Positions 1 to 64,000 of a DNA stretch of 64,000 nucleotides are shown here, in pieces. The stretch is from Pedobacter cryotolerans (lineage in GTDB: Bacteria > Bacteroidota > Bacteroidia > Sphingobacteriales > Sphingobacteriaceae). The position numbers were made by a program, and so were the translations under genes. Location: assembly GCF_005116475.1 (NCBI RefSeq), contig NZ_SWBO01000006.1, positions 124,307-188,306 on the forward strand, given 5' to 3'. The notes under the pieces are model-generated. The model did no database searches. It was not told where the DNA came from and saw only the letters and a program-made list of their open reading frames with translations. How positions within the stretch are numbered: position 1 is the first letter of the stretch; each line of letters opens with the position of its first letter.

Positions 1-2622
1 CAAACCATACCTGGTGTAAGTGGTGTGCAGATACAAGGCCAAAGAAAGTATGCGATGCGTGTTCGTATAGATCCAAATCGATTATCGTCTTTTGGCTTAA
101 CCACACAAGATATTATCGCCTCGCTAAATAGCGAAAATGTAGAACTTCCCTCTGGGAAATTAACAGGTGCAACAACAGAATTAACTGTAAAAACCTTAGG
201 TAAATTAACCACACCAGAAGAATTTAGAAATCTGATTATCAAAAACGACAGTTTAAATGTGGTTAAGCTACAAGATGTTGCTCAAGTTGATTTAGGTTCT
301 GAAAACGAAGAGACGGTGTTAAGAGAATCGGGCAAACCAATGGTTGCGGTTGCTATTTTGCCACAGCCTGGCGCTAATTATCTAGAAATTAGTAAAGAAT
401 TTAATAAACGCTACGAAAAGCTCGTTGCGGATATGCCAGAAGACATTAAACTTAATGTTTCTATTGATAGCACTTTGTTTATCAAAAGGTCGGTTACCGA
501 AGTTGCCGAAACTATATTAATTGCCTTGGTACTGGTAATTTTAATTATCTATTTGTTTTTTAGAGATTGGGCAATTGCTTTTAGACCACTAATTGACATT
601 CCGGTTTCGTTAGTTGCTACGTTTTTTATCATGTACATTTTTGGTTACTCTATTAATGTACTTACGTTACTAGCCATAGTTTTAGCAACTGGTTTAGTGG
701 TGGATGATGGTATCGTGGTAACGGAAAATATCTTTAAGAAAGTGGAAGAAGGTTTATCGCCTATTGAAGCAGCTATTAAAGGTTCTAATGAAATTTTCTT
801 CGCTGTAATTTCAATTTCTATTACACTTGCGGCGGTATTTTTACCCGTAATATTTTTAGAAGGATTTGTGGGACGGCTGTTTCGAGAGTTTGGGGTTGTT
901 ATTGGTGCAGCGGTTTTGATATCGGCCTTTGTATCGCTAACGTTAACACCAATGCTTAATGCTTATTTGATGAAAAAAGGCGGGCATGAGCCTAGTCGCT
1001 TTTACAAATTTACAGAGCCTTATTTTGTTAAATTAAACGATGCTTACAAAGCTAATTTAGATAAGTTTTTGGCAAAAAGATGGTTAGCTATTCCGATACT
1101 TGTGGTTTGCGTTGGCTTAATTGCGCTATTTTGGAATTTGTTGCAGAAAGAAACTGCACCTTATGATGATAGAAGTGCGATTAACATGAACATCAGTACA
1201 CCAGAGGGATCATCATTTGCATTTACAGACCGTTTTATGGGCAAAGTTGCGCAAATGGTTACTGACTCTGTTCCAGAAAAACGAGTGCTGATTACCATTA
1301 CTTCGCCAGGTTTTGGGGGAGCTGGAGCTACGAATTCTGGTTTTGTAAGAATGGCATTAACCGACCCAGGAGATAGAGATCGAAGTCAAAAAGAAATTGC
1401 CGACCAGTTAACAAAAACCACTAGGAAATATACCGAAGGTAAAGTTACTGTAACACAACAACCTACTATTTCTGTTGGCAGAAGAGGTGGCTTACCTATA
1501 AGTTACATTATACAAGCACAAAATTTCGAAAAACTGCGAGAAAAAGTGCCTGTGTTTATGGATGAGGTTTCTAAAAACCCAACATTTACCACTTCTGATG
1601 TAAACTTAAAATTTAACAAACCAGAAATCAATTTAACAATTGATAGAGATAAAGCCAGAAATTTAGGCGTTTCAATTATCGATATTGCGCAAACCTTACA
1701 ACTAGGCTTAAGTGGCCAAAGGTTTTCTTACTTTTTCATGAATGGTAAGCAATATCAAGTAATTGGGCAATATGATGTGAGCGACCGTAAAGATCCTTTA
1801 GATTTAAGTTCTGTTTATGTAAGAAACGATAAAGGAGTTTTAATTCAACTAGATAATTTAGTTACGGCTAAAGAAGAAAGTAGCCCACCGCAATTGTACA
1901 GAAACAACCGTTTTATTTCTGCTACCGTTTCTGCAAGTTTAGCACCCGGCAAAAGTATTGGCGATGGTATTGAAGTAATGGATGAAATTGCTGCAAAAGT
2001 ATTGGATGAAACATTTAGTACAGATTTAAGTGGCGAATCTAGAGATTTTAGAGAAAGTTCATCAAATACTTTATTTGCATTTGGCTTAGCTTTATTGTTG
2101 GTTTATTTAATTCTATCGGCACAGTTTGAAAGTTTTAAAGATCCAATTATCATTATTTTAACCGTACCAATGGCAGTTGCTGGAGCATTTTTATCGCTGT
2201 GGTTATGTGGCCAAACCTGGAATATCTTTAGTCAGATTGGCACAATTATGCTGATCGGTTTGGTAACCAAAAACGGAATTTTAATTGTAGAGTTTGCCAA
2301 CCAATTAAAAGAAAAAGGGGCAACAGTTGAAGAAGCAATTAGAGAAGCATCGGTTAGTAGACTACGACCAATTTTAATGACTAGTATTACCATTGCTGTA
2401 GGTGCTTTGCCTATTGCCATGGCTTTAGGTGCAGCTGCAAGAAGTAGAATGAGTATGGGAACCGTAATTATTGGTGGAACTATTTTCTCTTTGGTTTTAA
2501 CATTATTCGTTATCCCTGCAATTTATTCTAAGTGGAGTAAAGAGCACAAAGAAAATAAAGATTTGACAGATTCATTGGCATCGGCGGAAGCTGATGAAAA
2601 GGCAGAGCAAAATAAAATTTAA
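1..2622 (+). CDS. RND efflux transporter, HAE1-type inner-membrane pump (5' end outside window)
   Basis: The frame is open from base 1, so the start lies upstream; 873 residues are visible, against about 1000-1050 for the family, so roughly the first 150-180 residues are missing. The protein is a proton-driven inner-membrane pump of the AcrB/MexB (HAE1) class. Two hydrophobic helix clusters flank large periplasmic porter segments, and the family motif with paired aspartates is present (GLVVDDGIVVTEN at about residues 231-243). The C-terminal cluster carries the usual GTIMLIGLVTKNGILIVEFAN-type stretch. The TolC-like gene follows after one base, so the two are co-transcribed; the periplasmic adaptor is presumably just upstream of the window. 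Substrate cannot be told from sequence. Family certain, specificity unknown. Confidence 0.95.
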   Translation, partial: QTIPGVSGVQIQGQRKYAMRVRIDPNRLSSFGLTTQDIIASLNSENVELPSGKLTGATTELTVKTLGKLTTPEEFRNLIIKNDSLNVVKLQDVAQVDLGSENEETVLRESGKPMVAVAILPQPGANYLEISKEFNKRYEKLVADMPEDIKLNVSIDSTLFIKRSVTEVAETILIALVLVILIIYLFFRDWAIAFRPLIDIPVSLVATFFIMYIFGYSINVLTLLAIVLATGLVVDDGIVVTENIFKKVEEGLSPIEAAIKGSNEIFFAVISISITLAAVFLPVIFLEGFVGRLFREFGVVIGAAVLISAFVSLTLTPMLNAYLMKKGGHEPSRFYKFTEPYFVKLNDAYKANLDKFLAKRWLAIPILVVCVGLIALFWNLLQKETAPYDDRSAINMNISTPEGSSFAFTDRFMGKVAQMVTDSVPEKRVLITITSPGFGGAGATNSGFVRMALTDPGDRDRSQKEIADQLTKTTRKYTEGKVTVTQQPTISVGRRGGLPISYIIQAQNFEKLREKVPVFMDEVSKNPTFTTSDVNLKFNKPEINLTIDRDKARNLGVSIIDIAQTLQLGLSGQRFSYFFMNGKQYQVIGQYDVSDRKDPLDLSSVYVRNDKGVLIQLDNLVTAKEESSPPQLYRNNRFISATVSASLAPGKSIGDGIEVMDEIAAKVLDETFSTDLSGESRDFRESSSNTLFAFGLALLLVYLILSAQFESFKDPIIIILTVPMAVAGAFLSLWLCGQTWNIFSQIGTIMLIGLVTKNGILIVEFANQLKEKGATVEEAIREASVSRLRPILMTSITIAVGALPIAMALGAAARSRMSMGTVIIGGTIFSLVLTLFVIPAIYSKWSKEHKENKDLTDSLASAEADEKAEQNKI

Positions 2623-2623
2623 C

Positions 2624-3934
2624 ATGAAACTGAAGTATTTTATATTTTTTATCGCCCTATGGCTTAGCAATACGACTGTTTTTGCACAAGAGGTTTTAAC
2701 CTTGCAAGAAGCCATCACAATTGCGTTAAAAAACAACTACGATATTAAATTGATTAATAACGAAGCTAACATCGCAAAAAACAATGTAAACTTAGGGAAT
2801 GCAGGTATTTTACCAATTGTTGCGGGTACATTTAATACTGGCGGAAGTAGACAAAACACCGTACAAACACAATCTACCGGAATACAAAGAATTGTAGATG
2901 GCGCAAGAAGCACCAATATGGGTTATGGAGTTGGTTTAGACTGGACAATTTTTGACGGCTTTAGCATGTTTGCCAATTACGATAGGTTAAAAGCATTGGA
3001 AGAACAAGGAAAAATAGTTGCTAAATCTCAGATTTTAACCACCATTACAGATGTAGTAAGTGCTTATTTTAATGTAGCCAAACAACAACAGTTGGTAACC
3101 GCATCAGATAGTGCAATTAATGTTTCTACCTATAGGTTACGCATTGCCGACAATAAGCTTCAAATTGGTAGAGGTTCTAAATTAGATGTGCTTGCTGCAA
3201 AAGTTGATTACAATACTGATACATCTACTTATTTGCAACAAAAAAACTTGTTGAGCAATTATCAGGTTACTTTAAATCAGTTATTAGCCAGAAACCCACT
3301 TACGCAATTTGTAGTGCCTAACGATATGAGCATTGATGAGAATTTGGAATATACAGACATGGCCACTAAAACCGAAATGCTAAATCCAGAATTACAAAGT
3401 GCAGTAATTAGCAAAAAAATAGCTGAGCTTAATTTAAAGGTCGTTAAGGGAAATCGCTATCCATTGGTAATGGTAAATAGTGGTTACGATTTTAATAGAA
3501 ATGCCAACCCTACAGGTTTCAGTATCAGATCAAGATCTAATGGTTTTACTTATGGCTTAACTGCAAGCATTCCGATATTTAATGGCTTTTTGCAACGCCA
3601 AAATGAAAGGAACGCAAAAATTGCAGTTAACTCTTCTGAACTTACTATTGAAAGAACAAGGCAAGAAATTATTGCCCAGTTAACCACAGCATACCAAACT
3701 TATAGTACATTTTTAGGCTTAGTAAAACTAGAAAAAGGCAATGTTGATATCGCAGATGAAAATTTAGACATCACATTAGAAAAATATAGACTAGGGAGCA
3801 TTGCACCATTAGAATTAAGAGAGGCACAAAGAAACGCCTTGAATGCACAAAGCAGATATTTAGAAATTCAATATCAGGCTAAGCTGGCAGAAATTTCACT
3901 TAAAGAGTTAAGTGGAACATTAAATATCCAATAA
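2624..3934 (+). CDS. TolC family outer-membrane efflux channel
   Basis: Outer-membrane channel partner of the RND pump. I use the ATG at 2624, one base after the pump stop, because it gives a normal signal peptide (MKLKYFIFFIALWLSNTTVFAQ, cleavage after about residue 22); an upstream ATG at 2594 would add ten charged residues and overlap the pump gene. The 436-aa product has two duplicated long helical, coiled-coil halves separated by beta-strand-rich segments, as in the OEP family (LTLQEAITIALKNNYDI near the N-terminus, LEKYRLGSIAPLELREAQ near the C-terminus). Normal length for the family. Translational coupling to the pump is likely from the spacing. Confidence 0.93.
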   Translation: MKLKYFIFFIALWLSNTTVFAQEVLTLQEAITIALKNNYDIKLINNEANIAKNNVNLGNAGILPIVAGTFNTGGSRQNTVQTQSTGIQRIVDGARSTNMGYGVGLDWTIFDGFSMFANYDRLKALEEQGKIVAKSQILTTITDVVSAYFNVAKQQQLVTASDSAINVSTYRLRIADNKLQIGRGSKLDVLAAKVDYNTDTSTYLQQKNLLSNYQVTLNQLLARNPLTQFVVPNDMSIDENLEYTDMATKTEMLNPELQSAVISKKIAELNLKVVKGNRYPLVMVNSGYDFNRNANPTGFSIRSRSNGFTYGLTASIPIFNGFLQRQNERNAKIAVNSSELTIERTRQEIIAQLTTAYQTYSTFLGLVKLEKGNVDIADENLDITLEKYRLGSIAPLELREAQRNALNAQSRYLEIQYQAKLAEISLKELSGTLNIQ

Positions 3935-3950
3935 TTTACTATTTTAGTGC

Positions 3951-4805
3951 ATGATTTTAGTTGCAGATAGCGGTTCGTCTAAGACAGATTGGATGGCTTA
4001 TAGTCCGGGACATACCCTTACTTTCAGTACGCAAGGCATTAATCCTTATTTTGTAAATGCCAATGATGTGGTAAGGATTCTTTCGAAAAATAAAGATCTT
4101 TCCGCCTATGCGAATACCATAAAAGAGGTTTACTTTTTTGGCTCTGGTTGTTCTTCTCCTGATAAACATGAAATTATTTCAAACGGTTTATCAACCTTTT
4201 TTACCAATGCATTTATAAGCGTAGATCACGATTTAATTGGATCGGCTTATGCTACTTGCGGAGATAAAAAAGGCTTAACTTGTATTTTAGGAACTGGATC
4301 TAACATTACTTATTATGATGGACAAAACGTACACGATGGCAAACATGGCTTAGGTTATGTTTTAGGCGATGAAGGTTCTGGAACATATTTTGGCAAAAAA
4401 GTGCTGGCATCTTATTTGTATGGCACTATGCCAGCCGATTTGCGAACTGAATTTGAAACACAATTTGAAGCGAAGAAAGAGACGGTAATTCAAAATATCT
4501 ATCAAAAGCCCTTCCCTAACTCTTATTTAGCAACTTTTAGCCGCTTTATGATTGGCCATAAAGCGCATCCATTTATACAGGAAATTTTGTTAGCTGGTTT
4601 TCAGGAATTTATTGACACTAACATTTGCCACTACAAAGAACACAAAACTTTGGAGTGCCATTTTGTAGGCTCTATTGCTTATTATTACCAAGATGAGCTT
4701 AAACAAGCCTTGGCCAAAAATAATATTAAAGCCGGAAAAATATTGCAAAAACCAATTGAAGGTATTTTCGATTATATCATGAAACGCGAAGGTATTGCGG
4801 TTTAA
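3951..4805 (+). CDS. N-acetylglucosamine kinase-like protein (BadF/BadG/BcrA/BcrD ATPase family)
   Basis: A 284-aa sugar-kinase-fold ATPase. The N-terminal phosphate-1 loop (DSGSSKTDW, residues 6-14) and the second glycine-rich loop (LGTGSNITYYDG, about 111-122) are typical of Bacteroidota N-acetylglucosamine kinases of the BadF/BadG family, which phosphorylate amino sugars, often from peptidoglycan recycling. It starts 16 bases after the TolC-like gene on the same strand, so it may be carried on the end of that transcript, though no functional link is evident. Substrate is assigned by family resemblance only; another amino sugar or a related hexosamine is possible. Confidence 0.85.
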   Translation: MILVADSGSSKTDWMAYSPGHTLTFSTQGINPYFVNANDVVRILSKNKDLSAYANTIKEVYFFGSGCSSPDKHEIISNGLSTFFTNAFISVDHDLIGSAYATCGDKKGLTCILGTGSNITYYDGQNVHDGKHGLGYVLGDEGSGTYFGKKVLASYLYGTMPADLRTEFETQFEAKKETVIQNIYQKPFPNSYLATFSRFMIGHKAHPFIQEILLAGFQEFIDTNICHYKEHKTLECHFVGSIAYYYQDELKQALAKNNIKAGKILQKPIEGIFDYIMKREGIAV

Positions 4806-4865
4806 TTCATTTTCAAAAATCGACGTTAAAACTGGTTTGGGAAACATAACCAATCTTTTGTTTTC

Positions 4866-4912
4866 AGCTTTGACAACTTTCTTTCCTTCTTGCTATAAAA
4901 GTTGTCAAAGCT
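4866..4912. repeat. 15-bp perfect inverted repeat downstream of the sugar kinase
   Basis: AGCTTTGACAACTTT at 4866-4880 is the exact reverse complement of 4898-4912, with a 17-base loop. It lies about 60 bases after the kinase stop. There is no T-run on either side, so a simple Rho-independent terminator is not strongly supported; it could still end or stabilise the transcript. Confidence 0.6.
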
Positions 4913-5241
4913 TATAAGAAAACAAATTGTATCAGCTTTAATACCGCTTAGTAACTATGATTTGTGTAATGAACTTTAAGCAATCGCTTAAGGTAATTTA
5001 TCCCTTATTTTTACTATTTGTAAGCCTGATCGTTAATGATGTTATTAATTTGAGCGTTGTCGGGGACGCCAACGCAAGAGATTTCTGTTAGCCGGGCTTT
5101 TTGCTACTATTTTTTCTGTACTCTCGAAGCACTTTTTAATTCTAACCGAATATGCAGGATGGTACTGGCAACGAACAGATTTCTCCTCGCAAAAAGCTCG
5201 TTCGAAATGACGTTACAAAAAAGGATTTTCGTTACAAACCC

Positions 5242-5264
5242 ACCTGCCTGCCAGACAGGCAGGT
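5242..5264. repeat. CCTGCCTG palindromic repeat copy
   Basis: ACCTGCCTG (5242-5250) and CAGGCAGGT (5256-5264) form a 9-bp stem with a 5-base loop. The core matches the 20-bp palindromes at 36839-36858 and 38195-38214, so this is a dispersed member of the same repeat family. Confidence 0.65.
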
Positions 5265-5624
5265 TTATAAAACACGAGCTTGCAATGCTATGGAAGGTGT
5301 TAAACACCCAAACCTTAATATTAGCAAAAACCCTGGTATCTAAACCCGACAGCAGCGGAAATACTTTTTGTTTTGCCATAGTAATCGTCCGATGAACCTA
5401 GCATTGTTTTTATATTCATGGGATGACACTCGTAAAGCACAAAAAGATTGAAGCGAATGGCGGGACAGAACCCTTCATAAGATCTACTGCAATTGCTTTT
5501 CAAATTTTAACCATAATAATATTTATGATTTTAAAACTAACCACCAACATTTCGGTCGGTGAGACACCAACCGATAGGATAACGTGAGGGAATAGCGGTT
5601 TAATTGATGGTAGAAAATTTTTAG

Positions 5625-5822
5625 CTATTTTACCTCATCCATTTCGTAACCCTTAAAATTCCAATTTCCCTTTGCATCCTTTTCATAATTAACTTTATAA
5701 TTAGAAGCTGGAGGAATAGTGAAATGAAAACTCAATTTCGTTTCGTTTGGATCTTTAGGTATGAAATGGTTAACTATCGAATTTGCTGTTGCTTCAACCT
5801 GTTCTTTTGAATGTTGTTTCAT
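5625..5822 (-). CDS. Small conserved-looking hypothetical protein (65 aa)
   Basis: I do not recognise this 65-aa protein. It has no signal peptide or membrane segment, and it is rich in charged residues with a C-terminal aromatic stretch (GNWNFKGYEMDEVK). The main support for its being real is context: its ATG overlaps the stop codon of the upstream glycosyl hydrolase in a TAATG arrangement (5820-5824), the usual sign of translational coupling. Being cytoplasmic while its partner is secreted, it may be an unrelated passenger. Function unknown. Confidence 0.6.
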   Translation of the reverse strand: MKQHSKEQVEATANSIVNHFIPKDPNETKLSFHFTIPPASNYKVNYEKDAKGNWNFKGYEMDEVK

Positions 5823-7330
5823 TATTTGGTTTGTTCAAGAATTGGATATTCAACAAAATCACTTTCATTACCTGTTCTATCAACGGCTGTAACTGCAATT
5901 GCAGATAAATTATTTCTGTCTTTACCATTGGCAGCTAAAACAGCCGTCAGCACATCTAACAATTGATCATTTCTGTTCATGATCCGATAATTCCATTTGT
6001 TGCCATATTTATAATAAACCACCCATCTAAATACATCACTTGGTTCATTATGGCTCCATTTTATTTGCAACATGTTGCCAACTGGCGATAAACTTACTTC
6101 AGGTTTTAAAGGTTTTTTATCATCTAACCACTTACTTGGCGGTACAATTGCTTGTTTTTGGTATGGCCCATCAATTAAACCTTTTCTTAACTTTTCGTGC
6201 TTAATTAAACCAGCAATACTCCAATGTACCGCACCCTTGCTTTGCGGCACTATCCCTCTTGTAATCATAATCTGGTTAATAATTTCATCCACATTTTTAT
6301 CATCGCCACCTAAACTTATACTCATACCAGGCCACAAATGCCTGCCTTTGGTATTTTCACTTTGCCACCAATTTAACAAAACCGGAAAACTTTGAGGAAT
6401 TACATTTACTTTCCAATACAATTGAGGGGTGAAATAATCTATCCAACCTTTGTTTAACCACAACTTGGCATCTGCATACAGTTTATCATACTGGTCATAA
6501 CCTTCAATAGATTCTGGATAACCTGGTCGCCAAATTCCAAACGGACTTAAGCCAAATTTAACCTGTTTCTTTTCGGCTTTAATTACTTTGTAAACCCGCT
6601 CAATAAAATTATTTACACTTTCCCTTCGCCAATCTCCCCTACTTAATTTACCACCATTTTGTTGGTAAGCAGCCCAACTTTTATCGTCTGGAAAATCGGC
6701 TCCACCATTGTACGAATCATAAGGATAAAAATAATCATCGAAGTGAACGCCATCAATATCATATCGTTTTACAATATCTTTTACTACCGCAACAGATTGA
6801 TCTTGAACGCCTTTAAGGGAAGGATCCATCCAATATTGACCATCCTTTAATTTTACCACCAATTCTGGTTTAGCCTTAACTATTGAATTTGCACTTTCTT
6901 CGCCACCACTTAAATGATGCGCTCTATACGGATTTAACCATACATGCAATTCCATTCCACGATCATGCGCTGCCTCTACCCAAAAACTCAAAGGATCATA
7001 ATATGGGTCTGGTGCTTTACCTTGTGTGCCCGTTAAAAAAAACGACCAAGGTTCTAGATCACTTTTATACAAGGCATCTGCCTGAGGACGAATTTGCAAA
7101 ATTGCGGCATTAAAATTTAGACCTTTCAACAAATCTAACAATACAATGGCTTCTTTTTGCTGCTCGGCAGTAGTTAAACCTGGTTTACTTGGCCAGTTGA
7201 TATTTGCTACCGAGGCTATCCAAGCTGCCCTAAACTCTTGCATCGCCTTTGGTGGATAATTTGGTTGCTGCCCAATGGCAAAATAGAAGGTTAAAAGAAA
7301 TAAAGTTGTAGATAGTAATTTTTTAAACAT
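5822..7330 (-). CDS. Secreted family-10-like glycosyl hydrolase (GHL10/DUF187)
   Basis: A 502-aa protein with an N-terminal signal peptide (MFKKLLSTTLFLLTFYFAIGQ) followed by the GHL10 core, a TIM-barrel domain common in Bacteroidota secreted proteins. Visible markers are the opening EFRAAWIASVANINWPSKPG (about 32-51), the barrel segment GVHFDDYFYPYD (about 194-205) with acidic residues in the expected catalytic position, and LWLNKGWIDYFTPQLYW. The C-terminal 120 residues look like a fibronectin-III-type beta domain (RWVVYYKYGNKWNYR). Substrate unknown; related proteins act on cell-wall or other beta-glycans. It lies 81 bases downstream of the M28 peptidase on the same strand, with a long hairpin between. 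Confidence 0.88.
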   Translation of the reverse strand: MFKKLLSTTLFLLTFYFAIGQQPNYPPKAMQEFRAAWIASVANINWPSKPGLTTAEQQKEAIVLLDLLKGLNFNAAILQIRPQADALYKSDLEPWSFFLTGTQGKAPDPYYDPLSFWVEAAHDRGMELHVWLNPYRAHHLSGGEESANSIVKAKPELVVKLKDGQYWMDPSLKGVQDQSVAVVKDIVKRYDIDGVHFDDYFYPYDSYNGGADFPDDKSWAAYQQNGGKLSRGDWRRESVNNFIERVYKVIKAEKKQVKFGLSPFGIWRPGYPESIEGYDQYDKLYADAKLWLNKGWIDYFTPQLYWKVNVIPQSFPVLLNWWQSENTKGRHLWPGMSISLGGDDKNVDEIINQIMITRGIVPQSKGAVHWSIAGLIKHEKLRKGLIDGPYQKQAIVPPSKWLDDKKPLKPEVSLSPVGNMLQIKWSHNEPSDVFRWVVYYKYGNKWNYRIMNRNDQLLDVLTAVLAANGKDRNNLSAIAVTAVDRTGNESDFVEYPILEQTK

Positions 7331-7352
7331 GGTTTTTAGTCATTATTATTTT

Positions 7353-7395
7353 ACCACATAGGCACATATAATAAAAATCTATGTGCCTATGTGGT
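7353..7395. repeat. 16-bp perfect inverted repeat between peptidase and glycosyl hydrolase genes
   Basis: ACCACATAGGCACATA (7353-7368) is exactly complementary to 7380-7395, with an 11-base A/T-rich loop. It fills most of the 81-base gap. Downstream in the leftward sense there is no T-run, so it is either a processing or attenuation hairpin or a dispersed palindromic repeat rather than a standard terminator. Confidence 0.65.
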
Positions 7396-7411
7396 GTTTA
7401 AAATGTAGCTC

Positions 7412-8977
7412 TTAGTTTAACCCACCTTTACGGTTTGCTTTAACGGGAGTTGGCCAAATGCCAGGCTGATTTGTTCTTGGATTTACTGGCATTGGCGCTT
7501 TCTCTGTAGAAGTTTTTTCAGGATCTTCGCTAGCCATATAAACCAAAATTGCTGCTAAAATGGCGTTGTTTCTTACCTCATCAAAAACAATTTTATCATA
7601 AGTATCTCTATTGGTGTGCCAAGTGTACGAGAAATAATCCCATGGTAAAGCACCTAAAGAAAACCCTAAAGCACCAGCAGCAACAAACGATGCATTATCA
7701 GAACCACCACCACTTGGTGTGCCTGGGTAGTTTGTTTTAATCTGATTTCTGATGGTATCTGGTACCGCAGCTAACCAACGTGGTAAAAAATCTTTCGCTT
7801 TTGCAAAGCCAGCTCCGCCAATATTTACCACTCTACCCGTTCCATTATCCTGATTAAACAAAGCCTGTAAGTTGTTTATAATTTCTGGATGATCTTCTAC
7901 AAAAGCTCTCGATCCGTTTAAGCCTTGTTCTTCGCTAGCCCAATGCCCAACTAAAATTGTACGTTTTGGATTAGGATAAAATTTCTTTAATAAACGCATG
8001 GTTTCCATCATCATAATGGTACCCGTTCCGTTATCTGTAGCACCGCTAGAAGCATCCCACGAATCGAAGTGAGCCGAAAGCATTACATATTCATTTGGTT
8101 TTTCGCTCCCTTTAATTTCTGCGAAAGTATTAAATGTTGGCACTACACCTAATTCTTTAGATTCAGATGTAATTCTTAACATCGGTTTAGAACCATATTC
8201 TACTAAACGATAAACCAAACCATAATCTTCAAGAGATAAATTTAGCGTTGGAATTTTGGTAGTGTTTGCACCAAAAACCTTATCTACTCCCCAACCAGCA
8301 CTCCAATTGTTAATAATGATTCCTGCAGCACCAGCTTTTTCAATAGCTAAAGCCAAATTCTTCGCATTTAAACCAGTTTTTGATAAACGATCTCTCCAAG
8401 CATTTGCTGCATCCTGTTTATCTTTTTTAAATTTCGCCAAACCATCTTTAGTGGCAAAATCTTCGTAGTTTTTATCTGGTCTACCAGAAATTTGAGCTTG
8501 AGAAATTAATACCAGTTTGCCTTTTACCATTGGCAACCATTTTACAAAAGCCATCGAATCTGCAACTACTGGCAATACAATTGCTTCGGCATTAATCGGT
8601 TTTCCTTTTGCTGTAGATGGGCTCCAAGCCAATTGTGTGCCTTCTAAACTTCTTAAACGTGGGCTCATTAAATCGATGTGCGTGATGCCTCTCTCCCATC
8701 CACGCCATTCTCCCCAATTTTCCATACGAGATGAGATGCCCCACTCGCCATATTTTTTAACTGCCCAATCTCCAGCTTGTTTCATTTGCGGTGTACCCAC
8801 CAATCGCGGACCAACAACATCTAATAGCTCATGAGCCAATTTTTCTAATTGCGAGTTTTCGGTTGCTTCTTTAGTAACATTGGCAACAAATGCTTCTTTA
8901 CTTTGCGAAAAAGCAAAACTGCTGCTTAGCATAGTGGCTATAAAAAGCAACAAGCGAGATTTTTGGGTAGTTTTCAT
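7412..8977 (-). CDS. Secreted M28 family zinc peptidase
   Basis: A 521-aa exported exopeptidase. The signal peptide is MKTTQKSRLLLFIATMLSSSFAFSQ. A protease-associated (PA) domain-like insert lies around residues 130-260, followed by the M28 catalytic domain. The metal-binding signature SAHFDSWDASSGATDNGTG begins near residue 301 with the ligand His303 and an Asp twelve residues later, and EEQG (about 350) supplies the catalytic general base and a zinc ligand. The family is made of di-zinc aminopeptidases and carboxypeptidases that trim peptides outside the cytoplasm. Length is normal for PA-containing members. Peptide specificity cannot be stated. Confidence 0.92.
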   Translation of the reverse strand: MKTTQKSRLLLFIATMLSSSFAFSQSKEAFVANVTKEATENSQLEKLAHELLDVVGPRLVGTPQMKQAGDWAVKKYGEWGISSRMENWGEWRGWERGITHIDLMSPRLRSLEGTQLAWSPSTAKGKPINAEAIVLPVVADSMAFVKWLPMVKGKLVLISQAQISGRPDKNYEDFATKDGLAKFKKDKQDAANAWRDRLSKTGLNAKNLALAIEKAGAAGIIINNWSAGWGVDKVFGANTTKIPTLNLSLEDYGLVYRLVEYGSKPMLRITSESKELGVVPTFNTFAEIKGSEKPNEYVMLSAHFDSWDASSGATDNGTGTIMMMETMRLLKKFYPNPKRTILVGHWASEEQGLNGSRAFVEDHPEIINNLQALFNQDNGTGRVVNIGGAGFAKAKDFLPRWLAAVPDTIRNQIKTNYPGTPSGGGSDNASFVAAGALGFSLGALPWDYFSYTWHTNRDTYDKIVFDEVRNNAILAAILVYMASEDPEKTSTEKAPMPVNPRTNQPGIWPTPVKANRKGGLN

Positions 8978-9751
8978 CTTTATATAATTTGTTTTTTAAT
9001 GGTTATGAAGCTAAAATGAGCATATTAATTGCACTTTAAAAGCTGCATGCTCATCATGGTTTCATTCTATAAATTAAAGTTTAGTTTAAGAGAGAAAGGT
9101 AAGAAATGCTAGTTTGTTACGCAACAATCATCAAATAAGTTACAGGAAAGACTAAAGAAGAAAGCGGAAAGACTAAATCCAAGAGCAATATTATTTAAGA
9201 GCCCGTCATCTCGAACGAGGTACGAGGAGAGATCTCTGCTAAAAGAGCTACTACTAAAGAAAATTATTAGAAAAACAGTGGCAGTAATTCTTAGGTTACG
9301 ATAGTCCTGCTTTCTGCTAAAGTTTTTTGCCTTCGGCTATAAAAAACTACCGCTGCCAATCAGGTTTAAATTACAAAAAACATTGCAACTATGTAAAATG
9401 ATGAGCGCATTTAAAATTGCCAGCTGCGAATAAACATCAAAGCTAATTTATGCATAAAATGAAACCAAAATCAAATAGCAATAAAAAATTAAAAAAGTAA
9501 ATATTTGCAAATCTCCCCAACTGTTGCTTACTTTAGTACATCAACATCCTTTTTGCATTAAAAATCATCCCAAGATTTAATTAATGGAAGCGTGTATAAG
9601 GGTTTATACACATTTAAAAACGAAACTATTTAAAATTAAAAACAGTACTTTAAGGTATAGCGAAGACACATTTTACAAATGGCAGTTTCGCATATTTACG
9701 AGTTGGTGGCAACATTGCCCGACAACACCCTAACGATACAGCATCATAAAA
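8978..9751. other. Gene-free stretch with dispersed repeat fragments
   Basis: About 770 bases with no supported gene. It contains a block (about 9199-9245, around GTCATCTCGAACGAGGTACG) of the dispersed repeat type that recurs near 12080 and in the 36.6-38.5 kb array, a U-rich hairpin around 9321-9349 (AAGTTTTTTGCCTTCGGC), and a short nested hairpin (9706-9726) just ahead of the next gene. The last 100 bases must hold the promoter of the 9752 gene, but I see no clear TAnnTTTG box. Confidence 0.5.
9706..9726. repeat. Small nested hairpin before the 379-aa protein gene
   Basis: GGCAA (9708-9712) pairs with TTGCC (9715-9719) within GGTGGCAACATTGCCCGACA. From memory, similar TGGCAACATTGCCCGACAAC strings recur next to accessory genes in Bacteroidota genomes; that recollection was not checked. 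It may mark the boundary of an acquired cassette. Confidence 0.4.
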
Positions 9752-10891
9752 ATGACAAAAATTTTTACTATTTTTTTCGGACTACTTTTTTGTTCCGCAG
9801 TTTCTTTCGGACAAGAACCAATTGACGTAACGGACCAAACAATAAAACTTCGTGGTGGAAACGAAGAAGAACTCTATTTCGGATTTGCAACTGGCGACAA
9901 AATTATTTTCAATTTTCAAGAAATGGACGACAAAGAATTGAAAGAAATTGAAATCATAGAATATCCGAGCAATTCAAAATTTTCAGATTACAAAACTAAA
10001 AAAGTTGAAAACAAATCTATTTTAGTAACAAAGCAAGGTGTTTACACTTTTAGATTTAAGAACTCTGCTTTAGGTGGAAGAATTTGTAAAATTAAAATTC
10101 AACGAATTCCTGCATCGAATGAAACAAAAAATTTCAATTCGACAGTTACTTGGGAAACCAAACAAGAAACAACTTATAATACTTATACCAAAGACGTTGT
10201 TGTTGGTTATGACACAACATACGTTCAAAAATCGATAAAAAAGTTAGTAAAAACAGAGCTTTCGGAAGAAATGATTATTGACAAAACAGAAAGAGTTCAT
10301 TCAATTAACAATCTCGACTATAAGAACTTTAAAACTGTTCGAGTTACCTTGCCACAAAATGAAATATCAACTTACAAGACCAAAAAAATTGTTTCTTGGT
10401 TATATTGGATTGGTGTTGGTAAAGAAGCATCAGCTGCTTGGGCAAAAAATGTAAATACAGTAAAAAATATTGCTTCTGATGCAGCAACTATTTTTGGTGG
10501 TGGACCACTTGCAGTACTTGCAATAGGAACAATTTCAAGTTTAGCTATGCCGACAATGGGGGAAGATGTTGGTTATTGGTTTATTACTGACGACAACAAT
10601 GCCCAACTTTTTATGGGACGCCAATCATTTATGCAATTTGACAAGGGAAAAGGAATAGCAGCGTATGGCAAAAATTCAGACAGAACACAAGGTATTTTTC
10701 ACATCGGACTTTCAAACGATAATCAATTTCAAAGTATTGATGCTAATATTAAGATCTCCGTAATTTGGGAAACAAATATTTACGAAAACCAACTATACAC
10801 AGACACTATTATTACGCCAAGATATGAGAGGAAAACTTTTTCTGACCCAATTATCAAGACATTTAAAGTTCCAGTAACAGGGCAATATTAA
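9752..10891 (+). CDS. Secreted hypothetical protein (379 aa)
   Basis: I do not recognise this protein. It has a clear signal peptide (MTKIFTIFFGLLFCSAVSFGQ, cleaved near residue 21), then a beta-rich N-terminal part (residues 22-125), a Thr/Lys/Val-rich middle, and a glycine/alanine-rich hydrophobic stretch around 235-265 (ASDAATIFGGGPLAVLAIGT) that could be a membrane or pore-like segment. The end is again beta-rich. It stands alone between gene-free DNA and a terminator-like hairpin. It uses CGA/CGG/CGT and GAC-rich codons more than its neighbours, which suggests transfer. Likely periplasmic or membrane-attached; function unknown. Confidence 0.8.
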   Translation: MTKIFTIFFGLLFCSAVSFGQEPIDVTDQTIKLRGGNEEELYFGFATGDKIIFNFQEMDDKELKEIEIIEYPSNSKFSDYKTKKVENKSILVTKQGVYTFRFKNSALGGRICKIKIQRIPASNETKNFNSTVTWETKQETTYNTYTKDVVVGYDTTYVQKSIKKLVKTELSEEMIIDKTERVHSINNLDYKNFKTVRVTLPQNEISTYKTKKIVSWLYWIGVGKEASAAWAKNVNTVKNIASDAATIFGGGPLAVLAIGTISSLAMPTMGEDVGYWFITDDNNAQLFMGRQSFMQFDKGKGIAAYGKNSDRTQGIFHIGLSNDNQFQSIDANIKISVIWETNIYENQLYTDTIITPRYERKTFSDPIIKTFKVPVTGQY

Positions 10892-10895
10892 GACA

Positions 10896-10936
10896 AACAG
10901 CCGATAACAGCACCTTTTCCCTTATCAGCTGTTTTC
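10896..10936 (+). terminator. Probable terminator of the 379-aa protein gene
   Basis: AACAGCCGATAA (10896-10907) pairs with TTATCAGCTGTT (10922-10933) at 11 of 12 positions, and the stem runs into TTC and further pyrimidines. It starts five bases after the stop codon. Confidence 0.6.
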
Positions 10937-11041
10937 TTCAACCGCCGAAACTTTTCATTATATTAGTTTATCGATTAAAGCTTAAAAAAATGTAAATCAG
11001 TCTATTAATATCTTAATAAAACCACTTTTAACTAACAAACT

Positions 11042-11470
11042 ATGCCTCTGATCAATCCACACATCAACTTTAATGGCAATGCCGAAGAAGCTTTCAATTT
11101 TTACAAATCAGTATTTGGAGGAGAATTTACTAGGATCATCCGTTTTAAAGACATTGCTAGTGATGAATTTCCTGTAGCAGCACATGAAGCCGATAAGCTG
11201 ATGCACATTGCTTTACCCATTGGTAAAAACTTTCTTTTAGCCAATGATGTTCCAGAAATTATGGGGCGAACCAACGAAAATGAAAATAGAAGTAAAATTT
11301 CGATAAGCGCCGAAAGTAAAGCAGAAGCCGAAAAATTGTTCAATGGTCTTTCTGCAGGTGGTACAGTTGAAATGCCATTTGAAGCTAGTGGTTTAGACAC
11401 CTATTTCGGAATGTTTAGAGACAAATATGGAATTGAATGGATGATCAACTTCGACCCTAACGATAAGTAA
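11042..11470 (+). CDS. VOC family protein (PhnB/glyoxalase-like)
   Basis: A 142-aa cytoplasmic protein of the vicinal-oxygen-chelate superfamily, PhnB-like subgroup. The opening PHINFNGNAEEAFNFYKSVFGGEF and the closing FGMFRDKYGIEWMINFDP are typical of this group, which consists of paired beta-alpha-beta-beta-beta modules. Members are often annotated as 3-demethylubiquinone methyltransferase-like, but most have no proven activity. The gene is 26 bases upstream of a GNAT gene on the same strand, so the two may be co-transcribed. Confidence 0.88.
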   Translation: MPLINPHINFNGNAEEAFNFYKSVFGGEFTRIIRFKDIASDEFPVAAHEADKLMHIALPIGKNFLLANDVPEIMGRTNENENRSKISISAESKAEAEKLFNGLSAGGTVEMPFEASGLDTYFGMFRDKYGIEWMINFDPNDK

Positions 11471-11496
11471 GATTATTTACCGAAACCTGAATTAAT

Positions 11497-11946
11497 ATGA
11501 TAATTCGACCAGCTGTAATCGATGATGTAAAACAAATTCAAATTGTAAGAAACTCGGTAACAGAAAATACATTAACAGACCCTAATCTTGTTACAGATGA
11601 AGATTGCATTAACTTTATTACCTTTAGAGGAAAAGGTTGGGTGTGTGAAATGGATAATCAAATTTTGGGTTTTGCAATTGTTGATCTTCTTAATTACAAC
11701 ATTTGGGCATTATATATAGACCCCAATTTTGAAGGAAAAGGTATCGGCCAATTATTGCATAATGAAATGTTAGATTGGTATTTTGAACAAACCCAAAAAA
11801 CTGTTTGGCTAGGTACAGCTTTTAATACCAGAGCAGAGCATTTTTACACTAAAGCAGGCTGGAAAATAGTTGGGAAACACGGTTCTGACGAAACCAAATT
11901 TGAAATGAAACATGAAACTTGGCAGCGTTTAAGAATTAATCGCTAA
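11497..11946 (+). CDS. GNAT family N-acetyltransferase
   Basis: A 149-aa acetyl-CoA-dependent acyltransferase. The acetyl-CoA binding motif A is visible as ALYIDPNFEGKGIGQLLHNEM (about residues 72-92, with the Q/RxxGxG/A-like GKGIGQ), followed by the usual C-terminal NTRAEHFYTKAGWKIVG stretch (about 110-126). Family members acetylate amines on small molecules or proteins; the acceptor cannot be told. Likely shares a transcript with the VOC gene just upstream. Confidence 0.88.
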   Translation: MIIRPAVIDDVKQIQIVRNSVTENTLTDPNLVTDEDCINFITFRGKGWVCEMDNQILGFAIVDLLNYNIWALYIDPNFEGKGIGQLLHNEMLDWYFEQTQKTVWLGTAFNTRAEHFYTKAGWKIVGKHGSDETKFEMKHETWQRLRINR

Positions 11947-12030
11947 CATAAGTTTAGAATTAAAAATACATTTAAAAGTTTTCTCAGTCGCGAAAAGCTC
12001 TTTCGAAAAGACGGCAGCATATCTCAACTA

Positions 12031-12051
12031 GTCTTAGCGTCTCGCTAAGAC
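12031..12051 (+). terminator. Possible terminator after the GNAT gene
   Basis: GTCTTAGCG (12031-12039) and CGCTAAGAC (12043-12051) make a perfect 9-bp stem with a three-base loop, followed by TTTCAATTC. It lies 85 bases after the GNAT stop. The tail is a weak T-run, so the terminator call is tentative. Confidence 0.45.
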
Positions 12052-12078
12052 TTTCAATTCAATCTTCATTCATTTTTG

Positions 12079-12134
12079 TCAGTCTGAGCGTAGTCGAAGA
12101 CCTTTTAGTGCGCTTAGACTACGCTCAGCGTGAC
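12079..12134. repeat. Dispersed inverted repeat (CTGAGCGTAGTC family)
   Basis: CTGAGCGTAGTC (12084-12095) is exactly complementary to 12117-12128, with an outer GTCA/TGAC pair at 12079-12082 and 12131-12134. Related wording (CAGTCGAACTGAGCATGACGG) recurs in the array at 37-38.5 kb. Confidence 0.6.
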
Positions 12135-12239
12135 AGTATGTAAAATTAAATTTGTTTAGTTTTTTAAAAAATGATTTATGATACAGCCTCTTTCAATCTT
12201 CATAAAAACTCAAAGTATAACTTCTCATTTAACACTACT

Positions 12240-12256
12240 CCTCCCCTCGGGGGAGG
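12240..12256. repeat. CCTCCCC/GGGGAGG hairpin
   Basis: CCTCCCC (12240-12246) pairs with GGGGAGG, three-base loop, just 13 bases beyond the DUF1501 stop in the leftward sense. There is no T-run after it, so I treat it as a GC-rich intergenic palindrome rather than a terminator. Confidence 0.5.
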
Positions 12257-12268
12257 TTGGGTGGGGCT

Positions 12269-13537
12269 TTATTTCATCACCCCTATTTGCTTGCCCTGCC
12301 AATCTGGAAATAATACTTGATCATTGCTAATACCCAAATGTTTATCTGCTACTTCGCTAAACACTGCCCTAAAATCGGTAGTTACGGCTAAGTCTCTACC
12401 ATCTTCTAAATTTTCTTTTACCAATGGATTTACTACTCCATGTACCAAGCCACCGTTAACCGAATTACCTAAAATAAAATTACATGAAGCACGGCCATGG
12501 TCAGTTCCTCCAGTTCCATTCTGTGCAACTGTTCTTCCAAATTCAGTCATGGTCATTACTGTAACTTCATCTTGGTATTTACCCATATCAGTCCAAAATG
12601 CCATCATGCTATTGCTCAAATCGTTAACATTACGGGCAAAAATACCAGTATCTGTACCTTGGTTAAAGTGCGTATCCCAACCACCAGATTCGGTGAAAGC
12701 CACTTCCATACCCACATCCATTTTTATGAGTTGGGCAATTTGTTTTAGCGAGTTACCCAAAGCCGTATTCGGATAAACCGCATTGTATTCTGGTTTGTAA
12801 TTCTTGGTATCGGTTTTTTGTAGCATTTTAATGGCATCAAAACTTTCTTTGCCCGTATTTTTTAATAAACCAGATGAAGTTTGATCGTATAAATCTTCGA
12901 AACTTTTAGATGCCAAATTAGCACCAGCTTGATTTCCTTTCAATTGAATGTTAAAATCTGCTAAATTGTTAATGGCAACTGCCGGATGATCTCCATAAAA
13001 AGACCTAGGTAATGAAGTAGTTAAACTTACACCTTGAAAAGGAGTTGCTGCATCGTGACCTAACAAACCAACTGCACGGTTTAACCAACCACTAGCCGTA
13101 CCTTTTTTAAACGGCGTACCGGATTCCATAAAATCTTGTGCATCAAAATGTGAACGCGTGTTATTTGGCGAACCAATTCCGTGTACAATTGCCATGCGTT
13201 TTTCTCTAAACATCGGCTCAAAGGCAGTCATTGATGGATGTAAGCCAAACTTGCCGTCTAAATCTATCAACGGTTTATTTTTTCCACCCTGTGCAGCACT
13301 CATAAATATACTTGGCCTGGCTGCTTTTAAATATTGATCGGTAAATGGCGTTACTGCCATTAATCCATCCATCGCTCCGCGTTGAAAAATACAAACCATG
13401 ATTTTTCTTTTCTTGAACAAAGCCGGTGTTGTGGTTCCCGCAACAGCATCAGCCAAAAAACTTGGCATACCGCCGCTTAATCCAATTCCGAATAGGGCTA
13501 AGCCGCCTGCTTTTAAAAATCCTCTTCTTGATGTCAT
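12269..13537 (-). CDS. DUF1501 family Tat-exported protein
   Basis: A 422-aa protein of the DUF1501 family, related to the alkaline-phosphatase/sulfatase fold. A twin-arginine signal is clear: TSRRGFLKAGGLALFGIGLS (residues 2-21). Downstream markers are VCIFQRGAMDGLMAV (about 48-62), FDAQDFMESG (about 129-138), the metal-site-like ESGGWDTHFNQG (about 283-294) and MTEFGRTVAQNGTGGTDHGRA (about 330-350). It follows the DUF1800 gene after eight bases; the two families commonly occur side by side. The biochemical role is unproven. Export through Tat implies it folds, perhaps with a metal, before transport. Confidence 0.92.
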   Translation of the reverse strand: MTSRRGFLKAGGLALFGIGLSGGMPSFLADAVAGTTTPALFKKRKIMVCIFQRGAMDGLMAVTPFTDQYLKAARPSIFMSAAQGGKNKPLIDLDGKFGLHPSMTAFEPMFREKRMAIVHGIGSPNNTRSHFDAQDFMESGTPFKKGTASGWLNRAVGLLGHDAATPFQGVSLTTSLPRSFYGDHPAVAINNLADFNIQLKGNQAGANLASKSFEDLYDQTSSGLLKNTGKESFDAIKMLQKTDTKNYKPEYNAVYPNTALGNSLKQIAQLIKMDVGMEVAFTESGGWDTHFNQGTDTGIFARNVNDLSNSMMAFWTDMGKYQDEVTVMTMTEFGRTVAQNGTGGTDHGRASCNFILGNSVNGGLVHGVVNPLVKENLEDGRDLAVTTDFRAVFSEVADKHLGISNDQVLFPDWQGKQIGVMK

Positions 13538-13545
13538 GATCTGAT

Positions 13546-15510
13546 CTATTTACGTTGAAACTCTGGTGAACCTATAATTACCCCAACAACTTGCGAAAGC
13601 ATATTTACTGTGCCTGCTTTTTGGGTGGGATTAGCATTGGCTAAGGCTTTTTTACCTTTTTTCATCTTTTCTGCATCATCCATAATATTGGCATCTTCGT
13701 TAGCCATGGTGTTCATTTGCATTGGCGGTGCAGTTTTTTCTGCCGCTTGCATTACTTTATTTTCCAAATTGGGATCATTTAACATTGGCTTTAACCTTGC
13801 AATGGTTTCCTCAAGTTTTCGCTCAGGCATTAATAATTTGCTGTATATTTTTAATGCAGCTTCGGCACTTTCTGGCTCGTGGTTATTATTCATTGCCGCC
13901 AAATTAAAACTGATGCCCGGTATTTTTTGTGAAGCCAAAGCCAAACCAAAGTTCATTCTGTTTAACAATGAACCCGTATTGATCCAGTATTGTCCGCGGT
14001 CTGGAAAACCAGTTGGCGCTTGGTAATAATACATTTGTTGGCCCATTTTATTAATCCAAGTATACAATTGGTAAGGTTGATTAATTTTTGCATCTAAACT
14101 TCTTACTGCACTTATGGCCAATTCAAAAGGTGATTTTGTTTTTTCTCTTAAGGCATTTGTCGACCAAAATTCGGGTGAATTTACCATGGCGGTTAAAACT
14201 GCTGCAATATCGCCTTTGCTATTAGTAAATGTTTTCGCCATTTGATCTATCAAACTTTTAGGCGGATGATCACTTACAAAACGTGTTGCAATTTTGCCAG
14301 AAATAAATTGAGCAGTTGCTTTATGGTGGGCTAACATTTTTAATAATGTTACACCTTCTTCATAACCTCCGCCAGCCGGAAATTTTTTACCTAAAACAGT
14401 TTTCTCTCCATTATCATGTCTGTTAGGCACAAACATAAAATCTCCTTCGCGTACAAAACCTCTTTTTGCTAAATTGGCTTCGCCGATGTTTTCAATCATC
14501 TTTTTTATTGGTGCGCCATAACCATTATCGCCCATTGGCGCCAATGTCCACCCAGTTAAAATACGAGCTGCTTGGGTTACATCGCTTTGCGTATAACCAC
14601 CATCAACCCCCATGGTGTGCAACTCCATTACCTCACGAGCGTAATTTTCGTTTAAGCCAGATTTAGCGTTTTTCTTTTTATTGGCTTGCATTTTTTGTAA
14701 TGCAGCTGCTCTAGCTTTTTTCTGTTGAGGATTTGCTGCATTTTTAGCATTTCCCATCATCATATCATCGGGCAAACTCATGGGAACATTAGTGCCAGAA
14801 CTTGTAAAATTGTCTAAATACATCAGCATTGCTGGAGATTTAGCCGTACTTAAAACTAGGTTTTCGAAACTACCAAACACATTCGGACGAATAACATCTC
14901 GCTCATAAGCAGGCACATAAGAAGCACACTGATTTTTACTTAATGCTACATTAAAATGATTGAACCAAAAATCTGTCATCAATTCGCGAAACTGATTATT
15001 GGTATAAGTTGCCCTTAATATTTTTTGATTGATAAATTGGCGATATAAGTCTTGCTGCGGTCTGTAACCCTTTTCTTTCATGTAAGCGGCAAGCAAATTT
15101 CTATAGGCCTTTCCGTTTACTGAATCTTTATGCACTGCACCATCTCTAACTGCGAAACGCACCAATTGCGCATTACGCGGATATAAATTTTCTACTTCGG
15201 TATTGCTTAGGTTTATTGCATCAAAAACTTTTAGTTTGGCAGTTAAATCATCATCTTTTAAATTACCTTCAAATTGTTGATTTAGCCATTTTTCTAAGCC
15301 AATTTTTAGCACATCGGCTACATCGCCAGGTTTTGCGCCATACGTAAATCTACTTAATAAATGAGCGGCTGCTTGTTGTGGCGTTAATCCGGCTTGTTTA
15401 TAAGGCAAATTAAACTTTTCTCTATCATTTGAAACTCTAACAAATGATGAAAACACCAATGCCAAACTAAAAGCAAAAATACTGATGTAAAAACTGCGAA
15501 TTTTTCTCAT
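13546..15510 (-). CDS. DUF1800 family exported protein
   Basis: A 654-aa protein of the DUF1800 family. I start at the ATG at 15510 (MRKIRSFYISIFAFSLALVFSSF, an export signal); a frame extension to a TTG at 15522 adds only four residues. Family marks include AAHLLSRFTYGAKPGDV (about residues 47-63), LRATYTNNQFRELMTDFWFNHFNV and ENYARELMEL-type text, here ENYAREVMELHTMGVDGGYTQ. A charged, Lys-rich insert (about 265-290) and a Met/Asn/Lys-rich segment near the C-terminus (about 595-635) look disordered. It is the first gene of a two-gene operon with DUF1501. Function unknown; the pair is thought to act in the envelope. Confidence 0.92.
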   Translation of the reverse strand: MRKIRSFYISIFAFSLALVFSSFVRVSNDREKFNLPYKQAGLTPQQAAAHLLSRFTYGAKPGDVADVLKIGLEKWLNQQFEGNLKDDDLTAKLKVFDAINLSNTEVENLYPRNAQLVRFAVRDGAVHKDSVNGKAYRNLLAAYMKEKGYRPQQDLYRQFINQKILRATYTNNQFRELMTDFWFNHFNVALSKNQCASYVPAYERDVIRPNVFGSFENLVLSTAKSPAMLMYLDNFTSSGTNVPMSLPDDMMMGNAKNAANPQQKKARAAALQKMQANKKKNAKSGLNENYAREVMELHTMGVDGGYTQSDVTQAARILTGWTLAPMGDNGYGAPIKKMIENIGEANLAKRGFVREGDFMFVPNRHDNGEKTVLGKKFPAGGGYEEGVTLLKMLAHHKATAQFISGKIATRFVSDHPPKSLIDQMAKTFTNSKGDIAAVLTAMVNSPEFWSTNALREKTKSPFELAISAVRSLDAKINQPYQLYTWINKMGQQMYYYQAPTGFPDRGQYWINTGSLLNRMNFGLALASQKIPGISFNLAAMNNNHEPESAEAALKIYSKLLMPERKLEETIARLKPMLNDPNLENKVMQAAEKTAPPMQMNTMANEDANIMDDAEKMKKGKKALANANPTQKAGTVNMLSQVVGVIIGSPEFQRK

Positions 15511-15627
15511 GACAATTTCCAATTACAATCTTATGACAAGATAAATTAGAGAAAGATTAATCCGTAGTTTAATTAAAAGCTAAACACATTAGGAATATGA
15601 AATTTTGCAACGCTTGCATTGTGCTGC

Positions 15628-16407
15628 CTAGCCAGCGTAAGTAGAGGCTAAAGCTTTGTTTAAAGGAATTTTAACCATTACAATAGTACCCTTGTAATTT
15701 TCTACTACTAAATTGCCATTTAAGCTTTGGATACGAGCTTTAATATTTTTTAAACCTCTAGCATTTTGTCTAACTTCACCTGGGTTAAAGCCAACACCAT
15801 TGTCTTTAATTTCGAAAATTAACAAGCCATTGCTAATTGTTGCATTAAGGTAAACATTAGTAGCTTTAGCATGTTTAATTGCGTTGTAAACAATTTCTTT
15901 AACTAATAAATAAATGTTTCTTCTACTTTGACTGTTAATTATCAAATTATCTACATCCATTGGAAAATTAGGCTCGTAGTTAATTTCTGTATACTCAAAT
16001 AATTTAATGGTTTGATGCTCGATGTAGTACAATAAATTTTCTAAATTATCGCTTTCCGTATTTGTACTCCAAATAATTTCATTAATTTTTTCAGACATTT
16101 CATTTACCATACCGCTTATTTGCTTAAGCTCTGCAATATCTGTTCTTTTTTTACTAGCTAAATCTGCAAACAATTGTATAGAGAATAAGCCAGAACCTAT
16201 ATCATCGTGTATTTCTCCGCTAATTCTTTGTCGCTCTTTTCTGATAAACTGCTGCTGTTCTAAGTACACAGCTTTCGATTTTTCTTTAAGTTTGTTGTTT
16301 TTTTTAATCAAAAAATAGATAATTCCAGCAAAAATTAAAACAATAATAATTAAAACTAAGAGGAATTCTGGAGGCATAATGTTATAAATTGACAGCGTAT
16401 TTGGCAT
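15628..16407 (-). CDS. Membrane sensor histidine kinase, NarL/LytS-like HisKA_3 type
   Basis: A 259-aa kinase with one N-terminal membrane helix (about residues 15-35) and almost no periplasmic sensor region. The dimerisation/phosphoacceptor segment is ERQRISGEIHDDIGSGL with His67 as the likely phosphorylation site. The HATPase_c domain follows, with the N-box VKEIVYNAIKHAKA (about 172-185) and the G1 box DNGVGFNPGE. With no extracellular domain it may sense the membrane, an internal signal or a partner protein. It is divergent from the response regulator at 16712 and is very likely its partner. Confidence 0.9.
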   Translation of the reverse strand: MPNTLSIYNIMPPEFLLVLIIIVLIFAGIIYFLIKKNNKLKEKSKAVYLEQQQFIRKERQRISGEIHDDIGSGLFSIQLFADLASKKRTDIAELKQISGMVNEMSEKINEIIWSTNTESDNLENLLYYIEHQTIKLFEYTEINYEPNFPMDVDNLIINSQSRRNIYLLVKEIVYNAIKHAKATNVYLNATISNGLLIFEIKDNGVGFNPGEVRQNARGLKNIKARIQSLNGNLVVENYKGTIVMVKIPLNKALASTYAG

Positions 16408-16711
16408 CTAAACTAATATTGTGTATTAAATGTTTTAATTTATGTAAATATTAATTAAAAATTAATAATCATTTCCCTATCACTAATAGTAAATAAAGCA
16501 CATGGGATTTAACATGATGATTAAAACAAAAACCTATCCAAAAATGATTTAAGCTCTTTTTAAAAGTTTAAATTAACATAAATATTTTTTATTAATAGTT
16601 AAAAATCTTTAAAATAAGTTAAAATATCTATTAACTATTAAATTAAATCATTCACTTTTAAATAATTGGTCTTATCTTTAGAAGATTAAACATCCCTAAT
16701 GTTCTAAGCAA
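16408..16711. promoter_or_regulatory. Divergent control region of the kinase/regulator pair, with a 10-bp inverted repeat
   Basis: This 304-base, very AT-rich gap carries promoters for both genes. TTAATAGTTA (16592-16601) is exactly complementary to 16632-16641 (30-base spacing), a candidate site for the LuxR-type regulator. A TATCTTTAG string (16673-16681), close to the Bacteroidota TAnnTTTG box, lies 31 bases upstream of the regulator start. No clear -33 TTTG partner is seen. Confidence 0.45.
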
Positions 16712-17326
16712 ATGATTTCTATTACCATTATTGAAGATCACGAGAATTATCGAAACTCATTGGTTCAAGCAATTGAACAAAATGAAGAATTTAATATTAT
16801 CGGCGTTTACAGTTCGGCTGAAGATGCTTTGTTGCAAATTGAAATTAATCCACCAGACATTGCTCTTGTAGATATTCAATTAGTTGACATGTCTGGGATT
16901 GAGTTTATAGAAAAAGTTAGAAGTACAGTACCCGATACTCAATTTTTAATGTGCACCAGTTTTCAGAATAGTGAAAATATATTTAATGCTTTAAGGGCAG
17001 GAGCTTCAGGATATATTGTAAAAGGATCTACCACTCAAGAAATTCAGAACGCAATTATAGAACTACACCAAGGTGGTTCGCCAATGAGCCCATACATTGC
17101 TCGAAAAGTAATTAGCTTGTACCATAAACCAGAAACAAATGATTTTGGCTTAAGCAAAAGAGAGTTAGAGGTTTTAAATTTGCTCAGTAAGGGTTTACTT
17201 TATAAAGAAATATCTGATAAATTAAATATAAGCGCAAATACGGTTAAAAATCACTGTAAAAATATTTATAAGAGATTACACGTTCAAAACAAAATTGAGG
17301 CTTTAAATAAGTTCAATAACATGTAA
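16712..17326 (+). CDS. Response regulator, NarL/FixJ family with LuxR-type HTH
   Basis: A 204-aa two-domain regulator. The receiver domain (1-120) has the acidic pair IEDH (7-10), the phosphoacceptor Asp54 in ALVDIQ, Thr/Ser and Lys positions at MCTSF and IVKGS. The C-terminal GerE/LuxR helix-turn-helix reads LSKRELEVLNLLSKGLLYKE followed by ISDKLNISANTVKNHCKNIY. It is read away from the histidine kinase, which is probably its phosphodonor. Targets are unknown; the shared upstream gap holds an inverted repeat that could be an autoregulatory site. Confidence 0.93.
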   Translation: MISITIIEDHENYRNSLVQAIEQNEEFNIIGVYSSAEDALLQIEINPPDIALVDIQLVDMSGIEFIEKVRSTVPDTQFLMCTSFQNSENIFNALRAGASGYIVKGSTTQEIQNAIIELHQGGSPMSPYIARKVISLYHKPETNDFGLSKRELEVLNLLSKGLLYKEISDKLNISANTVKNHCKNIYKRLHVQNKIEALNKFNNM

Positions 17327-17358
17327 TCCTTATTCTCTCTCTTTATCAATCAATTTTA

Positions 17359-17382
17359 TAGCCCTAATGGGCTATTGTTTTT
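17359..17382 (+). terminator. Rho-independent terminator of the response regulator
   Basis: TAGCCC (17359-17364) and GGGCTA (17369-17374) form a six-pair stem with a TAAT loop, followed by TTGTTTTT. It lies 33 bases after the regulator stop. Confidence 0.8.
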
Positions 17383-17540
17383 AGCAGCAAAATGTAGGAA
17401 GTTTGTTAAACAAATATTAATTGATTTATCTATTATTTGCTTTGTTTAAAAGATGATAAGATTTTTTAAACAACATTTTGTTAATGCACTAATTGTTTAG
17501 CAAAACACATAAGGTAGATAACAATAAACAAACAATAGAT

Positions 17541-17580
17541 AAGAGGGATTTTGGTGTAGGGACCATGCCCTCTTTTTTTA
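17541..17580 (+). terminator. Second terminator-like hairpin, no gene immediately upstream
   Basis: AAGAGGG (17541-17547) pairs with CCCTCTT (17568-17574), with an inner TGGT/ACCA pairing, and runs into TTTTT. Read rightward it is a good intrinsic terminator, yet the nearest upstream gene already has its own terminator about 160 bases earlier. It could end a short non-coding transcript starting between 17400 and 17500. Confidence 0.6.
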
Positions 17581-17846
17581 TTTAATACAATTTACGTAAG
17601 TAGCTTATTTACCTAAGTTCGATAATTACTCAACGAAATTATCGCTTTAATACGTCTATTTTGGTAGACTCTCCATGTTGATCCGATAGCTATCGTATTT
17701 ATTTCAGCATCTATTTAGCACGAAAGAACCTGACCTGTAGTGAAGCGGAAAGCTACGCAGTAAAATAAATTCAGTGTGAGGAAAAAGCTAACCCAAATCC
17801 TAATTTATAACTTGAAAACCAATGTTTAATTATCTAGCTCAGCTTA

Positions 17847-20420
17847 TTAAGTTACATTAATTTCATCTAACCTGCATTGCAGCTTAATTGCTAATTCCTT
17901 ATCATGAGGAGCCTTAAAGATCTCTGCATGATTACCAGGTACATCGTGAACATTTACACCTTCAAGCGCATAATCATTCCATCCCAAATATTTAGGATCA
18001 TCAATAAAATAAAGATTATTTGCTTTAAAAACATCAATCTTAACAGCGATTGGAACCAATTTGTATCTATAAAAGGCATTCATGATTTCCTTCATTAATA
18101 CAAGCATATACTTTGGGTAATTAGGAAAATCTGTTTGTTTATTAATTAATTTTCTAACGCCATCTATGTTAGATTGAATTAAATAACTAATATTTTTTGT
18201 TGGTGCCTTTTTGATTGATTTTAACCTAAACTTTAGCTTTTCGAACTGGCGCAATGATTTAACAGCTATTTTTTTTCCAAATTGAAATTGATGGGTTGGT
18301 ATTTGAACATTGGTATCAAACATGGCCAATAGTTTTACCTCTTTGCCTTTTGCTTTTAATTGTTTAACCATTTCGAAAGCAATTATGCCGCCTATAGAAT
18401 AACCACCAATTGCATAAGGCCCAGTGGGATTATGCTTTAATACTTCACTGTTATAAAATTCAGCTATACTTTCAATATTGTTGTAAATAGTTTTCTCGTT
18501 GTCATCATCAAAAGCTTGCAAACCATAAACAGGTTGATCGGCTTTGAGGTGAGCAACCATGCTTCTATAACCCAATACATTTAAACCAATACCATGGACA
18601 ATGTACAGCGGCACTTTATCTCCATTTGGTTGGATAGGTATTAAGGATTTAAATTCTTCTGCAGCATTGTTTTCTATGGCATTTACCAATTGTTTGATGG
18701 TAGGATACTTAAAGAGTATAGATGGAGAAAGTCGCTTAGCTAATTTTTTCTCAATCTGAATTTTTGTTTTTAACGCAATAAGTGAAGTACCACCTAATTC
18801 AAAAAAATCATCATCAACCCCAATTTTATTGATGCCAGTATTTTGCATCCAAATTTGAGCTACAATTTCTTCATTTGGAGTAGATGGGGCAACATAGTTG
18901 GAGGTATTATTTTTAATGAGTGGTTTAGGTAAAGACTTCCTGTCAATTTTACCACTTGGCAACAAGGGCATATTTGGCAGTAATACGTAATCTACAGGCA
19001 CCATATATGCCGGAAGCAATTTCTCTAAATTCTCTTTTAATATTGTCTCAATTGCTACAGCTGTTAATTTATTCTGTGGATTTTTGAGCGTATAATAGGC
19101 TACTAATCTAGCATTCTCTACTTTATCTTGGTGTACCATCACCAAAGCATCTTTAATCAATGGTTGGGCTTTAAGCTGAAAATCAATTTCTTCTGTTTCA
19201 ATGCGATAGCCCCTAATTTTAACCTGTGTATCTTTTCTTCCAATAAACTGTAAATCACCATTTGGCAATTGTTTAACCAAATCTCCAGTTGCATACATCA
19301 GCTGCTTTGGCATTAAAAAAGGATTTGGTATAAATTTTTCGGCAGTTAAAGCTGGTCTGCTGATATAGCCATTGGCCACACCTAAACCACCAATATATAA
19401 TTCGCCCTCGGTTCCTTTATCTACCGCATCAAGACTTTCATTTAGTATATAAATTTCCGTATTTGTAATGGGTTTGCCAATGCTGATTAACTCATCATCA
19501 ATACTTAACTGCTTTGCCAAAGCACAGATGGTGGTTTCGGTAGGCCCGTACATATTCCATAGCGCCTTACATCTAGCCAATAATTGCTCAGCTAATTGTT
19601 TAGTTAAAGCTTCGCCACCGCAAAAAGCAACGATTGGTAGTTTTTCTTTCCAACCAGCTTCAATCATCATTTGCCAAATGTAGGGCGTTGCTTGCATTAA
19701 GGTTATTTTTTCCTTTTTAACAATCTCCAGCAATGCGAAACCATCTCTAACCACATCCTGATCAACTATAGTTAACTTGGCCCCTGCAATTAATGGTAGA
19801 TAGAGTTCTTCCTCAGAAATATCAAAAGACATGGTAGTTAAACCCAGCATATTATCTGTGTAAGTTACGCCAGGTTCTGTTAAACGGTGTAATAATAAAT
19901 TTAATAAACTTTGATGGCTAATGCCTACTCCTTTTGGTAAGCCTGTTGAGCCAGAGGTATAAATGATGTAAACTAAATGAGCTAAATTAAATATTTTCGG
20001 TACATAATGGTGTTGCGTTCTAACCGCCCATAATTCATCAAACAAAAGCAACGGAAAAGCGCTGTAAGTTGCTGAATAAGCATTTGCAGTAATGATGGTA
20101 CGAGCACCAGAATCTTCCATTAAAAACGAAATCCGATCTACAGGAAGTGTTGGATCTATTGGAACATAGGTAATTTCTGCTTTGAGTAAGGCTAACAGAC
20201 AGACAGACATTTCAATGGATCTATCCATTGCTACCGCTACAATATCATTCGGTTTGTACCCTTTACTTAAAAAACAAGCAGCGAGCTGATCTGAAGCTAG
20301 CGTTAAATCACTATAAGAAATTTTTTTAGCATGATGCTGAATGGCAACTTGATTTGGTAATTGTTGAGCTTGTTGCTTAATAAGAAACGGAATGGTCTTT
20401 TCACCAAAATAATTAACCAT
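17847..20420 (-). CDS. NRPS, A-PCP-TE three-domain protein
   Basis: An 857-aa nonribosomal peptide synthetase unit without a condensation domain. I start at the ATG at 20420 (MVNYFGEKTIPFL); the frame runs further up but encodes an unlikely hydrophobic leader. Domains: adenylation (about 5-495; IIYTSGSTGLPKG core A3, YGPTETTIC A5, final-lysine motif LPSGKIDRKSL), carrier (FFELGGTSL, phosphopantetheine Ser546), thioesterase (LYIVHGIG then GGYSIGG with nucleophile Ser675). Asp is kept at the amino-group-binding position (FDISEEE), so an alpha-amino acid substrate is expected. By eye the pocket is D-I-E-Q-F-G-M-I-C-K, closest to glycine-type codes. The A-PCP-TE part closely resembles that of the NRPS ending at 35875, suggesting duplication. 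Product and role unknown. Confidence 0.9.
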   Translation of the reverse strand: MVNYFGEKTIPFLIKQQAQQLPNQVAIQHHAKKISYSDLTLASDQLAACFLSKGYKPNDIVAVAMDRSIEMSVCLLALLKAEITYVPIDPTLPVDRISFLMEDSGARTIITANAYSATYSAFPLLLFDELWAVRTQHHYVPKIFNLAHLVYIIYTSGSTGLPKGVGISHQSLLNLLLHRLTEPGVTYTDNMLGLTTMSFDISEEELYLPLIAGAKLTIVDQDVVRDGFALLEIVKKEKITLMQATPYIWQMMIEAGWKEKLPIVAFCGGEALTKQLAEQLLARCKALWNMYGPTETTICALAKQLSIDDELISIGKPITNTEIYILNESLDAVDKGTEGELYIGGLGVANGYISRPALTAEKFIPNPFLMPKQLMYATGDLVKQLPNGDLQFIGRKDTQVKIRGYRIETEEIDFQLKAQPLIKDALVMVHQDKVENARLVAYYTLKNPQNKLTAVAIETILKENLEKLLPAYMVPVDYVLLPNMPLLPSGKIDRKSLPKPLIKNNTSNYVAPSTPNEEIVAQIWMQNTGINKIGVDDDFFELGGTSLIALKTKIQIEKKLAKRLSPSILFKYPTIKQLVNAIENNAAEEFKSLIPIQPNGDKVPLYIVHGIGLNVLGYRSMVAHLKADQPVYGLQAFDDDNEKTIYNNIESIAEFYNSEVLKHNPTGPYAIGGYSIGGIIAFEMVKQLKAKGKEVKLLAMFDTNVQIPTHQFQFGKKIAVKSLRQFEKLKFRLKSIKKAPTKNISYLIQSNIDGVRKLINKQTDFPNYPKYMLVLMKEIMNAFYRYKLVPIAVKIDVFKANNLYFIDDPKYLGWNDYALEGVNVHDVPGNHAEIFKAPHDKELAIKLQCRLDEINVT

Positions 20421-20575
20421 AAATAGAGGCGTATTGAACGTATAGTAGGAGAATGTTATTGAAAAAATATAATTGATGTTAAGATACAACTAAATTTCTT
20501 TTTAATTAACAAAACGGGCTACTGTTTGTTTTAAATAAATATTTGTTTAAAATTCATAAGCTAAAAAGTAAACAA

Positions 20576-20583
20576 TATCTTTG
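20576..20583 (+). promoter_or_regulatory. Candidate -7 box (TAnnTTTG) for the 20653 gene
   Basis: TATCTTTG fits the Bacteroidota -7 consensus exactly and lies 70 bases before the GTG start. The nearest upstream TTTG is 30 bases away instead of 19-21, so the -33 element is weak. The site lies in the 232-base gap shared with the divergent NRPS gene. Confidence 0.35.
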
Positions 20584-20652
20584 GTTATTCCTATTTAAAC
20601 GTTGAATTAGAATAATAATTCACAAAATCAATCATCCTTAAATTATTTTGCC

Positions 20653-21285
20653 GTGATTACAGAAAATGCTTCGTCAATTAAACTCTTTAACCTAAAAGAA
20701 ATTGGTAAAAAAAACATACCAGAAACTTACCTTACTTATCAAAAAGAATTGGAATTATTTTCTGATTGGGTAGCTAATTTTTTAGCAAAATCTAATGCAA
20801 ACTTAGGTCGTACTGGCGCTGTTTGCCCTTATGTACAATATGCAGAGGAAAAAGAATATTTTAAAGTTGGTGTTTTTGATGCACCAGATCCAAAACAAGA
20901 GCTAATTATTTCGCTTATTAGAGATTTGAAGGAACTTTTTATAACGATGAATCCTACCAATAAAAAAGATGAGAAATTTAAAGCAATTACCATATTATTT
21001 CCTACTTTAAATGAAAATCAGGTACTTGATATTATTGATGGTGTACAATTAAAACTAAAACCAGAATTTGTAAAACAAGGAATGATGATTGGACAATTTT
21101 ATGAAAATTGCCAACAAGGAGGATTAAGAAACTCTAGCTTTAGACCTTTACAATCGCCAGTACCTTTATTAGCCATTAGGTACATGGTAGAAACAGACTG
21201 GCCTTTTTTAGAAGGAGATAAAGTTTTAGAACAAGCTTACCAGAAAAATTTTGGCAAGATTAATTTTGGCACAAAAAAAGAATAA
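20653..21285 (+). CDS. Conserved protein resembling DUF6875, NRPS-linked
   Basis: A 210-aa soluble protein starting with GTG. I recall the family as DUF6875, found near natural-product genes, but could not check. Visible marks are GRTGAVCPYVQYA (residues 53-65, one conserved Cys), FPTLNENQVLDIIDGVQ (about 116-132), LKPEFVKQGMMIGQFYENCQQGG (about 135-157) and SFRPLQSPVPLLAIRYMVETDWPFL (about 161-185). No catalytic family is obvious to me. It is divergent from the A-PCP-TE NRPS and two bases upstream of the YbaK-type gene, so the two form a tight pair, probably tied to the NRPS locus. Confidence 0.75.
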   Translation: MITENASSIKLFNLKEIGKKNIPETYLTYQKELELFSDWVANFLAKSNANLGRTGAVCPYVQYAEEKEYFKVGVFDAPDPKQELIISLIRDLKELFITMNPTNKKDEKFKAITILFPTLNENQVLDIIDGVQLKLKPEFVKQGMMIGQFYENCQQGGLRNSSFRPLQSPVPLLAIRYMVETDWPFLEGDKVLEQAYQKNFGKINFGTKKE

Positions 21286-21287
21286 AA

Positions 21288-21764
21288 ATGCATCCAAAAA
21301 TTAAAGATAAATTAACTGAAGCGCAGCTTAATTATAAAGAAATTAAACACGCAACTTTTGACAAACCGATCCACTCGCCTTTGGATTTTGCGGAAGCATT
21401 AGGCTATGAAATAGGTCGTATCACGAAATCGGTTTTTTTGAGAGCAAAAACAAAGGATAAATACATTATGGCAGTTTGTTCTTGCCATAAAAAATTAGAC
21501 TTTGCAAAATTAGCCCAATTGGCAAAGGTGAATAAACTAGAAGTAGCAGATAAAAATGAGTTGGCAGAAATGATTGGTTATCCACCAACTGGAGTTTGCG
21601 CTATTGGTTTAACAGCTAACATTGCAATTTTTATGGATGCTGAACTGTTAAATTATCAAACTATAATGGTTGGATCAGGTGAAGTAGCCATTGAAATTGA
21701 GCTTAATCCAAAAGATTTACTTTTGATTACCAATGCTACTATTGACCAAATAAGTTTAGCTTAG
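21288..21764 (+). CDS. YbaK/EbsC-type aminoacyl-tRNA deacylase-like protein
   Basis: A 158-aa single-domain protein of the YbaK/ProX trans-editing family, whose known members hydrolyse mischarged tRNAs such as Cys-tRNA(Pro) or Ala-tRNA(Pro). Family marks: EIGRITKSVFLRAKTKDKYI (about residues 41-60, with the conserved Lys), the glycine loop YPPTGVCAIGL (about 98-108) and IFMDAELLNYQTIMVGSGE (about 114-132). It follows the DUF6875-like gene after two bases. In an NRPS setting it could hydrolyse a carrier-bound or tRNA-bound aminoacyl group, or protect the cell from a non-standard amino acid; this is speculation. Fold confident, substrate unknown. Confidence 0.85.
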   Translation: MHPKIKDKLTEAQLNYKEIKHATFDKPIHSPLDFAEALGYEIGRITKSVFLRAKTKDKYIMAVCSCHKKLDFAKLAQLAKVNKLEVADKNELAEMIGYPPTGVCAIGLTANIAIFMDAELLNYQTIMVGSGEVAIEIELNPKDLLLITNATIDQISLA

Positions 21765-21776
21765 TTTATTAAACAA

Positions 21777-22328
21777 CTAGTTGATAGAGTGTTGGCTGTA
21801 AACTTTTTTTAATAGCCTTGCCGGATTACCTACCATTACACAATTTGGCGGCACGCTTTTAGTTACTACGGCTCCGGCTCCAATAATTGCATTGTCGCCT
21901 ATTTCAATATCGCCTAAAATGATGGCATTTACACCAATATCAACATTGTTACCAATACGAGGTGATAAACTATAGGTACCATCTGGCAATAATTTATTAC
22001 TAATTGTTGTTAAATGGCGAATGGTGCAGTTGTTACCAAATACCGTACTCGCTTCAATTACAGAACCATGTCCGTGATTTAATTTAAGGCTTTTACCTGC
22101 TCTAACGTGCCAATTAATTTCAATATTAAATATCCATTCAATGATAATTCTATAAAGGGCTAAATACCAAATAAATAAAACAGTTAATACAGGATTTTTT
22201 CTTACAAAGGAAGCAATTCTAAAAAGAAACAAAACAATTCTTCCTTTAAAATTTCCTTTGTTCACTTTCCAATCTTGAAAAGGGCCGTGATACCTTGCTC
22301 TATAATAGATCTGCTTTAGTTTTTCCAT
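21777..22328 (-). CDS. Hexapeptide-repeat acyltransferase, serine O-acetyltransferase-like
   Basis: A 183-aa enzyme with an N-terminal helical part (about 1-75, one hydrophobic helix at 40-65) and a C-terminal left-handed beta-helix. Hexapeptide turns run from about 80 to 165: [52 protein letters not shown], ending in the family tail [12 protein letters not shown]. It resembles the CysE-like and colanic-acid acetyltransferases of polysaccharide loci more than true cysteine-pathway SAT, which has a longer helical N-terminus. Same strand as the UDP-xylose genes upstream but 302 bases away and behind a terminator, so it has its own promoter. A sugar or a secondary-metabolite acceptor is possible. 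Confidence 0.82.
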
Positions 22329-22630
22329 TTATATTTTTGGTTGATAGCTGAAATTTTAATGATTAAATTAACTATCAAATTGGTTGTTGCGAAACTTATT
22401 ATTAACAGTAATTACAACTTTACGTTATGGTAAAAATTTCACATTACAAAAGTAGGTGTGTACAAGCTAGATCACAATAGCCCTTAACTACTAATTACGT
22501 TATTATGTTTTAATTTTAACAAATCGACAATCTGTTGTTAATCTGTTAAATATGTATTGTAGGAGGTTTTAAAGCAAAAAAGGAGACTTTCTTTCGAAAC
22601 GTCTCCTTGCTAATAAGATTTAAAATTTTA
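22329..22630. other. Intergenic stretch with the UDP-xylose synthase terminator
   Basis: 302 bases between two leftward genes. The distal end has an intrinsic terminator (22575-22608); the rest is AT-rich and must carry the promoter for the hexapeptide acyltransferase. No ORF or RNA gene is seen. Confidence 0.6.
22575..22608 (-). terminator. Rho-independent terminator after the UDP-xylose synthase gene
   Basis: Read leftward, AAGGAGAC (complement of 22601-22608) and GTCTCCTT (complement of 22580-22587) form an 8-bp stem with a 13-base loop, followed directly by TTTT. It lies 23 bases beyond the stop codon. Confidence 0.85.
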
Positions 22631-23620
22631 CTATTTATTAAATGTAGTAAAGTCTTTATGCTCAATTTTAGCCAATGCTTCTTGAGACAGCGATTTGAAA
22701 TAATCGTAAGTTATTTTTAAACCTTCTGCTCTAGCTACTTTTGGTGTCCAACCTAATAATCGAGTTGCCTTTTCTATATCTGGTCTACGTTGCTTCGGAT
22801 CATCTTGCGGTAATTCTCTATAGACAATTTTTTGGTCTGTACCCGTTAATTTAATGATCTCTTCGCAAAACTGTTGAATGGTAATTTCATCTGGATTACC
22901 AATGTTAACTGGCTGAGCATAATCGCTAAATAATAAACGATAAATACCTTCAACCAAATCATCTACATAGCAAAATGAGCGAGTTTGGCTACCATCACCG
23001 AAAACTGTTAAATCTTCGCCACGTATGGCCTGACCAATAAAAGCTGGCAATACTCTTCCATCATTTAGTCGCATGCGGGGGCCGTAGGTATTAAAGATCC
23101 TCACAATTCTCGTTTCCACACCGTGAAAAGTATGGTAAGCCATAGTGATCGCTTCCTGAAAACGTTTGGCCTCATCATATACCCCACGTGGGCCAACTGG
23201 ATTTACATTGCCCCAATATTCTTCTGGTTGCGGATTAACGTTTGGATCACCATATACCTCAGAGGTTGATGCTATTAGCATTCTAGCACCTTTAGATCTG
23301 GCTAGCCCTAATAAATTGTGTGTTCCTAATGAGCCCACTTTTAAAGTTTGGATTGGAATTTTTAAATAATCTATCGGGCTTGCTGGCGAAGCGAAATGTA
23401 GGATATAATCTAGCTCACCTGCAATGTGAACAAACTTAGAAACATCATGGTGGTGAAACTCGAAATTTTCTAATTTAAACAAGTGTTCGATGTTAGCTAA
23501 ATCACCTGTAATCAGGTTATCCATGGCTATCACATGAAAGCCTTCCTTAATAAATCTATCGCAAAGATGTGAACCTAAAAATCCGGCTGCACCTGTAATC
23601 AATACTCTTTTACCTTTCAT
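22631..23620 (-). CDS. uxs: UDP-glucuronate decarboxylase (UDP-xylose synthase)
   Basis: A 329-aa extended short-chain dehydrogenase that converts UDP-glucuronate to UDP-xylose with bound NAD. The NAD fold is [14 protein letters not shown] (about residues 6-19). Diagnostic UXS text follows: [20 protein letters not shown], then [22 protein letters not shown] with the catalytic Tyr/Lys pair, and [11 protein letters not shown] use the ATG at 23620; the frame extends to a TTG nine bases earlier. It overlaps the 3' end of the UDP-glucose dehydrogenase gene by 11 bases, so the two enzymes are made together and form a two-step path from UDP-glucose to UDP-xylose. Confidence 0.93.
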
Positions 23621-24932
23621 TTGATCCAATTAATTTTCTACCAATACTGTTGTAATAATAACCCATGTCAACCATTTTTTCTAAATCATAAAGGTTACGA
23701 CCATCAAAAATGATTTTGTTCTTTAAAATTTCATCCATTCTATCAAAATCTGGGTTACGGAAAACTGACCATTCTGTTGCTATTAACAATGCATCAGCAT
23801 CTTTCAAAGCCTCATATTGATTATCTACGTACACTACTTTATCTCCAATGATATTTTTAACATTCTCCATTCCTTCTGGATCGAAAACGCTTAATGTAGC
23901 GCCGTGTTTAACCAATGCATCAATAATATACAAGGCTGGTGCTTCACGAATATCATCAGTTTCTGGCTTAAATGCCAAACCCCACAGTGCAAAATGTTTG
24001 CCTTTGATATCGTTTTTATAGTATTTAAGAATTTTGTCTACCAAGATGGTTTTCTGTCTCTCGTTAACTTCCATTACCGATTTAAGAATCTGGAAATCAT
24101 ATTTACTTTCATCTGCTGCTTTTACCAATGCCTGTACATCTTTCGGGAAACATGAGCCTCCGTAACCAATGCCGGGAAAAAGGAAACGCTTACCAATTCG
24201 CTCATCAGAACCAATGCCACGGCGTACCGCATCAACATCTGCACCAACCATTTCACAAAGGTTCGCTACCTCATTCATAAAAGTGATTTTGGTAGCTAAA
24301 AATGAGTTTGCGGCATATTTTGTTAATTCAGAAGAACGTTCATCCATAAATAAAATTGGATTACCTTGACGAACATAAGGACCATATAATTCGGTCATTA
24401 GTTTTTTAGCTCTTTCACTTTTTGTACCCAAAACAACACGATCAGGTTTCATGAAATCATCTACCGCTACACCTTCTCTTAAAAACTCTGGGTTAGAAAC
24501 TACATCAACCTCAACATTTGTATTTTCGGCAAAAACTGCACTCACTTTATCTGCAGTACCTACTGGCACCGTAGATTTGTTCACAATCACTTTATAATCG
24601 GTTATTAATTTCGAAATATCTTTTGCAGCACCTAAAATATAAGATAAATCTGCAGCACCATCGCCACCCGGAGGAGTTGGTAATGCCATAAAAATAATCT
24701 GTGCATCTTTAACTGCAGCAGCTAAGTCTGTAGTAAAAGTTAATCTCTTTTGCGCAATATTACGGTGAAAAAGAAGATCCAATCCAGGTTCGTAAATTGG
24801 CACTTCGCCATTTTGCATTTTCTTAACTTTCGCTTCGTTGATATCAACGCAAATTACATCATTGCCCGTCTCAGACAGACAAGTACCTGTTACCAGTCCT
24901 ACGTAACCGGTACCTATTACAGCTATTTTCAT
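23610..24932 (-). CDS. ugd: UDP-glucose 6-dehydrogenase
   Basis: A 440-aa cytosolic enzyme oxidising UDP-glucose to UDP-glucuronate with two NAD. The N-terminal Rossmann motif is [14 protein letters not shown] (3-16), the catalytic cysteine is Cys261 in [10 protein letters not shown], and the C-terminal UDP-binding part carries [18 protein letters not shown]. Length is standard. It is the first gene of a two-gene leftward operon with the UDP-xylose synthase and is divergent from the 2213-aa NRPS-PKS with a 279-base gap. The sugar nucleotide could supply the polysaccharide locus at 38-64 kb. Confidence 0.96.
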
Positions 24933-25211
24933 TTATTATATTTTTATTTAGGGATTAATTTAAATATCGTTAAATCAGCTGCAATGTAATTGTACTGATT
25001 GGGTATTTTTTTTATCACGAAAGTAAATGAAAAAAACCACAATACAATAGCCCTAAACTACCATCTTTAACACGATTTAATTGTTAATTGAAGCGAAATT
25101 AATTATCTTGCAACGAAATACAAGCAAATCCGTGCTGATAGATGATTTAAAAACCGTATATTTTGCTTTATTAGAATAAATAAGTAACAAAATATCCCTA
25201 TTGTTATATTT

Positions 25212-28200
25212 ATGATAAGCGGTAAACCGTCTAATGAGCTCTCACCTCAAATAAGTGCTAAAACATGCTATGGCCCAAGTGTGCCATATCCAATTGGTCA
25301 AACATTAAATGATCTTCTGATAAACGGTGCCTTAAAAAATGATAATTCCATTGCGCTTGTGTACGGTGGTTTAGAGATGACATATGCAACATTGCACACC
25401 AAAAGCAATCAACTTGCACATCATTTACTTGAACTTGGGGCGTGTAATGATGCATTAGTAGGCGTTTTCTTAGCGCCTGGATTTAACATGGTAGTAGGCA
25501 TTTTGGGCATTTTAAAAGCTGGAGCTGCGTATGTTCCTATAGATCCAAATTTCCCAGCAGACCGTATCAATTATCTTTTGGAAGATACTGGTATGAAAAT
25601 TTGTTTAATCGATCATACGGCACTTCCGGCAATAAGCACCAATATTATACCTGTAAACCTCAACAAAGATTTAGCAGTAATCTCGGCTTATCCAACCTCA
25701 GTACCACATACAAATGTAAATGATTACAGCTTGGCTTATGTAATTTACACCTCAGGTTCTACAGGCTTACCAAAGGGGGTAATGATTGAGCATAGAAATA
25801 TTGTGAATTATTTACTTTTTAGTCAATCATTATTTACAGACCAATTAAAAAGTGGCACTTATTTTTATATGCCATTTACTTTCGATGCATCAATTACTGC
25901 ATTGTTCTTACCCTTAATCACAGGAAAAAAAATCGTAATTAGCACTAAAACAGGTGTAGATATTTTCGAAGACCCAAACTTAATAGCCCATGCGCCATAT
26001 GATTTTATTAAAATTACACCTGCTCATTTGGGTTTACTAAATTTAAAATATGGTGATAATTTATTTTTAACCAACAAATTAGTAGTTGGAGGAGAGGAAT
26101 TAAAACCAGAAAACATTGTTAACCTAAACGAAAACCAAAACCTTACCATTTACAACGAATATGGGCCAACAGAGTGCACAATTGGTTGTACTTTTTATGC
26201 TTTTTCTCCTTCAGGCAACTTAAAACAGAAAATAGCTATCGGAACGCCTTTTGCCAATACGACTGCTTTGGTATTAGGCGATGATGGACAACCAAAACCC
26301 ATTGGCGAAAGTGGCGAGTTGCATATTGGTGGTGCTCAAGTTGCACGTGGATACATCAATAAACCAGATTTAACAGGGTCAAGATTTATTGAAAGTAATT
26401 TACAGCAGGGTAGACTTTATAAAACTGGAGATATTTGTGCTTGGCAAGCCGACGGAAATTTAAGTTATTTGGGCAGAGCTGATGATCAGGTTAAAATTAG
26501 GGGATATCGGATAGAATTGGGAGAAGTTGAAATTTCGGTAGTAAATTCTGGTTTGGCCAAGGCTTGCACAGTTATCGCTACTGATGATGGAGATGGCGGC
26601 AAACGTTTGGTGGCTTTTTATGTACCGAACAACAAAGACTCTAATCAGCAAAAAATTAGAACTTACCTTCAGGAACATTTGCCTGATTACATGGTTCCGC
26701 AATTATTTGTAACATTAAGCGAATTACCCTTAACAAAAAATGGAAAGGTTGATAAAAAAGCTTTGCTCGTTCCTGATGCTTCCATGTTACTTTCCAATGC
26801 CTATGTACATCCAAAAACCGAAATTGAGAAAAATGTAGCTGCCGTTTGGAAAGCCGCACTCCATGTAAACAGAGTAGGCACTACCGATAACTTTTTTGAG
26901 TTAGGCGGCAATTCGCTGATGGCAAAAAAGGTGTTGATTGCTCTGCGTGAATTACATCAATATGCCATTCCTGTTACCAAATTATACCAAAGTCCAACTA
27001 TACAAGGCTTAACAAAGTTTTTAACCCCTCAAACTTCACAAAAACAAGTTCAAAACCAGCGAGAACTAGACAACAATGCCCCTATTGCGGTAATTGGGAT
27101 GGCAGGTAGATTTCCAGGCGCTAACAACATCAACGAGTTATGGGATGTATTAATTAATGGTAAAGAAACGACTACCTTTTTTAAACCAGAGGAGATTGCG
27201 AAAGAAATTCCTGATGAATTAAAAAACGATCCATTTTATGTAAATGCAAGGGGCATTATTGATCAAGCTGACCATTTCGACCCTGCTTTTTTTGGGATCA
27301 ATCCCAAGTTGGCCGCATTGATGGATCCTCAGCAACGCATATTTTTAGAAATTGCACATGAGGCACTAGAAAAAACTGGACACCTTCATCAAAACTATAC
27401 TGGCAAAATCGGCGTTTTTGCAGGAGCAGGAACCAATACCTATTATGAAAACAATGTATTGGCACATCCTGATTTAATTGAAAATCAGGGTAAGTTACAG
27501 GTACATTCGGTTAATGAAAAAGATTATATTGCCTCTAGAACAGCCTATCACTTAAACCTTCATGGCCCGGCAGTTAGTGTTAATTCGGCCTGTTCTACTT
27601 CATTGTTGGCTATAGCCGAAGCAGTTAATAGTTTACGTGCAGGGCAATGCGATGCAGCATTGGCGGGTGGAGCAAGCATTACATCTCCCATAAATAGTGG
27701 GCACCTATACCAAGAAGGGAGTATACTCAGTGCAGATGGCCATTGTGCGCCTTTTAACAATGAGGCTACTGGAACTGTTTTTAGCGATGGCGCTGGAGTT
27801 GTTCTTTTAAAAACATTATCGACTGCACAGCAAGATCGAGATCATATTTATGCCATTATTAAAGGTGTTGGCGTAAATAATGATGGTGCTGGCAAAGGTA
27901 GTTTTACTGCGCCAAGCTCTAGCGGACAAGCTCATGCTATTAGCGAAGCCATTGCAAATGCAGGTGTTGATCCTAGCGAAATTACCTATATTGAGGCCCA
28001 TGGCACCGGTACTCCAATTGGCGATCCGATAGAGTTTGAAGGTTTAACAACAGCGTTTGGAGAACAAAACAAAAACCAATATTGTGCCATTGGCGCTATC
28101 AAAAGTAATTTTGGGCATTTAACACAAGCTGCTGGTGTAGCTGGATTTATAAAAACTTGCCTTGCCTTAGCAAACAAAGTAATACCACCCACTTTAGGTT

Positions 28201-31200
28201 ACAAAATTCCTAATCAGCATATAGATTTTGTTAACAGTCCATTTTATGTAAACACCAAATTGGCCAATTGGAATGACGACAAAAGAATAGCAGGAGTAAG
28301 TTCATTTGGAGTTGGTGGCACCAATGTACATGTGGTTTTGGAAGCCTATGAAAATCCAGAAGCTACACCCCCTGTTTCTGATAAACCATTTCAATTGATC
28401 GCTTGGTCTGCAAATTCAGAAGATAGTTTAGATTCATATCGCAAGGCATTAGGAAATTATTTACAAGACGATCTAAATCCATCCTTAGCTGCTGTTGCAT
28501 ACACTTTATATCATAGCAAAGCTGATTATAAGCATCGGGCATTTACAGTAGCCGTAAGTTCTTCGCAACTGGGTGATAGCTTATTAACTAACTCTATCGG
28601 TTCATTTAATCCGAATTTATTAAGAGAAATCTCTGGCGAAATTGTCTTTACTTTTCCTGGTCAGGGAGCACAGTATTTAAACATGGGCTGGTCTCTTTAC
28701 GAAAATGAGCCTATTTACCGTGCAGCAGTTGATGAATGTGCATTAATTTTAACTCCCTACCTTAAACTCAACATCAAGGAGATTATTTTTGCCAAAGAAG
28801 AAAGTGACACCGCAGTTAACCTATTAAAAGAAACCAAATACACCCAACCCGCTTTATTTGTAACTGAATACGCATTGGCACAACTGTGGATTAGTTGGGG
28901 CATAAATCCTACCCTTTTATGCGGACACAGTGTTGGTGAGTATGTAGCAGCCCATTTAGCTGGTATATTTAGCTTAATTGATGCATTGAAACTTGTAGCC
29001 ACTAGAGGGGCATTAATCAGCGATTTACCAAAAGGTAGCATGCTTTCTGTAAGAGCTGAAGCTGCAGTAGTAAACAATTTACTTACTGGCGATTTAAGTA
29101 TTGCAGCCATCAATAGTCAAAAATTAGTAGTGGTTGCTGGGCCAACTGCTCAAATAGAACGATTGGCAAAACAACTATCTCAAAAGGAAATCATCAATAA
29201 GCCTTTGTTCACCAGTCATGCTTTCCATTCGGCAATGATGGATCCTGTTTTAGATGATTATCAAAAGATTGTAGCCGAGGTTAAATTAAACAAGCCAAAT
29301 ATTCCTGTTATTTCTACCGTTACTGGTAAGATTTTAAGTGATAGCGAAGCGATTAGCATAGCTTATTGGACTGCTCATTTACGCAAACCAGTATTGTTTT
29401 TAGCTGCCATATCAACCGCATTATCTTATCACCAACCCCTATTTTTAGAGGTTGGCCCTGGCTTAGTAACTTCAAGTTTGATTAAACAGATTGCTGCATT
29501 TAAAGGCCAAACATTGAAAGCTATTTCGAGCTTAGATCCGCAGAAGGACGCACTAGAATCTATCTTAAATACATTGGGTCATTTATGGGCCAATGGCATA
29601 AGTGTGGATTGGAAAGCTCTCTGTAAAGAACAGTCAATTATTGACCTACCTACCTATCAATTTGAGAGACAAAAATATTGGCTTGAGCCAAAACCAACTC
29701 AAGAAATATTAACTCAGGAAATTCCTTCTCCGATTATTCCTGTAGAAATTAATGCTCCAAAAAATTATACGCACATGAGAATAGACGCCCTTACTCAACA
29801 AGTTAAAAAAGTACTAGAAGATGCATCGGGTATTGACATGAATGATGTAGCATCAGAAAGTAATTTCCTAGAAATAGGGTTCGATTCGTTATTGCTAACT
29901 CAAGTAGCCACATCAATAAAGCGCCAGTTTAACTTACCGATAACTTTTAGGCAACTAAACGAAGAGTTTTCAAGCATTGCCAGTTTAGTTGCTTATCTAG
30001 ATAAAAATTTACCACAATCGCATTTTGCTACGTTAGCAGAGGTTAGTTCAACAATTGATCATTTGCCAAATCAGTCATTACCAGCTATAACTACCGACAA
30101 TAGTGCTTTGGGCTTAATTGCACAGCAGTTAAACATCTTAAGTAAACAAGTGATGCTCATGCAGGGCCAAAATCCTAACCATGCATCAGCCCAAATCAAT
30201 CCTACTGCTCATGTACCAATACCAGTTCTACAAACTGTTACTGATCGTTCTTCTATTAGCGAGCTTTCAGAAGAAGAAAAAGCAGAAATTAAAAAACCAT
30301 TTGGCGCTACACCAAAAATAGAGCGATTGGCATCAACCTTAAATGATAAACAAGTTTCTTTTTTAAAAGATCTTACTTTACGCTATAACAAAAAAACTTT
30401 TAAGAGTAAACAATATGCAGCTTCAAGTAGGTCATTTATGGCCGATCCTAGAGTAGTTTCGGGCTTTAAACCCGTTACAAAAGAATTGGTATACCCTATC
30501 GTGATTAACAAATCTAAAGGGAGCAAATTGTGGGATATAGATGGCAATCAATACTTAGATGCGCTTAATGGATTTGGATCTAATATGTTGGGCTATCAAC
30601 CTGATGTAATCAAAGAGGCTATGCATGAGCAAATAGAAAAAGGTTATGAAGTTGGGCCCCAACATGAACTGGCATCAGAAGTAAGTAAATTAATTTGTGA
30701 TTTTACTAGTTTTGAACGAGCAGCTTTATGCAGCACTGGCTCAGAAGCTGTTTTAGGTTGCATAAGAATTGCCCGAACAGTAACTAGCCGTTCGCTAATT
30801 GTTGCGTTTAGTGGCTCATATCATGGTATAATTGACGAGGTTTTAGTAAGAGGTACAAAAAAACTAAAATCATTTCCTGCTGCTGCTGGAATTATGCCAG
30901 AAGCGGTACAAAATATTTTAATACTAGACTACGGCACTCCCGAAACTCTTGCCATCATCAAAGAGCGTGGAGATGAAATTGCTGCTGTTTTAGTGGAGCC
31001 AATTCAGAGCAGGCGACCAGAATTTGTACCAATTGAATTTTTAAAAGAATTGAGAACAATTACAAAAGCAACTGGAGCGGTACTGATTTTTGATGAAGTG
31101 ATTACTGGTTTTAGATTTCACCCTGGTGGAGCGCAAGCAATATTTAATATCAAAGCAGATTTGGCAGCTTATGGAAAAGTTGTTGGCGGAGGTATTCCTA

Positions 31201-31853
31201 TTGGCGTTATTGCAGGCGATAGTTATTTGATGGACGCTCTTGACGGCGGCAATTGGAACTATGGTGATGAATCTATTCCAGAAATTGGGGTAACCTATTT
31301 TGCAGGTACATTTGTTCGGCACCCATTAGCTTTAGCTTCTGCTTACGCCTCTCTTAAATACATGAAAGAAAAGGGACCTGAGTTGCAAAAAAGTTTAAAT
31401 ACTAAGGGAGAATATCTGAGCAAAAAACTAAACGAAGCCATAGAAAAAAGGCAACTACCCATGTTTATTGCAAATTATGGATCGTTGTGGAAATTAAAAT
31501 ATCATCAAGAATTGCCTTACAGCGAATTGCTGTTTGTGCTTTTAAGAATAAAAGGAATTCACATTTTAGATGGTTTCCCGTGCTTTATTACAGAGGCTAC
31601 TTCGAATGATGATATCGAAATGATCATCAATGCTTTTGTACAAAGTTTAGACGAAATGATTGAAGCAGGATTTTTCCCATCACTTCATCAACCCAATCAA
31701 AATTATAATCCTTTAGCTGTAGTAATCGATTCGAGCAACCCTCCTTTTGCTGGCGCTAAACTAGGTAAAGATAAAGAAGGCAATCCGGCTTGGTTTATCA
31801 AAGATCCATCAAATGAACATCAATATTTACAATTAGGAGATAAAATTAATTGA
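25212..31853 (+). CDS. Hybrid NRPS-PKS: A-PCP-KS-AT-ACP-aminotransferase
   Basis: A 2213-aa megasynthase. Domains in order: adenylation (about 15-520), carrier (FFELGGNSL, Ser568), ketosynthase (about 623-1055; active Cys794, His930, His969), acyltransferase (about 1140-1450; GHSVG Ser1240, HAFH at 1336-1339, the malonyl-CoA type), carrier (IGFDSLL, Ser1559), then a class III PLP aminotransferase (about 1730-2190; FDEVITGFRF, Lys1989 in YGKVVGGG). No C, KR, DH or ER domain is present. The ACP-aminotransferase arrangement recalls the mycosubtilin/iturin synthetases. Inferred action: load an amino acid, extend by malonyl, aminate the beta-ketone. Pocket read by eye: D-A-T-K-V-G-E-I-G-K, close to Asn/Asp codes. 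The stop overlaps the next start by one base. Confidence 0.93.
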   Translation: MISGKPSNELSPQISAKTCYGPSVPYPIGQTLNDLLINGALKNDNSIALVYGGLEMTYATLHTKSNQLAHHLLELGACNDALVGVFLAPGFNMVVGILGILKAGAAYVPIDPNFPADRINYLLEDTGMKICLIDHTALPAISTNIIPVNLNKDLAVISAYPTSVPHTNVNDYSLAYVIYTSGSTGLPKGVMIEHRNIVNYLLFSQSLFTDQLKSGTYFYMPFTFDASITALFLPLITGKKIVISTKTGVDIFEDPNLIAHAPYDFIKITPAHLGLLNLKYGDNLFLTNKLVVGGEELKPENIVNLNENQNLTIYNEYGPTECTIGCTFYAFSPSGNLKQKIAIGTPFANTTALVLGDDGQPKPIGESGELHIGGAQVARGYINKPDLTGSRFIESNLQQGRLYKTGDICAWQADGNLSYLGRADDQVKIRGYRIELGEVEISVVNSGLAKACTVIATDDGDGGKRLVAFYVPNNKDSNQQKIRTYLQEHLPDYMVPQLFVTLSELPLTKNGKVDKKALLVPDASMLLSNAYVHPKTEIEKNVAAVWKAALHVNRVGTTDNFFELGGNSLMAKKVLIALRELHQYAIPVTKLYQSPTIQGLTKFLTPQTSQKQVQNQRELDNNAPIAVIGMAGRFPGANNINELWDVLINGKETTTFFKPEEIAKEIPDELKNDPFYVNARGIIDQADHFDPAFFGINPKLAALMDPQQRIFLEIAHEALEKTGHLHQNYTGKIGVFAGAGTNTYYENNVLAHPDLIENQGKLQVHSVNEKDYIASRTAYHLNLHGPAVSVNSACSTSLLAIAEAVNSLRAGQCDAALAGGASITSPINSGHLYQEGSILSADGHCAPFNNEATGTVFSDGAGVVLLKTLSTAQQDRDHIYAIIKGVGVNNDGAGKGSFTAPSSSGQAHAISEAIANAGVDPSEITYIEAHGTGTPIGDPIEFEGLTTAFGEQNKNQYCAIGAIKSNFGHLTQAAGVAGFIKTCLALANKVIPPTLGYKIPNQHIDFVNSPFYVNTKLANWNDDKRIAGVSSFGVGGTNVHVVLEAYENPEATPPVSDKPFQLIAWSANSEDSLDSYRKALGNYLQDDLNPSLAAVAYTLYHSKADYKHRAFTVAVSSSQLGDSLLTNSIGSFNPNLLREISGEIVFTFPGQGAQYLNMGWSLYENEPIYRAAVDECALILTPYLKLNIKEIIFAKEESDTAVNLLKETKYTQPALFVTEYALAQLWISWGINPTLLCGHSVGEYVAAHLAGIFSLIDALKLVATRGALISDLPKGSMLSVRAEAAVVNNLLTGDLSIAAINSQKLVVVAGPTAQIERLAKQLSQKEIINKPLFTSHAFHSAMMDPVLDDYQKIVAEVKLNKPNIPVISTVTGKILSDSEAISIAYWTAHLRKPVLFLAAISTALSYHQPLFLEVGPGLVTSSLIKQIAAFKGQTLKAISSLDPQKDALESILNTLGHLWANGISVDWKALCKEQSIIDLPTYQFERQKYWLEPKPTQEILTQEIPSPIIPVEINAPKNYTHMRIDALTQQVKKVLEDASGIDMNDVASESNFLEIGFDSLLLTQVATSIKRQFNLPITFRQLNEEFSSIASLVAYLDKNLPQSHFATLAEVSSTIDHLPNQSLPAITTDNSALGLIAQQLNILSKQVMLMQGQNPNHASAQINPTAHVPIPVLQTVTDRSSISELSEEEKAEIKKPFGATPKIERLASTLNDKQVSFLKDLTLRYNKKTFKSKQYAASSRSFMADPRVVSGFKPVTKELVYPIVINKSKGSKLWDIDGNQYLDALNGFGSNMLGYQPDVIKEAMHEQIEKGYEVGPQHELASEVSKLICDFTSFERAALCSTGSEAVLGCIRIARTVTSRSLIVAFSGSYHGIIDEVLVRGTKKLKSFPAAAGIMPEAVQNILILDYGTPETLAIIKERGDEIAAVLVEPIQSRRPEFVPIEFLKELRTITKATGAVLIFDEVITGFRFHPGGAQAIFNIKADLAAYGKVVGGGIPIGVIAGDSYLMDALDGGNWNYGDESIPEIGVTYFAGTFVRHPLALASAYASLKYMKEKGPELQKSLNTKGEYLSKKLNEAIEKRQLPMFIANYGSLWKLKYHQELPYSELLFVLLRIKGIHILDGFPCFITEATSNDDIEMIINAFVQSLDEMIEAGFFPSLHQPNQNYNPLAVVIDSSNPPFAGAKLGKDKEGNPAWFIKDPSNEHQYLQLGDKIN

Positions 31854-34800
31854 TGGAAACAGATCAAACGCTACCTCAAAACCTCATTGCAGTAGATTAT
31901 AACCCTTTTGAAATTGAAAGGGAAATTGATAAAATAATTGTAATCAATGAGTCTCAAAGAGAAATCTGGTTATCTTGCTTAATTGGCGGAGTGGAGGCTA
32001 ATTTGGCCTATAATGAATCTGTCACGTTAGCATTTAAAGGAGATTTTTCTCTCCCAAACTTTAAAAAAGCTTTATCAACCGTTGTTCATAGGCACGAAGC
32101 CCTAAGAAGTACTGTTAGTGCAAATGGGGCTCATTTTATCATTTATAAAGCTTTAGCTTTTGAGCTGGTTTATCACGATCTTAGCAATGAGACCGACGAA
32201 GAGCAGGAGCATACAATCAGTAATTTCTTAAAAAGTCAAATGTTACAACCATTTGATTTGGTAAATGAGCCATTATTTCGATTCTACCTTCATAAAAAAG
32301 ATGAACATGAGTATTTTTTCACGCTAGTTATTCATCATATTATTGGCGATGGCTGGTCTATTGGCATCATTTTAGAAAACCTAAGTAAAGCTTATAATGC
32401 TTACCAAAATAATGAAGAACCAACACTACCTCCCGTAAATCAAATCAGTAGTTATGCCAAAGAACAATTTAACTATTTACAAGGTGAGCAATTTAAAGCA
32501 ACAGAACAATTTTGGTTAAAAAAATTCGCTGGCCCTATTCCATCCTTAAATTTACCTACAGATTTTGAGCGAGGTAAAAGTAGAACTTATCAAGCAAACC
32601 GAATAGACCATAAATTAGATTCAGCATTAGTTAAACAAATAAAATTAGCTGGAGCTAAAGCAGGCTGTAGTTTGGTAAATACCATGCTTGGCCTTTTTGA
32701 AGTTTTTTTGTCACAAATAACACATCAAAGTGATATTGTGGTTGGTTTACCCGCAGCCGGACAACTCGCAACCGCAAATTATGAATTGGTTGGACATTGC
32801 GTAAATATCATCCCCATACGTAGTAAAATAGATGGCTCGCATACATTATTATCGTACCTAAAAGAAAGCAAAACTAGTTTTTTAGATGCTTATGAGCATC
32901 AGCAACTCAGTTTTGGGCAACTGTTAAAGAAACTCAATTTTAAGAGAGATCCTGCTCGAATACCTTTAGTACCTGTTGTTTTTAATATAGACATGGGAAT
33001 GGATCAAGCCGTAGAATTTAATGGATTAGCATTAGAGTTGGGCTCGGCCCATAGAGCCTATGAAACATTTGAACTTTTTTTAAACGCCACAGGCAGCCAA
33101 GAAACTTTAATTTTAGAATGGAATTACAATACTCAATTATTTAAGGAAAGTACCATTAAACATTGGGTTACTGATTTTGAAAAATTATTGCAAGATTTTG
33201 TTAAAAACCCCGAAAGTGCTGTTGAGTTTGCAGCAACTAATTCGGAACTAAAACTACCAATACAGCAGCAAGTAACGCGTAATTATACAGGCGGGGATAT
33301 TGTTGCTATCATTAATGAATCTTGTGTAGCAAATAAAAGTAAAACTGCTGTTAAGTTTAAAAATGAAACGCTTACCTATCAGCAACTGCTGGAAAAATCA
33401 AATCAGCTAGCTCAAATTTTAGTTAAAAATGGGGTTGGTAGCGGAGATATCGTTGCTTTATCTACTGATAGGTCTATACACATGGTGGTAATGCTTTTAG
33501 GCATTTTAAAAGCTGGAGCTGCTTATTTGCCTTTAGATCCATCTTACCCAAAAGATAGAATTGAATTTATGCTAGCCGATGCTGGCGCAAAATTATTGCT
33601 ATTAAATAAAAAATATGCCCATCAATTTAATGCAAGCCAAAATGAACTTTACATTGAAAACATTTGGCAAGAATTAGCGCAAGAAGCGCTTCATTTTACC
33701 ATTAATATCAATCTAAAACAGATTTCTAACATCATTTACACATCTGGCACTACCGGAAAACCAAAGGGTACCAAAACCACTCATAAAAATCTTGCTAATT
33801 TAATCACAAGTATAAAAAATCAACCTGGTGTAAAAACAGCAGATAAATTTCTAGCCTTAACCACCATTTCGTTTGATATTGCCGCGGTAGAAATCTTTTT
33901 GCCTTTATTAGCAGGGGCTACTGTAGTTATTGCCACAGCAGAAGATGGAAAAGATGGACGATTACTGCTAGAATTGATAGAAAAAGAAAACATTACCATT
34001 CTTCAAGCCACACCATCAAGGTGGAAAATGTTATTGAGCGCTGGTTGGGAAAAACAATATCCAATTACTGCATTTACAGCTGGCGAGGCTTTAACAAAAC
34101 AATTGGCGCATCAAATACTGCAAAAAACAAAAGCACTGTGGAATTTATATGGACCTACAGAAACAACCATTTATTCTACCATTAAGCAAGTAAGTATTAC
34201 TGATGAATTGATCACCATTGGTAAACCTGTAAATAATACCGCCATCTATATTCTTGACGAACATCAAAAGCAGCTTCCCGTAAATACTATTGGCGAAATA
34301 TTTATTGCTGGCGAAGGGGTTGCTGATGGTTATTTGAACAGACCTGAACTAACTGCTGAAAAATTTATTTTTGATCCTTTTAGTGATGTTGAAGGGCAAA
34401 AAATGTATGGAACTGGCGATTTAGGAAAATATCTACCCAATGGTGAAATTCAGTGTTTAGGCAGAATTGACCATCAGGTAAAAATTCGTGGTTACAGAAT
34501 AGAATTGGAAGAAATTGAAGCTGCACTTGCCAAACAACCTGATGTGAAACAAGTTGTGGTAACCGCAAAAACAGATTTAAACGAACAGCAAAGGCTAGTG
34601 GCTTACCTAATTTTAAATCACAACAAGAAAATAAATGATAATGAGCCATCTATTATTGATAAAAAAATAACAAATCATTGGAAAACAGCACTCAATGAGT
34701 TATTGCCAAGTTTTATGATCCCCGATCAATACATTGCTTTGACTGAATTTCCGCTAACACCAAATGGTAAAATTGATAGAAATAAACTGCCCTATCCAAC

Positions 34801-35875
34801 TATAAAAACTGAAAATGACGATGACCATCAACCTACTTTAAGTAAAAATGAATTATTGGTAGCAAATATTTGGTCTAAAGTTTTAAAGCTCGAAAATTTA
34901 AAGCCAGATGATGACTTCTTTGAAATTGGTGGGCATTCTTTATTAGCCGTTAGTGTAATGATGGAGATTGAGCAGCAAACCAAACGCAAATTACCTTTGG
35001 CTACACTTTTCGAAAATTCTACTATTAGAAGTTTGGCTAAAATGCTAATTGTTGATGAAAAAGAAATTAAATGGAATTCGCTAGTGCCCATTAAAAAAAC
35101 TGGCAATAAAATCCCCATCTATCTCATTCATGGAGCAGGCTTAAATGTGCTCATATTTAATCTGCTTAGTAAATATGTAGATAAAGAACAGCCAGTTTAT
35201 GGCATGCAAGCTATTGGTTTAGATGAAGATAGAGAATTTGGCTACACCATGGAAGAATTGGCAGACATTTATCTTGCTGAAATTTTAGCGCATAACCCAA
35301 CTGGCCCGTATGCCTTAGCAGGATACTCTTTTGGTGGATTACTTGCTTACGAAATGGCTGGTAAATTAATGCAAATGGGTAAAGAAATTAAAATGTTAGG
35401 GCTTTTAGACACCAATGCTACGGGTAAAGAACTTTATAAGAGCAAGGCTGATGAATTGATGAAAAAATTTACCAGACAAATTCATAAACCACTCTTTTTT
35501 TCGAAATCTTTTATAGAATATCCTTTAGAAACCATTAGCTATCAGTTCAATGGCATTTCAACTAGATTTAATAAATTTTTCAATATTAATAACAAAACGC
35601 CTGATGATGTGTTATCAAATAAAGAAAAACTTTCTAAAAGTTACGACATCGCTTACAATAACTACAAGTTGAAACCCCTACCCATACACGTAGATTTGTT
35701 TAGAGTAAAAAAACGTTTATATTTTTTAGATGATTTAAAATACTTAGGTTGGAATTCTTATGCTAAAAAGGGCGTATCAGTTCACGAAGTACCTGGAGAT
35801 CACAAAACTTTTCTTTTTGAGCCCAATGTTAAAATGTTTGCAGAAATTTTGCAACGCACTTTAAATCAAAAATAA
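31853..35875 (+). CDS. NRPS, C-A-PCP-TE terminal module
   Basis: A 1340-aa termination module. I use the ATG at 31853, which shares a base with the upstream stop (TGATG); the preceding TTG is less likely. Domains: condensation (about 25-450; HHIIGDG at 161-167, the intact HHxxxDG motif), adenylation (about 480-970; IIYTSGTTGKPKG, YGPTETTIY, LTPNGKIDRNKL), carrier (FFEIGGHSLL, Ser1029), thioesterase (IYLIHGAGL, AGYSFGG with Ser1159). It should accept the beta-amino chain from the preceding protein, join it to an amino acid and release the product by hydrolysis or cyclisation. The pocket reads D-I-V-Q-F-A-L-I-Y-K, nearest to glycine codes (inference). Its A-PCP-TE part is a close paralogue of the leftward NRPS at 17847-20420. 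Confidence 0.93.
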   Translation: METDQTLPQNLIAVDYNPFEIEREIDKIIVINESQREIWLSCLIGGVEANLAYNESVTLAFKGDFSLPNFKKALSTVVHRHEALRSTVSANGAHFIIYKALAFELVYHDLSNETDEEQEHTISNFLKSQMLQPFDLVNEPLFRFYLHKKDEHEYFFTLVIHHIIGDGWSIGIILENLSKAYNAYQNNEEPTLPPVNQISSYAKEQFNYLQGEQFKATEQFWLKKFAGPIPSLNLPTDFERGKSRTYQANRIDHKLDSALVKQIKLAGAKAGCSLVNTMLGLFEVFLSQITHQSDIVVGLPAAGQLATANYELVGHCVNIIPIRSKIDGSHTLLSYLKESKTSFLDAYEHQQLSFGQLLKKLNFKRDPARIPLVPVVFNIDMGMDQAVEFNGLALELGSAHRAYETFELFLNATGSQETLILEWNYNTQLFKESTIKHWVTDFEKLLQDFVKNPESAVEFAATNSELKLPIQQQVTRNYTGGDIVAIINESCVANKSKTAVKFKNETLTYQQLLEKSNQLAQILVKNGVGSGDIVALSTDRSIHMVVMLLGILKAGAAYLPLDPSYPKDRIEFMLADAGAKLLLLNKKYAHQFNASQNELYIENIWQELAQEALHFTININLKQISNIIYTSGTTGKPKGTKTTHKNLANLITSIKNQPGVKTADKFLALTTISFDIAAVEIFLPLLAGATVVIATAEDGKDGRLLLELIEKENITILQATPSRWKMLLSAGWEKQYPITAFTAGEALTKQLAHQILQKTKALWNLYGPTETTIYSTIKQVSITDELITIGKPVNNTAIYILDEHQKQLPVNTIGEIFIAGEGVADGYLNRPELTAEKFIFDPFSDVEGQKMYGTGDLGKYLPNGEIQCLGRIDHQVKIRGYRIELEEIEAALAKQPDVKQVVVTAKTDLNEQQRLVAYLILNHNKKINDNEPSIIDKKITNHWKTALNELLPSFMIPDQYIALTEFPLTPNGKIDRNKLPYPTIKTENDDDHQPTLSKNELLVANIWSKVLKLENLKPDDDFFEIGGHSLLAVSVMMEIEQQTKRKLPLATLFENSTIRSLAKMLIVDEKEIKWNSLVPIKKTGNKIPIYLIHGAGLNVLIFNLLSKYVDKEQPVYGMQAIGLDEDREFGYTMEELADIYLAEILAHNPTGPYALAGYSFGGLLAYEMAGKLMQMGKEIKMLGLLDTNATGKELYKSKADELMKKFTRQIHKPLFFSKSFIEYPLETISYQFNGISTRFNKFFNINNKTPDDVLSNKEKLSKSYDIAYNNYKLKPLPIHVDLFRVKKRLYFLDDLKYLGWNSYAKKGVSVHEVPGDHKTFLFEPNVKMFAEILQRTLNQK

Positions 35876-35887
35876 CAAGTATTGTAT

Positions 35888-36589
35888 ATGGAGTGTTTAC
35901 CATTAAAAGAAAATATCGTTTGGAAAACAGCGTATCAGCTACTGGCTGAAAAATTAAATGGGGGTTTGCACATTTTTAAAATTGCTGTTGATGAGCATTT
36001 TCAAAAAATAGAAGCGATTTACAAAGATTTTTTAACAGAACGTGAAATTTTAAAAAGCAACAGGTTTAGGCATAAAAAAGACCGCGATAGCTATATCGTT
36101 CGCAAATATATCACTCAGAAAATTTTGTCAAGCTTTTTAAATGTGCCGCAAAATGAAATTCAATATGATAAAGCGGCAAATCAAAAACCGATTGTGCAAG
36201 GCTTAGAGTTTAATGTGAGCCATAGCAATAACTTGATACTAATTGCAGTAGGTTCCTTACCAGTAGGTGTTGATGTGGAGTTGATGAAACAAGATTTTAG
36301 TTTTACTTCGCTTTTGGCAGACTGCTTTCATCCAAATGAGACTGTTTTAATAAAAAACTCTCAAGATCAGCTTACTTGCTTTTATGGCTTATGGACTAGA
36401 AAAGAAGCGATACTAAAAGCTACAGGCGAAGGTTTGATTGAGGAATTACCAGAAATAAATTGCTTACCAAATCAAATCACTAGAAAAAACGAAACTTTTA
36501 ACTTGCTTAGTTTTTTAGTAGAAAAACATTATGTTGCAAGTATAGCAGTAAGTAGTTTAGTGCAAGAAATTAATTTTTGGACGTATTAG
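35888..36589 (+). CDS. 4'-phosphopantetheinyl transferase, Sfp type
   Basis: A 233-aa enzyme that transfers phosphopantetheine from coenzyme A to carrier-domain serines. I use the ATG at 35888, 12 bases after the NRPS stop; a TTG two codons earlier is in frame. The Sfp signature is present: VGVDVELMKQDF (about residues 119-130, Mg-binding acidic residues) and FYGLWTRKEAILKATGEGL (about 160-178). The N-terminal RHKKDRDSYIVRKYI matches the usual FxxxxDRxxxxxxR region. It closes the operon and probably activates the three NRPS/PKS proteins of this locus and perhaps the free ACP at 52952. Confidence 0.92.
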   Translation: MECLPLKENIVWKTAYQLLAEKLNGGLHIFKIAVDEHFQKIEAIYKDFLTEREILKSNRFRHKKDRDSYIVRKYITQKILSSFLNVPQNEIQYDKAANQKPIVQGLEFNVSHSNNLILIAVGSLPVGVDVELMKQDFSFTSLLADCFHPNETVLIKNSQDQLTCFYGLWTRKEAILKATGEGLIEELPEINCLPNQITRKNETFNLLSFLVEKHYVASIAVSSLVQEINFWTY

Positions 36590-36606
36590 AATATTATGAT
36601 GACCTT

Positions 36607-36620
36607 CCGATAGCTATCGG
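36607..36620. repeat. CCGATAGCTATCGG palindrome
   Basis: A perfect 14-bp palindrome 18 bases after the phosphopantetheinyl transferase stop. A near copy (CCGATAGCTATCG) lies near 17684-17696. It has no T-run, so it is listed as a dispersed palindrome. Confidence 0.6.
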
Positions 36621-36838
36621 AACGAGCTGAACATGACGGACTCTCTTCTTCGCGTCACCCCCACGCAGGTGGGGATCCTAATGCGGTAGCTATTCTTTAT
36701 TTTTCATATCCTACTTAAGCATTACGATGCCCAGAAAGCTTGTCCCGAATTTACTTCGGGAAGCTACCATTGACATTATTTGTTAAGTATCTATAAATCA
36801 AATTTTTTAAAAATTCTAAACTCCTAGTTTTGTCATTC

Positions 36839-36858
36839 CCTGCCTGCCGGCAGGCAGG
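36839..36858. repeat. 20-bp perfect palindrome, array unit 1
   Basis: CCTGCCTGCCGGCAGGCAGG is perfectly self-complementary. It sits in the extra block of the first long unit and recurs at 38195-38214; the middle long unit carries a copy split by the inserted element. Confidence 0.8.
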
Positions 36859-37478
36859 CGACTTCGGAGGAATCTAATAGTTTGAATTTATTTAAGAGAT
36901 CCTTCGCTGCACTCTGGATGACAAAACGAGCTAAATTAACGTCACTCATATTGATTTTTATGAAATAAATTACCCCTGTGCATGACAAAATTCTCTTCTT
37001 ACACTTCATCCCCACGCAGGTGGCGATACTAATGCGTTAGCTATTCTTGTTTTTCATATCCTACTTAAGCATTACGATGCCCAGTCGAACTGAGCATGAC
37101 GGAGTTTATTTATTAATTGAGCATGACGAACTCCTCTTTTTCGCGTCATCCCCACGCAGGTGGGGATCCTAATGCGGTAGCTATTCTTTATTTTTCATAT
37201 CCTACTTAAGCATTACGATGCCCAGTCGAACTGAGCATGACGGAGTTTATTTATTAATTGAGCATGACCAACTCCTCTTTTTCCCGTCATCCCCACGCAG
37301 GTGGGGATCCTAATGCGGTAGCTATTCTTTGTTTTTCATATCCTACTTACGCATTACGCTGCCCATAAAATTTGTCCCGAATTTAATTCGGTAAGCCACC
37401 ATTGACATTATTTGTTAAGGTTTATAAATCAAATTTTTTTAAAATTCTAAACTCCTAGTTTTGTCATTCCCTGCCGTC

Positions 37479-37852
37479 AGCTACTATTAGGACACATTTT
37501 TGTGCGCTGGAATATTGAACTATACAAGGCTACATTGATAAAAGTAGAAGCTAGAGCCAAGGACGACCGTCAATCCTCAGTGCCAGCCAAATCAAAAAAA
37601 CAGTAGCACAACAGAAAAAAATGCACTAGCAAACCTAAAACGCAGTGGTTTTGTGTTCAATTTGGCAGATACTTTAATTTTTCACTACCGAACAAAACAA
37701 AGTGCCGCTGTTTTTTTGATGAGCGGAGGCTTGTGAAAAGGCACATTGATGGATTGATAAGCATTTTTGCATACTTTTGATGCTTCAAAAGTTTGATGCC
37801 CGCCGGCAAAGAGGCTGAGTGAAAATTGAATACTTGTGCCCTAATAGTAGCT
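37479..37852. mobile_element. MITE-like element with 18-bp terminal inverted repeats
   Basis: AGCTACTATTAGGACACA (37479-37496) matches the reverse complement of 37835-37852 at 17 of 18 positions. Inside is a second inverted pair, 37591-37609 with 37702-37720 (17 of 19), and a stem-loop at 37773-37792. There is no transposase ORF in its 374 bases. It interrupts the CCTGCC/TGCCGGCAGG palindrome of the middle long repeat; joining the flanks restores the palindrome with one mismatch. Unit spacing (725 against 350-351) agrees with the size. A TGCC flank on both sides could be a 4-bp target duplication, but the palindrome itself repeats TGCC, so this is ambiguous. Confidence 0.75.
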
Positions 37853-38194
37853 TGCCGGCAGGCAAGCGAATTCGGAGGAATCTCATAGTTTGAATTTATT
37901 TAAGAGATCCTTCGCTGCACTCTGGATGACATAACGAGCTAAATTAACTTCATTGATATTGATTTTTATGAAATAAATTACCCCTGAGCATGACGAATCC
38001 TAACTTCTGCGTCATCCCCACGCAGGTGGGGATCCTAATGCGGTAGCTATTCTTTGTTTTTCATATCTTACTCAAGAATTACGATGCCCAGAAAGCTTGT
38101 CCCGAATTTACTTCGGGAAGCTACCATTGACATTATTTGTTAAGGTTTATAAATCAAATTTTTTTAAAATTCTAAACTCCTAGTTTTGTCATTC

Positions 38195-38214
38195 CCTGCC
38201 TGCCGGCAGGCAGG
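38195..38214. repeat. 20-bp perfect palindrome, last long unit
   Basis: Second intact copy of the self-complementary CCTGCCTGCCGGCAGGCAGG, in the last 350-bp unit of the array. Confidence 0.8.
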
Positions 38215-38489
38215 CGACTTCGGAGGAATCTCATAGTTTGAATTTATTTATGAGATCCTTCGCTGCACTCAGAATGACAAATCGCTTTAAATTTAGCGTC
38301 ATTTATAATGATTTTTATGAAATAAATTACCCCTGAGCATGACGAATCCCTAACTTCTGCGTCATCCCCACGCAGGTGGGGATCCTAATGCAGTAGCTAT
38401 TCTTTGTTTTTCATATCCTACTTATGCATTACGATGCCCAGTCGAGCTGAGCATGACGGACTCTCAAGCATATCGAATTTTATTTAGCT

Positions 38490-39206
38490 TTATTCTTTTT
38501 TAAAATAAGCATGATGTAGTTGATTGCCATAAAGCGCAACCATTTTTTCTGGTTTATCTTTTAAAAACGAGCTAGCTCCCAAATAAACCCCAGGATTACA
38601 ATCAAAGCCGTTAGGAAATTGATTTCTATCAATGTAATCGGTTAGCAAACAAATTGCACCCTTTGTCATTTTAGGATAAACTTCTGTCAAGCAGTAAATC
38701 ATGATATCTCTATGTTCAAATTTATCTCCACCATGCCCACAATCTATGTGCACAAACGCAATCTCCTCTGGCAATTGTGTAGGCAGAGTATCTTGAAAAT
38801 AACCTTTATGTAGCGTAGGTAAATTAAGGCCAGCCTTTAGAAAATTGGCTTTTAAGATCTCCTGAATATCTCCATGTTCAGAAAATTGAATTTCAAAGGA
38901 ATCATACAGGTGTAATTTTTTATCAGATTGATTTTGCTGCAATACATTTTGGAACAACATGGCAGAAAAACCAGTAAATGCACCCAGTTCTACTAAATCG
39001 CCTTTTACATTGGCAGCTATAATTTGGTTAACTAAATGATAATAGTTCATTCTTTGCTCCACATTATTCATGTCTCTAAAAGGATCTATCAAAGGTGTTA
39101 AATCACCTAATTTTAAATATCTTAGACCTTTACCAACCCATTTTTTAATAAATGACGGTTTAATTGCTCTAGTGTATGGGGGTTGGGTGATGAAGTAATT
39201 ATCCAT
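38490..39206 (-). CDS. TylF/MycF-like SAM-dependent O-methyltransferase
   Basis: A 238-aa enzyme of the macrocin-O-methyltransferase-like family. The SAM-binding motif is GDLVELGAFTGFSA (about residues 70-83); metal- and substrate-side residues appear in HLYDSFE (about 99-105) and AFVHIDCGHGGDKFEHRD (about 151-168). TylF/MycF enzymes methylate sugar hydroxyls on antibiotics, and relatives in polysaccharide loci are thought to methylate glycan sugars. Here it ends a leftward operon behind two glycosyltransferases (15-base gap), which favours a glycan substrate, although the NRPS product next door is an alternative. Acceptor unknown. Confidence 0.82.
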   Translation of the reverse strand: MDNYFITQPPYTRAIKPSFIKKWVGKGLRYLKLGDLTPLIDPFRDMNNVEQRMNYYHLVNQIIAANVKGDLVELGAFTGFSAMLFQNVLQQNQSDKKLHLYDSFEIQFSEHGDIQEILKANFLKAGLNLPTLHKGYFQDTLPTQLPEEIAFVHIDCGHGGDKFEHRDIMIYCLTEVYPKMTKGAICLLTDYIDRNQFPNGFDCNPGVYLGASSFLKDKPEKMVALYGNQLHHAYFKKE

Positions 39207-39221
39207 AATTATATCATGTAG

Positions 39222-40391
39222 TTAAACTTTTCTCTTAGATCTTTCCCAGGCTGCACTTTGGCTTTTACTGATGTATCTACCAATGCCTGCAATTACTGCA
39301 TAATTCATTAAACAGAAATAATAGGGAATAAAAAATGCTTTTATTTTCAGGTTTCTGCTTTCAAAAAACCATCCTATTAAACTTAAAATATAAAATAACA
39401 CTTGCGCAACAAGTAGCAATTGATAGCCTAATAAATCCGTATTTAAAACGATTAAAAGATTCAATATCAACACCAACATTAGTAAAAAGGGAACAATAGT
39501 CCACCTTAAAACCCGATGCGAAATATATTGAAAAGTTAAAACGGGATAATTGAAAGGGTTAGCAGCCTTACCCAATCTAAAGATCGACTGCATACCACCT
39601 GCAGCAATTCTAATTTTTCTCTTCAGTTCTTCTTTGGTATTTGCCGATGCTGTTTCCATGGCATAAGCTTCAGGTTCATAAGCAATTAAATAACCATTTT
39701 CGGCAATTCGCATCGCAATCATGTGATCATCAATAATGGTATCACTTTCTACTGGTTGGTAAAGTGCTTTTCTAATACTAAATAATTCGCCTGCGGCACC
39801 CACATTAGAATATAATTCATAATCCCACTTTTTAAGTAAAGATTCATACTTCCAATAAAATCCTTCGCCAGCCGAACTTGCATCTGCAACCGTTGGGATA
39901 AATACTTTTTTCTCTCCAGCTACTGCGCCAACTTTTTCATTTTGATAATGTTTAACCAAATTTTTAATTGCCTGATCATTTAAAAATGTATTGGCATCGG
40001 TAAACACCATAATTTCCCCATCAACAAATGGTATTGCTCTTTTAATTGCTGCCATTTTACCGTCTCTGGCATTGTTATGAAGTAATACAACTTCCTGATA
40101 AGGCTTAATGAGTTCTGGCGTACGGTCTGTAGATCCATCCGTTACAAAAATAATTTGAAGCTTTTCTTTCGGATAATCAATTGCTAGTGTATTTTCAATC
40201 TTTTTTACGATCATGTCTTCTTCATTCCATGCCGCAATAAGAATAGTAACAGAAGGCAATAATTGATCGGTTTTAAATACAAACGGTTTTTTAAACATTC
40301 GTTTGATTTTGATCAAAATATAGAGTAAAAATCCATACCCAACAAAAGTATAAACGATTAAAAATAAGGCAATCCAGAATATGATGATCAT
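39222..40391 (-). CDS. Membrane glycosyltransferase, family 2
   Basis: A 389-aa processive-type GT2 enzyme. One N-terminal membrane helix (about 1-25) precedes the GT-A domain: VTILIAAWNEEDMI (49-62), FVTDGSTDRT (about 83-92), then FTDANTF (the DXD-like site, about 129-135) and IDDHMIAMRIAENG with the GT2 ED-type acidic pair, followed by a KRRIRI-like KRKIRIAAGG. Three or four C-terminal membrane helices follow (about 285-375). The architecture fits hyaluronan/cellulose-synthase-like or N-glycosyltransferase enzymes. It starts six bases after the stop of the preceding GT2 gene in the same leftward operon. Confidence 0.9.
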   Translation of the reverse strand: MIIIFWIALFLIVYTFVGYGFLLYILIKIKRMFKKPFVFKTDQLLPSVTILIAAWNEEDMIVKKIENTLAIDYPKEKLQIIFVTDGSTDRTPELIKPYQEVVLLHNNARDGKMAAIKRAIPFVDGEIMVFTDANTFLNDQAIKNLVKHYQNEKVGAVAGEKKVFIPTVADASSAGEGFYWKYESLLKKWDYELYSNVGAAGELFSIRKALYQPVESDTIIDDHMIAMRIAENGYLIAYEPEAYAMETASANTKEELKRKIRIAAGGMQSIFRLGKAANPFNYPVLTFQYISHRVLRWTIVPFLLMLVLILNLLIVLNTDLLGYQLLLVAQVLFYILSLIGWFFESRNLKIKAFFIPYYFCLMNYAVIAGIGRYISKSQSAAWERSKRKV

Positions 40392-40396
40392 TAATT

Positions 40397-41308
40397 TTAA
40401 ATTTTAAAACCTAAGTTTTTGCTGTTTTTGTGGTGGGTAAAATTCCAGATTAAACCTTTGAATACATATTTAATTAAATCTGTACGACCTTTGACCAAAT
40501 AAACCAATATTTGTTTGGGAGAAGCAATGAAGGTATAATAAATGGTGAAAAGTATGGTATTAAAAAAAGAGGTATTTCTTCTAATGAACAATAAGCGATT
40601 TCGCGTCATAAAGTAGGTTTTAATTTTACTCTCTTTACCTACACTCATCGATTCTTTATGGTAAATTTTTGTTTTCCCGGTAAACCAGATTTTTTTTCCT
40701 GCTTTTTTAAACCTTTCGCACCAATCAATTTCCTCATAATATAAAAAAAACTGATCAGGCATTAAGCCAACAATAGCTAAATCAGCCCTTTTGCACATCA
40801 TTGCTGCACCATGGCAATAACCTGTTTCTCGGCTATCTTTTAAATATTGATTTTGATTTACTTCTTTATGTCCAATTTCATTATTTCTGCAGGTTAAATA
40901 ATTCATGGGTGTAAAACCTGCGTATTGAATTATTGTCGGCTCATCATAATACAAAATCAAGGGAGAAATCAATCCTATTGTTGGGTTTTTTACCATTTCT
41001 GCAACAAGTACTTCAATTAATCCAGGGGTAATTTCAGTATCATTATTTAAAAAGAGTAAATATTCTCCTTTGGCTTTGGCAACGCCTAAATTATTACCTC
41101 CAGCAAAACCTAAATTTTTTGTCGAACGTATATAAATTACATTTGGATAAACTGCTTTAAATTGTGCTTCGCAGTCTTCATTGCTACCATTGTCAACTAA
41201 AATTACTTCTACTTCATTTTCTTGCGTATGCGTTTTAACCGACTTTAAAAAATCTATTGTTACGTTTGGTTGATTAAAATTTACAGTGATTATTGAAGTC
41301 AAACTCAT
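40397..41308 (-). CDS. Glycosyltransferase family 2, rhamnosyltransferase-like
   Basis: A 303-aa cytosolic/peripheral GT2 enzyme. Marks: TSIITVNFNQPNVTIDFL (4-21), VILVDNGSNEDCE (about 34-46), NLGFAGGNNLGVAKAKGEYLLFLNNDTE (about 64-91, DXD-like NNDTE) and FFLYYEEIDWCERFKKAGKKIWF (about 188-210). This layout is typical of WcaA/RfbF-like rhamnosyltransferases of exopolysaccharide and O-antigen loci. The C-terminal part has a hydrophobic segment near 255-275 that may dock it to the membrane. Middle gene of the leftward operon 42926-38490. Donor and acceptor unknown. Confidence 0.88.
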   Translation of the reverse strand: MSLTSIITVNFNQPNVTIDFLKSVKTHTQENEVEVILVDNGSNEDCEAQFKAVYPNVIYIRSTKNLGFAGGNNLGVAKAKGEYLLFLNNDTEITPGLIEVLVAEMVKNPTIGLISPLILYYDEPTIIQYAGFTPMNYLTCRNNEIGHKEVNQNQYLKDSRETGYCHGAAMMCKRADLAIVGLMPDQFFLYYEEIDWCERFKKAGKKIWFTGKTKIYHKESMSVGKESKIKTYFMTRNRLLFIRRNTSFFNTILFTIYYTFIASPKQILVYLVKGRTDLIKYVFKGLIWNFTHHKNSKNLGFKI

Positions 41309-41342
41309 CTATTTTATTGCTCAGCTAGCTTAAGCGCTGAAA

Positions 41343-42926
41343 TTACTTTTTCAAAGCCCTTACAAAAATTGGGGTTTCAGTTACCGTTAATTTAATTTTA
41401 CCATCCACCACGTTTACCCTTTTTACATCCATTTGATCATTCCCAGGTTTTAGCGTAAAAATGTCTGCTTTTGTAGCACCGAAAACATTTAAGGTAAATT
41501 CTTCTTCTCTACCCACTTCATCAGGCACTGCCAATACGTACATCTTTTTATCCCCTAAGGCATAAACATCCACAAATGGATCTTTATTGATGGTACTTTC
41601 ATAATGGTAATTGCCCATTAAGTTTTTCACTTGATAAAAATAATCTGCTACGGGTCTACGTTTATCGCCTTCTACAAAACCTGATGAGGCAAATCTGCCT
41701 GTAGGAGGGTTTAAATCTGTAAACATATAATAAAAAGCCCTGTTGATCCCATGACGAGCATACAACAAACTAGACCTTAAAGTCCAATCTGCTTGGGTAA
41801 GCAACGCTGATTTTTCTTTTATGGCAATTGCCTTTTGCGGACTAGTCAAATCAATATCATAACCCGATTCCGTATTCCACACTTCCATATTGTTATTGAT
41901 GGAACGAGCGTATTTTACAAAATTATTTGCAATTTGAGCTATATCAGAATTTTCAGGTGCTTGTCCTCTATGCTTTTTAAATAGTTTTACAAACCAATTG
42001 TTATTATTATTCGCGTACAAATGATAATTGATAACATCAAAACAAAGATTTACACTGCCATCTGCTTTTAAGCCTCTATTTTTTCGGCACCATTCAACCA
42101 TAGCTTTAACATACTCTACATCTGGAGTTGCTAATCCACCCATTACCACCATCATTTTCGGATCAGCTGTTTTCACACCTACATTTTTACCTAACTTGCC
42201 CATGTGCCCATCATAAAAGGCCGATAAGTTTGCTGCATATTCCTCCGGAGATTGCTCTGCAGGACGACCTCTCCACCATTTATCAGGCTCGTTGTTACAT
42301 TCAATATATTTTACTGTATTTAAGCCTATTTTTTTTATGTTCGCATTGTCACCTGGCCATCTTAAGCTGGTGTCAATTTGAACAAGATTACTATTGATAT
42401 CCTTGTTTGCTCCATATCTGGCTGCAAACTGAAAGCCAACTTTAGCTATTTTTATATAAGATGCTGGTAAAAGACGATCTGCAGGATATTCTAAAGGCAA
42501 ATTTTCATTAGTCTGTTCACTTACTGGATAAGATTTATACAACCAATTCGGTATGGTTTTGATACAAACCAATGGCTCAATGCCTTCTTTTTTGCACCTT
42601 TCATAGATTACATCTAAATTCCAACCGCCACTCCTTGTTGGGTTAAAGGTATAATTACCTAATGTGTACTCTAACTTTTCCCAATCTAAATAATGCCTAA
42701 ACTGACCAAAAGAGGTCATCAAGTTCATTTTTGGTTCAAAAATTTTGCTACCATCTGCTGGATTAACTGGATCTTGTAAAAAATCCCATTCAAAAGCATT
42801 GATACCGAATTGGCTATTTAAAGTGATTTTTTTTGCAGGATGTGCAATTTGTGATTCCTCTTGACAAGAAATTAATACCATAGCAATTACAAAAAAGCTA
42901 GATATCAGAGCGATTTTTTTGATCAT
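41343..42926 (-). CDS. Secreted lipoprotein with a GH clan A (GH39-like) hydrolase domain
   Basis: A 527-aa putative lipoprotein. I start at the ATG at 42926, giving the lipoprotein signal MIKKIALISSFFVIAMVLISC with Cys21 as the lipid site; an earlier ATG at 42962 adds a poor leader. A TIM-barrel glycoside hydrolase follows: DWEKLEYTLGNYTF, then the acid/base-like VKYIECNNEPDKWWRG, and the nucleophile-like MEVWNTESGYDIDL, both with Glu in the expected clan A positions. The C-terminal 100 residues are beta-rich. It heads a polysaccharide operon, so it may trim or degrade the polymer being made, as seen for hydrolases in other export loci. Exact GH family and substrate uncertain. Confidence 0.8.
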   Translation of the reverse strand: MIKKIALISSFFVIAMVLISCQEESQIAHPAKKITLNSQFGINAFEWDFLQDPVNPADGSKIFEPKMNLMTSFGQFRHYLDWEKLEYTLGNYTFNPTRSGGWNLDVIYERCKKEGIEPLVCIKTIPNWLYKSYPVSEQTNENLPLEYPADRLLPASYIKIAKVGFQFAARYGANKDINSNLVQIDTSLRWPGDNANIKKIGLNTVKYIECNNEPDKWWRGRPAEQSPEEYAANLSAFYDGHMGKLGKNVGVKTADPKMMVVMGGLATPDVEYVKAMVEWCRKNRGLKADGSVNLCFDVINYHLYANNNNNWFVKLFKKHRGQAPENSDIAQIANNFVKYARSINNNMEVWNTESGYDIDLTSPQKAIAIKEKSALLTQADWTLRSSLLYARHGINRAFYYMFTDLNPPTGRFASSGFVEGDKRRPVADYFYQVKNLMGNYHYESTINKDPFVDVYALGDKKMYVLAVPDEVGREEEFTLNVFGATKADIFTLKPGNDQMDVKRVNVVDGKIKLTVTETPIFVRALKK

Positions 42927-43104
42927 TATTGGGATGAAAATATTTACGAATATACTATTCAAATGTTAAAACAACAATTTTTATCATTTTAACAAATTTT
43001 AACTTACCTCATTAACAATCTTTTATTGAAATGTGGATAAATATTTATATGTTTAAAAAAAATTAATATTTATTAAAACAAACTTTCATCTAAATTGTAT
43101 CAGC

Positions 43105-44331
43105 ATGTTTTCAAAAGTTTTCCCTAAAAATTTTTTGGCATTAAGTTTATTTTTATTGGTGAGTTGCTCATCTTGTAAAAAGGCAAAAACAGAACCATTG
43201 CCAGAACCTACCATTACATTACCAACCATTGTGAAACCACCAGCTGCACAAGCTACAGAAATTGGTACGGGTTCAGGCGCTTTGGTAATTAAAAATGAAA
43301 GTGATAAAAATTTCAGAATAAAACCAGGCACTTATAGTTATTTTCAATTTGAAAATATAAGCAATTGCAATATTGATGCCTACGATGTTAAAATTGAGGG
43401 TGGAAATGTAAGTTTAACAAATGTTAATGCTTTATCTTTAAATGGTTTATCTATAGAGAACAGTACTTATAGGGCATTTAACATTTATACCAACGCTAAT
43501 GATTTAGTGTTAAAAGATATTACATTAAATAATATTGGTGATGTTGCCATAGTTTTTCACATCAATAAAAAATATGATGGAACTCCATCAAGTTTTTCTA
43601 ATAACATCCAGCTCATCAACATTAAAGCGAATAATGTAGGTACTTTTTTTGCATCTTCTGGCGGACATACAAATGACGGCTATTCAGGTTTAATTAAAAA
43701 TTTTAAAATGAGTGGATGTGCTATAACTAACAGTCCAACATTATCTAATGGAGTTTATTTAGCAGCAGCTGAGGATTACGAATTTTCAAATAACATCATT
43801 GACAACGTTAATTCGAAACAAAACAATCATAATGGGATCTTTCATCTCATAGGAAATGGGAAGGTTTTCGACAATAAATGCACCAATCACCAAGGTAATG
43901 TTGTAAGAGCTTGGCTGTGCAGCTTTACCAAAGAAGGCAGTGTTGAGATTTATAATAATATAGTTTGGAATTCAACTCGATATGGAGCTTTTGAGCTACA
44001 AGTACCTCCCTTTTTAAAAGCTATGGATAGTTTTAAGCCAGCAGTAACTGCTAAAGTTTATAACAATACGACTGGAAATTTAAACACTGGTTTACCCAAA
44101 TACTTTGAAGGTAGACTTTTAGATTTATATGATACTTATGGTACTGTTGAAGTATACAATAATTTATTATTTAATAATTCTGATGCTTTAACTATCAATA
44201 AAATGTCTTCAGATATAAATACATTAATAATCAAAAACTCTAATAATATTTACAAATCAAATGCAGCAGAAGCCGTTTCAGATTTCACTACATTTAAATC
44301 ATTAGTTAGTGGAGTTGGGGCAATCAGGTAA
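43105..44331 (+). CDS. Secreted lipoprotein with right-handed parallel beta-helix
   Basis: A 408-aa protein with a lipoprotein signal (MFSKVFPKNFLALSLFLLVSC, Cys21) and a short proline/threonine linker (TLPTIVKPPAAQATEIGTG). From about residue 85 onward the chain shows the beta-helix pattern of repeated turns with Asn ladders: NISNCNIDAYDVKIEGGNVS, NVNALSLNGLSIENSTYRAF, DITLNNIGDVAIVF, and later NNIIDNVNSKQNNHNGIF. Parallel beta-helix proteins include pectate-lyase-like polysaccharide lyases, epimerases and binding proteins. No catalytic residues can be assigned by eye. It is divergent from the GH39-like lipoprotein gene and probably acts on the same surface glycan. Confidence 0.78.
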   Translation: MFSKVFPKNFLALSLFLLVSCSSCKKAKTEPLPEPTITLPTIVKPPAAQATEIGTGSGALVIKNESDKNFRIKPGTYSYFQFENISNCNIDAYDVKIEGGNVSLTNVNALSLNGLSIENSTYRAFNIYTNANDLVLKDITLNNIGDVAIVFHINKKYDGTPSSFSNNIQLINIKANNVGTFFASSGGHTNDGYSGLIKNFKMSGCAITNSPTLSNGVYLAAAEDYEFSNNIIDNVNSKQNNHNGIFHLIGNGKVFDNKCTNHQGNVVRAWLCSFTKEGSVEIYNNIVWNSTRYGAFELQVPPFLKAMDSFKPAVTAKVYNNTTGNLNTGLPKYFEGRLLDLYDTYGTVEVYNNLLFNNSDALTINKMSSDINTLIIKNSNNIYKSNAAEAVSDFTTFKSLVSGVGAIR

Positions 44332-44707
44332 ATTAATTCAATAGCTATTTTTGTTAAAGTAAAACAGTAATTTTTATTTATAGCATTATTTCAATTTGCT
44401 ATTCCTTAAAAATTTTTAAATATTTATGTACTATTGATAAAACTAATTTAGGCAGTAGCTTGTTTCTATCTTATCTCCGTTAAGATAGATTTGTCTAATT
44501 ACCAATATACTGTGAACAGACCTTTTTTATTGTTTAAATGATGCTCAAAATACAATAGCATCAAAAAGAAAATGAGAAAAATATTAGTTGTAGATAAATA
44601 GCTAAAGCTTTAAAAGTGTTTTTTAACTAAAATTAACTTCTAATTTATTTATCTTCGCAGATTTAACGCCCTAAACTCTATTTCAATAAACCCTATTATA
44701 AAAAGCA
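44332..44707. other. AT-rich intergenic stretch with a possible promoter
   Basis: 376 bases without a gene. TATCTTCG at 44650-44657, 50 bases before the epimerase start, is one base off the Bacteroidota TAnnTTTG box, but no clear upstream TTTG is found. No hairpin terminator is obvious after the 44331 stop. Confidence 0.4.
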
Positions 44708-45841
44708 ATGTCCAACATACTCATCACCGGTGGAGCCGGATTCATCGGAAGTAATTTAGCATTAAAATTAATAAATAAAGGTCATAAAATAAGCGTTTTA
44801 GACAACTTATCGGTACAAATCCATGGTAAAAATGCGGAAATTGCTTCACCATTATTTTTGAGCATAAAAGATAAAGTTAACTTTATTAAAGGAACCGTAA
44901 CTTCTAAAGAGGATTGGCAACAAGCAATCAAAGGACAAGATGTTATTGTTCATTATGCAGCAGAAACTGGAACTGGACAGTCCATGTATGAAATTCAGAA
45001 ATATGTTGATGTAAATATCAACGGAACTGCAATATTATTAGATTTATTGGCAAACGAACCGCATCAAGTAAAAAAAATAGTCATTGCGTCCTCAAGGTCA
45101 ATTTACGGAGAGGGTAAATATAAGAGTAAAGAACTGGGATATGTTTATCCTAAACACCGCACTGCAAACTACATGGATGATGGTGACTTTGAAGTAAAGT
45201 ATGAAGGCTCATCGGCTCTTGAGTTGGTTGCTACAGATGAAGAATCCAAAATACATCCATCTTCTGTATACGGCATCACTAAACAGAATCAGGAACAAAT
45301 GATCATGACGGTTTGCCCTACCTTAGGCATTGCTCCTGTTGCTTTCCGCTACCAGAATGTATATGGACCAGGACAATCATTAAAAAATCCATATACAGGT
45401 ATTCTTTCGATATTCTCTACACAAATAAAAAATGGTAATTCAATCAATATTTTTGAAGATGGAAAAGAGACCAGAGACTTTGTATTTATTGATGATGTTG
45501 TTGACGCCACTATTTTGGGTATTGAAAAAGATGAAGCAAATAATGAAGTTTTTAACGTTGGAACTGGTATTCCTACAGATGTAATTGAGGTGGCAAATGG
45601 TTTAATATCCAACTATGGGGTTGAAGTGCCTATTAACATAAGTGGAAATTATCGACTTGGCGATATCCGTCATAATTATGCAGATTTAAACAAAATTAAA
45701 AGTAAGCTAGGATTTGAACCAAAATTTGATTTTAAAAAAGGTTTAAAACGATTTACCGAATGGGTCGAAACGCAAGAAGTGCAGGAAGATAAGTATATGC
45801 AATCAATTGAGGAAATGAAAGCAAAAGGTTTATTTAAATAA
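44708..45841 (+). CDS. NAD-dependent nucleotide-sugar epimerase/dehydratase
   Basis: A 377-aa extended SDR enzyme. The NAD motif is ILITGGAGFIGSNLAL (4-19); the catalytic part is VIASSRSIYGEG (about 130-141) plus the Tyr/Lys pair in SVYGITKQNQEQ (about 186-197); substrate side text FRYQNVYGPGQSL and DFVFIDDVVDA follow. It resembles the group annotated as dTDP-L-rhamnose 4-epimerase or UDP-glucose 4-epimerase-like proteins, but the CxxC motif of some rhamnose epimerases is absent. Likely supplies a special sugar nucleotide to the glycosyltransferases around it. Substrate not determined. Confidence 0.85.
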   Translation: MSNILITGGAGFIGSNLALKLINKGHKISVLDNLSVQIHGKNAEIASPLFLSIKDKVNFIKGTVTSKEDWQQAIKGQDVIVHYAAETGTGQSMYEIQKYVDVNINGTAILLDLLANEPHQVKKIVIASSRSIYGEGKYKSKELGYVYPKHRTANYMDDGDFEVKYEGSSALELVATDEESKIHPSSVYGITKQNQEQMIMTVCPTLGIAPVAFRYQNVYGPGQSLKNPYTGILSIFSTQIKNGNSINIFEDGKETRDFVFIDDVVDATILGIEKDEANNEVFNVGTGIPTDVIEVANGLISNYGVEVPINISGNYRLGDIRHNYADLNKIKSKLGFEPKFDFKKGLKRFTEWVETQEVQEDKYMQSIEEMKAKGLFK

Positions 45842-45996
45842 ATAAATCAACTGATTTTTGTCTTTAATTAGCAGATTAAAAGATAATTTTATTCTCAATT
45901 TTTGGGTTATTTTTTTTTATAATCACTAAAATAAAACTGATTTCTAAAACTTATCATCTCTATTCTTAGTTAATACGCAAACAATTTTAGATTTTT

Positions 45997-47004
45997 ATGA
46001 CAGAAAATATTTTAAATCAAAAAAAAATCCTTTTCATAGGCGTTAAGTTTTACCATTATCATCAAGAGGTTATTCACAAGTTAACTAAAGATTATTGTTC
46101 ATCTGTTACTTATTTCCCAGAAAGAGATACATCCATTAAATATGGCATAGTAAACAGGCTAGCGCCAAATATGTTAGAAAGCTATCAGGAATATTATTAT
46201 AAAAAAATCTTATCAAAAATTAAAGAGAAGAAATTTGATTATTTTTTAGTTATCCGAGGCTTTCAGATGCCACTATGGTTTGTTCAAAAAGTAAAAGAAT
46301 TAAATCCAGGTCTTAAAACAATTAACTACCAATGGGATTCTAATACTAATAGTCCTTTTATTGACGTAGATTCTAAAATTAATATCTTGCCAGAATTCGA
46401 TGCGAAATTTTCATTTGATTATAAAGATGTTAAAGAGCATGATGATATAGAATATTGCCCCATTTTTTATACCGACGAAATTAAGAAAATTGGCATGGCT
46501 CCAAGACCAGCTGATTATGAATATGATTTATTTTACTTTGGTTCTTACCTACCAGAAAGATACAAGGGATTACTAAGGTTTATTGAATACGCTGAACAAA
46601 ATAATATCAGGCTAAAAACATATTTCTATATGCCAATAAGATATTATTTAATTGAAAGGCTTAAAGGTGCTAAAATTGATTGGAAGCTAATTAAATTTAA
46701 GCCAATGAACCGTAAAGAATATATCAATTTGTTCTTGAAATCTAAGGCCATAGTAGACGTTAGTAATGAAAAGCAAACAGGAATGGCAATGAGAGTAATT
46801 GATGTGCTAGGTTCTGGTAAAAAGCTTGTAACAACTAATAAATGGATAAAAAATGATGAAATTTATGACGAAAAACAAATTCACATCATAGATATCAACA
46901 ACATTGAAATCCCAAAATATTTTTTACTTGATCAAACAGTTCATCAGCCAAAAGAGATCTCAAATCTCGATAATTGGATTAGAAAAATTTTTGCTATTGA
47001 CTAA
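45997..47004 (+). CDS. Putative glycosyltransferase (GT-B-like)
   Basis: A 335-aa protein resembling uncharacterised lipopolysaccharide biosynthesis proteins. It opens with KKILFIGVKFYHYHQEVIHKL and has YDLFYFGSYLPERYKGLLRFI (about 171-191), then the C-terminal KAIVDVSNEKQTGMAMRVID and VLGSGKKLVTTNKWIKND, the place where GT-B enzymes bind the nucleotide sugar. No signal peptide or membrane helix. It lies 155 bases after the epimerase gene and its stop is separated by a single base from the stop of the convergent GMC oxidoreductase. Enzyme class likely, donor and acceptor unknown. Confidence 0.7.
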   Translation: MTENILNQKKILFIGVKFYHYHQEVIHKLTKDYCSSVTYFPERDTSIKYGIVNRLAPNMLESYQEYYYKKILSKIKEKKFDYFLVIRGFQMPLWFVQKVKELNPGLKTINYQWDSNTNSPFIDVDSKINILPEFDAKFSFDYKDVKEHDDIEYCPIFYTDEIKKIGMAPRPADYEYDLFYFGSYLPERYKGLLRFIEYAEQNNIRLKTYFYMPIRYYLIERLKGAKIDWKLIKFKPMNRKEYINLFLKSKAIVDVSNEKQTGMAMRVIDVLGSGKKLVTTNKWIKNDEIYDEKQIHIIDINNIEIPKYFLLDQTVHQPKEISNLDNWIRKIFAID

Positions 47005-47005
47005 A

Positions 47006-48700
47006 TTACATCGGATAATTTTTTATTGATTTGATAGCAAAATCACAAGCTCTTGCTGTTAAAGCCATATAAGTTAATGAAGGGTTTTGGCAAGATGAAG
47101 AAGTCATACAGCTTCCATCTGTAATGAACACATTTTTCACCTCATGCATTTGGTTAAATTGATTGAGCACGGATGTTTTAGGATTACGCCCCATTCTTAC
47201 CGTACCCATTTCATGCACGGTAGAGCCACCAGGCTTATGATAATTAAAGGTTTCTATATTAATAAACCCTGCATCCTTTAGTATTTTGCCAGCAGTTTCT
47301 TTGATGTCCTCCATCATAGCAGCTTCATTTTCTTTAAATGCAAAATTGATATTCACCGTTGGTAATCCCCATTGATCTAATTTAGTATAGTCTAAATTTA
47401 CTTGATTATCATAATAAGGCAAACATTCGCCCCAGCCACCCATCCAAACTGTCCATGGCCCAGGCTTGGTCAATTGCTCCTTAAAATCTTTTCCAAAACC
47501 CGGTAAATTATACGAACGGTCTTGCCACTCTTGTCGCTCGCCATGGCCTTGTAAATTATAGCCACGTAAAAAAGGCAATTCAGACTTTTCGTTTTTTAAA
47601 TTTCTATACCTCGGGATTAAAAATCCAGCTGGCCTTCTACCTTTATAATATTTATCTAAATAACCTGTATGTACCCCATAAGCACCAGCTGAAGAATGGT
47701 GATCCATTAAGTTATGTCCAATTTGTAAACTATCATTGCCTAAACCATTCGGAAATCTTTCAGATTTAGAATTTAATAAAATAGCTGCACTTGCAATGGT
47801 TGAAGCATTTAAAAATATGATTTTGGCATAAAAAGTGAATACCTCATGCGTTAACGTATCAATTACAACCACACCAGTAGCTTTTTTCAATTCGTCATCA
47901 TAAATAATTTCTTTTACAATAGAGTTAGGGCGAAGCGTTAAATTACCAGTTGCTTCAGCAGCTGGTAAGGTAGAGCTATTGCTACTAAAATAGCCTCCGA
48001 ATGGACAACCTCTGGTACATAAATTACGATTTTGGCAAGGACCTCTTCCATCCCAACCTTTAGTTAAATTGGCTACTCTTGCTATGGTTAACACTTTGTC
48101 ACTATTTTTTTGAACCGAAAGCTTTAAATGGTTTTCGATACAGTTCAGTTCCATGGGCGGTAAAAACTTTCCATCTGGTAACTGACTTAAGTTTTCTTTC
48201 TGACCACTCACACCAATAAATTCCTCAACATAATCATACCAAGGAGCCAAATCTTTATACCGAATGGGCCAATCTACCCCATGCCCATCTTTTAAATTAG
48301 CTTCAAAATCTAAATCGCTTAACCTATAACATTGCCTACCCCACACTAGCGATCTTCCCCCTACTTGATAGCCTCTAATCCAATTGAATGACTTTTCTTG
48401 CTGATAGGGATGATCGCTATCACTTGCATAAAAATGCTGGTCGCCGGCATCAGAAACAAAGCTTTGTACTGGATTTTGATCCATATCTGTTTTAGTATGG
48501 TGCAATCCATTATTAAAATCCCAAGGATTAAGATTTGCGGTAGGATAATCTCTGATATGTACCACATCCCTACCTCTTTCTAAAACTATTGTTTTTAAGC
48601 CTTTTTGGCACAGTTCTTTAGCAGCCCATCCTCCACTAATACCAGAACCAATCACAATGGCATCAAATGTAGTATTAGAATTGCTTGGTGTATCTTGCAT
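47006..48700 (-). CDS. GMC family FAD oxidoreductase (gluconate-dehydrogenase-like large subunit)
   Basis: A 564-aa flavoprotein. The ATG at 48700 is two bases after the small-subunit stop; a GTG further up (48718) would overlap that gene. The FAD-binding motif is AIVIGSGISGGWAAKEL (about 14-30, as DAIVIGSG), a Cys-rich patch NRNLCTRGCPFGGYFSS lies near 225-241, and the C-terminus has HEMGTVRMGRNP and SCQNPSLTYMALTARA, the GMC_oxred_C region with the usual His/Asn environment. Members oxidise alcohol groups of sugars or polyols and pass electrons to a cytochrome or other acceptor. With its partner at 48703 it forms a probable periplasmic complex. Substrate unknown; no cytochrome gene is present here. 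Confidence 0.9.
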   Translation of the reverse strand: MQDTPSNSNTTFDAIVIGSGISGGWAAKELCQKGLKTIVLERGRDVVHIRDYPTANLNPWDFNNGLHHTKTDMDQNPVQSFVSDAGDQHFYASDSDHPYQQEKSFNWIRGYQVGGRSLVWGRQCYRLSDLDFEANLKDGHGVDWPIRYKDLAPWYDYVEEFIGVSGQKENLSQLPDGKFLPPMELNCIENHLKLSVQKNSDKVLTIARVANLTKGWDGRGPCQNRNLCTRGCPFGGYFSSNSSTLPAAEATGNLTLRPNSIVKEIIYDDELKKATGVVVIDTLTHEVFTFYAKIIFLNASTIASAAILLNSKSERFPNGLGNDSLQIGHNLMDHHSSAGAYGVHTGYLDKYYKGRRPAGFLIPRYRNLKNEKSELPFLRGYNLQGHGERQEWQDRSYNLPGFGKDFKEQLTKPGPWTVWMGGWGECLPYYDNQVNLDYTKLDQWGLPTVNINFAFKENEAAMMEDIKETAGKILKDAGFINIETFNYHKPGGSTVHEMGTVRMGRNPKTSVLNQFNQMHEVKNVFITDGSCMTSSSCQNPSLTYMALTARACDFAIKSIKNYPM

Positions 48701-48702
48701 AA

Positions 48703-49278
48703 TTATTTGGTTGCCCACGATTTTTGATTAGGTTGTAATGGCAAACATGGTTGATAGACTTTCGGAATAAAATCATAAGCCAAACCTTTGGTAGCACCTT
48801 GATAAGACATACAATAACCTTGTACCGTTAAGGACTTTAGCTGAAAAATAAAAGCTAATCCGAATAGCTTCATATTTACCTTATTTAAAATATTATACCG
48901 ATAGGTATCTTTTTGCTCGAAATAATTTAAGGTCTCAATTTTTTGTGTTAGCGTACAATCTGTAAATGCCAAATCGTAGTTCGAATAGCAGTATTGCTCT
49001 AAATCTTGTAAACCAATTATAAAATTATTCTGATCTTCTTTACCTGTGCAGTTAGTGATAATATTAATGATAAAATCTTGTACGTTTGCTGCTTTAGCCC
49101 CAGGTGTATGAGTAGCAGGAATAATAGTTTCCGCCAATTCTGCAATTAAGTCTTTATAATCGCTTAACAAGTATATTGCTGGCTTTTTTTTTAAATTATA
49201 AAATTTATACCCACCAACACCTATGGTTGTAAAAACACTAAAAATGAAGATATTTTTTAAGGCTTTTCTTCTATTCAC
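48703..49278 (-). CDS. Gluconate 2-dehydrogenase subunit 3 family protein
   Basis: A 191-aa small subunit with an N-terminal twin-arginine-like signal (NRRKALKNIFIFSVFTTIGVGG, residues 2-23). The family core follows: DLIAELAETIIPATHTPGAKAANVQDFI (about 42-69), with the conserved ETIIPxTxTPGA text. In characterised complexes this subunit carries the export signal and brings the folded flavoprotein out through Tat. It is directly upstream of the GMC gene, supporting that role. The absence of a cytochrome c subunit means electrons must leave by another route. Confidence 0.88.
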   Translation of the reverse strand: MNRRKALKNIFIFSVFTTIGVGGYKFYNLKKKPAIYLLSDYKDLIAELAETIIPATHTPGAKAANVQDFIINIITNCTGKEDQNNFIIGLQDLEQYCYSNYDLAFTDCTLTQKIETLNYFEQKDTYRYNILNKVNMKLFGLAFIFQLKSLTVQGYCMSYQGATKGLAYDFIPKVYQPCLPLQPNQKSWATK

Positions 49279-49401
49279 TTAAATCATTAATTAAATTAGT
49301 TAAATTTACCACATTATTAATTAAAAAGTTTTCTTTCAGCGAAAAAATTTAAATAAAAACACATATTATCTAAATTTCAGCATTATTCATCCCTAACTTT
49401 A

Positions 49402-50760
49402 ATGAGTTTAACTTCTAAACTAAAAAACATACATTTTTTATCTTTAATGGGAACAGGTGGAATGTCTGTGCTCACTTTTTTTTTCACTGCTATTTTATAT
49501 AGGTCGTTAAACATTAAAGAAATAGGAATTTGGTTTTTTTTCCAAACATCTTTATCGTTTTTGGACACTTTTAGGCAAGGTTTTTTAACAACCGCATTTA
49601 TCAAATTTTATTCTGGTTCTACAAAAGAAAGAGGAAAAGAAGTGATTGGATCTACTTGGATTATTGCTTCAATAATAACTCTGGTTATGGTTGTTATTAA
49701 CTTACCTTTATTGTTTTTTTTAAACTATTTTACTGATGAAAGTTTAAACTACTTCTTTAAATACTTCTCTTTAAATCTGGTTTGTTCATTACCCATGATT
49801 ATAGCGATGTGTATCACACAAAGTGAATTAAGGTTTGACCGATTATTATATATAAAGGTTGTGCAAGTTACTCTGTTAATATTTGTTGTTTTAGGATTAA
49901 TATTTTTTAAACAAAATAATTTGCAAAATTTAATGATGGCTAATGTTTTTGCAACAGCAACCACGAGCCTATTTACAATTATAACTGGATGGTCTGGAAT
50001 AAGAATGTTTTTTTCTAAAAGCAAATCTTGCATTAAGGAACTTTTTAATTTTGGAAAGTATACCGTAGGCACCTCAATTAGTAGCAATTTATTTGGTATT
50101 ACAGACACTTTTATTATTAATTTCATGCTTGGCCCTTCTGCTATTGCTGTTTACAATCTAGGGCGAAGATTAATGGAAGTTGTAGAAATACCAATAAGAA
50201 GTTTCGTTGCTACCGCTTTGCCGTCACTTTCCAAAGCCTATAATGATAATGATAAATCAGAAGTGATTAAGATTATGAAAAAATATATAGGCATCATTAC
50301 TATTGGTTTAATTCCAGCATTAATTATTGCTATTATCTTTGTTGATTTTGCCTTAGGAATTATTGGTGGAGGACAATATCAAGGTACACCTGAGGGTGAA
50401 ATGGCGGCGAATGTCTTTAGACTCTCAGCGTTATTCGCATTACTTTATCCAGCAGATCGTTTTATGAGTGTTACTTTAGACGCTATACATATGCCTCAAA
50501 TTAATTTTATGAAAGTAATTGTTATGCTAGTTCTTAGCATTGCAGCGGATTTTGTTGGCATTGGCATTTTTGGAAATGTTTATGGCATAGTGATTGCATC
50601 AATTGTACCTACTACTGTGGCTATTTTAATCTCAAAACATTATATACAAAAAGATTATTTGAGATTTTCATTACTTAACAGTTATAATTCAGGATTCAAT
50701 GAGTTAAAATTAATTTGGCTAAATTTTTTTAAAAAAAAGTCTAAAACTACAAGATTTTAA
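49402..50760 (+). CDS. Polysaccharide flippase, Wzx/MATE-like (polysaccharide biosynthesis protein)
   Basis: A 452-aa integral membrane protein with about 12 hydrophobic helices spread over its whole length. The opening KLKNIHFLSLMGTGGMSVLTFFFTAILYRSLNIKEIGIW resembles the N-terminus of Wzx-type flippases, and the second half repeats the pattern (FGKYTVGTSISSNLFGITD at about 213-231). Flippases of this class move lipid-linked oligosaccharide units across the inner membrane. Its place in the locus, together with the Wzy-like and Wzc-like genes at the right end, supports a Wzx/Wzy-dependent pathway. It could also move another lipid-linked substrate. Confidence 0.87.
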   Translation: MSLTSKLKNIHFLSLMGTGGMSVLTFFFTAILYRSLNIKEIGIWFFFQTSLSFLDTFRQGFLTTAFIKFYSGSTKERGKEVIGSTWIIASIITLVMVVINLPLLFFLNYFTDESLNYFFKYFSLNLVCSLPMIIAMCITQSELRFDRLLYIKVVQVTLLIFVVLGLIFFKQNNLQNLMMANVFATATTSLFTIITGWSGIRMFFSKSKSCIKELFNFGKYTVGTSISSNLFGITDTFIINFMLGPSAIAVYNLGRRLMEVVEIPIRSFVATALPSLSKAYNDNDKSEVIKIMKKYIGIITIGLIPALIIAIIFVDFALGIIGGGQYQGTPEGEMAANVFRLSALFALLYPADRFMSVTLDAIHMPQINFMKVIVMLVLSIAADFVGIGIFGNVYGIVIASIVPTTVAILISKHYIQKDYLRFSLLNSYNSGFNELKLIWLNFFKKKSKTTRF

Positions 50761-51219
50761 TAAAATATATCTAACAATCATCCTACTTATATTTCTTTCT
50801 CGAAAATCTTTATTTCCAGCAAGTATGTTGATTAATGTAAAAGGATAAATGATTTTTCTGGTTTATGATTAATATTTAGCATTTATTATTTCTCTTTTTT
50901 TAGAAAACCTCTTATTAATTTAAAGCAATCCATTTATATTTCATCTAGTATTTAATATTAACGATGCTTTTATAGTTTATTACAAATACAATTTTGCTAT
51001 TTATCCACTTTTAAGTAAAGCTCAAGACTAAGTAAATTTTTGCTTTATAGTTAAATATAAATTACATTTGCATTTGGAAATTAATGATAAGTAAATATTT
51101 AACTTATCATTAATTATTTTCATTGTATTACGCACCAAATTAAACTTTATACGGTTATAAACTTGTAATAACTTGTTTGCAGGAATACTACAAAATGTGA
51201 ATGCTTCATATTGAACATA
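50761..51219. other. Long AT-rich leader region of the acyl-decoration operon
   Basis: About 460 bases without a gene between the flippase and the FkbH-like gene. It contains a full Bacteroidota promoter (51039-51070) and about 140 bases of predicted leader. No strong hairpin or riboswitch-like structure was noticed. Confidence 0.6.
51039..51070 (+). promoter_or_regulatory. Bacteroidota-type promoter of the FkbH operon
   Basis: TTTG at 51039-51042 and TACATTTG at 51063-51070, 20 bases apart, match both elements of the established Bacteroidota housekeeping promoter (TTTG, 19-21 bp, TAnnTTTG). The predicted start point lies near 51077, leaving a leader of about 140 bases before the ATG at 51220. 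Confidence 0.75.
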
Positions 51220-52941
51220 ATGGATTTTAGAGAACTAAAAAAGAATTTAAAAAAAGATCATTCATCATTTCCCACTCTAAAAGTCGCATTATTAGGAGAT
51301 TCTGCAACACAATTTCTAGCTACCGCTATTAAGGGGATGGGATATGAAAGAGGATATCATATTAATTTATTTGAGGCGGAATTTAATCAGGTTGAACGAC
51401 AGGTTTTAGATCAAACTTCGGACTTAAATGAATTCGATGCAGATTACGTTATTATCTTTCAATCTACACATAAACTTATTGAAAAATACAGTAGTACAGT
51501 ATTAACTGAACAATCTAATCTTTGTAATGAGAGATTAGATTTTATTAAAGTGATTTGTAATAATGTAAAGGGAAGAATTATTTACTATAACTATCCAGAA
51601 ATTGAAGATACAGTTTTTGGGAGTTATGCTAATAGCGTGAGTTCTTCATTCACTTATCAACTTCGTAAGTTAAATTTTGAGTTAATGAATTTAGCTCAAG
51701 AACGATCAAATTTATTTATTTGTGATTTACAAAGTCTGCAAAGTAAATATGGAAGAGATTTGATGTTTAATAGCAGTGTCTATATTAATACTGAAATGTT
51801 GTTAAGTATTGATATTTTACCCCATGTATCATCTAGAACATTGGATATTATTTCTGCAATTGAAGGAAAATTCAAAAAGTGTTTGATAGTAGACCTTGAC
51901 AATACGATGTGGGGAGGAATTGTTGGTGATGATGGGTGGGAAAATATTCAAATTGGACATGGATTAGGGATAGGTAAAGCTTTTACAGAATTTCAACAAT
52001 GGATTAAAAAACTAAAAAATAGAGGAATCATTATTGCAATCTGCAGTAAAAATGATGAAGATAAAGCTAAAGCACCATTCGAATTAAATCCTGAGATGAT
52101 TTTGAAAATGGATGATATCACTGTTTTTATTGCCAACTGGGAAAACAAAGCTGATAACATCAGAAAGATACAGAATATTCTAAATATTGGATTTGATTCT
52201 ATGGTTTTTCTAGATGATAATCCCTTCGAAAGAAATATTGTGAGAGAACATGTTCCTGGAGTAACTGTACCTGAACTACCTGAGGATCCAGGAGATTACT
52301 TAGAATATCTTTACTCATTAAATTTATTTGAAACTGCTTCCTATTCTACTGCTGATCTTGAAAGGACAAAACAATACCAAGTTGAAAATGAAAGAGTTCA
52401 ACTTCTTCAAAGTTTCACCAATGAGTCTGATTTTTTAAAGTCTTTAAATATGGTATCAGCTGTTAAAGGTTTTAACTCTTTTAACAAACTCAGGGTAGCA
52501 CAATTATCTCAAAGAAGTAACCAGTTTAATTTAAGAACTATTCGCTATACTGAAGCGGAAATCGAAGCTTTATCTCTTGATAATGATTATGCTTGCTTTT
52601 CATTTACTTTAGAGGATAAGTTTGGAGATAACGGATTGATATGCATTATTATCCTTAAAAAAGATAATCGTGAAACTTTATTTATAGAAAGTTGGTTTAT
52701 GAGCTGTAGAGTTTTGAAACGGGGCATGGAAGATTTTACATTAGGAGTTCTTGTGAATTATGCAAAAGCCAATGGTTTTAAAAAAATTATTGGTGAGTAT
52801 TTGCCAACCGCTAAAAATCAAATGGTTGCAGAACACTATTCTAAATTAGGTTTTAATACCTTAATAGGATCTGAAAACAATCAGTATGAACTATATGTTA
52901 ATGATTTTATAAGTAGAGAGCATTTTATAACTGAACATTAA
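51220..52941 (+). CDS. FkbH-like HAD-IIIC phosphatase/acyltransferase
   Basis: A 573-aa protein of the FkbH family. I start at the ATG at 51220 (MDFRELKKNL). Residues 1-215 form an SGNH-like N-terminal region (VALLGDSATQFLATAI). The HAD domain follows with the DxDxT motif VDLDNTMWGG (Asp225 and Asp227) and LDDNPFERNIVREHVPGV. The C-terminal 140 residues look like a GNAT-type domain (RVAQLSQRSNQFNLRT ... ANGFKKIIGEYLPTAKNQ). Known FkbH enzymes take a glyceryl unit from 1,3-bisphosphoglycerate, remove phosphate and load it on an ACP. The ACP gene follows after ten bases. It begins a six-gene cassette ending at 56687. Confidence 0.88.
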   Translation: MDFRELKKNLKKDHSSFPTLKVALLGDSATQFLATAIKGMGYERGYHINLFEAEFNQVERQVLDQTSDLNEFDADYVIIFQSTHKLIEKYSSTVLTEQSNLCNERLDFIKVICNNVKGRIIYYNYPEIEDTVFGSYANSVSSSFTYQLRKLNFELMNLAQERSNLFICDLQSLQSKYGRDLMFNSSVYINTEMLLSIDILPHVSSRTLDIISAIEGKFKKCLIVDLDNTMWGGIVGDDGWENIQIGHGLGIGKAFTEFQQWIKKLKNRGIIIAICSKNDEDKAKAPFELNPEMILKMDDITVFIANWENKADNIRKIQNILNIGFDSMVFLDDNPFERNIVREHVPGVTVPELPEDPGDYLEYLYSLNLFETASYSTADLERTKQYQVENERVQLLQSFTNESDFLKSLNMVSAVKGFNSFNKLRVAQLSQRSNQFNLRTIRYTEAEIEALSLDNDYACFSFTLEDKFGDNGLICIIILKKDNRETLFIESWFMSCRVLKRGMEDFTLGVLVNYAKANGFKKIIGEYLPTAKNQMVAEHYSKLGFNTLIGSENNQYELYVNDFISREHFITEH

Positions 52942-52951
52942 GAAAATATTT

Positions 52952-53197
52952 ATGAACAACAATGAGATTTTAGAAAAAGTAAAAGAAATTTTTAGAGACA
53001 TCTTAGATAATGATGAAATTGAATTAACATTTGAAACTAGTGCGAACGATGTTGAAGACTGGGACTCTTTAACACATATTCAACTTATTGTAGCTATAGA
53101 GAAAAGTTTGAAGATAAAATTTACTTCGAAAGAAATTTTATCTTGGAGCAATGTAGGTGAAATGATTGAATGTATCCAAACTAAAAAAAGTGCTTAA
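52952..53197 (+). CDS. Free acyl carrier protein
   Basis: An 81-aa carrier protein. Ser39 in EDWDSLTHIQLIVAIEKS is the phosphopantetheine site, and the rest is four-helix and acidic, as usual for ACPs. It differs from the fatty-acid ACP motif (DSL with preceding GxDS) in having WDSL, as in the specialised ACPs that partner FkbH proteins. Probably charged by the FkbH-like enzyme just upstream and processed by the MaoC-like and SDR enzymes that follow. Its 3' end overlaps the next gene. Confidence 0.9.
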   Translation: MNNNEILEKVKEIFRDILDNDEIELTFETSANDVEDWDSLTHIQLIVAIEKSLKIKFTSKEILSWSNVGEMIECIQTKKSA

Positions 53198-53585
53198 AGT
53201 AAATGATAAATTTGAGATGTCATTTTTTGTTTCTAATGACATTTACATAGGTTTTTTAGATTTATTTAAAGACAAAAACCCTCTTCATACTAATGAACAT
53301 TTTGCAATAGACAAAGGGTTCGATGGAAAAGTAATGCATGGCAATATTTTAAATGGTTTTATATCTTATTTTATTGGAGAATGTTTACCTACTAAAAATG
53401 TAATCATTCATACACAAGAGATACAATATAAAAACCCAGTTTATTTAAATGATGAAATTTTTTTCTCTGCTATTGTTAGTGAAGTAATTGAATCTGTTAA
53501 TGTAATTCAGTTTAAATTCTCATTCAAAAATAGCTCATCTAAAATTGTCGCTAAAGGTAAGATACAAATTGGAATATTTATATGA
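53190..53585 (+). CDS. MaoC-like hot-dog dehydratase or thioesterase
   Basis: A single hot-dog domain protein of about 131 aa. The start is uncertain: I choose a GTG at 53190, which overlaps the ACP stop by eight bases and begins right at the usual MaoC N-terminus (LKVNDKFEMSFFVSNDIYIGFL). A TTG at 53166 or an ATG at 53217 are the alternatives; the ATG would cut the domain. The family signature is KNPLHTNEHFA (acid residue plus His) followed by KVMHGNILNGFISYFIGE. MaoC enzymes hydrate or dehydrate acyl thioesters. Position between the ACP and the SDR suggests it acts on the ACP-bound chain. Confidence 0.82.
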   Translation: MLKVNDKFEMSFFVSNDIYIGFLDLFKDKNPLHTNEHFAIDKGFDGKVMHGNILNGFISYFIGECLPTKNVIIHTQEIQYKNPVYLNDEIFFSAIVSEVIESVNVIQFKFSFKNSSSKIVAKGKIQIGIFI

Positions 53586-54304
53586 ATGTGCTTATTACAG
53601 GGGGGGCATCAGGGCTAGGAGAGGCCATAACACGATTAATAGCTTCTAAACCAGAATTTAAAATCTATTTTACATATGCTAATTCAAAAGATAGGGCATT
53701 AAAAATTGAAGAAAATTTTTCTAATGTTACTAGCATAAAATGCGATTTTAATGTAGATGAGGAAGTTAATCGATTAGTAGATTCTTTACCTAACCTAGAT
53801 ATAGATATTTTAATTAATAATGCATATAACGGTCAATTCTTAGATTCTTATTTTCATAAAACAAATGAAAACGATTTTTTAGGTTCATTTCGCGTGAATA
53901 TTTTACCAACAATAAAAATTACCCAAGCCTCCATATCTATCTTTCGCAAAAAGAAATTCGGCAAAATTATTACCGTTCTAACAGCAGCATTAGTAAATAA
54001 TCCACCAATTGGATCATCAATATATGTAGCTAACAAAGCGTATTTGATGCAGTTATCAAAGATATGGGCAACTGAAAATATAAAATTCAATATTTGTGCC
54101 AATACAGTCTCACCTGCATTTATGCTGACTAAATTTACTGAATCAATAGATGATCGTATTGTAGAACAGATAGTAGCAACTCACCCACTCAAGCGTTTAT
54201 TAACTACCAATGAAGTGGCAGAGAGCGTACTTTTTCTAATAAATTCTAATCAGCATGTTAATGGAATTGATTTACTAATAAATTCTGGAGTAAACATTAA
54301 ATAA
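53582..54304 (+). CDS. SDR family oxidoreductase, FabG-like
   Basis: A 240-aa classical short-chain dehydrogenase. The NAD(P) motif is VLITGGASGLGEAIT (3-17), the structural NNA motif is LINNAYNGQ (about 78-86), and the catalytic Tyr/Lys are in SSIYVANKAYLMQL (about 141-154). The C-terminal GIDLLINSGVNIK tail is FabG-like. The ATG overlaps the upstream stop by four bases (ATGA). In this cassette it would reduce a 3-oxo or 2-oxo acyl-ACP or oxidise a hydroxyl group. The exact substrate is inferred from neighbours only. Confidence 0.87.
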   Translation: MNVLITGGASGLGEAITRLIASKPEFKIYFTYANSKDRALKIEENFSNVTSIKCDFNVDEEVNRLVDSLPNLDIDILINNAYNGQFLDSYFHKTNENDFLGSFRVNILPTIKITQASISIFRKKKFGKIITVLTAALVNNPPIGSSIYVANKAYLMQLSKIWATENIKFNICANTVSPAFMLTKFTESIDDRIVEQIVATHPLKRLLTTNEVAESVLFLINSNQHVNGIDLLINSGVNIK

Positions 54305-54331
54305 GCATTTATTCAATCATATCAACCTAAA

Positions 54332-55774
54332 ATGCTCGTAAATTCAATAAATTTTTTAATCTTTTTTTGTGTTGTTTTCATTGTATATTACTTTTTATTA
54401 GGCAATAGATATAAGCTTCAAAATCTTTGGCTCCTATTATGTAGCTATTTTTTTTATGGTTTTGCAACATTGAAAATGATACCATTGCTGCTTTTTGCAA
54501 CGATTTTCTTTTATATATTTGGGCTAATTATAGGTAAATTTAAAGAGGAGTCAAATAATAGAGCGTCTGTTTTTACCTCAATTGGTTGCCTTACTGGCAT
54601 AGGTTTATTGCTTTACTTTAAATACCTCAACTTTTTTATAGAATCATTTAGTGATCTTTTTACTTCTATTGGGCTAACTAATAATTGGTCTATAATTAAT
54701 ATTATCATGCCGCTAGGGATTAGCTTTTTTACATTTAAGTTAATCAGCTATTTAATTGAAATTAACCGTGGCAATCTGGCTCCAACCAAAAATTTTATAG
54801 ACTTTGCACTATATATATCTTTTTTCCCTACAATCCTATCGGGCCCAATTGATAGACCAAAGCCATTTTTAACTCAATTAACTAAACCTAGATTTTTAGA
54901 TTTTGAAATGGCATCAGAGGGGCTAAAAAGAATTTTTTGGGGTATGTTTATGAAGATGTGTATAGCGGATAGACTCTCAATATACGTTGATGCCATTTTT
55001 GACAATTCCTTACACCATAATGGAACTTCAATCGCTTTTGCAGTTTTACTTTACCCTATCCAACTTTATGCAGATTTTGCTGGTTATTCAGAAATGGCAA
55101 TTGGAGTTGGTTGTTTATTAGGCTTAAAAGTTACAGAAAACTTTAAAAGACCATTTTTCTCAACAAACATTGCAGACTACTGGCGTAAGTGGCATATTTC
55201 TCTTACCAGTTGGCTTACAGATTACGTTTTCATGCCGCTTAACATAAAATTCAGAGAACTAGAGAAATATGGATCGTTACTAGCAATTATTGCAACATTT
55301 GTGCTAATTGGCTTTTGGCACGGTGCTGCTTGGACATTTGTTCTTTTCGGATTATACCATGGATTACTTTATGTACCACTTATGCTTTCAGGTGCATTTT
55401 TTAAAAAAAATAAGTCAAAAGGCATTCCAACATTTGTACCAATCCTAAAAATGATTAGGACATATTTATTGGTTGCAATTGGTTTAATATTATTCAGATC
55501 TACTGGTGTTGAACATGCTAGCAGTATTGTATACAAAATATTAACAGACTGGGGTAGTTTATTTGTTGACTCAACGACTTTAATTAATGCAATTATTTGC
55601 ATATTTATTCTTTTCATTAAGGACTTTAAAGATGAATATATGTTGCAAAAAGATGAGAAAAATAGGGGATGGATAATTCAATATAAATACGAATTAACAA
55701 TTTCTTTTTATATTATCTTAATCTTGTTTATGGGCGTGTTAGATGGAGGTCAATTTATCTATTTTAAATTCTAA
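54332..55774 (+). CDS. MBOAT family O-acyltransferase (AlgI/DltB-like)
   Basis: A 480-aa membrane-bound O-acyltransferase with about ten hydrophobic helices. The family core is present: IMPLGISFFTFKLISYLIEINRG (about 125-147), PTILSGPIDRP (about 166-176), ADFAGYSEMAIGVGCLLG (about 248-265), DYWRKWHISLTSWL and the catalytic histidine segment IGFWHGAAWTFVLFGLYHG (about 328-346). Such proteins pass acyl groups across the inner membrane to extracellular polymers, as AlgI does for alginate and DltB for teichoic acid. Its partner is the SGNH/DltD-like protein encoded four bases downstream, and the upstream ACP cassette probably makes the donor. Confidence 0.92.
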   Translation: MLVNSINFLIFFCVVFIVYYFLLGNRYKLQNLWLLLCSYFFYGFATLKMIPLLLFATIFFYIFGLIIGKFKEESNNRASVFTSIGCLTGIGLLLYFKYLNFFIESFSDLFTSIGLTNNWSIINIIMPLGISFFTFKLISYLIEINRGNLAPTKNFIDFALYISFFPTILSGPIDRPKPFLTQLTKPRFLDFEMASEGLKRIFWGMFMKMCIADRLSIYVDAIFDNSLHHNGTSIAFAVLLYPIQLYADFAGYSEMAIGVGCLLGLKVTENFKRPFFSTNIADYWRKWHISLTSWLTDYVFMPLNIKFRELEKYGSLLAIIATFVLIGFWHGAAWTFVLFGLYHGLLYVPLMLSGAFFKKNKSKGIPTFVPILKMIRTYLLVAIGLILFRSTGVEHASSIVYKILTDWGSLFVDSTTLINAIICIFILFIKDFKDEYMLQKDEKNRGWIIQYKYELTISFYIILILFMGVLDGGQFIYFKF

Positions 55775-55778
55775 AATA

Positions 55779-56687
55779 ATGAGAAAATTTTTAATTAGAC
55801 TCATCATTATCATCGGCATTGTATTTATTCTTGATAGAACAATGGGATTAGTGATAAAAATTTTATATAACACAGCTACTACCACTGATGAATATAAATT
55901 AAACTTCACTACTAATCAAATGGATGCTCCAATAATTTTCATGGGAAGCTCAAGATGCCATCATCATTATGTGCCTGATGTATTAGAAGACACATTACAG
56001 ACGAAAGTCTATAATGCTGGCTTGTGGGGTATGAGAAACATTTATTTTCAATATGGCTTGTTGAGTAACATTTTAGAGCGCTATACCCCTAAAACAATTT
56101 TTCTAGAAATTCATCCAATTGATTTTTTAAAAACTCCATACTCAGATTTAACTTCAGTATCAAACCTATCACCATTTGTAAACCGGAGCTCGGGTTGTGA
56201 TGAAGTTTTAAAAAAGGGGAAATATTATTATAAAGATATTTTATCTCACACTTACAGATACAATAGTCTATTCCCAAACCTTATTTTAGGTAATTTATTT
56301 ACTAGAACAAATTTAGAAAATGAAGGTCTTAAACCGCTTTATGGGGAAATTGATAAAAGTAAAGGTAAGATTGCTCCAGAAAAATTCAATTTTCCTGTAG
56401 ATCAAAATCGAGTAAAGTATCTTCAAGCCTTCATAAACAAATGTAAAGACAAAAATATAAAATTAGTATTATTATTCTCTCCCATGTATGCTGTAGACAG
56501 CGTTGATTTTCTAACTATACCTACAATACTTGCTAAAAAAAATAACATAGATTTTTTAAATTATTATAATTTACCAGGCATTACAGGAAAAGAAGAATAC
56601 TTCTACGATTTTGGACATCTAAATGAGGCTGGGGCAAGAAAATATTCATCATTAATAGCAGGGGAATTAAAAAAATATACTAACTAA
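55779..56687 (+). CDS. SGNH-like membrane-anchored acyl-transfer partner (DltD/AlgJ-like)
   Basis: A 302-aa protein. The ATG at 55779, four bases after the MBOAT stop, gives MRKFLIRLIIIIGIVFILDRTMG, a single N-terminal anchor helix; the frame extends upstream into the MBOAT gene. The outer domain shows a GDSL/SGNH layout: IIFMGSSRCHHHYVP with the nucleophile-like Ser, KLVLLFSPMYAV, and YFYDFGHLNEAGARKYS with the Asp and His of the triad. DltD-like and AlgJ-like proteins take part in the final O-acylation step outside the membrane. It closes the operon that starts at 51220. Confidence 0.85.
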   Translation: MRKFLIRLIIIIGIVFILDRTMGLVIKILYNTATTTDEYKLNFTTNQMDAPIIFMGSSRCHHHYVPDVLEDTLQTKVYNAGLWGMRNIYFQYGLLSNILERYTPKTIFLEIHPIDFLKTPYSDLTSVSNLSPFVNRSSGCDEVLKKGKYYYKDILSHTYRYNSLFPNLILGNLFTRTNLENEGLKPLYGEIDKSKGKIAPEKFNFPVDQNRVKYLQAFINKCKDKNIKLVLLFSPMYAVDSVDFLTIPTILAKKNNIDFLNYYNLPGITGKEEYFYDFGHLNEAGARKYSSLIAGELKKYTN

Positions 56688-56921
56688 AAAATAATCAATA
56701 TATTTTAATCTAGAAAAAAATAAACAATAGCATTAACGAACAGGAAAACTAAATTTTATATTATTGTGTTTTAAATTAAATATTTAATTCTTTAAGGTTA
56801 AGAATAATAAATTTTGCACTTAATTAAAGAGCGTATAAGATTTATAATCAGAAAACAAACTATAATCCTATAATAATTGTATTCAAAATGACTAACGTAT
56901 CAACCTAAATTATTAAAATTT

Positions 56922-57782
56922 ATGCACATTCTTTCTATCCCTAAATGGGTTAATCAATATCATTTTCCTTACCAAAAAATTGAGGATGTACCCGAAAAAG
57001 TATTTGAAAATATCAATACTAAATTGAAAAAATTACAGCAAGGGAAGCCACTGGTAACCATTTTAATTGCTGCATGGAACGAAGAAATAAATATTTTGCG
57101 CAACATGGCAAGCATTGCCGATTTAGAAACTCAGATTCCATTAGAAATCATTATTGTAAATAATAACTCTAAAGACAATACACAAACAACTCTTGACAAA
57201 TTAAGTGTTACAAGTTTATTTCAGGTTATTCAAGGATGTGGCCCAGCTAGGCAATTAGGCATGGAAAATGCAAAAGGCAAATATATCGTTCTTGCTGATG
57301 CAGATTGTGTTTATCCTTCATGTTGGTTAGATGATGTGATGGAGGTAATGGTAAAACCAGGTGTTGCCTGTGTATATGGCCGCTATTCTTTCATTCCAGA
57401 AAAAGGATTTCCGAGGTGGCAATTGTTTATTTTAGAAAAACTAAAAGATTTAGCTGCAGAACTACGACAATTTAATAGGCCTTATTTAAATGCTTTTGGA
57501 ATAAGTATGGCTTATGTAAAAGAATATGGGTTAAAAGTTGGTTATATTATGCACAATACCAGAGGTGATGATGGTAGATTATGTTTTGATTTAATGCAAT
57601 TTGGAAAAGTTAAACCAGTAAGGTCTAATAGAGCCCGGGCATGGACAGCTCCAAGAACACTACAAAGAGATGGCACTTTTATGCAAGCTTTAACTTCTAG
57701 AATTAAATTAGAGTTTAGAAATTTATTTTCTTTGGCAACACCTCACAAACCCCACGATACCAAAACTAGTAAAAACGAATAA
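56922..57782 (+). CDS. Glycosyltransferase family 2
   Basis: A 286-aa GT2 enzyme. Marks: VTILIAAWNEEINILRNM (about 45-62), EIIIVNNNSKDNTQTTL (about 75-91), ARQLGMENAKGKYIVLADADCVYP (about 109-132, with DAD as the metal-binding motif) and a C-terminal half with DDGRLCFDLMQFGKVKPV, the acidic pair expected for the catalytic base. There are no membrane helices. It lies 234 bases after the acyl cassette and 14 bases upstream of a second GT2 gene. Donor and acceptor cannot be stated. Confidence 0.88.
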   Translation: MHILSIPKWVNQYHFPYQKIEDVPEKVFENINTKLKKLQQGKPLVTILIAAWNEEINILRNMASIADLETQIPLEIIIVNNNSKDNTQTTLDKLSVTSLFQVIQGCGPARQLGMENAKGKYIVLADADCVYPSCWLDDVMEVMVKPGVACVYGRYSFIPEKGFPRWQLFILEKLKDLAAELRQFNRPYLNAFGISMAYVKEYGLKVGYIMHNTRGDDGRLCFDLMQFGKVKPVRSNRARAWTAPRTLQRDGTFMQALTSRIKLEFRNLFSLATPHKPHDTKTSKNE

Positions 57783-57796
57783 TCAATTTATCAATT

Positions 57797-58570
57797 ATGC
57801 ATACATTTTCAGATGTATCACTATTAATTACGCATTATAACAGAAGCGAATCATTAATAAATCTTTTACAATCCTTTAAAAAATTAAATTGCTTTTTTGG
57901 TGAAATTGTTGTTTCTGATGATGGTAGTAAGCCTGAACACTTAAATAAACTTACATCATTAATTGAAACTTATGGTTTTAAACTAATTACCACTGCTCAA
58001 AACAAGGGATTAGGCAACAACATTAATAAAGGACAAGATGCGGTAACCAAAAAATTCACCCTTTATGTACAAGAAGATTTTGAGCCTAGTCATCTTTTCC
58101 CTATCAAATTTGAGAAAGCTTTAGCTTATTTGAATGCTGATAATAGCTTAGATATTGTCAAGTTCTATGCCTACTATCCTTATCCTTACCTTAGGAATTT
58201 TAGCTTAGATTACGATGAAATGTATGTTAAATCATACGGACTTAGATATGATAAAATCTATTTTTACACTGATCATCCTCACTTGAGGCGTTCAACATTT
58301 TTTGATAAATTTGGCAGATATCCCGAAGGATTAAAAGGAGATGTAACCGAATATAAAATGTGTATTTCCTTTATTCAACAAAAAGGCAAAGGCCTATTTT
58401 ATAAAGATTATGCAAATTTATTTTTGCAAAAAAACTCAGAAGCTGAGCCTAGCACAATGACAAGAACTAACTGGAAACAAAATAAAAACATCTTTATAAA
58501 AATTCTTAGGGATGCTTATAGGCAGATCAAATACAATTTTGATATTAAAATAATGAAACCATTAAAATAA
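57797..58570 (+). CDS. Glycosyltransferase family 2-like protein
   Basis: A 257-aa GT-A fold protein. SLLITHYNRSESLINLL (8-24), GEIVVSDDGSKPEHL (about 35-49) and NKGLGNNINKGQDAVTKKFTLYVQEDFEPS (about 74-103) follow the GT2 pattern, with QEDFEP in the place of the usual DXD motif. The C-terminal part is aromatic and basic. The change from DXD to ED does occur in the family, so it may be active, but catalytic competence is not certain. It follows the previous GT2 gene after 14 bases. Confidence 0.82.
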   Translation: MHTFSDVSLLITHYNRSESLINLLQSFKKLNCFFGEIVVSDDGSKPEHLNKLTSLIETYGFKLITTAQNKGLGNNINKGQDAVTKKFTLYVQEDFEPSHLFPIKFEKALAYLNADNSLDIVKFYAYYPYPYLRNFSLDYDEMYVKSYGLRYDKIYFYTDHPHLRRSTFFDKFGRYPEGLKGDVTEYKMCISFIQQKGKGLFYKDYANLFLQKNSEAEPSTMTRTNWKQNKNIFIKILRDAYRQIKYNFDIKIMKPLK

Positions 58571-58595
58571 AACAGTTAACACTAAACAGCTAGTC

Positions 58596-58609
58596 GGTCA
58601 AATTTGACC
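58596..58609. repeat. 14-bp palindrome between convergent operons
   Basis: GGTCAAATTTGACC is a perfect palindrome 26 bases after the rightward GT2 stop and 42 bases before the end of the leftward GT14 gene. No loop or T-run makes it a clear terminator; it could be a protein site or a weak two-way stop. Confidence 0.45.
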
Positions 58610-58650
58610 TAAATTAATCTAAACATGAGTTAATCTGTCTTTTCAAATAT

Positions 58651-59508
58651 TTACTTTCTAGCCTTGTCTAATTCATCTAAAATCATTGAGTCAACTTCTG
58701 CATCAAATTTTCTAGCAAAGAGTTTATTAGTAGCATTTAAGATTTCTGGCAAATTAGTTGATGTTAAAATAAGTGGATTGGGTGACGTGTTTACCCAAGT
58801 AATATACCTTAGATTATTGTTAATGATTTCATTTTTATGAGGTGAATTCATCAGAATACTGGCAATCAAAAATTCATCAGCAGTCCAAGTATATTTCATA
58901 AAATTCGATAGGTTCTTGTTTATGCTCATGAAATCAAGTAAATATTTAGCACAACTATTTGAAATAGACCACCAACTTGAATCACTACTACCATAAAGTT
59001 TAATGGGTAGAGGAAATTTTCTTTTTGGTAGAACTGTGTTAAATACTTTCTGAATAAAATATTTACCTCTGAATTCAAAATCTGTAAAATGATACTGCTC
59101 ATACCTAACTATGGCATGTTCCCACCAATCCTTTTTTTCATCAGGGTCATAGGAGATAAAACTTTTACCTAAGTTTTCCCTGTAAAAATTTACAATATGA
59201 TCGATTGGCTTAATTGGATAATCTTGGGCACTCATCAGATTGTAAAAATCAAATGAAATAGCTGAGTCTAAAACTTCAGCGAGTGATGCAAGAATAGCTT
59301 TCACAAAGCTATAACCACCCCATCTACATATTTTTCTATCTTCAATAAAAGTAACACGCCTAAATTCACTTAGATATAAAAAGGGTTGAATATCTATTTT
59401 TTTGTCTACATGAATAAAAAAATGAAAACACTCATGATCCATGGCTCTAATCAACCGTTCTAATTGAGCTGGGTTTTTGTGAACCATTATAATATTGGCA
59501 ATTTTCAT
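58651..59508 (-). CDS. GT14-type (core-2/I-branching-like) glycosyltransferase
   Basis: A 285-aa enzyme of the beta-1,6-N-acetylglucosaminyltransferase-like group, a family found in many Bacteroidota polysaccharide loci. Marks: ANIIMVHKNPAQLERLIRAM (3-22), FHFFIHVDKKID (about 28-39), YNLMSAQDYPIKPIDHI (about 90-106), LYGSSDSSWWSISNSCAKYLLDF (about 172-194) and WTADEFLIASILMNSP (about 207-222). No membrane helix. Its ATG overlaps the stop of the upstream glycosyltransferase by one base (TAATG), so it is the last gene of the leftward operon beginning beyond 64000. The sugar transferred is uncertain because bacterial members vary. Confidence 0.87.
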   Translation of the reverse strand: MKIANIIMVHKNPAQLERLIRAMDHECFHFFIHVDKKIDIQPFLYLSEFRRVTFIEDRKICRWGGYSFVKAILASLAEVLDSAISFDFYNLMSAQDYPIKPIDHIVNFYRENLGKSFISYDPDEKKDWWEHAIVRYEQYHFTDFEFRGKYFIQKVFNTVLPKRKFPLPIKLYGSSDSSWWSISNSCAKYLLDFMSINKNLSNFMKYTWTADEFLIASILMNSPHKNEIINNNLRYITWVNTSPNPLILTSTNLPEILNATNKLFARKFDAEVDSMILDELDKARK

Positions 59509-60701
59509 TATAATTTGATATTTAGATTAACTGCATTATAAATACTTTTTACAGAGTTTTCCCAAGTATGAGCCAAAGCAAAGTTTTTTCGCTCTGTCAT
59601 AAGGTTTTCATTATTATTTTTTATCAAACTTTCTATCCCTATGATGTATTCTTCACCGTTATTGGCTAAATAAACATGATCTTTAAATACCTCCATCGTT
59701 TCAGTCTTTGTAGCAATGGTTGGCTTTCCTAACGCTAAATATTCGTCGATTTTGCGAGGATAATTACCAATGGTTAACTCATTTAACAATTGAGGATTAA
59801 AACAAACATCAAAAAAGTTAATGTATTTAGGTAAATCATCAGTAGGTTGTGAGCCTAAAAAATGTACATTATCAAGTTGGTGCAAAGCACTGCTTTTAAA
59901 AGCATCATCTTCAGGGCCTACTAAAACAATATTCCAATCAGGTCTTTTTTTAGCAATATAATAGATTAAATCAATGTCTAATCTGGCAGCGGTTAACACA
60001 CCTACATAACCAATAATAGGCGTTTTCAATTGCTTCAAGGCTGTAGAAACTTTTGCAATAGCTGGATTGTTGAAAATCGTAAAATCACATCCTTGCCCTA
60101 CATCATAAGAATTGATGTTATACTGTTTGCAATAGTTCATCAAATAGGCTGAATTAGCCACACACAAATCTGATTGAGCGATAATTTGTGGCTCTAAAAT
60201 TTGTCCGTGCTTTTTATAATAACTAGTTGCCAACATATTGTCTCTTGAGTAATATATGCTCAATTTAGGTTTCAAAAGCTCCTTTAAATGAAAACTCCTA
60301 AACATATCGCTATCATTAAACAAAATGAAATCGCTAAAGTTTAGTTCTTTGAGCGCTGGTGCAATTGCTTTGGCTAATCTTTTATTGTTTAGCTTATTTA
60401 ACCATTTAAAAATATAATCTGAAGAGATCCAGTTGATTGATTCAATTAAACAATTAGGATAAAGTTGATATAAATTGCTAGAAATTTGAACTAAACCATC
60501 TTCTTTACCTGCGATTACATTTAAACGTTTTTGAATTTTTGGATCATTTTTACCTCTAAACTTTGTTATTCTATCTAACGGGAAATTGATGTATAATACC
60601 CTATTCTGTTTAGCAAATTCTAAGGCAATATTTTTACAGTTACTGCCAATTTCAGTATCCCAAGCCTGTTGACCCACAACAATGATGTTTTGATTTTTCA
60701 A
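59508..60701 (-). CDS. Glycosyltransferase, GT-B fold (GT4/GT1-like)
   Basis: A 397-aa GT-B enzyme. The N-terminal domain starts IIVVGQQAWDTEIGSNCKNIALEFAKQNRVLYIN (5-38), and the C-terminal nucleotide-sugar domain shows PIIGYVGVLTAARLDIDLIY (about 228-247), WNIVLVGPEDDAF, NVHFLGSQPTDDLPKYINFFDVCFNP and RKIDEYLALGKPTIATKTETMEVF, the E-x7-E-like region that binds the donor. It resembles TuaH-like and related polysaccharide transferases. The gene is coupled to both neighbours: its start overlaps the GT2 stop by four bases and its stop overlaps the GT14 start. Confidence 0.88.
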   Translation of the reverse strand: MKNQNIIVVGQQAWDTEIGSNCKNIALEFAKQNRVLYINFPLDRITKFRGKNDPKIQKRLNVIAGKEDGLVQISSNLYQLYPNCLIESINWISSDYIFKWLNKLNNKRLAKAIAPALKELNFSDFILFNDSDMFRSFHLKELLKPKLSIYYSRDNMLATSYYKKHGQILEPQIIAQSDLCVANSAYLMNYCKQYNINSYDVGQGCDFTIFNNPAIAKVSTALKQLKTPIIGYVGVLTAARLDIDLIYYIAKKRPDWNIVLVGPEDDAFKSSALHQLDNVHFLGSQPTDDLPKYINFFDVCFNPQLLNELTIGNYPRKIDEYLALGKPTIATKTETMEVFKDHVYLANNGEEYIIGIESLIKNNNENLMTERKNFALAHTWENSVKSIYNAVNLNIKL

Positions 60702-61888
60702 TTGATCTTATTTTTTTGGGATGAAGTACTCATTGAGTTATCAATTTGATGTTGTGTGGCTACTGACCTTTGGTTAGCATTTTTGGCGTATACCAGTGAT
60801 ACTAACTGAAAATAGATAAATTTAGGGATGTTAACCAATGCACTATAAATTTTAGGATCTGCCTTATAAAACTTTAACGGAATGTAAAAACTGACCAGGA
60901 AACAGACAAAGGCAATGAACCATATTAACGCAATAAGTGGATTGATGAATAGGTTGATTAAAAAACATAATCCTGATAAAAGAATAAACATGAATAATGG
61001 AGGCCTAACCACGATTAAACCAAATAAGATTTGATTGATACTAAAATTTTTAATTCCTTTTAATAAAATTTGAAAACCAAAAACTGAGTATTTAAACCAG
61101 GTATTGATCCACCTAGATCTTTGGTTAACCAATTGATTTGCATTGGTTGTTTTTTCATCGTACACTACCGCTTTAGGTGCAAAAGCAATGCGTTTTCCTG
61201 CCAATAAAATTTTCGCTTGTAATACCTTATCAAAACCAGCACCAGTTAAGTCGTGATTTTCGAAACAAGCTTTATACAATGAAGTTTTAAAAGCCATACC
61301 AGAGCCCGATAAAGTGGCGGAAGAACCTAATTTGTATAATACCTCGCCATCATAAAAATGATAATATAAATCACGAGCTGCATCCATGCAGGCATAATTG
61401 GTATTTAAATTTTTCGCTTTGCGAATGCCTTGTACTGCCTCAAAACCATGGTCGAAATACAAATTTAACTCATTTAAATAATTAGGATCAGTTAAATTAT
61501 CACTATCAATAATGGTGAGGATTTCATGTGGCCTTTTAAAATTAGCTATGGCGTGTAAATGAGAACGGGTGTTACTAGCTAAGGTAGTTTCGGGCTTAAG
61601 TAAAACAACTCTTTGGTCATTAAAATTTAAATCCGTAATGTCACAATTATCAGCTACTACATAAATAAGGTAATTGCTGTAATTTAATTGTAACAGCGAT
61701 TGCACAACAGCAGGCAAAAGTGCAGTTTGCTGATAAGCGGTTACAATAATTGCATAGTCATATTTTTTAGTCTCCAATGCATTTATTTTTCTTTTGCGAA
61801 AAAGAAAATAACAAATGGCTAAAAATAAAGGTAAAACTAAATTATAACCGATTAGAAATTGTATGATATACCAAATATATGTCATCAT
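60698..61888 (-). CDS. Membrane glycosyltransferase, family 2
   Basis: A 396-aa GT2 enzyme with an N-terminal helix (about 5-30) and three or four C-terminal helices (about 265-370). The catalytic domain has YDYAIIVTAYQQTALLPAVV (about 43-62), YVVADNCDITDL (about 76-87), LTIIDSDNLTDPNYLNEL (DSD motif, about 124-141), GSGMAFKTSLY and a QRSRWINTW motif (QxxRW type, about 236-244), which marks processive or polyisoprenyl-linked transferases. It overlaps the next gene by four bases, and its own start overlaps the stop of a 38-aa ORF by one base. Confidence 0.9.
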   Translation of the reverse strand: MMTYIWYIIQFLIGYNLVLPLFLAICYFLFRKRKINALETKKYDYAIIVTAYQQTALLPAVVQSLLQLNYSNYLIYVVADNCDITDLNFNDQRVVLLKPETTLASNTRSHLHAIANFKRPHEILTIIDSDNLTDPNYLNELNLYFDHGFEAVQGIRKAKNLNTNYACMDAARDLYYHFYDGEVLYKLGSSATLSGSGMAFKTSLYKACFENHDLTGAGFDKVLQAKILLAGKRIAFAPKAVVYDEKTTNANQLVNQRSRWINTWFKYSVFGFQILLKGIKNFSINQILFGLIVVRPPLFMFILLSGLCFLINLFINPLIALIWFIAFVCFLVSFYIPLKFYKADPKIYSALVNIPKFIYFQLVSLVYAKNANQRSVATQHQIDNSMSTSSQKNKIN

Positions 61889-62004
61889 TAATTAATTAAA
61901 TCATCAGGTCTTTTGGCACTTTCTTTTTTATAGGCTTTTATCCCTAAAAAAAAAGCTAATAAGAAACAAATCATACCAGGAATTACAAATATTTCAAACG
62001 GCAT
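61888..62004 (-). CDS. 38-aa small membrane protein, coupled to the GT2 gene
   Basis: A short ORF that fills the gap between the Wzy-like and GT2 genes. It encodes 38 residues: a hydrophobic stretch (IFVIPGMICFLLAFFLGI, about residues 5-22) followed by a basic and polar tail (KAYKKESAKRPDDLIN). The ATG at 62004 is 13 bases after the Wzy-like stop, and its TAA shares a base with the GT2 ATG (TAATG), the same coupling seen elsewhere in this operon. One membrane helix with the basic tail probably on the cytosolic side is the natural reading. I do not recognise a family. It may be a small partner of the glycosyltransferase or polymerase, or only a coupling peptide. Confidence 0.6.
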   Translation of the reverse strand: MPFEIFVIPGMICFLLAFFLGIKAYKKESAKRPDDLIN

Positions 62005-62017
62005 ATTTAATATTTTT

Positions 62018-63301
62018 TTAAGATAATACTTCTTTATCTGAATATTTATCGTCCCAAGTTGGGCTTTTATAAATAAATACCCAAGAAAAATAAACGATTA
62101 TTGAAGTTGGCATAATATTGATCACTTCATTACCATAACAACCAACTAAGATGCCAGCAAATCCAGCTGTTAATGCAATGACCTTTATACGGAGTTCAGT
62201 GTTTCGAACGCACCAAGCTATACTACAACATTTTCCAAAAATATACATCATTATCGAAAACCAAATAGTCAATCCAACAACTCCATACATTACCCATACC
62301 TTTACAAAAAAACTATCTGGTTGGAACTTATTTAAATACTTATCACTATTATACAGGTTTCCATTATAACCAAGCACACCTAATCCCCCTCCAAATGGAA
62401 GGTCTGCCATATAACTTTTTAATCTCATTTGAGTATCGAATCTAACCTTTAAAGAAGCATCATTGGGATTTAATGCAGTACGCATTCTATAAATTTGATA
62501 GTTACCATCACCAATCGATGTATATTTTAGGATACCTATAGAACTAATAACTATAAAACCTCCTAAAATTATTGATTTGACATTTTTACTTAAAACTATA
62601 GCTACAAATGCTGCAACGAAGAATATGAATATAGCACCGCGGGTGCCTGATATTAACATCCCATAAAGATTAAGCATAGCACAACCAATAAACAAAATTC
62701 TTTTCCATAATTTCATTGGTGCAAAGGAAATTATCAAAGCAATTATACCAACATGTGCTTGTGAAGCTCCAAATTGACCTGCATCAGAATAAAAAGAAAA
62801 TACTCTTAATTTCCCCCACAGCATATGAGTTACTGCACCACCATTTTGTAGAAAAGCAGCTTCACCTGGAAAAAAACCGATATACAATTGCTTTATTCCA
62901 TTAAATGCTGCTAACGATGAAAAGCAAAATATTATTACTAAGAAAACATCTAAGTCTTTTTTTACACTAAAAACAATTAAACCTAAAGAAACAATTAATA
63001 AAGGATATAGTGCAGCAGTTCTAATCTCATTTAACCACCCCATAAAAGCAGCTCCAGGATTAATTACCTCAATTAAACTTAAAACAAACCAAATTAATAA
63101 TAGGTAAAAAATATCTTTGTTAAGATTAGTCCATTCCTTTAAAGGTTTTTTTATAATTACTGCAATTAGAATGAGTAACAAAAAAATCTCAATAAAAATA
63201 CCATAAGGTAGTTTACCAACCTCACGTCCTAAAAAACCAATTATGAAACAGTAAATTATAAGTATAAAAGATAGAATACGTGGCATATTTTTATATGTCA
63301 A
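62018..63301 (-). CDS. O-antigen polymerase/ligase-like membrane protein (Wzy/WaaL type)
   Basis: A 427-aa membrane protein with about eleven hydrophobic helices. The long extracytoplasmic loop between late helices (about residues 255-330, including NYQIYRMRTALNPNDASLKVRFDTQMRLKSYMADLPFGGGLGVLGYNG) fits the Wzy_C pattern of O-antigen polymerases and ligases, which carries conserved Arg and a Gly-rich stretch. It is the second gene of the leftward operon, 26 bases after the Wzc-like gene, and is the natural polymerase of the Wzx/Wzy pathway suggested by the flippase at 49402. Polymerase or ligase cannot be told apart by eye. Confidence 0.83.
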   Translation of the reverse strand: MTYKNMPRILSFILIIYCFIIGFLGREVGKLPYGIFIEIFLLLILIAVIIKKPLKEWTNLNKDIFYLLLIWFVLSLIEVINPGAAFMGWLNEIRTAALYPLLIVSLGLIVFSVKKDLDVFLVIIFCFSSLAAFNGIKQLYIGFFPGEAAFLQNGGAVTHMLWGKLRVFSFYSDAGQFGASQAHVGIIALIISFAPMKLWKRILFIGCAMLNLYGMLISGTRGAIFIFFVAAFVAIVLSKNVKSIILGGFIVISSIGILKYTSIGDGNYQIYRMRTALNPNDASLKVRFDTQMRLKSYMADLPFGGGLGVLGYNGNLYNSDKYLNKFQPDSFFVKVWVMYGVVGLTIWFSIMMYIFGKCCSIAWCVRNTELRIKVIALTAGFAGILVGCYGNEVINIMPTSIIVYFSWVFIYKSPTWDDKYSDKEVLS

Positions 63302-63327
63302 AATTCAGATAACTGCAATTTTCTGAC

Positions 63328-64000
63328 TTATACATCCTTTCTTAAATCAATTTTATTCATTATCCAGCCTAAAAAACCTGGCAGTTTTTGAATATAATCA
63401 ACTAATAAATGGTCTGTATCATTTAAAGATTTTCCTGATTCGAAAACTGCAATATTTTTTTCTGTAAATAACAACCATTCCTTGGAAATATTTACATCAT
63501 GCAAACTGTTGATATCGATAATTACAATATCAAATTCTTTTCTCAAGAGATCAAATCCAGTTCTCAAACTTTTGATATTTTGTGCTTCTAATAATGAGTT
63601 TCTTTCTGCGCTTTTATTCATTACCGTGATTAAATCATCCGTATGAAATTCTTTCTTTTGTAAAAAAGTTTGAAAATTTTGCGCAGTAACTAACTCTGTG
63701 CTATCGGCTTTTTCAAGTGGTTGCTCATCTGCAATTAATAAAATCTTTCTACCTGTCATGGCAAATGCATAAGCCAAACTGTAACAGGTAAATGTTTTGC
63801 CTTCATTAGCCGCTAAGCTTGTAACACCAAGTATTTTACTTTCATCAGCCTCCATGGCTTTTAAGATCTCGAAACGGGTAGAGCGTAAGTGCTCTTTGTA
63901 CATTTCGTAATCAGGTTTGTCACTTTTATCATTCCAGATGTTTCGAGCAATGCGCTCTTTATCATAGAGTTTATTTAAACTACCAATAACATTTGATTTG
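63328..64000 (-). CDS. Wzc/CpsD-like ATPase domain of a polysaccharide co-polymerase (5' end outside window)
   Basis: The frame stays open to base 64000, so only the C-terminal 223 residues are seen; the upstream part probably holds the membrane and chain-length domain. The P-loop-like segment is TSLAANEGKTFTCYSLAYAF (Walker A). The Walker A' that follows is degenerate, LLIADEQP in place of the usual LLIDADxRxP, and the Walker B-like part reads IVIIDIN. No tyrosine cluster is present at the C-terminus, which ends MNKIDLRKDV. It therefore looks like a bacterial tyrosine-kinase-type co-polymerase that has lost the standard A' and tail, perhaps retaining only ATP-dependent assembly. It heads the operon leading to the GT14 gene. 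Confidence 0.82.
   Translation of the reverse strand, partial: KSNVIGSLNKLYDKERIARNIWNDKSDKPDYEMYKEHLRSTRFEILKAMEADESKILGVTSLAANEGKTFTCYSLAYAFAMTGRKILLIADEQPLEKADSTELVTAQNFQTFLQKKEFHTDDLITVMNKSAERNSLLEAQNIKSLRTGFDLLRKEFDIVIIDINSLHDVNISKEWLLFTEKNIAVFESGKSLNDTDHLLVDYIQKLPGFLGWIMNKIDLRKDV

Follow-up and report, generated by a model that had tools for sequence, protein, structure and literature searches.

A hybrid NRPS-PKS operon of Pedobacter and related bacteria with a conserved KS-AT-ACP-aminotransferase core, apparently exchanged loading domains and a predicted vicinal-diamino product

What is made by an assembly line that loads an amino acid, hands it to a ketosynthase (KS) with no condensation (C) domain in between, and carries an aminotransferase (AMT) and no ketoreductase (KR)? 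In statine-type modules (A-PCP-KS-AT-KR-ACP), an amino acid is homologated by two carbons through direct PCP-to-KS transfer and the KR gives a 3-hydroxy group. In MycA of the mycosubtilin synthetase, the order is KS-AT-ACP-AMT and the chain starts from a fatty acyl group. The question is raised by a window of 64,000 nucleotides from Pedobacter cryotolerans, in which two proteins, here called ORF1 and ORF2, and a phosphopantetheinyl transferase (PPTase) are encoded in a row. Hybrid clusters account for 12-17% of the Pedobacter clusters (PMC10609062, PMC12181424), and the portions consulted of these two papers hold no discussion of a cluster of the ORF1 type; the vast majority of NRPS, PKS, and hybrid clusters in Bacteroidetes are unique in comparison with other phyla (PMC9248904).

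A sequence-only reading of this DNA had described an A-PCP-KS-AT-ACP-aminotransferase protein, a C-A-PCP-TE protein overlapping it by one base, and an Sfp-type PPTase, in that order. The reading frames have the coordinates and lengths that it gave, Pfam agrees on the domains and the PPTase (Table 1), and the overlap is seen as TGATG, in which the ORF1 stop and the ORF2 start have one base in common. The active residues it named in ORF1 (S568, C794, H930, H969, S1240, S1559, and K1989) stand where it placed them, as do HHxxxDG at 161-167, S1029, and S1159 of ORF2 when numbered from the ATG at 31853. It was also right in seeing no C domain before the KS and no ketoreductase: the Pfam scan of ORF1 found no C domain between PCP and KS and no match to a KR family. 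The same scan gave two carrier stretches (best 1529-1596), and the loading domain consists of an A domain of the amino-acid type (TIGR01733 above cut-off) and a PCP.

Table 1. Features of the synthase operon and of the genes downstream of it, in window positions
Feature	Position	Strand	Residues or basis
ORF1, A-PCP-KS-AT-ACP-aminotransferase, 2213 aa	25212-31853		Pfam
ORF1 adenylation domain, code DATKVGEIGK, Asn-like	25335..26747	+	residues 42-512, Pfam and code positions
ORF1 PCP, S568, approximate boundaries	26784..27041	+	
ORF1 KS, C794/H930/H969, no C domain ahead, approximate end	27078..28376	+	residues 623-1113 (Pfam)
ORF1 AT, S1240, HAFH at 1336	28644..29567	+	residues 1145-1452, Pfam
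ORF1 ACP, S1559	29796..29999	+	Pfam
ORF1 class-III PLP aminotransferase, D1961/K1989, approximate boundaries	30399..31601	+	Pfam match 1761-2118
ORF1 C-terminal tail, conserved, pattern GxDxxGNPAWF	31749..31850	+	
ORF2, C-A-PCP-TE, ATG start, A code DIVQFALIYK	31853..35875	+	Pfam
Sfp/HetI-type phosphopantetheinyl transferase, TTG 35882 or ATG 35888	35882..36589	+	Pfam: ACPS/Sfp-type
TylF-like methyltransferase	38490..39206	-	
GT2 glycosyltransferase c2, strongly associated with the synthase within the genus	39222..40391	-	
GT2 glycosyltransferase c3	40397..41308	-	

In the gene-order table, in which 59 of the 62 carriers of the genus were entered, a PPTase homologue lies at most three genes from ORF1 in 52 of the 59 loci. 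The TylF-like methyltransferase gene follows the PPTase gene directly and co-directionally in two genomes (G014, G047) and lies on the opposite strand in the window. Between the two genes the window has a 1.9-kb gap (36590-38489) made up largely of interspersed repeats (six copies of 127 nt and three of 191 nt, at least 60% identity), and one 94-nt repeat unit from it has 46 full or partial matches genome-wide. Promoter and terminator scans gave sites no more numerous than in shuffled sequence. Upstream of the operon, on the minus strand, the window also encodes a free-standing A-PCP-TE protein of 880 aa (17847-20489) whose code, DIEQFGMIC (part of it read by eye), is Gly-like; the protein is 42% identical to ORF2 over the aligned part, and a relative of it adjoins c3 in another genome (G140, L043). 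Near this gene, at 20653-21764 on the plus strand, is a gene for a DUF6875 protein, followed by one for a YbaK-like aminoacyl-tRNA editing protein.

The sequence-only reading suggested that the domain order of ORF1 was unrecorded, and this does not stand. In their 2013 survey, Milano et al. list C6XWU5 of Pedobacter heparinus as A-CP-KS-AT-CP-PLP1 with the prediction Nrp-Mal-Gly-Pk (PMC3870968, Table 2), where, in the parts consulted, it is catalogued without a product structure. ORF1 of the window shares this order in one protein. A Gly-type NRPS would be expected next in a C6XWU5-like family, and the ORF2 code of the window is only Gly-like; P. heparinus differs from the window in its starter code and in having the longer form of ORF2. 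The same order lies within longer proteins of Thiorhodococcus drewsii (G2E5C9) and Salinisphaera shabanensis (F7QBN5), which, in contrast to ORF1, have more domains behind it, F7QBN5 also having a C domain first, and for which predicted monomers only are listed (PMC3870968). Searches of papers, mostly through the openings of abstracts, turned up no characterised cluster that matches it in both order and product. What is supported of the earlier interpretation is the direct PCP-to-KS transfer, the embedded aminotransferase of the MycA type, and the predicted vicinal 3,4-diamino acyl product.

The AMT domain of ORF1 is homologous to that of MycA. Among solved structures its best matches are the MycA entries 6kfm and 6kfu (354 bits), 6kfm being the closest relative, and the best match outside MycA is glutamate-1-semialdehyde (GSA) aminomutase with 178 bits. 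ORF1 shares with the MycA-type beta-aminotransferase module a KS-AT-ACP unit with a GSA-like class-III aminotransferase in cis, and the PLP-binding Lys and the Asp are present throughout the ORF1 family (81/81). The acyl-ligase/ACP module by which the iturin and mycosubtilin synthetases load a fatty acid is absent from ORF1, which rules out an iturin-like lipopeptide synthetase. As in hybrid NRPS-PKSs with direct PCP-to-KS transfer, the A-PCP stands directly before an intact KS. A statine-type module is ruled out by the lack of a KR between AT and ACP, and a 3-amino group is predicted instead of the 3-hydroxy group. Unlike MycA with its fatty acyl chain, ORF1 would start from an amino acid through A-PCP, and the new amine would therefore land beside an existing one, giving a vicinal diamine.

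The cluster is not unique. With the AMT domain as query, 62 of the 145 genomes of the genus match at E<=1e-90 (the source genome included), and at E<=1e-60 matches were found in 112 of 399 genomes of the family (7 of 25 genera) and in 18 of 395 genomes of the phylum (11 of 170 genera). Two named carriers are Aquiflexum lacus (Cyclobacteriaceae) and Cognataquiflexum nitidum. Within the genus, the reading frames that hold the matches are nearly all about 2166-2248 aa long. Matches of 40-47% identity, in proteins of other length that are probably other aminotransferase PKSs, are the sole basis for counting one of the 112 family genomes (G818) and four of the 18 phylum genomes (G211, G294, G415, G424). 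The whole of ORF1 as query against the genome contigs gave two loci only. The cluster is real, intact, and widespread, and amounts to a form of the MycA-type module that starts from an amino acid.

From the fetched loci, 83 aminotransferase-bearing proteins were collected, of which the 81 longer than 2000 aa were kept (the shorter ones of G172 and G424 were dropped). The seven active residues of ORF1 listed above are unchanged in all 81, and so is D1961 of the AMT domain; since the seven are invariant, a chance or broken gene is ruled out. In the AT domain, 80 proteins have the motif HAFH and one has HAYH; we take HAFH to mark the malonyl type. Over the first 60 proteins of the set of 81, the mean pairwise identity is 44% for A, 48% for PCP, 68% for KS, 54% for AT, 60% for ACP, and 75.5% for AMT, which is the most conserved domain. 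Each fixed position of the C-terminal tail is kept in 76-81 of the 81 homologues, and the tail is perhaps a docking element to ORF2 or a linker.

The A domain at the front behaves differently. Ten-position codes read off the alignment of the 81 proteins gave 29 starter codes, several of which are one residue apart or contain an alignment gap and may not mean different amino acids. The commonest, DVQFMAQV, has one position gapped in the alignment. The starter code of the window is one conservative change from DATKVGEVGK, predicted for Asn in zeamine Zmn16 (PMC3547906), so that this A domain appears to be specific for Asn or a near relative. Other starter codes include DFWNIGMVHK, tabulated as Thr (PMC3547906; PMC2533009), DVWHLSLIDK, close to the Ser code DVWHLSLVDK (PMC12283262), and DLTKIGHIGK, which looks Asp/Asn-like; G104, of the same genus, combines the starter code DAEHVGKITK with a 1740-aa ORF2 of code DILQLGMIWK. 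Searches of the PDB with A domains returned other A domains alone, and no specificity.

Identities of KS and AMT rise and fall together (correlation 0.87 over 3240 pairs), and those of A with KS (0.58) and of A with AMT (0.50) do so less. When pairs were matched at 80-85% AMT identity, A domains that share a code (no more than one difference) were 62% identical (56-77, n=54), while those with codes at least four positions apart were 40% identical (30-53, n=186), and the KS identities were 75% and 72%; the pairs are non-independent and the code positions sit within the most divergent A stretch. At AMT identities of 90% and above the gap is smaller (79 versus 63% for same and different codes, n=91 and 18). 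Most of the code falls within residues 181-330, and it is there that the difference is greatest; some difference is still present at 391-510, and towards the KS it dwindles. Because A identity splits by code while KS identity hardly changes, faster drift of the A domain is ruled out as the sole cause, and the simplest reading of the alignments is replacement of the A core ahead of a conserved homologation-transamination core, KS-AT-ACP-AMT. Such an arrangement, in which the core appears to have been kept and the loading A domain exchanged, is new, and like the exopolysaccharide setting described below it goes beyond the sequence-only reading, both being visible only across other genomes.

A co-directional protein of at least 500 aa is encoded close behind ORF1 in 78 of the 81 cases and is lacking in three; it has 1300-1500 aa in 50, 1700-1800 aa in 21, more than 2500 aa in four, and other sizes in three. 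An NRPS of the ORF2 type is absent from this position in G069 and G541. In G320 (L102/L103; 3437 aa) and G097 (3392 aa), ORF1 and ORF2 are apparently fused, with two A codes each, in G567 (L089/L088) two ORF1 paralogues stand in tandem with a 3028-aa ORF2, and in G646 (L096/L097) two ORF2s follow in succession. All 21 longer ORF2s (1700-1800 aa) have the code DILQLG[ML][IV]WK, and that of L025 has a methyltransferase inside its A domain. DILQLGMIWK, a frequent ORF2 code in the family, has been reported from domains that activate Gly (PMC12283262); taken with the methyltransferase of L025, this makes N-methylglycine the likely substrate of the longer form. ORF2s of 1300-1500 aa show, among other codes, DLTKMGHIGK (12 proteins, Asp/Asn-like) and DVQYMAQV types (11). 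For the ORF2 code of the window, no matching assigned code was found, and judged by eye it comes closest to the Gly-like codes. In some members of the genus (L024 16369-17202, 17275-18060, and relatives) the operon is flanked by genes for a Cupin_8/JmjC hydroxylase-like protein and an FkbM methyltransferase, which are possible tailoring enzymes.

We infer the substrates, reactions, and mode of release from domain order, catalytic residues, gene order, and conservation. The PPTase would arm the carriers, and the ORF1 A domain would load Asn or a near relative on the PCP. Since no C domain separates it from the PCP, the KS would take the aminoacyl group directly and condense it with malonyl-ACP to a 4-amino-3-oxoacyl chain, whose 3-oxo group would be converted in cis to an amine by the MycA-type aminotransferase. 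Direct PCP-to-KS transfer, the embedded aminotransferase, and the lack of a ketoreductase therefore together predict a 3,4-diamino acyl-ACP. ORF2 would join this chain to one small residue (its code is Gly/Ala-like) and the TE would release a small, very polar dipeptide, linear or cyclised, whose first residue would be two-carbon-homologated Asn, i.e., the monoamide of 3,4-diaminoadipic acid. We consider it probable that the two-protein line makes a beta,gamma-diamino acyl chain joined to a small residue and released by the TE, and that the family makes a set of vicinal-diamino peptides. No vicinal-diamine, diamino-acid, or amino-statine NRPS-PKS product is described in the literature searched, mostly the openings of abstracts.

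Gamma-amino acyl thioesters are prone to gamma-lactam formation, and the 4-amino group may cyclise before ORF2 acts. The starter amine is un-acylated, as no C domain precedes the A domain, and its attack on the thioester would give a 4-aminopyrrolidin-2-one, or a tetramic acid if transamination did not take place, with ORF2 taking part of the flux. The two genomes in which ORF1 has no adjacent ORF2 would suit such an outcome; mostly, however, ORF1 is followed closely by a large NRPS in the set of 81, and together with the apparent fusions in G320 and G097 this suggests that channelling to a second residue is selected. We regard such a lactam or tetramic acid as unlikely to be the real product. 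If instead the aminotransferase were inactive or acted elsewhere, the line would make a simple beta-keto or tetramic dipeptide, which is very improbable for a domain that is the most conserved of ORF1 and has K1989 and D1961 invariant in 81/81. The diamino acyl dipeptide is the reading we retain.

Within the genus, an exopolysaccharide locus adjoins or surrounds the operon, a setting that is new; in the literature searched, mostly the openings of abstracts, no NRPS is described in a Pedobacter polysaccharide locus. A close form of the glycosyltransferase c2 (at least 67% identity) is present in 58 of the 62 carriers, missing in four, and present in 9 of the 83 non-carriers (Fisher p about 1e-25, kinship ignored). 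Among the 58, c2 is convergent downstream in 49, upstream and co-directional in seven, and on another contig in two, and in all 56 same-contig carriers it lies at most 10.4 kb from the AMT domain. Seven genomes have the synthase embedded in a co-directional array that also encodes Ugd and glycosyltransferases, and in five of these Wzx is present too within the stretch fetched. Outside the genus, C. nitidum has Poly_export and Wzc-like genes directly downstream, and in A. lacus members of the same gene clusters are near the synthase. The window itself has, at 51211-56687 on the plus strand, genes for an FkbH_N protein, a MaoC dehydratase, an SDR, an MBOAT, and a small partner with no Pfam match, a cassette that looks like one for acyl decoration of a polysaccharide. 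Upstream of the synthase in several genomes is a PycTM-domain protein (Pycsar effector family; L029 16792-18105) beside a TetR regulator and a polyphosphate kinase.

The polysaccharide associations would suit a product that is used in the exopolysaccharide of the locus, whether as building block or as substituent, and is not a diffusible metabolite. Against this, at least three of the nine non-carriers with the close form of c2 (G026, G140, G147) also have c3 and the PPTase, which looks like synthase loss, the c2 association was computed with kinship ignored, and no attaching enzyme was identified. A further 21 loci (G172 and G122 from this genus, 19 from other genera) comprise seven with clear polysaccharide neighbours (G567, G580, G596, G646, G541, G419a, G172), four with weak ones only (G122, G424, G406, G431), and a remainder in which none were seen. 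When five loci of genus g34 were compared by BLAST with a polysaccharide set made up of proteins from the window and proteins related to them, four gave no match and G431 gave one glycosyltransferase match of 23%, with most genes in the g34 loci left unannotated. Polysaccharide linkage as a requirement was therefore dropped. We think it quite improbable that the product belongs to the polymer, and the fuller proposal, in which the vicinal-diamino dipeptide decorates or builds a secreted polysaccharide and starter exchange between strains varies the surface polymer, is more doubtful still. The polysaccharide setting is a lead, not a function.

With the core kept and the loading A domain apparently exchanged, the family would make vicinal-diamino ("amino-statine") peptides. 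If this is true, these bacteria have a common and chemically unexplored natural-product family, in which a fixed homologation-transamination engine, fed by exchangeable starter domains, makes 3,4-diamino acids. The natural series of A-domain exchanges before one KS would be a test bed for the tolerance of the KS and aminotransferase gates, a practical matter in assembly-line engineering, and the polysaccharide setting opens a testable question on the purpose of the product.
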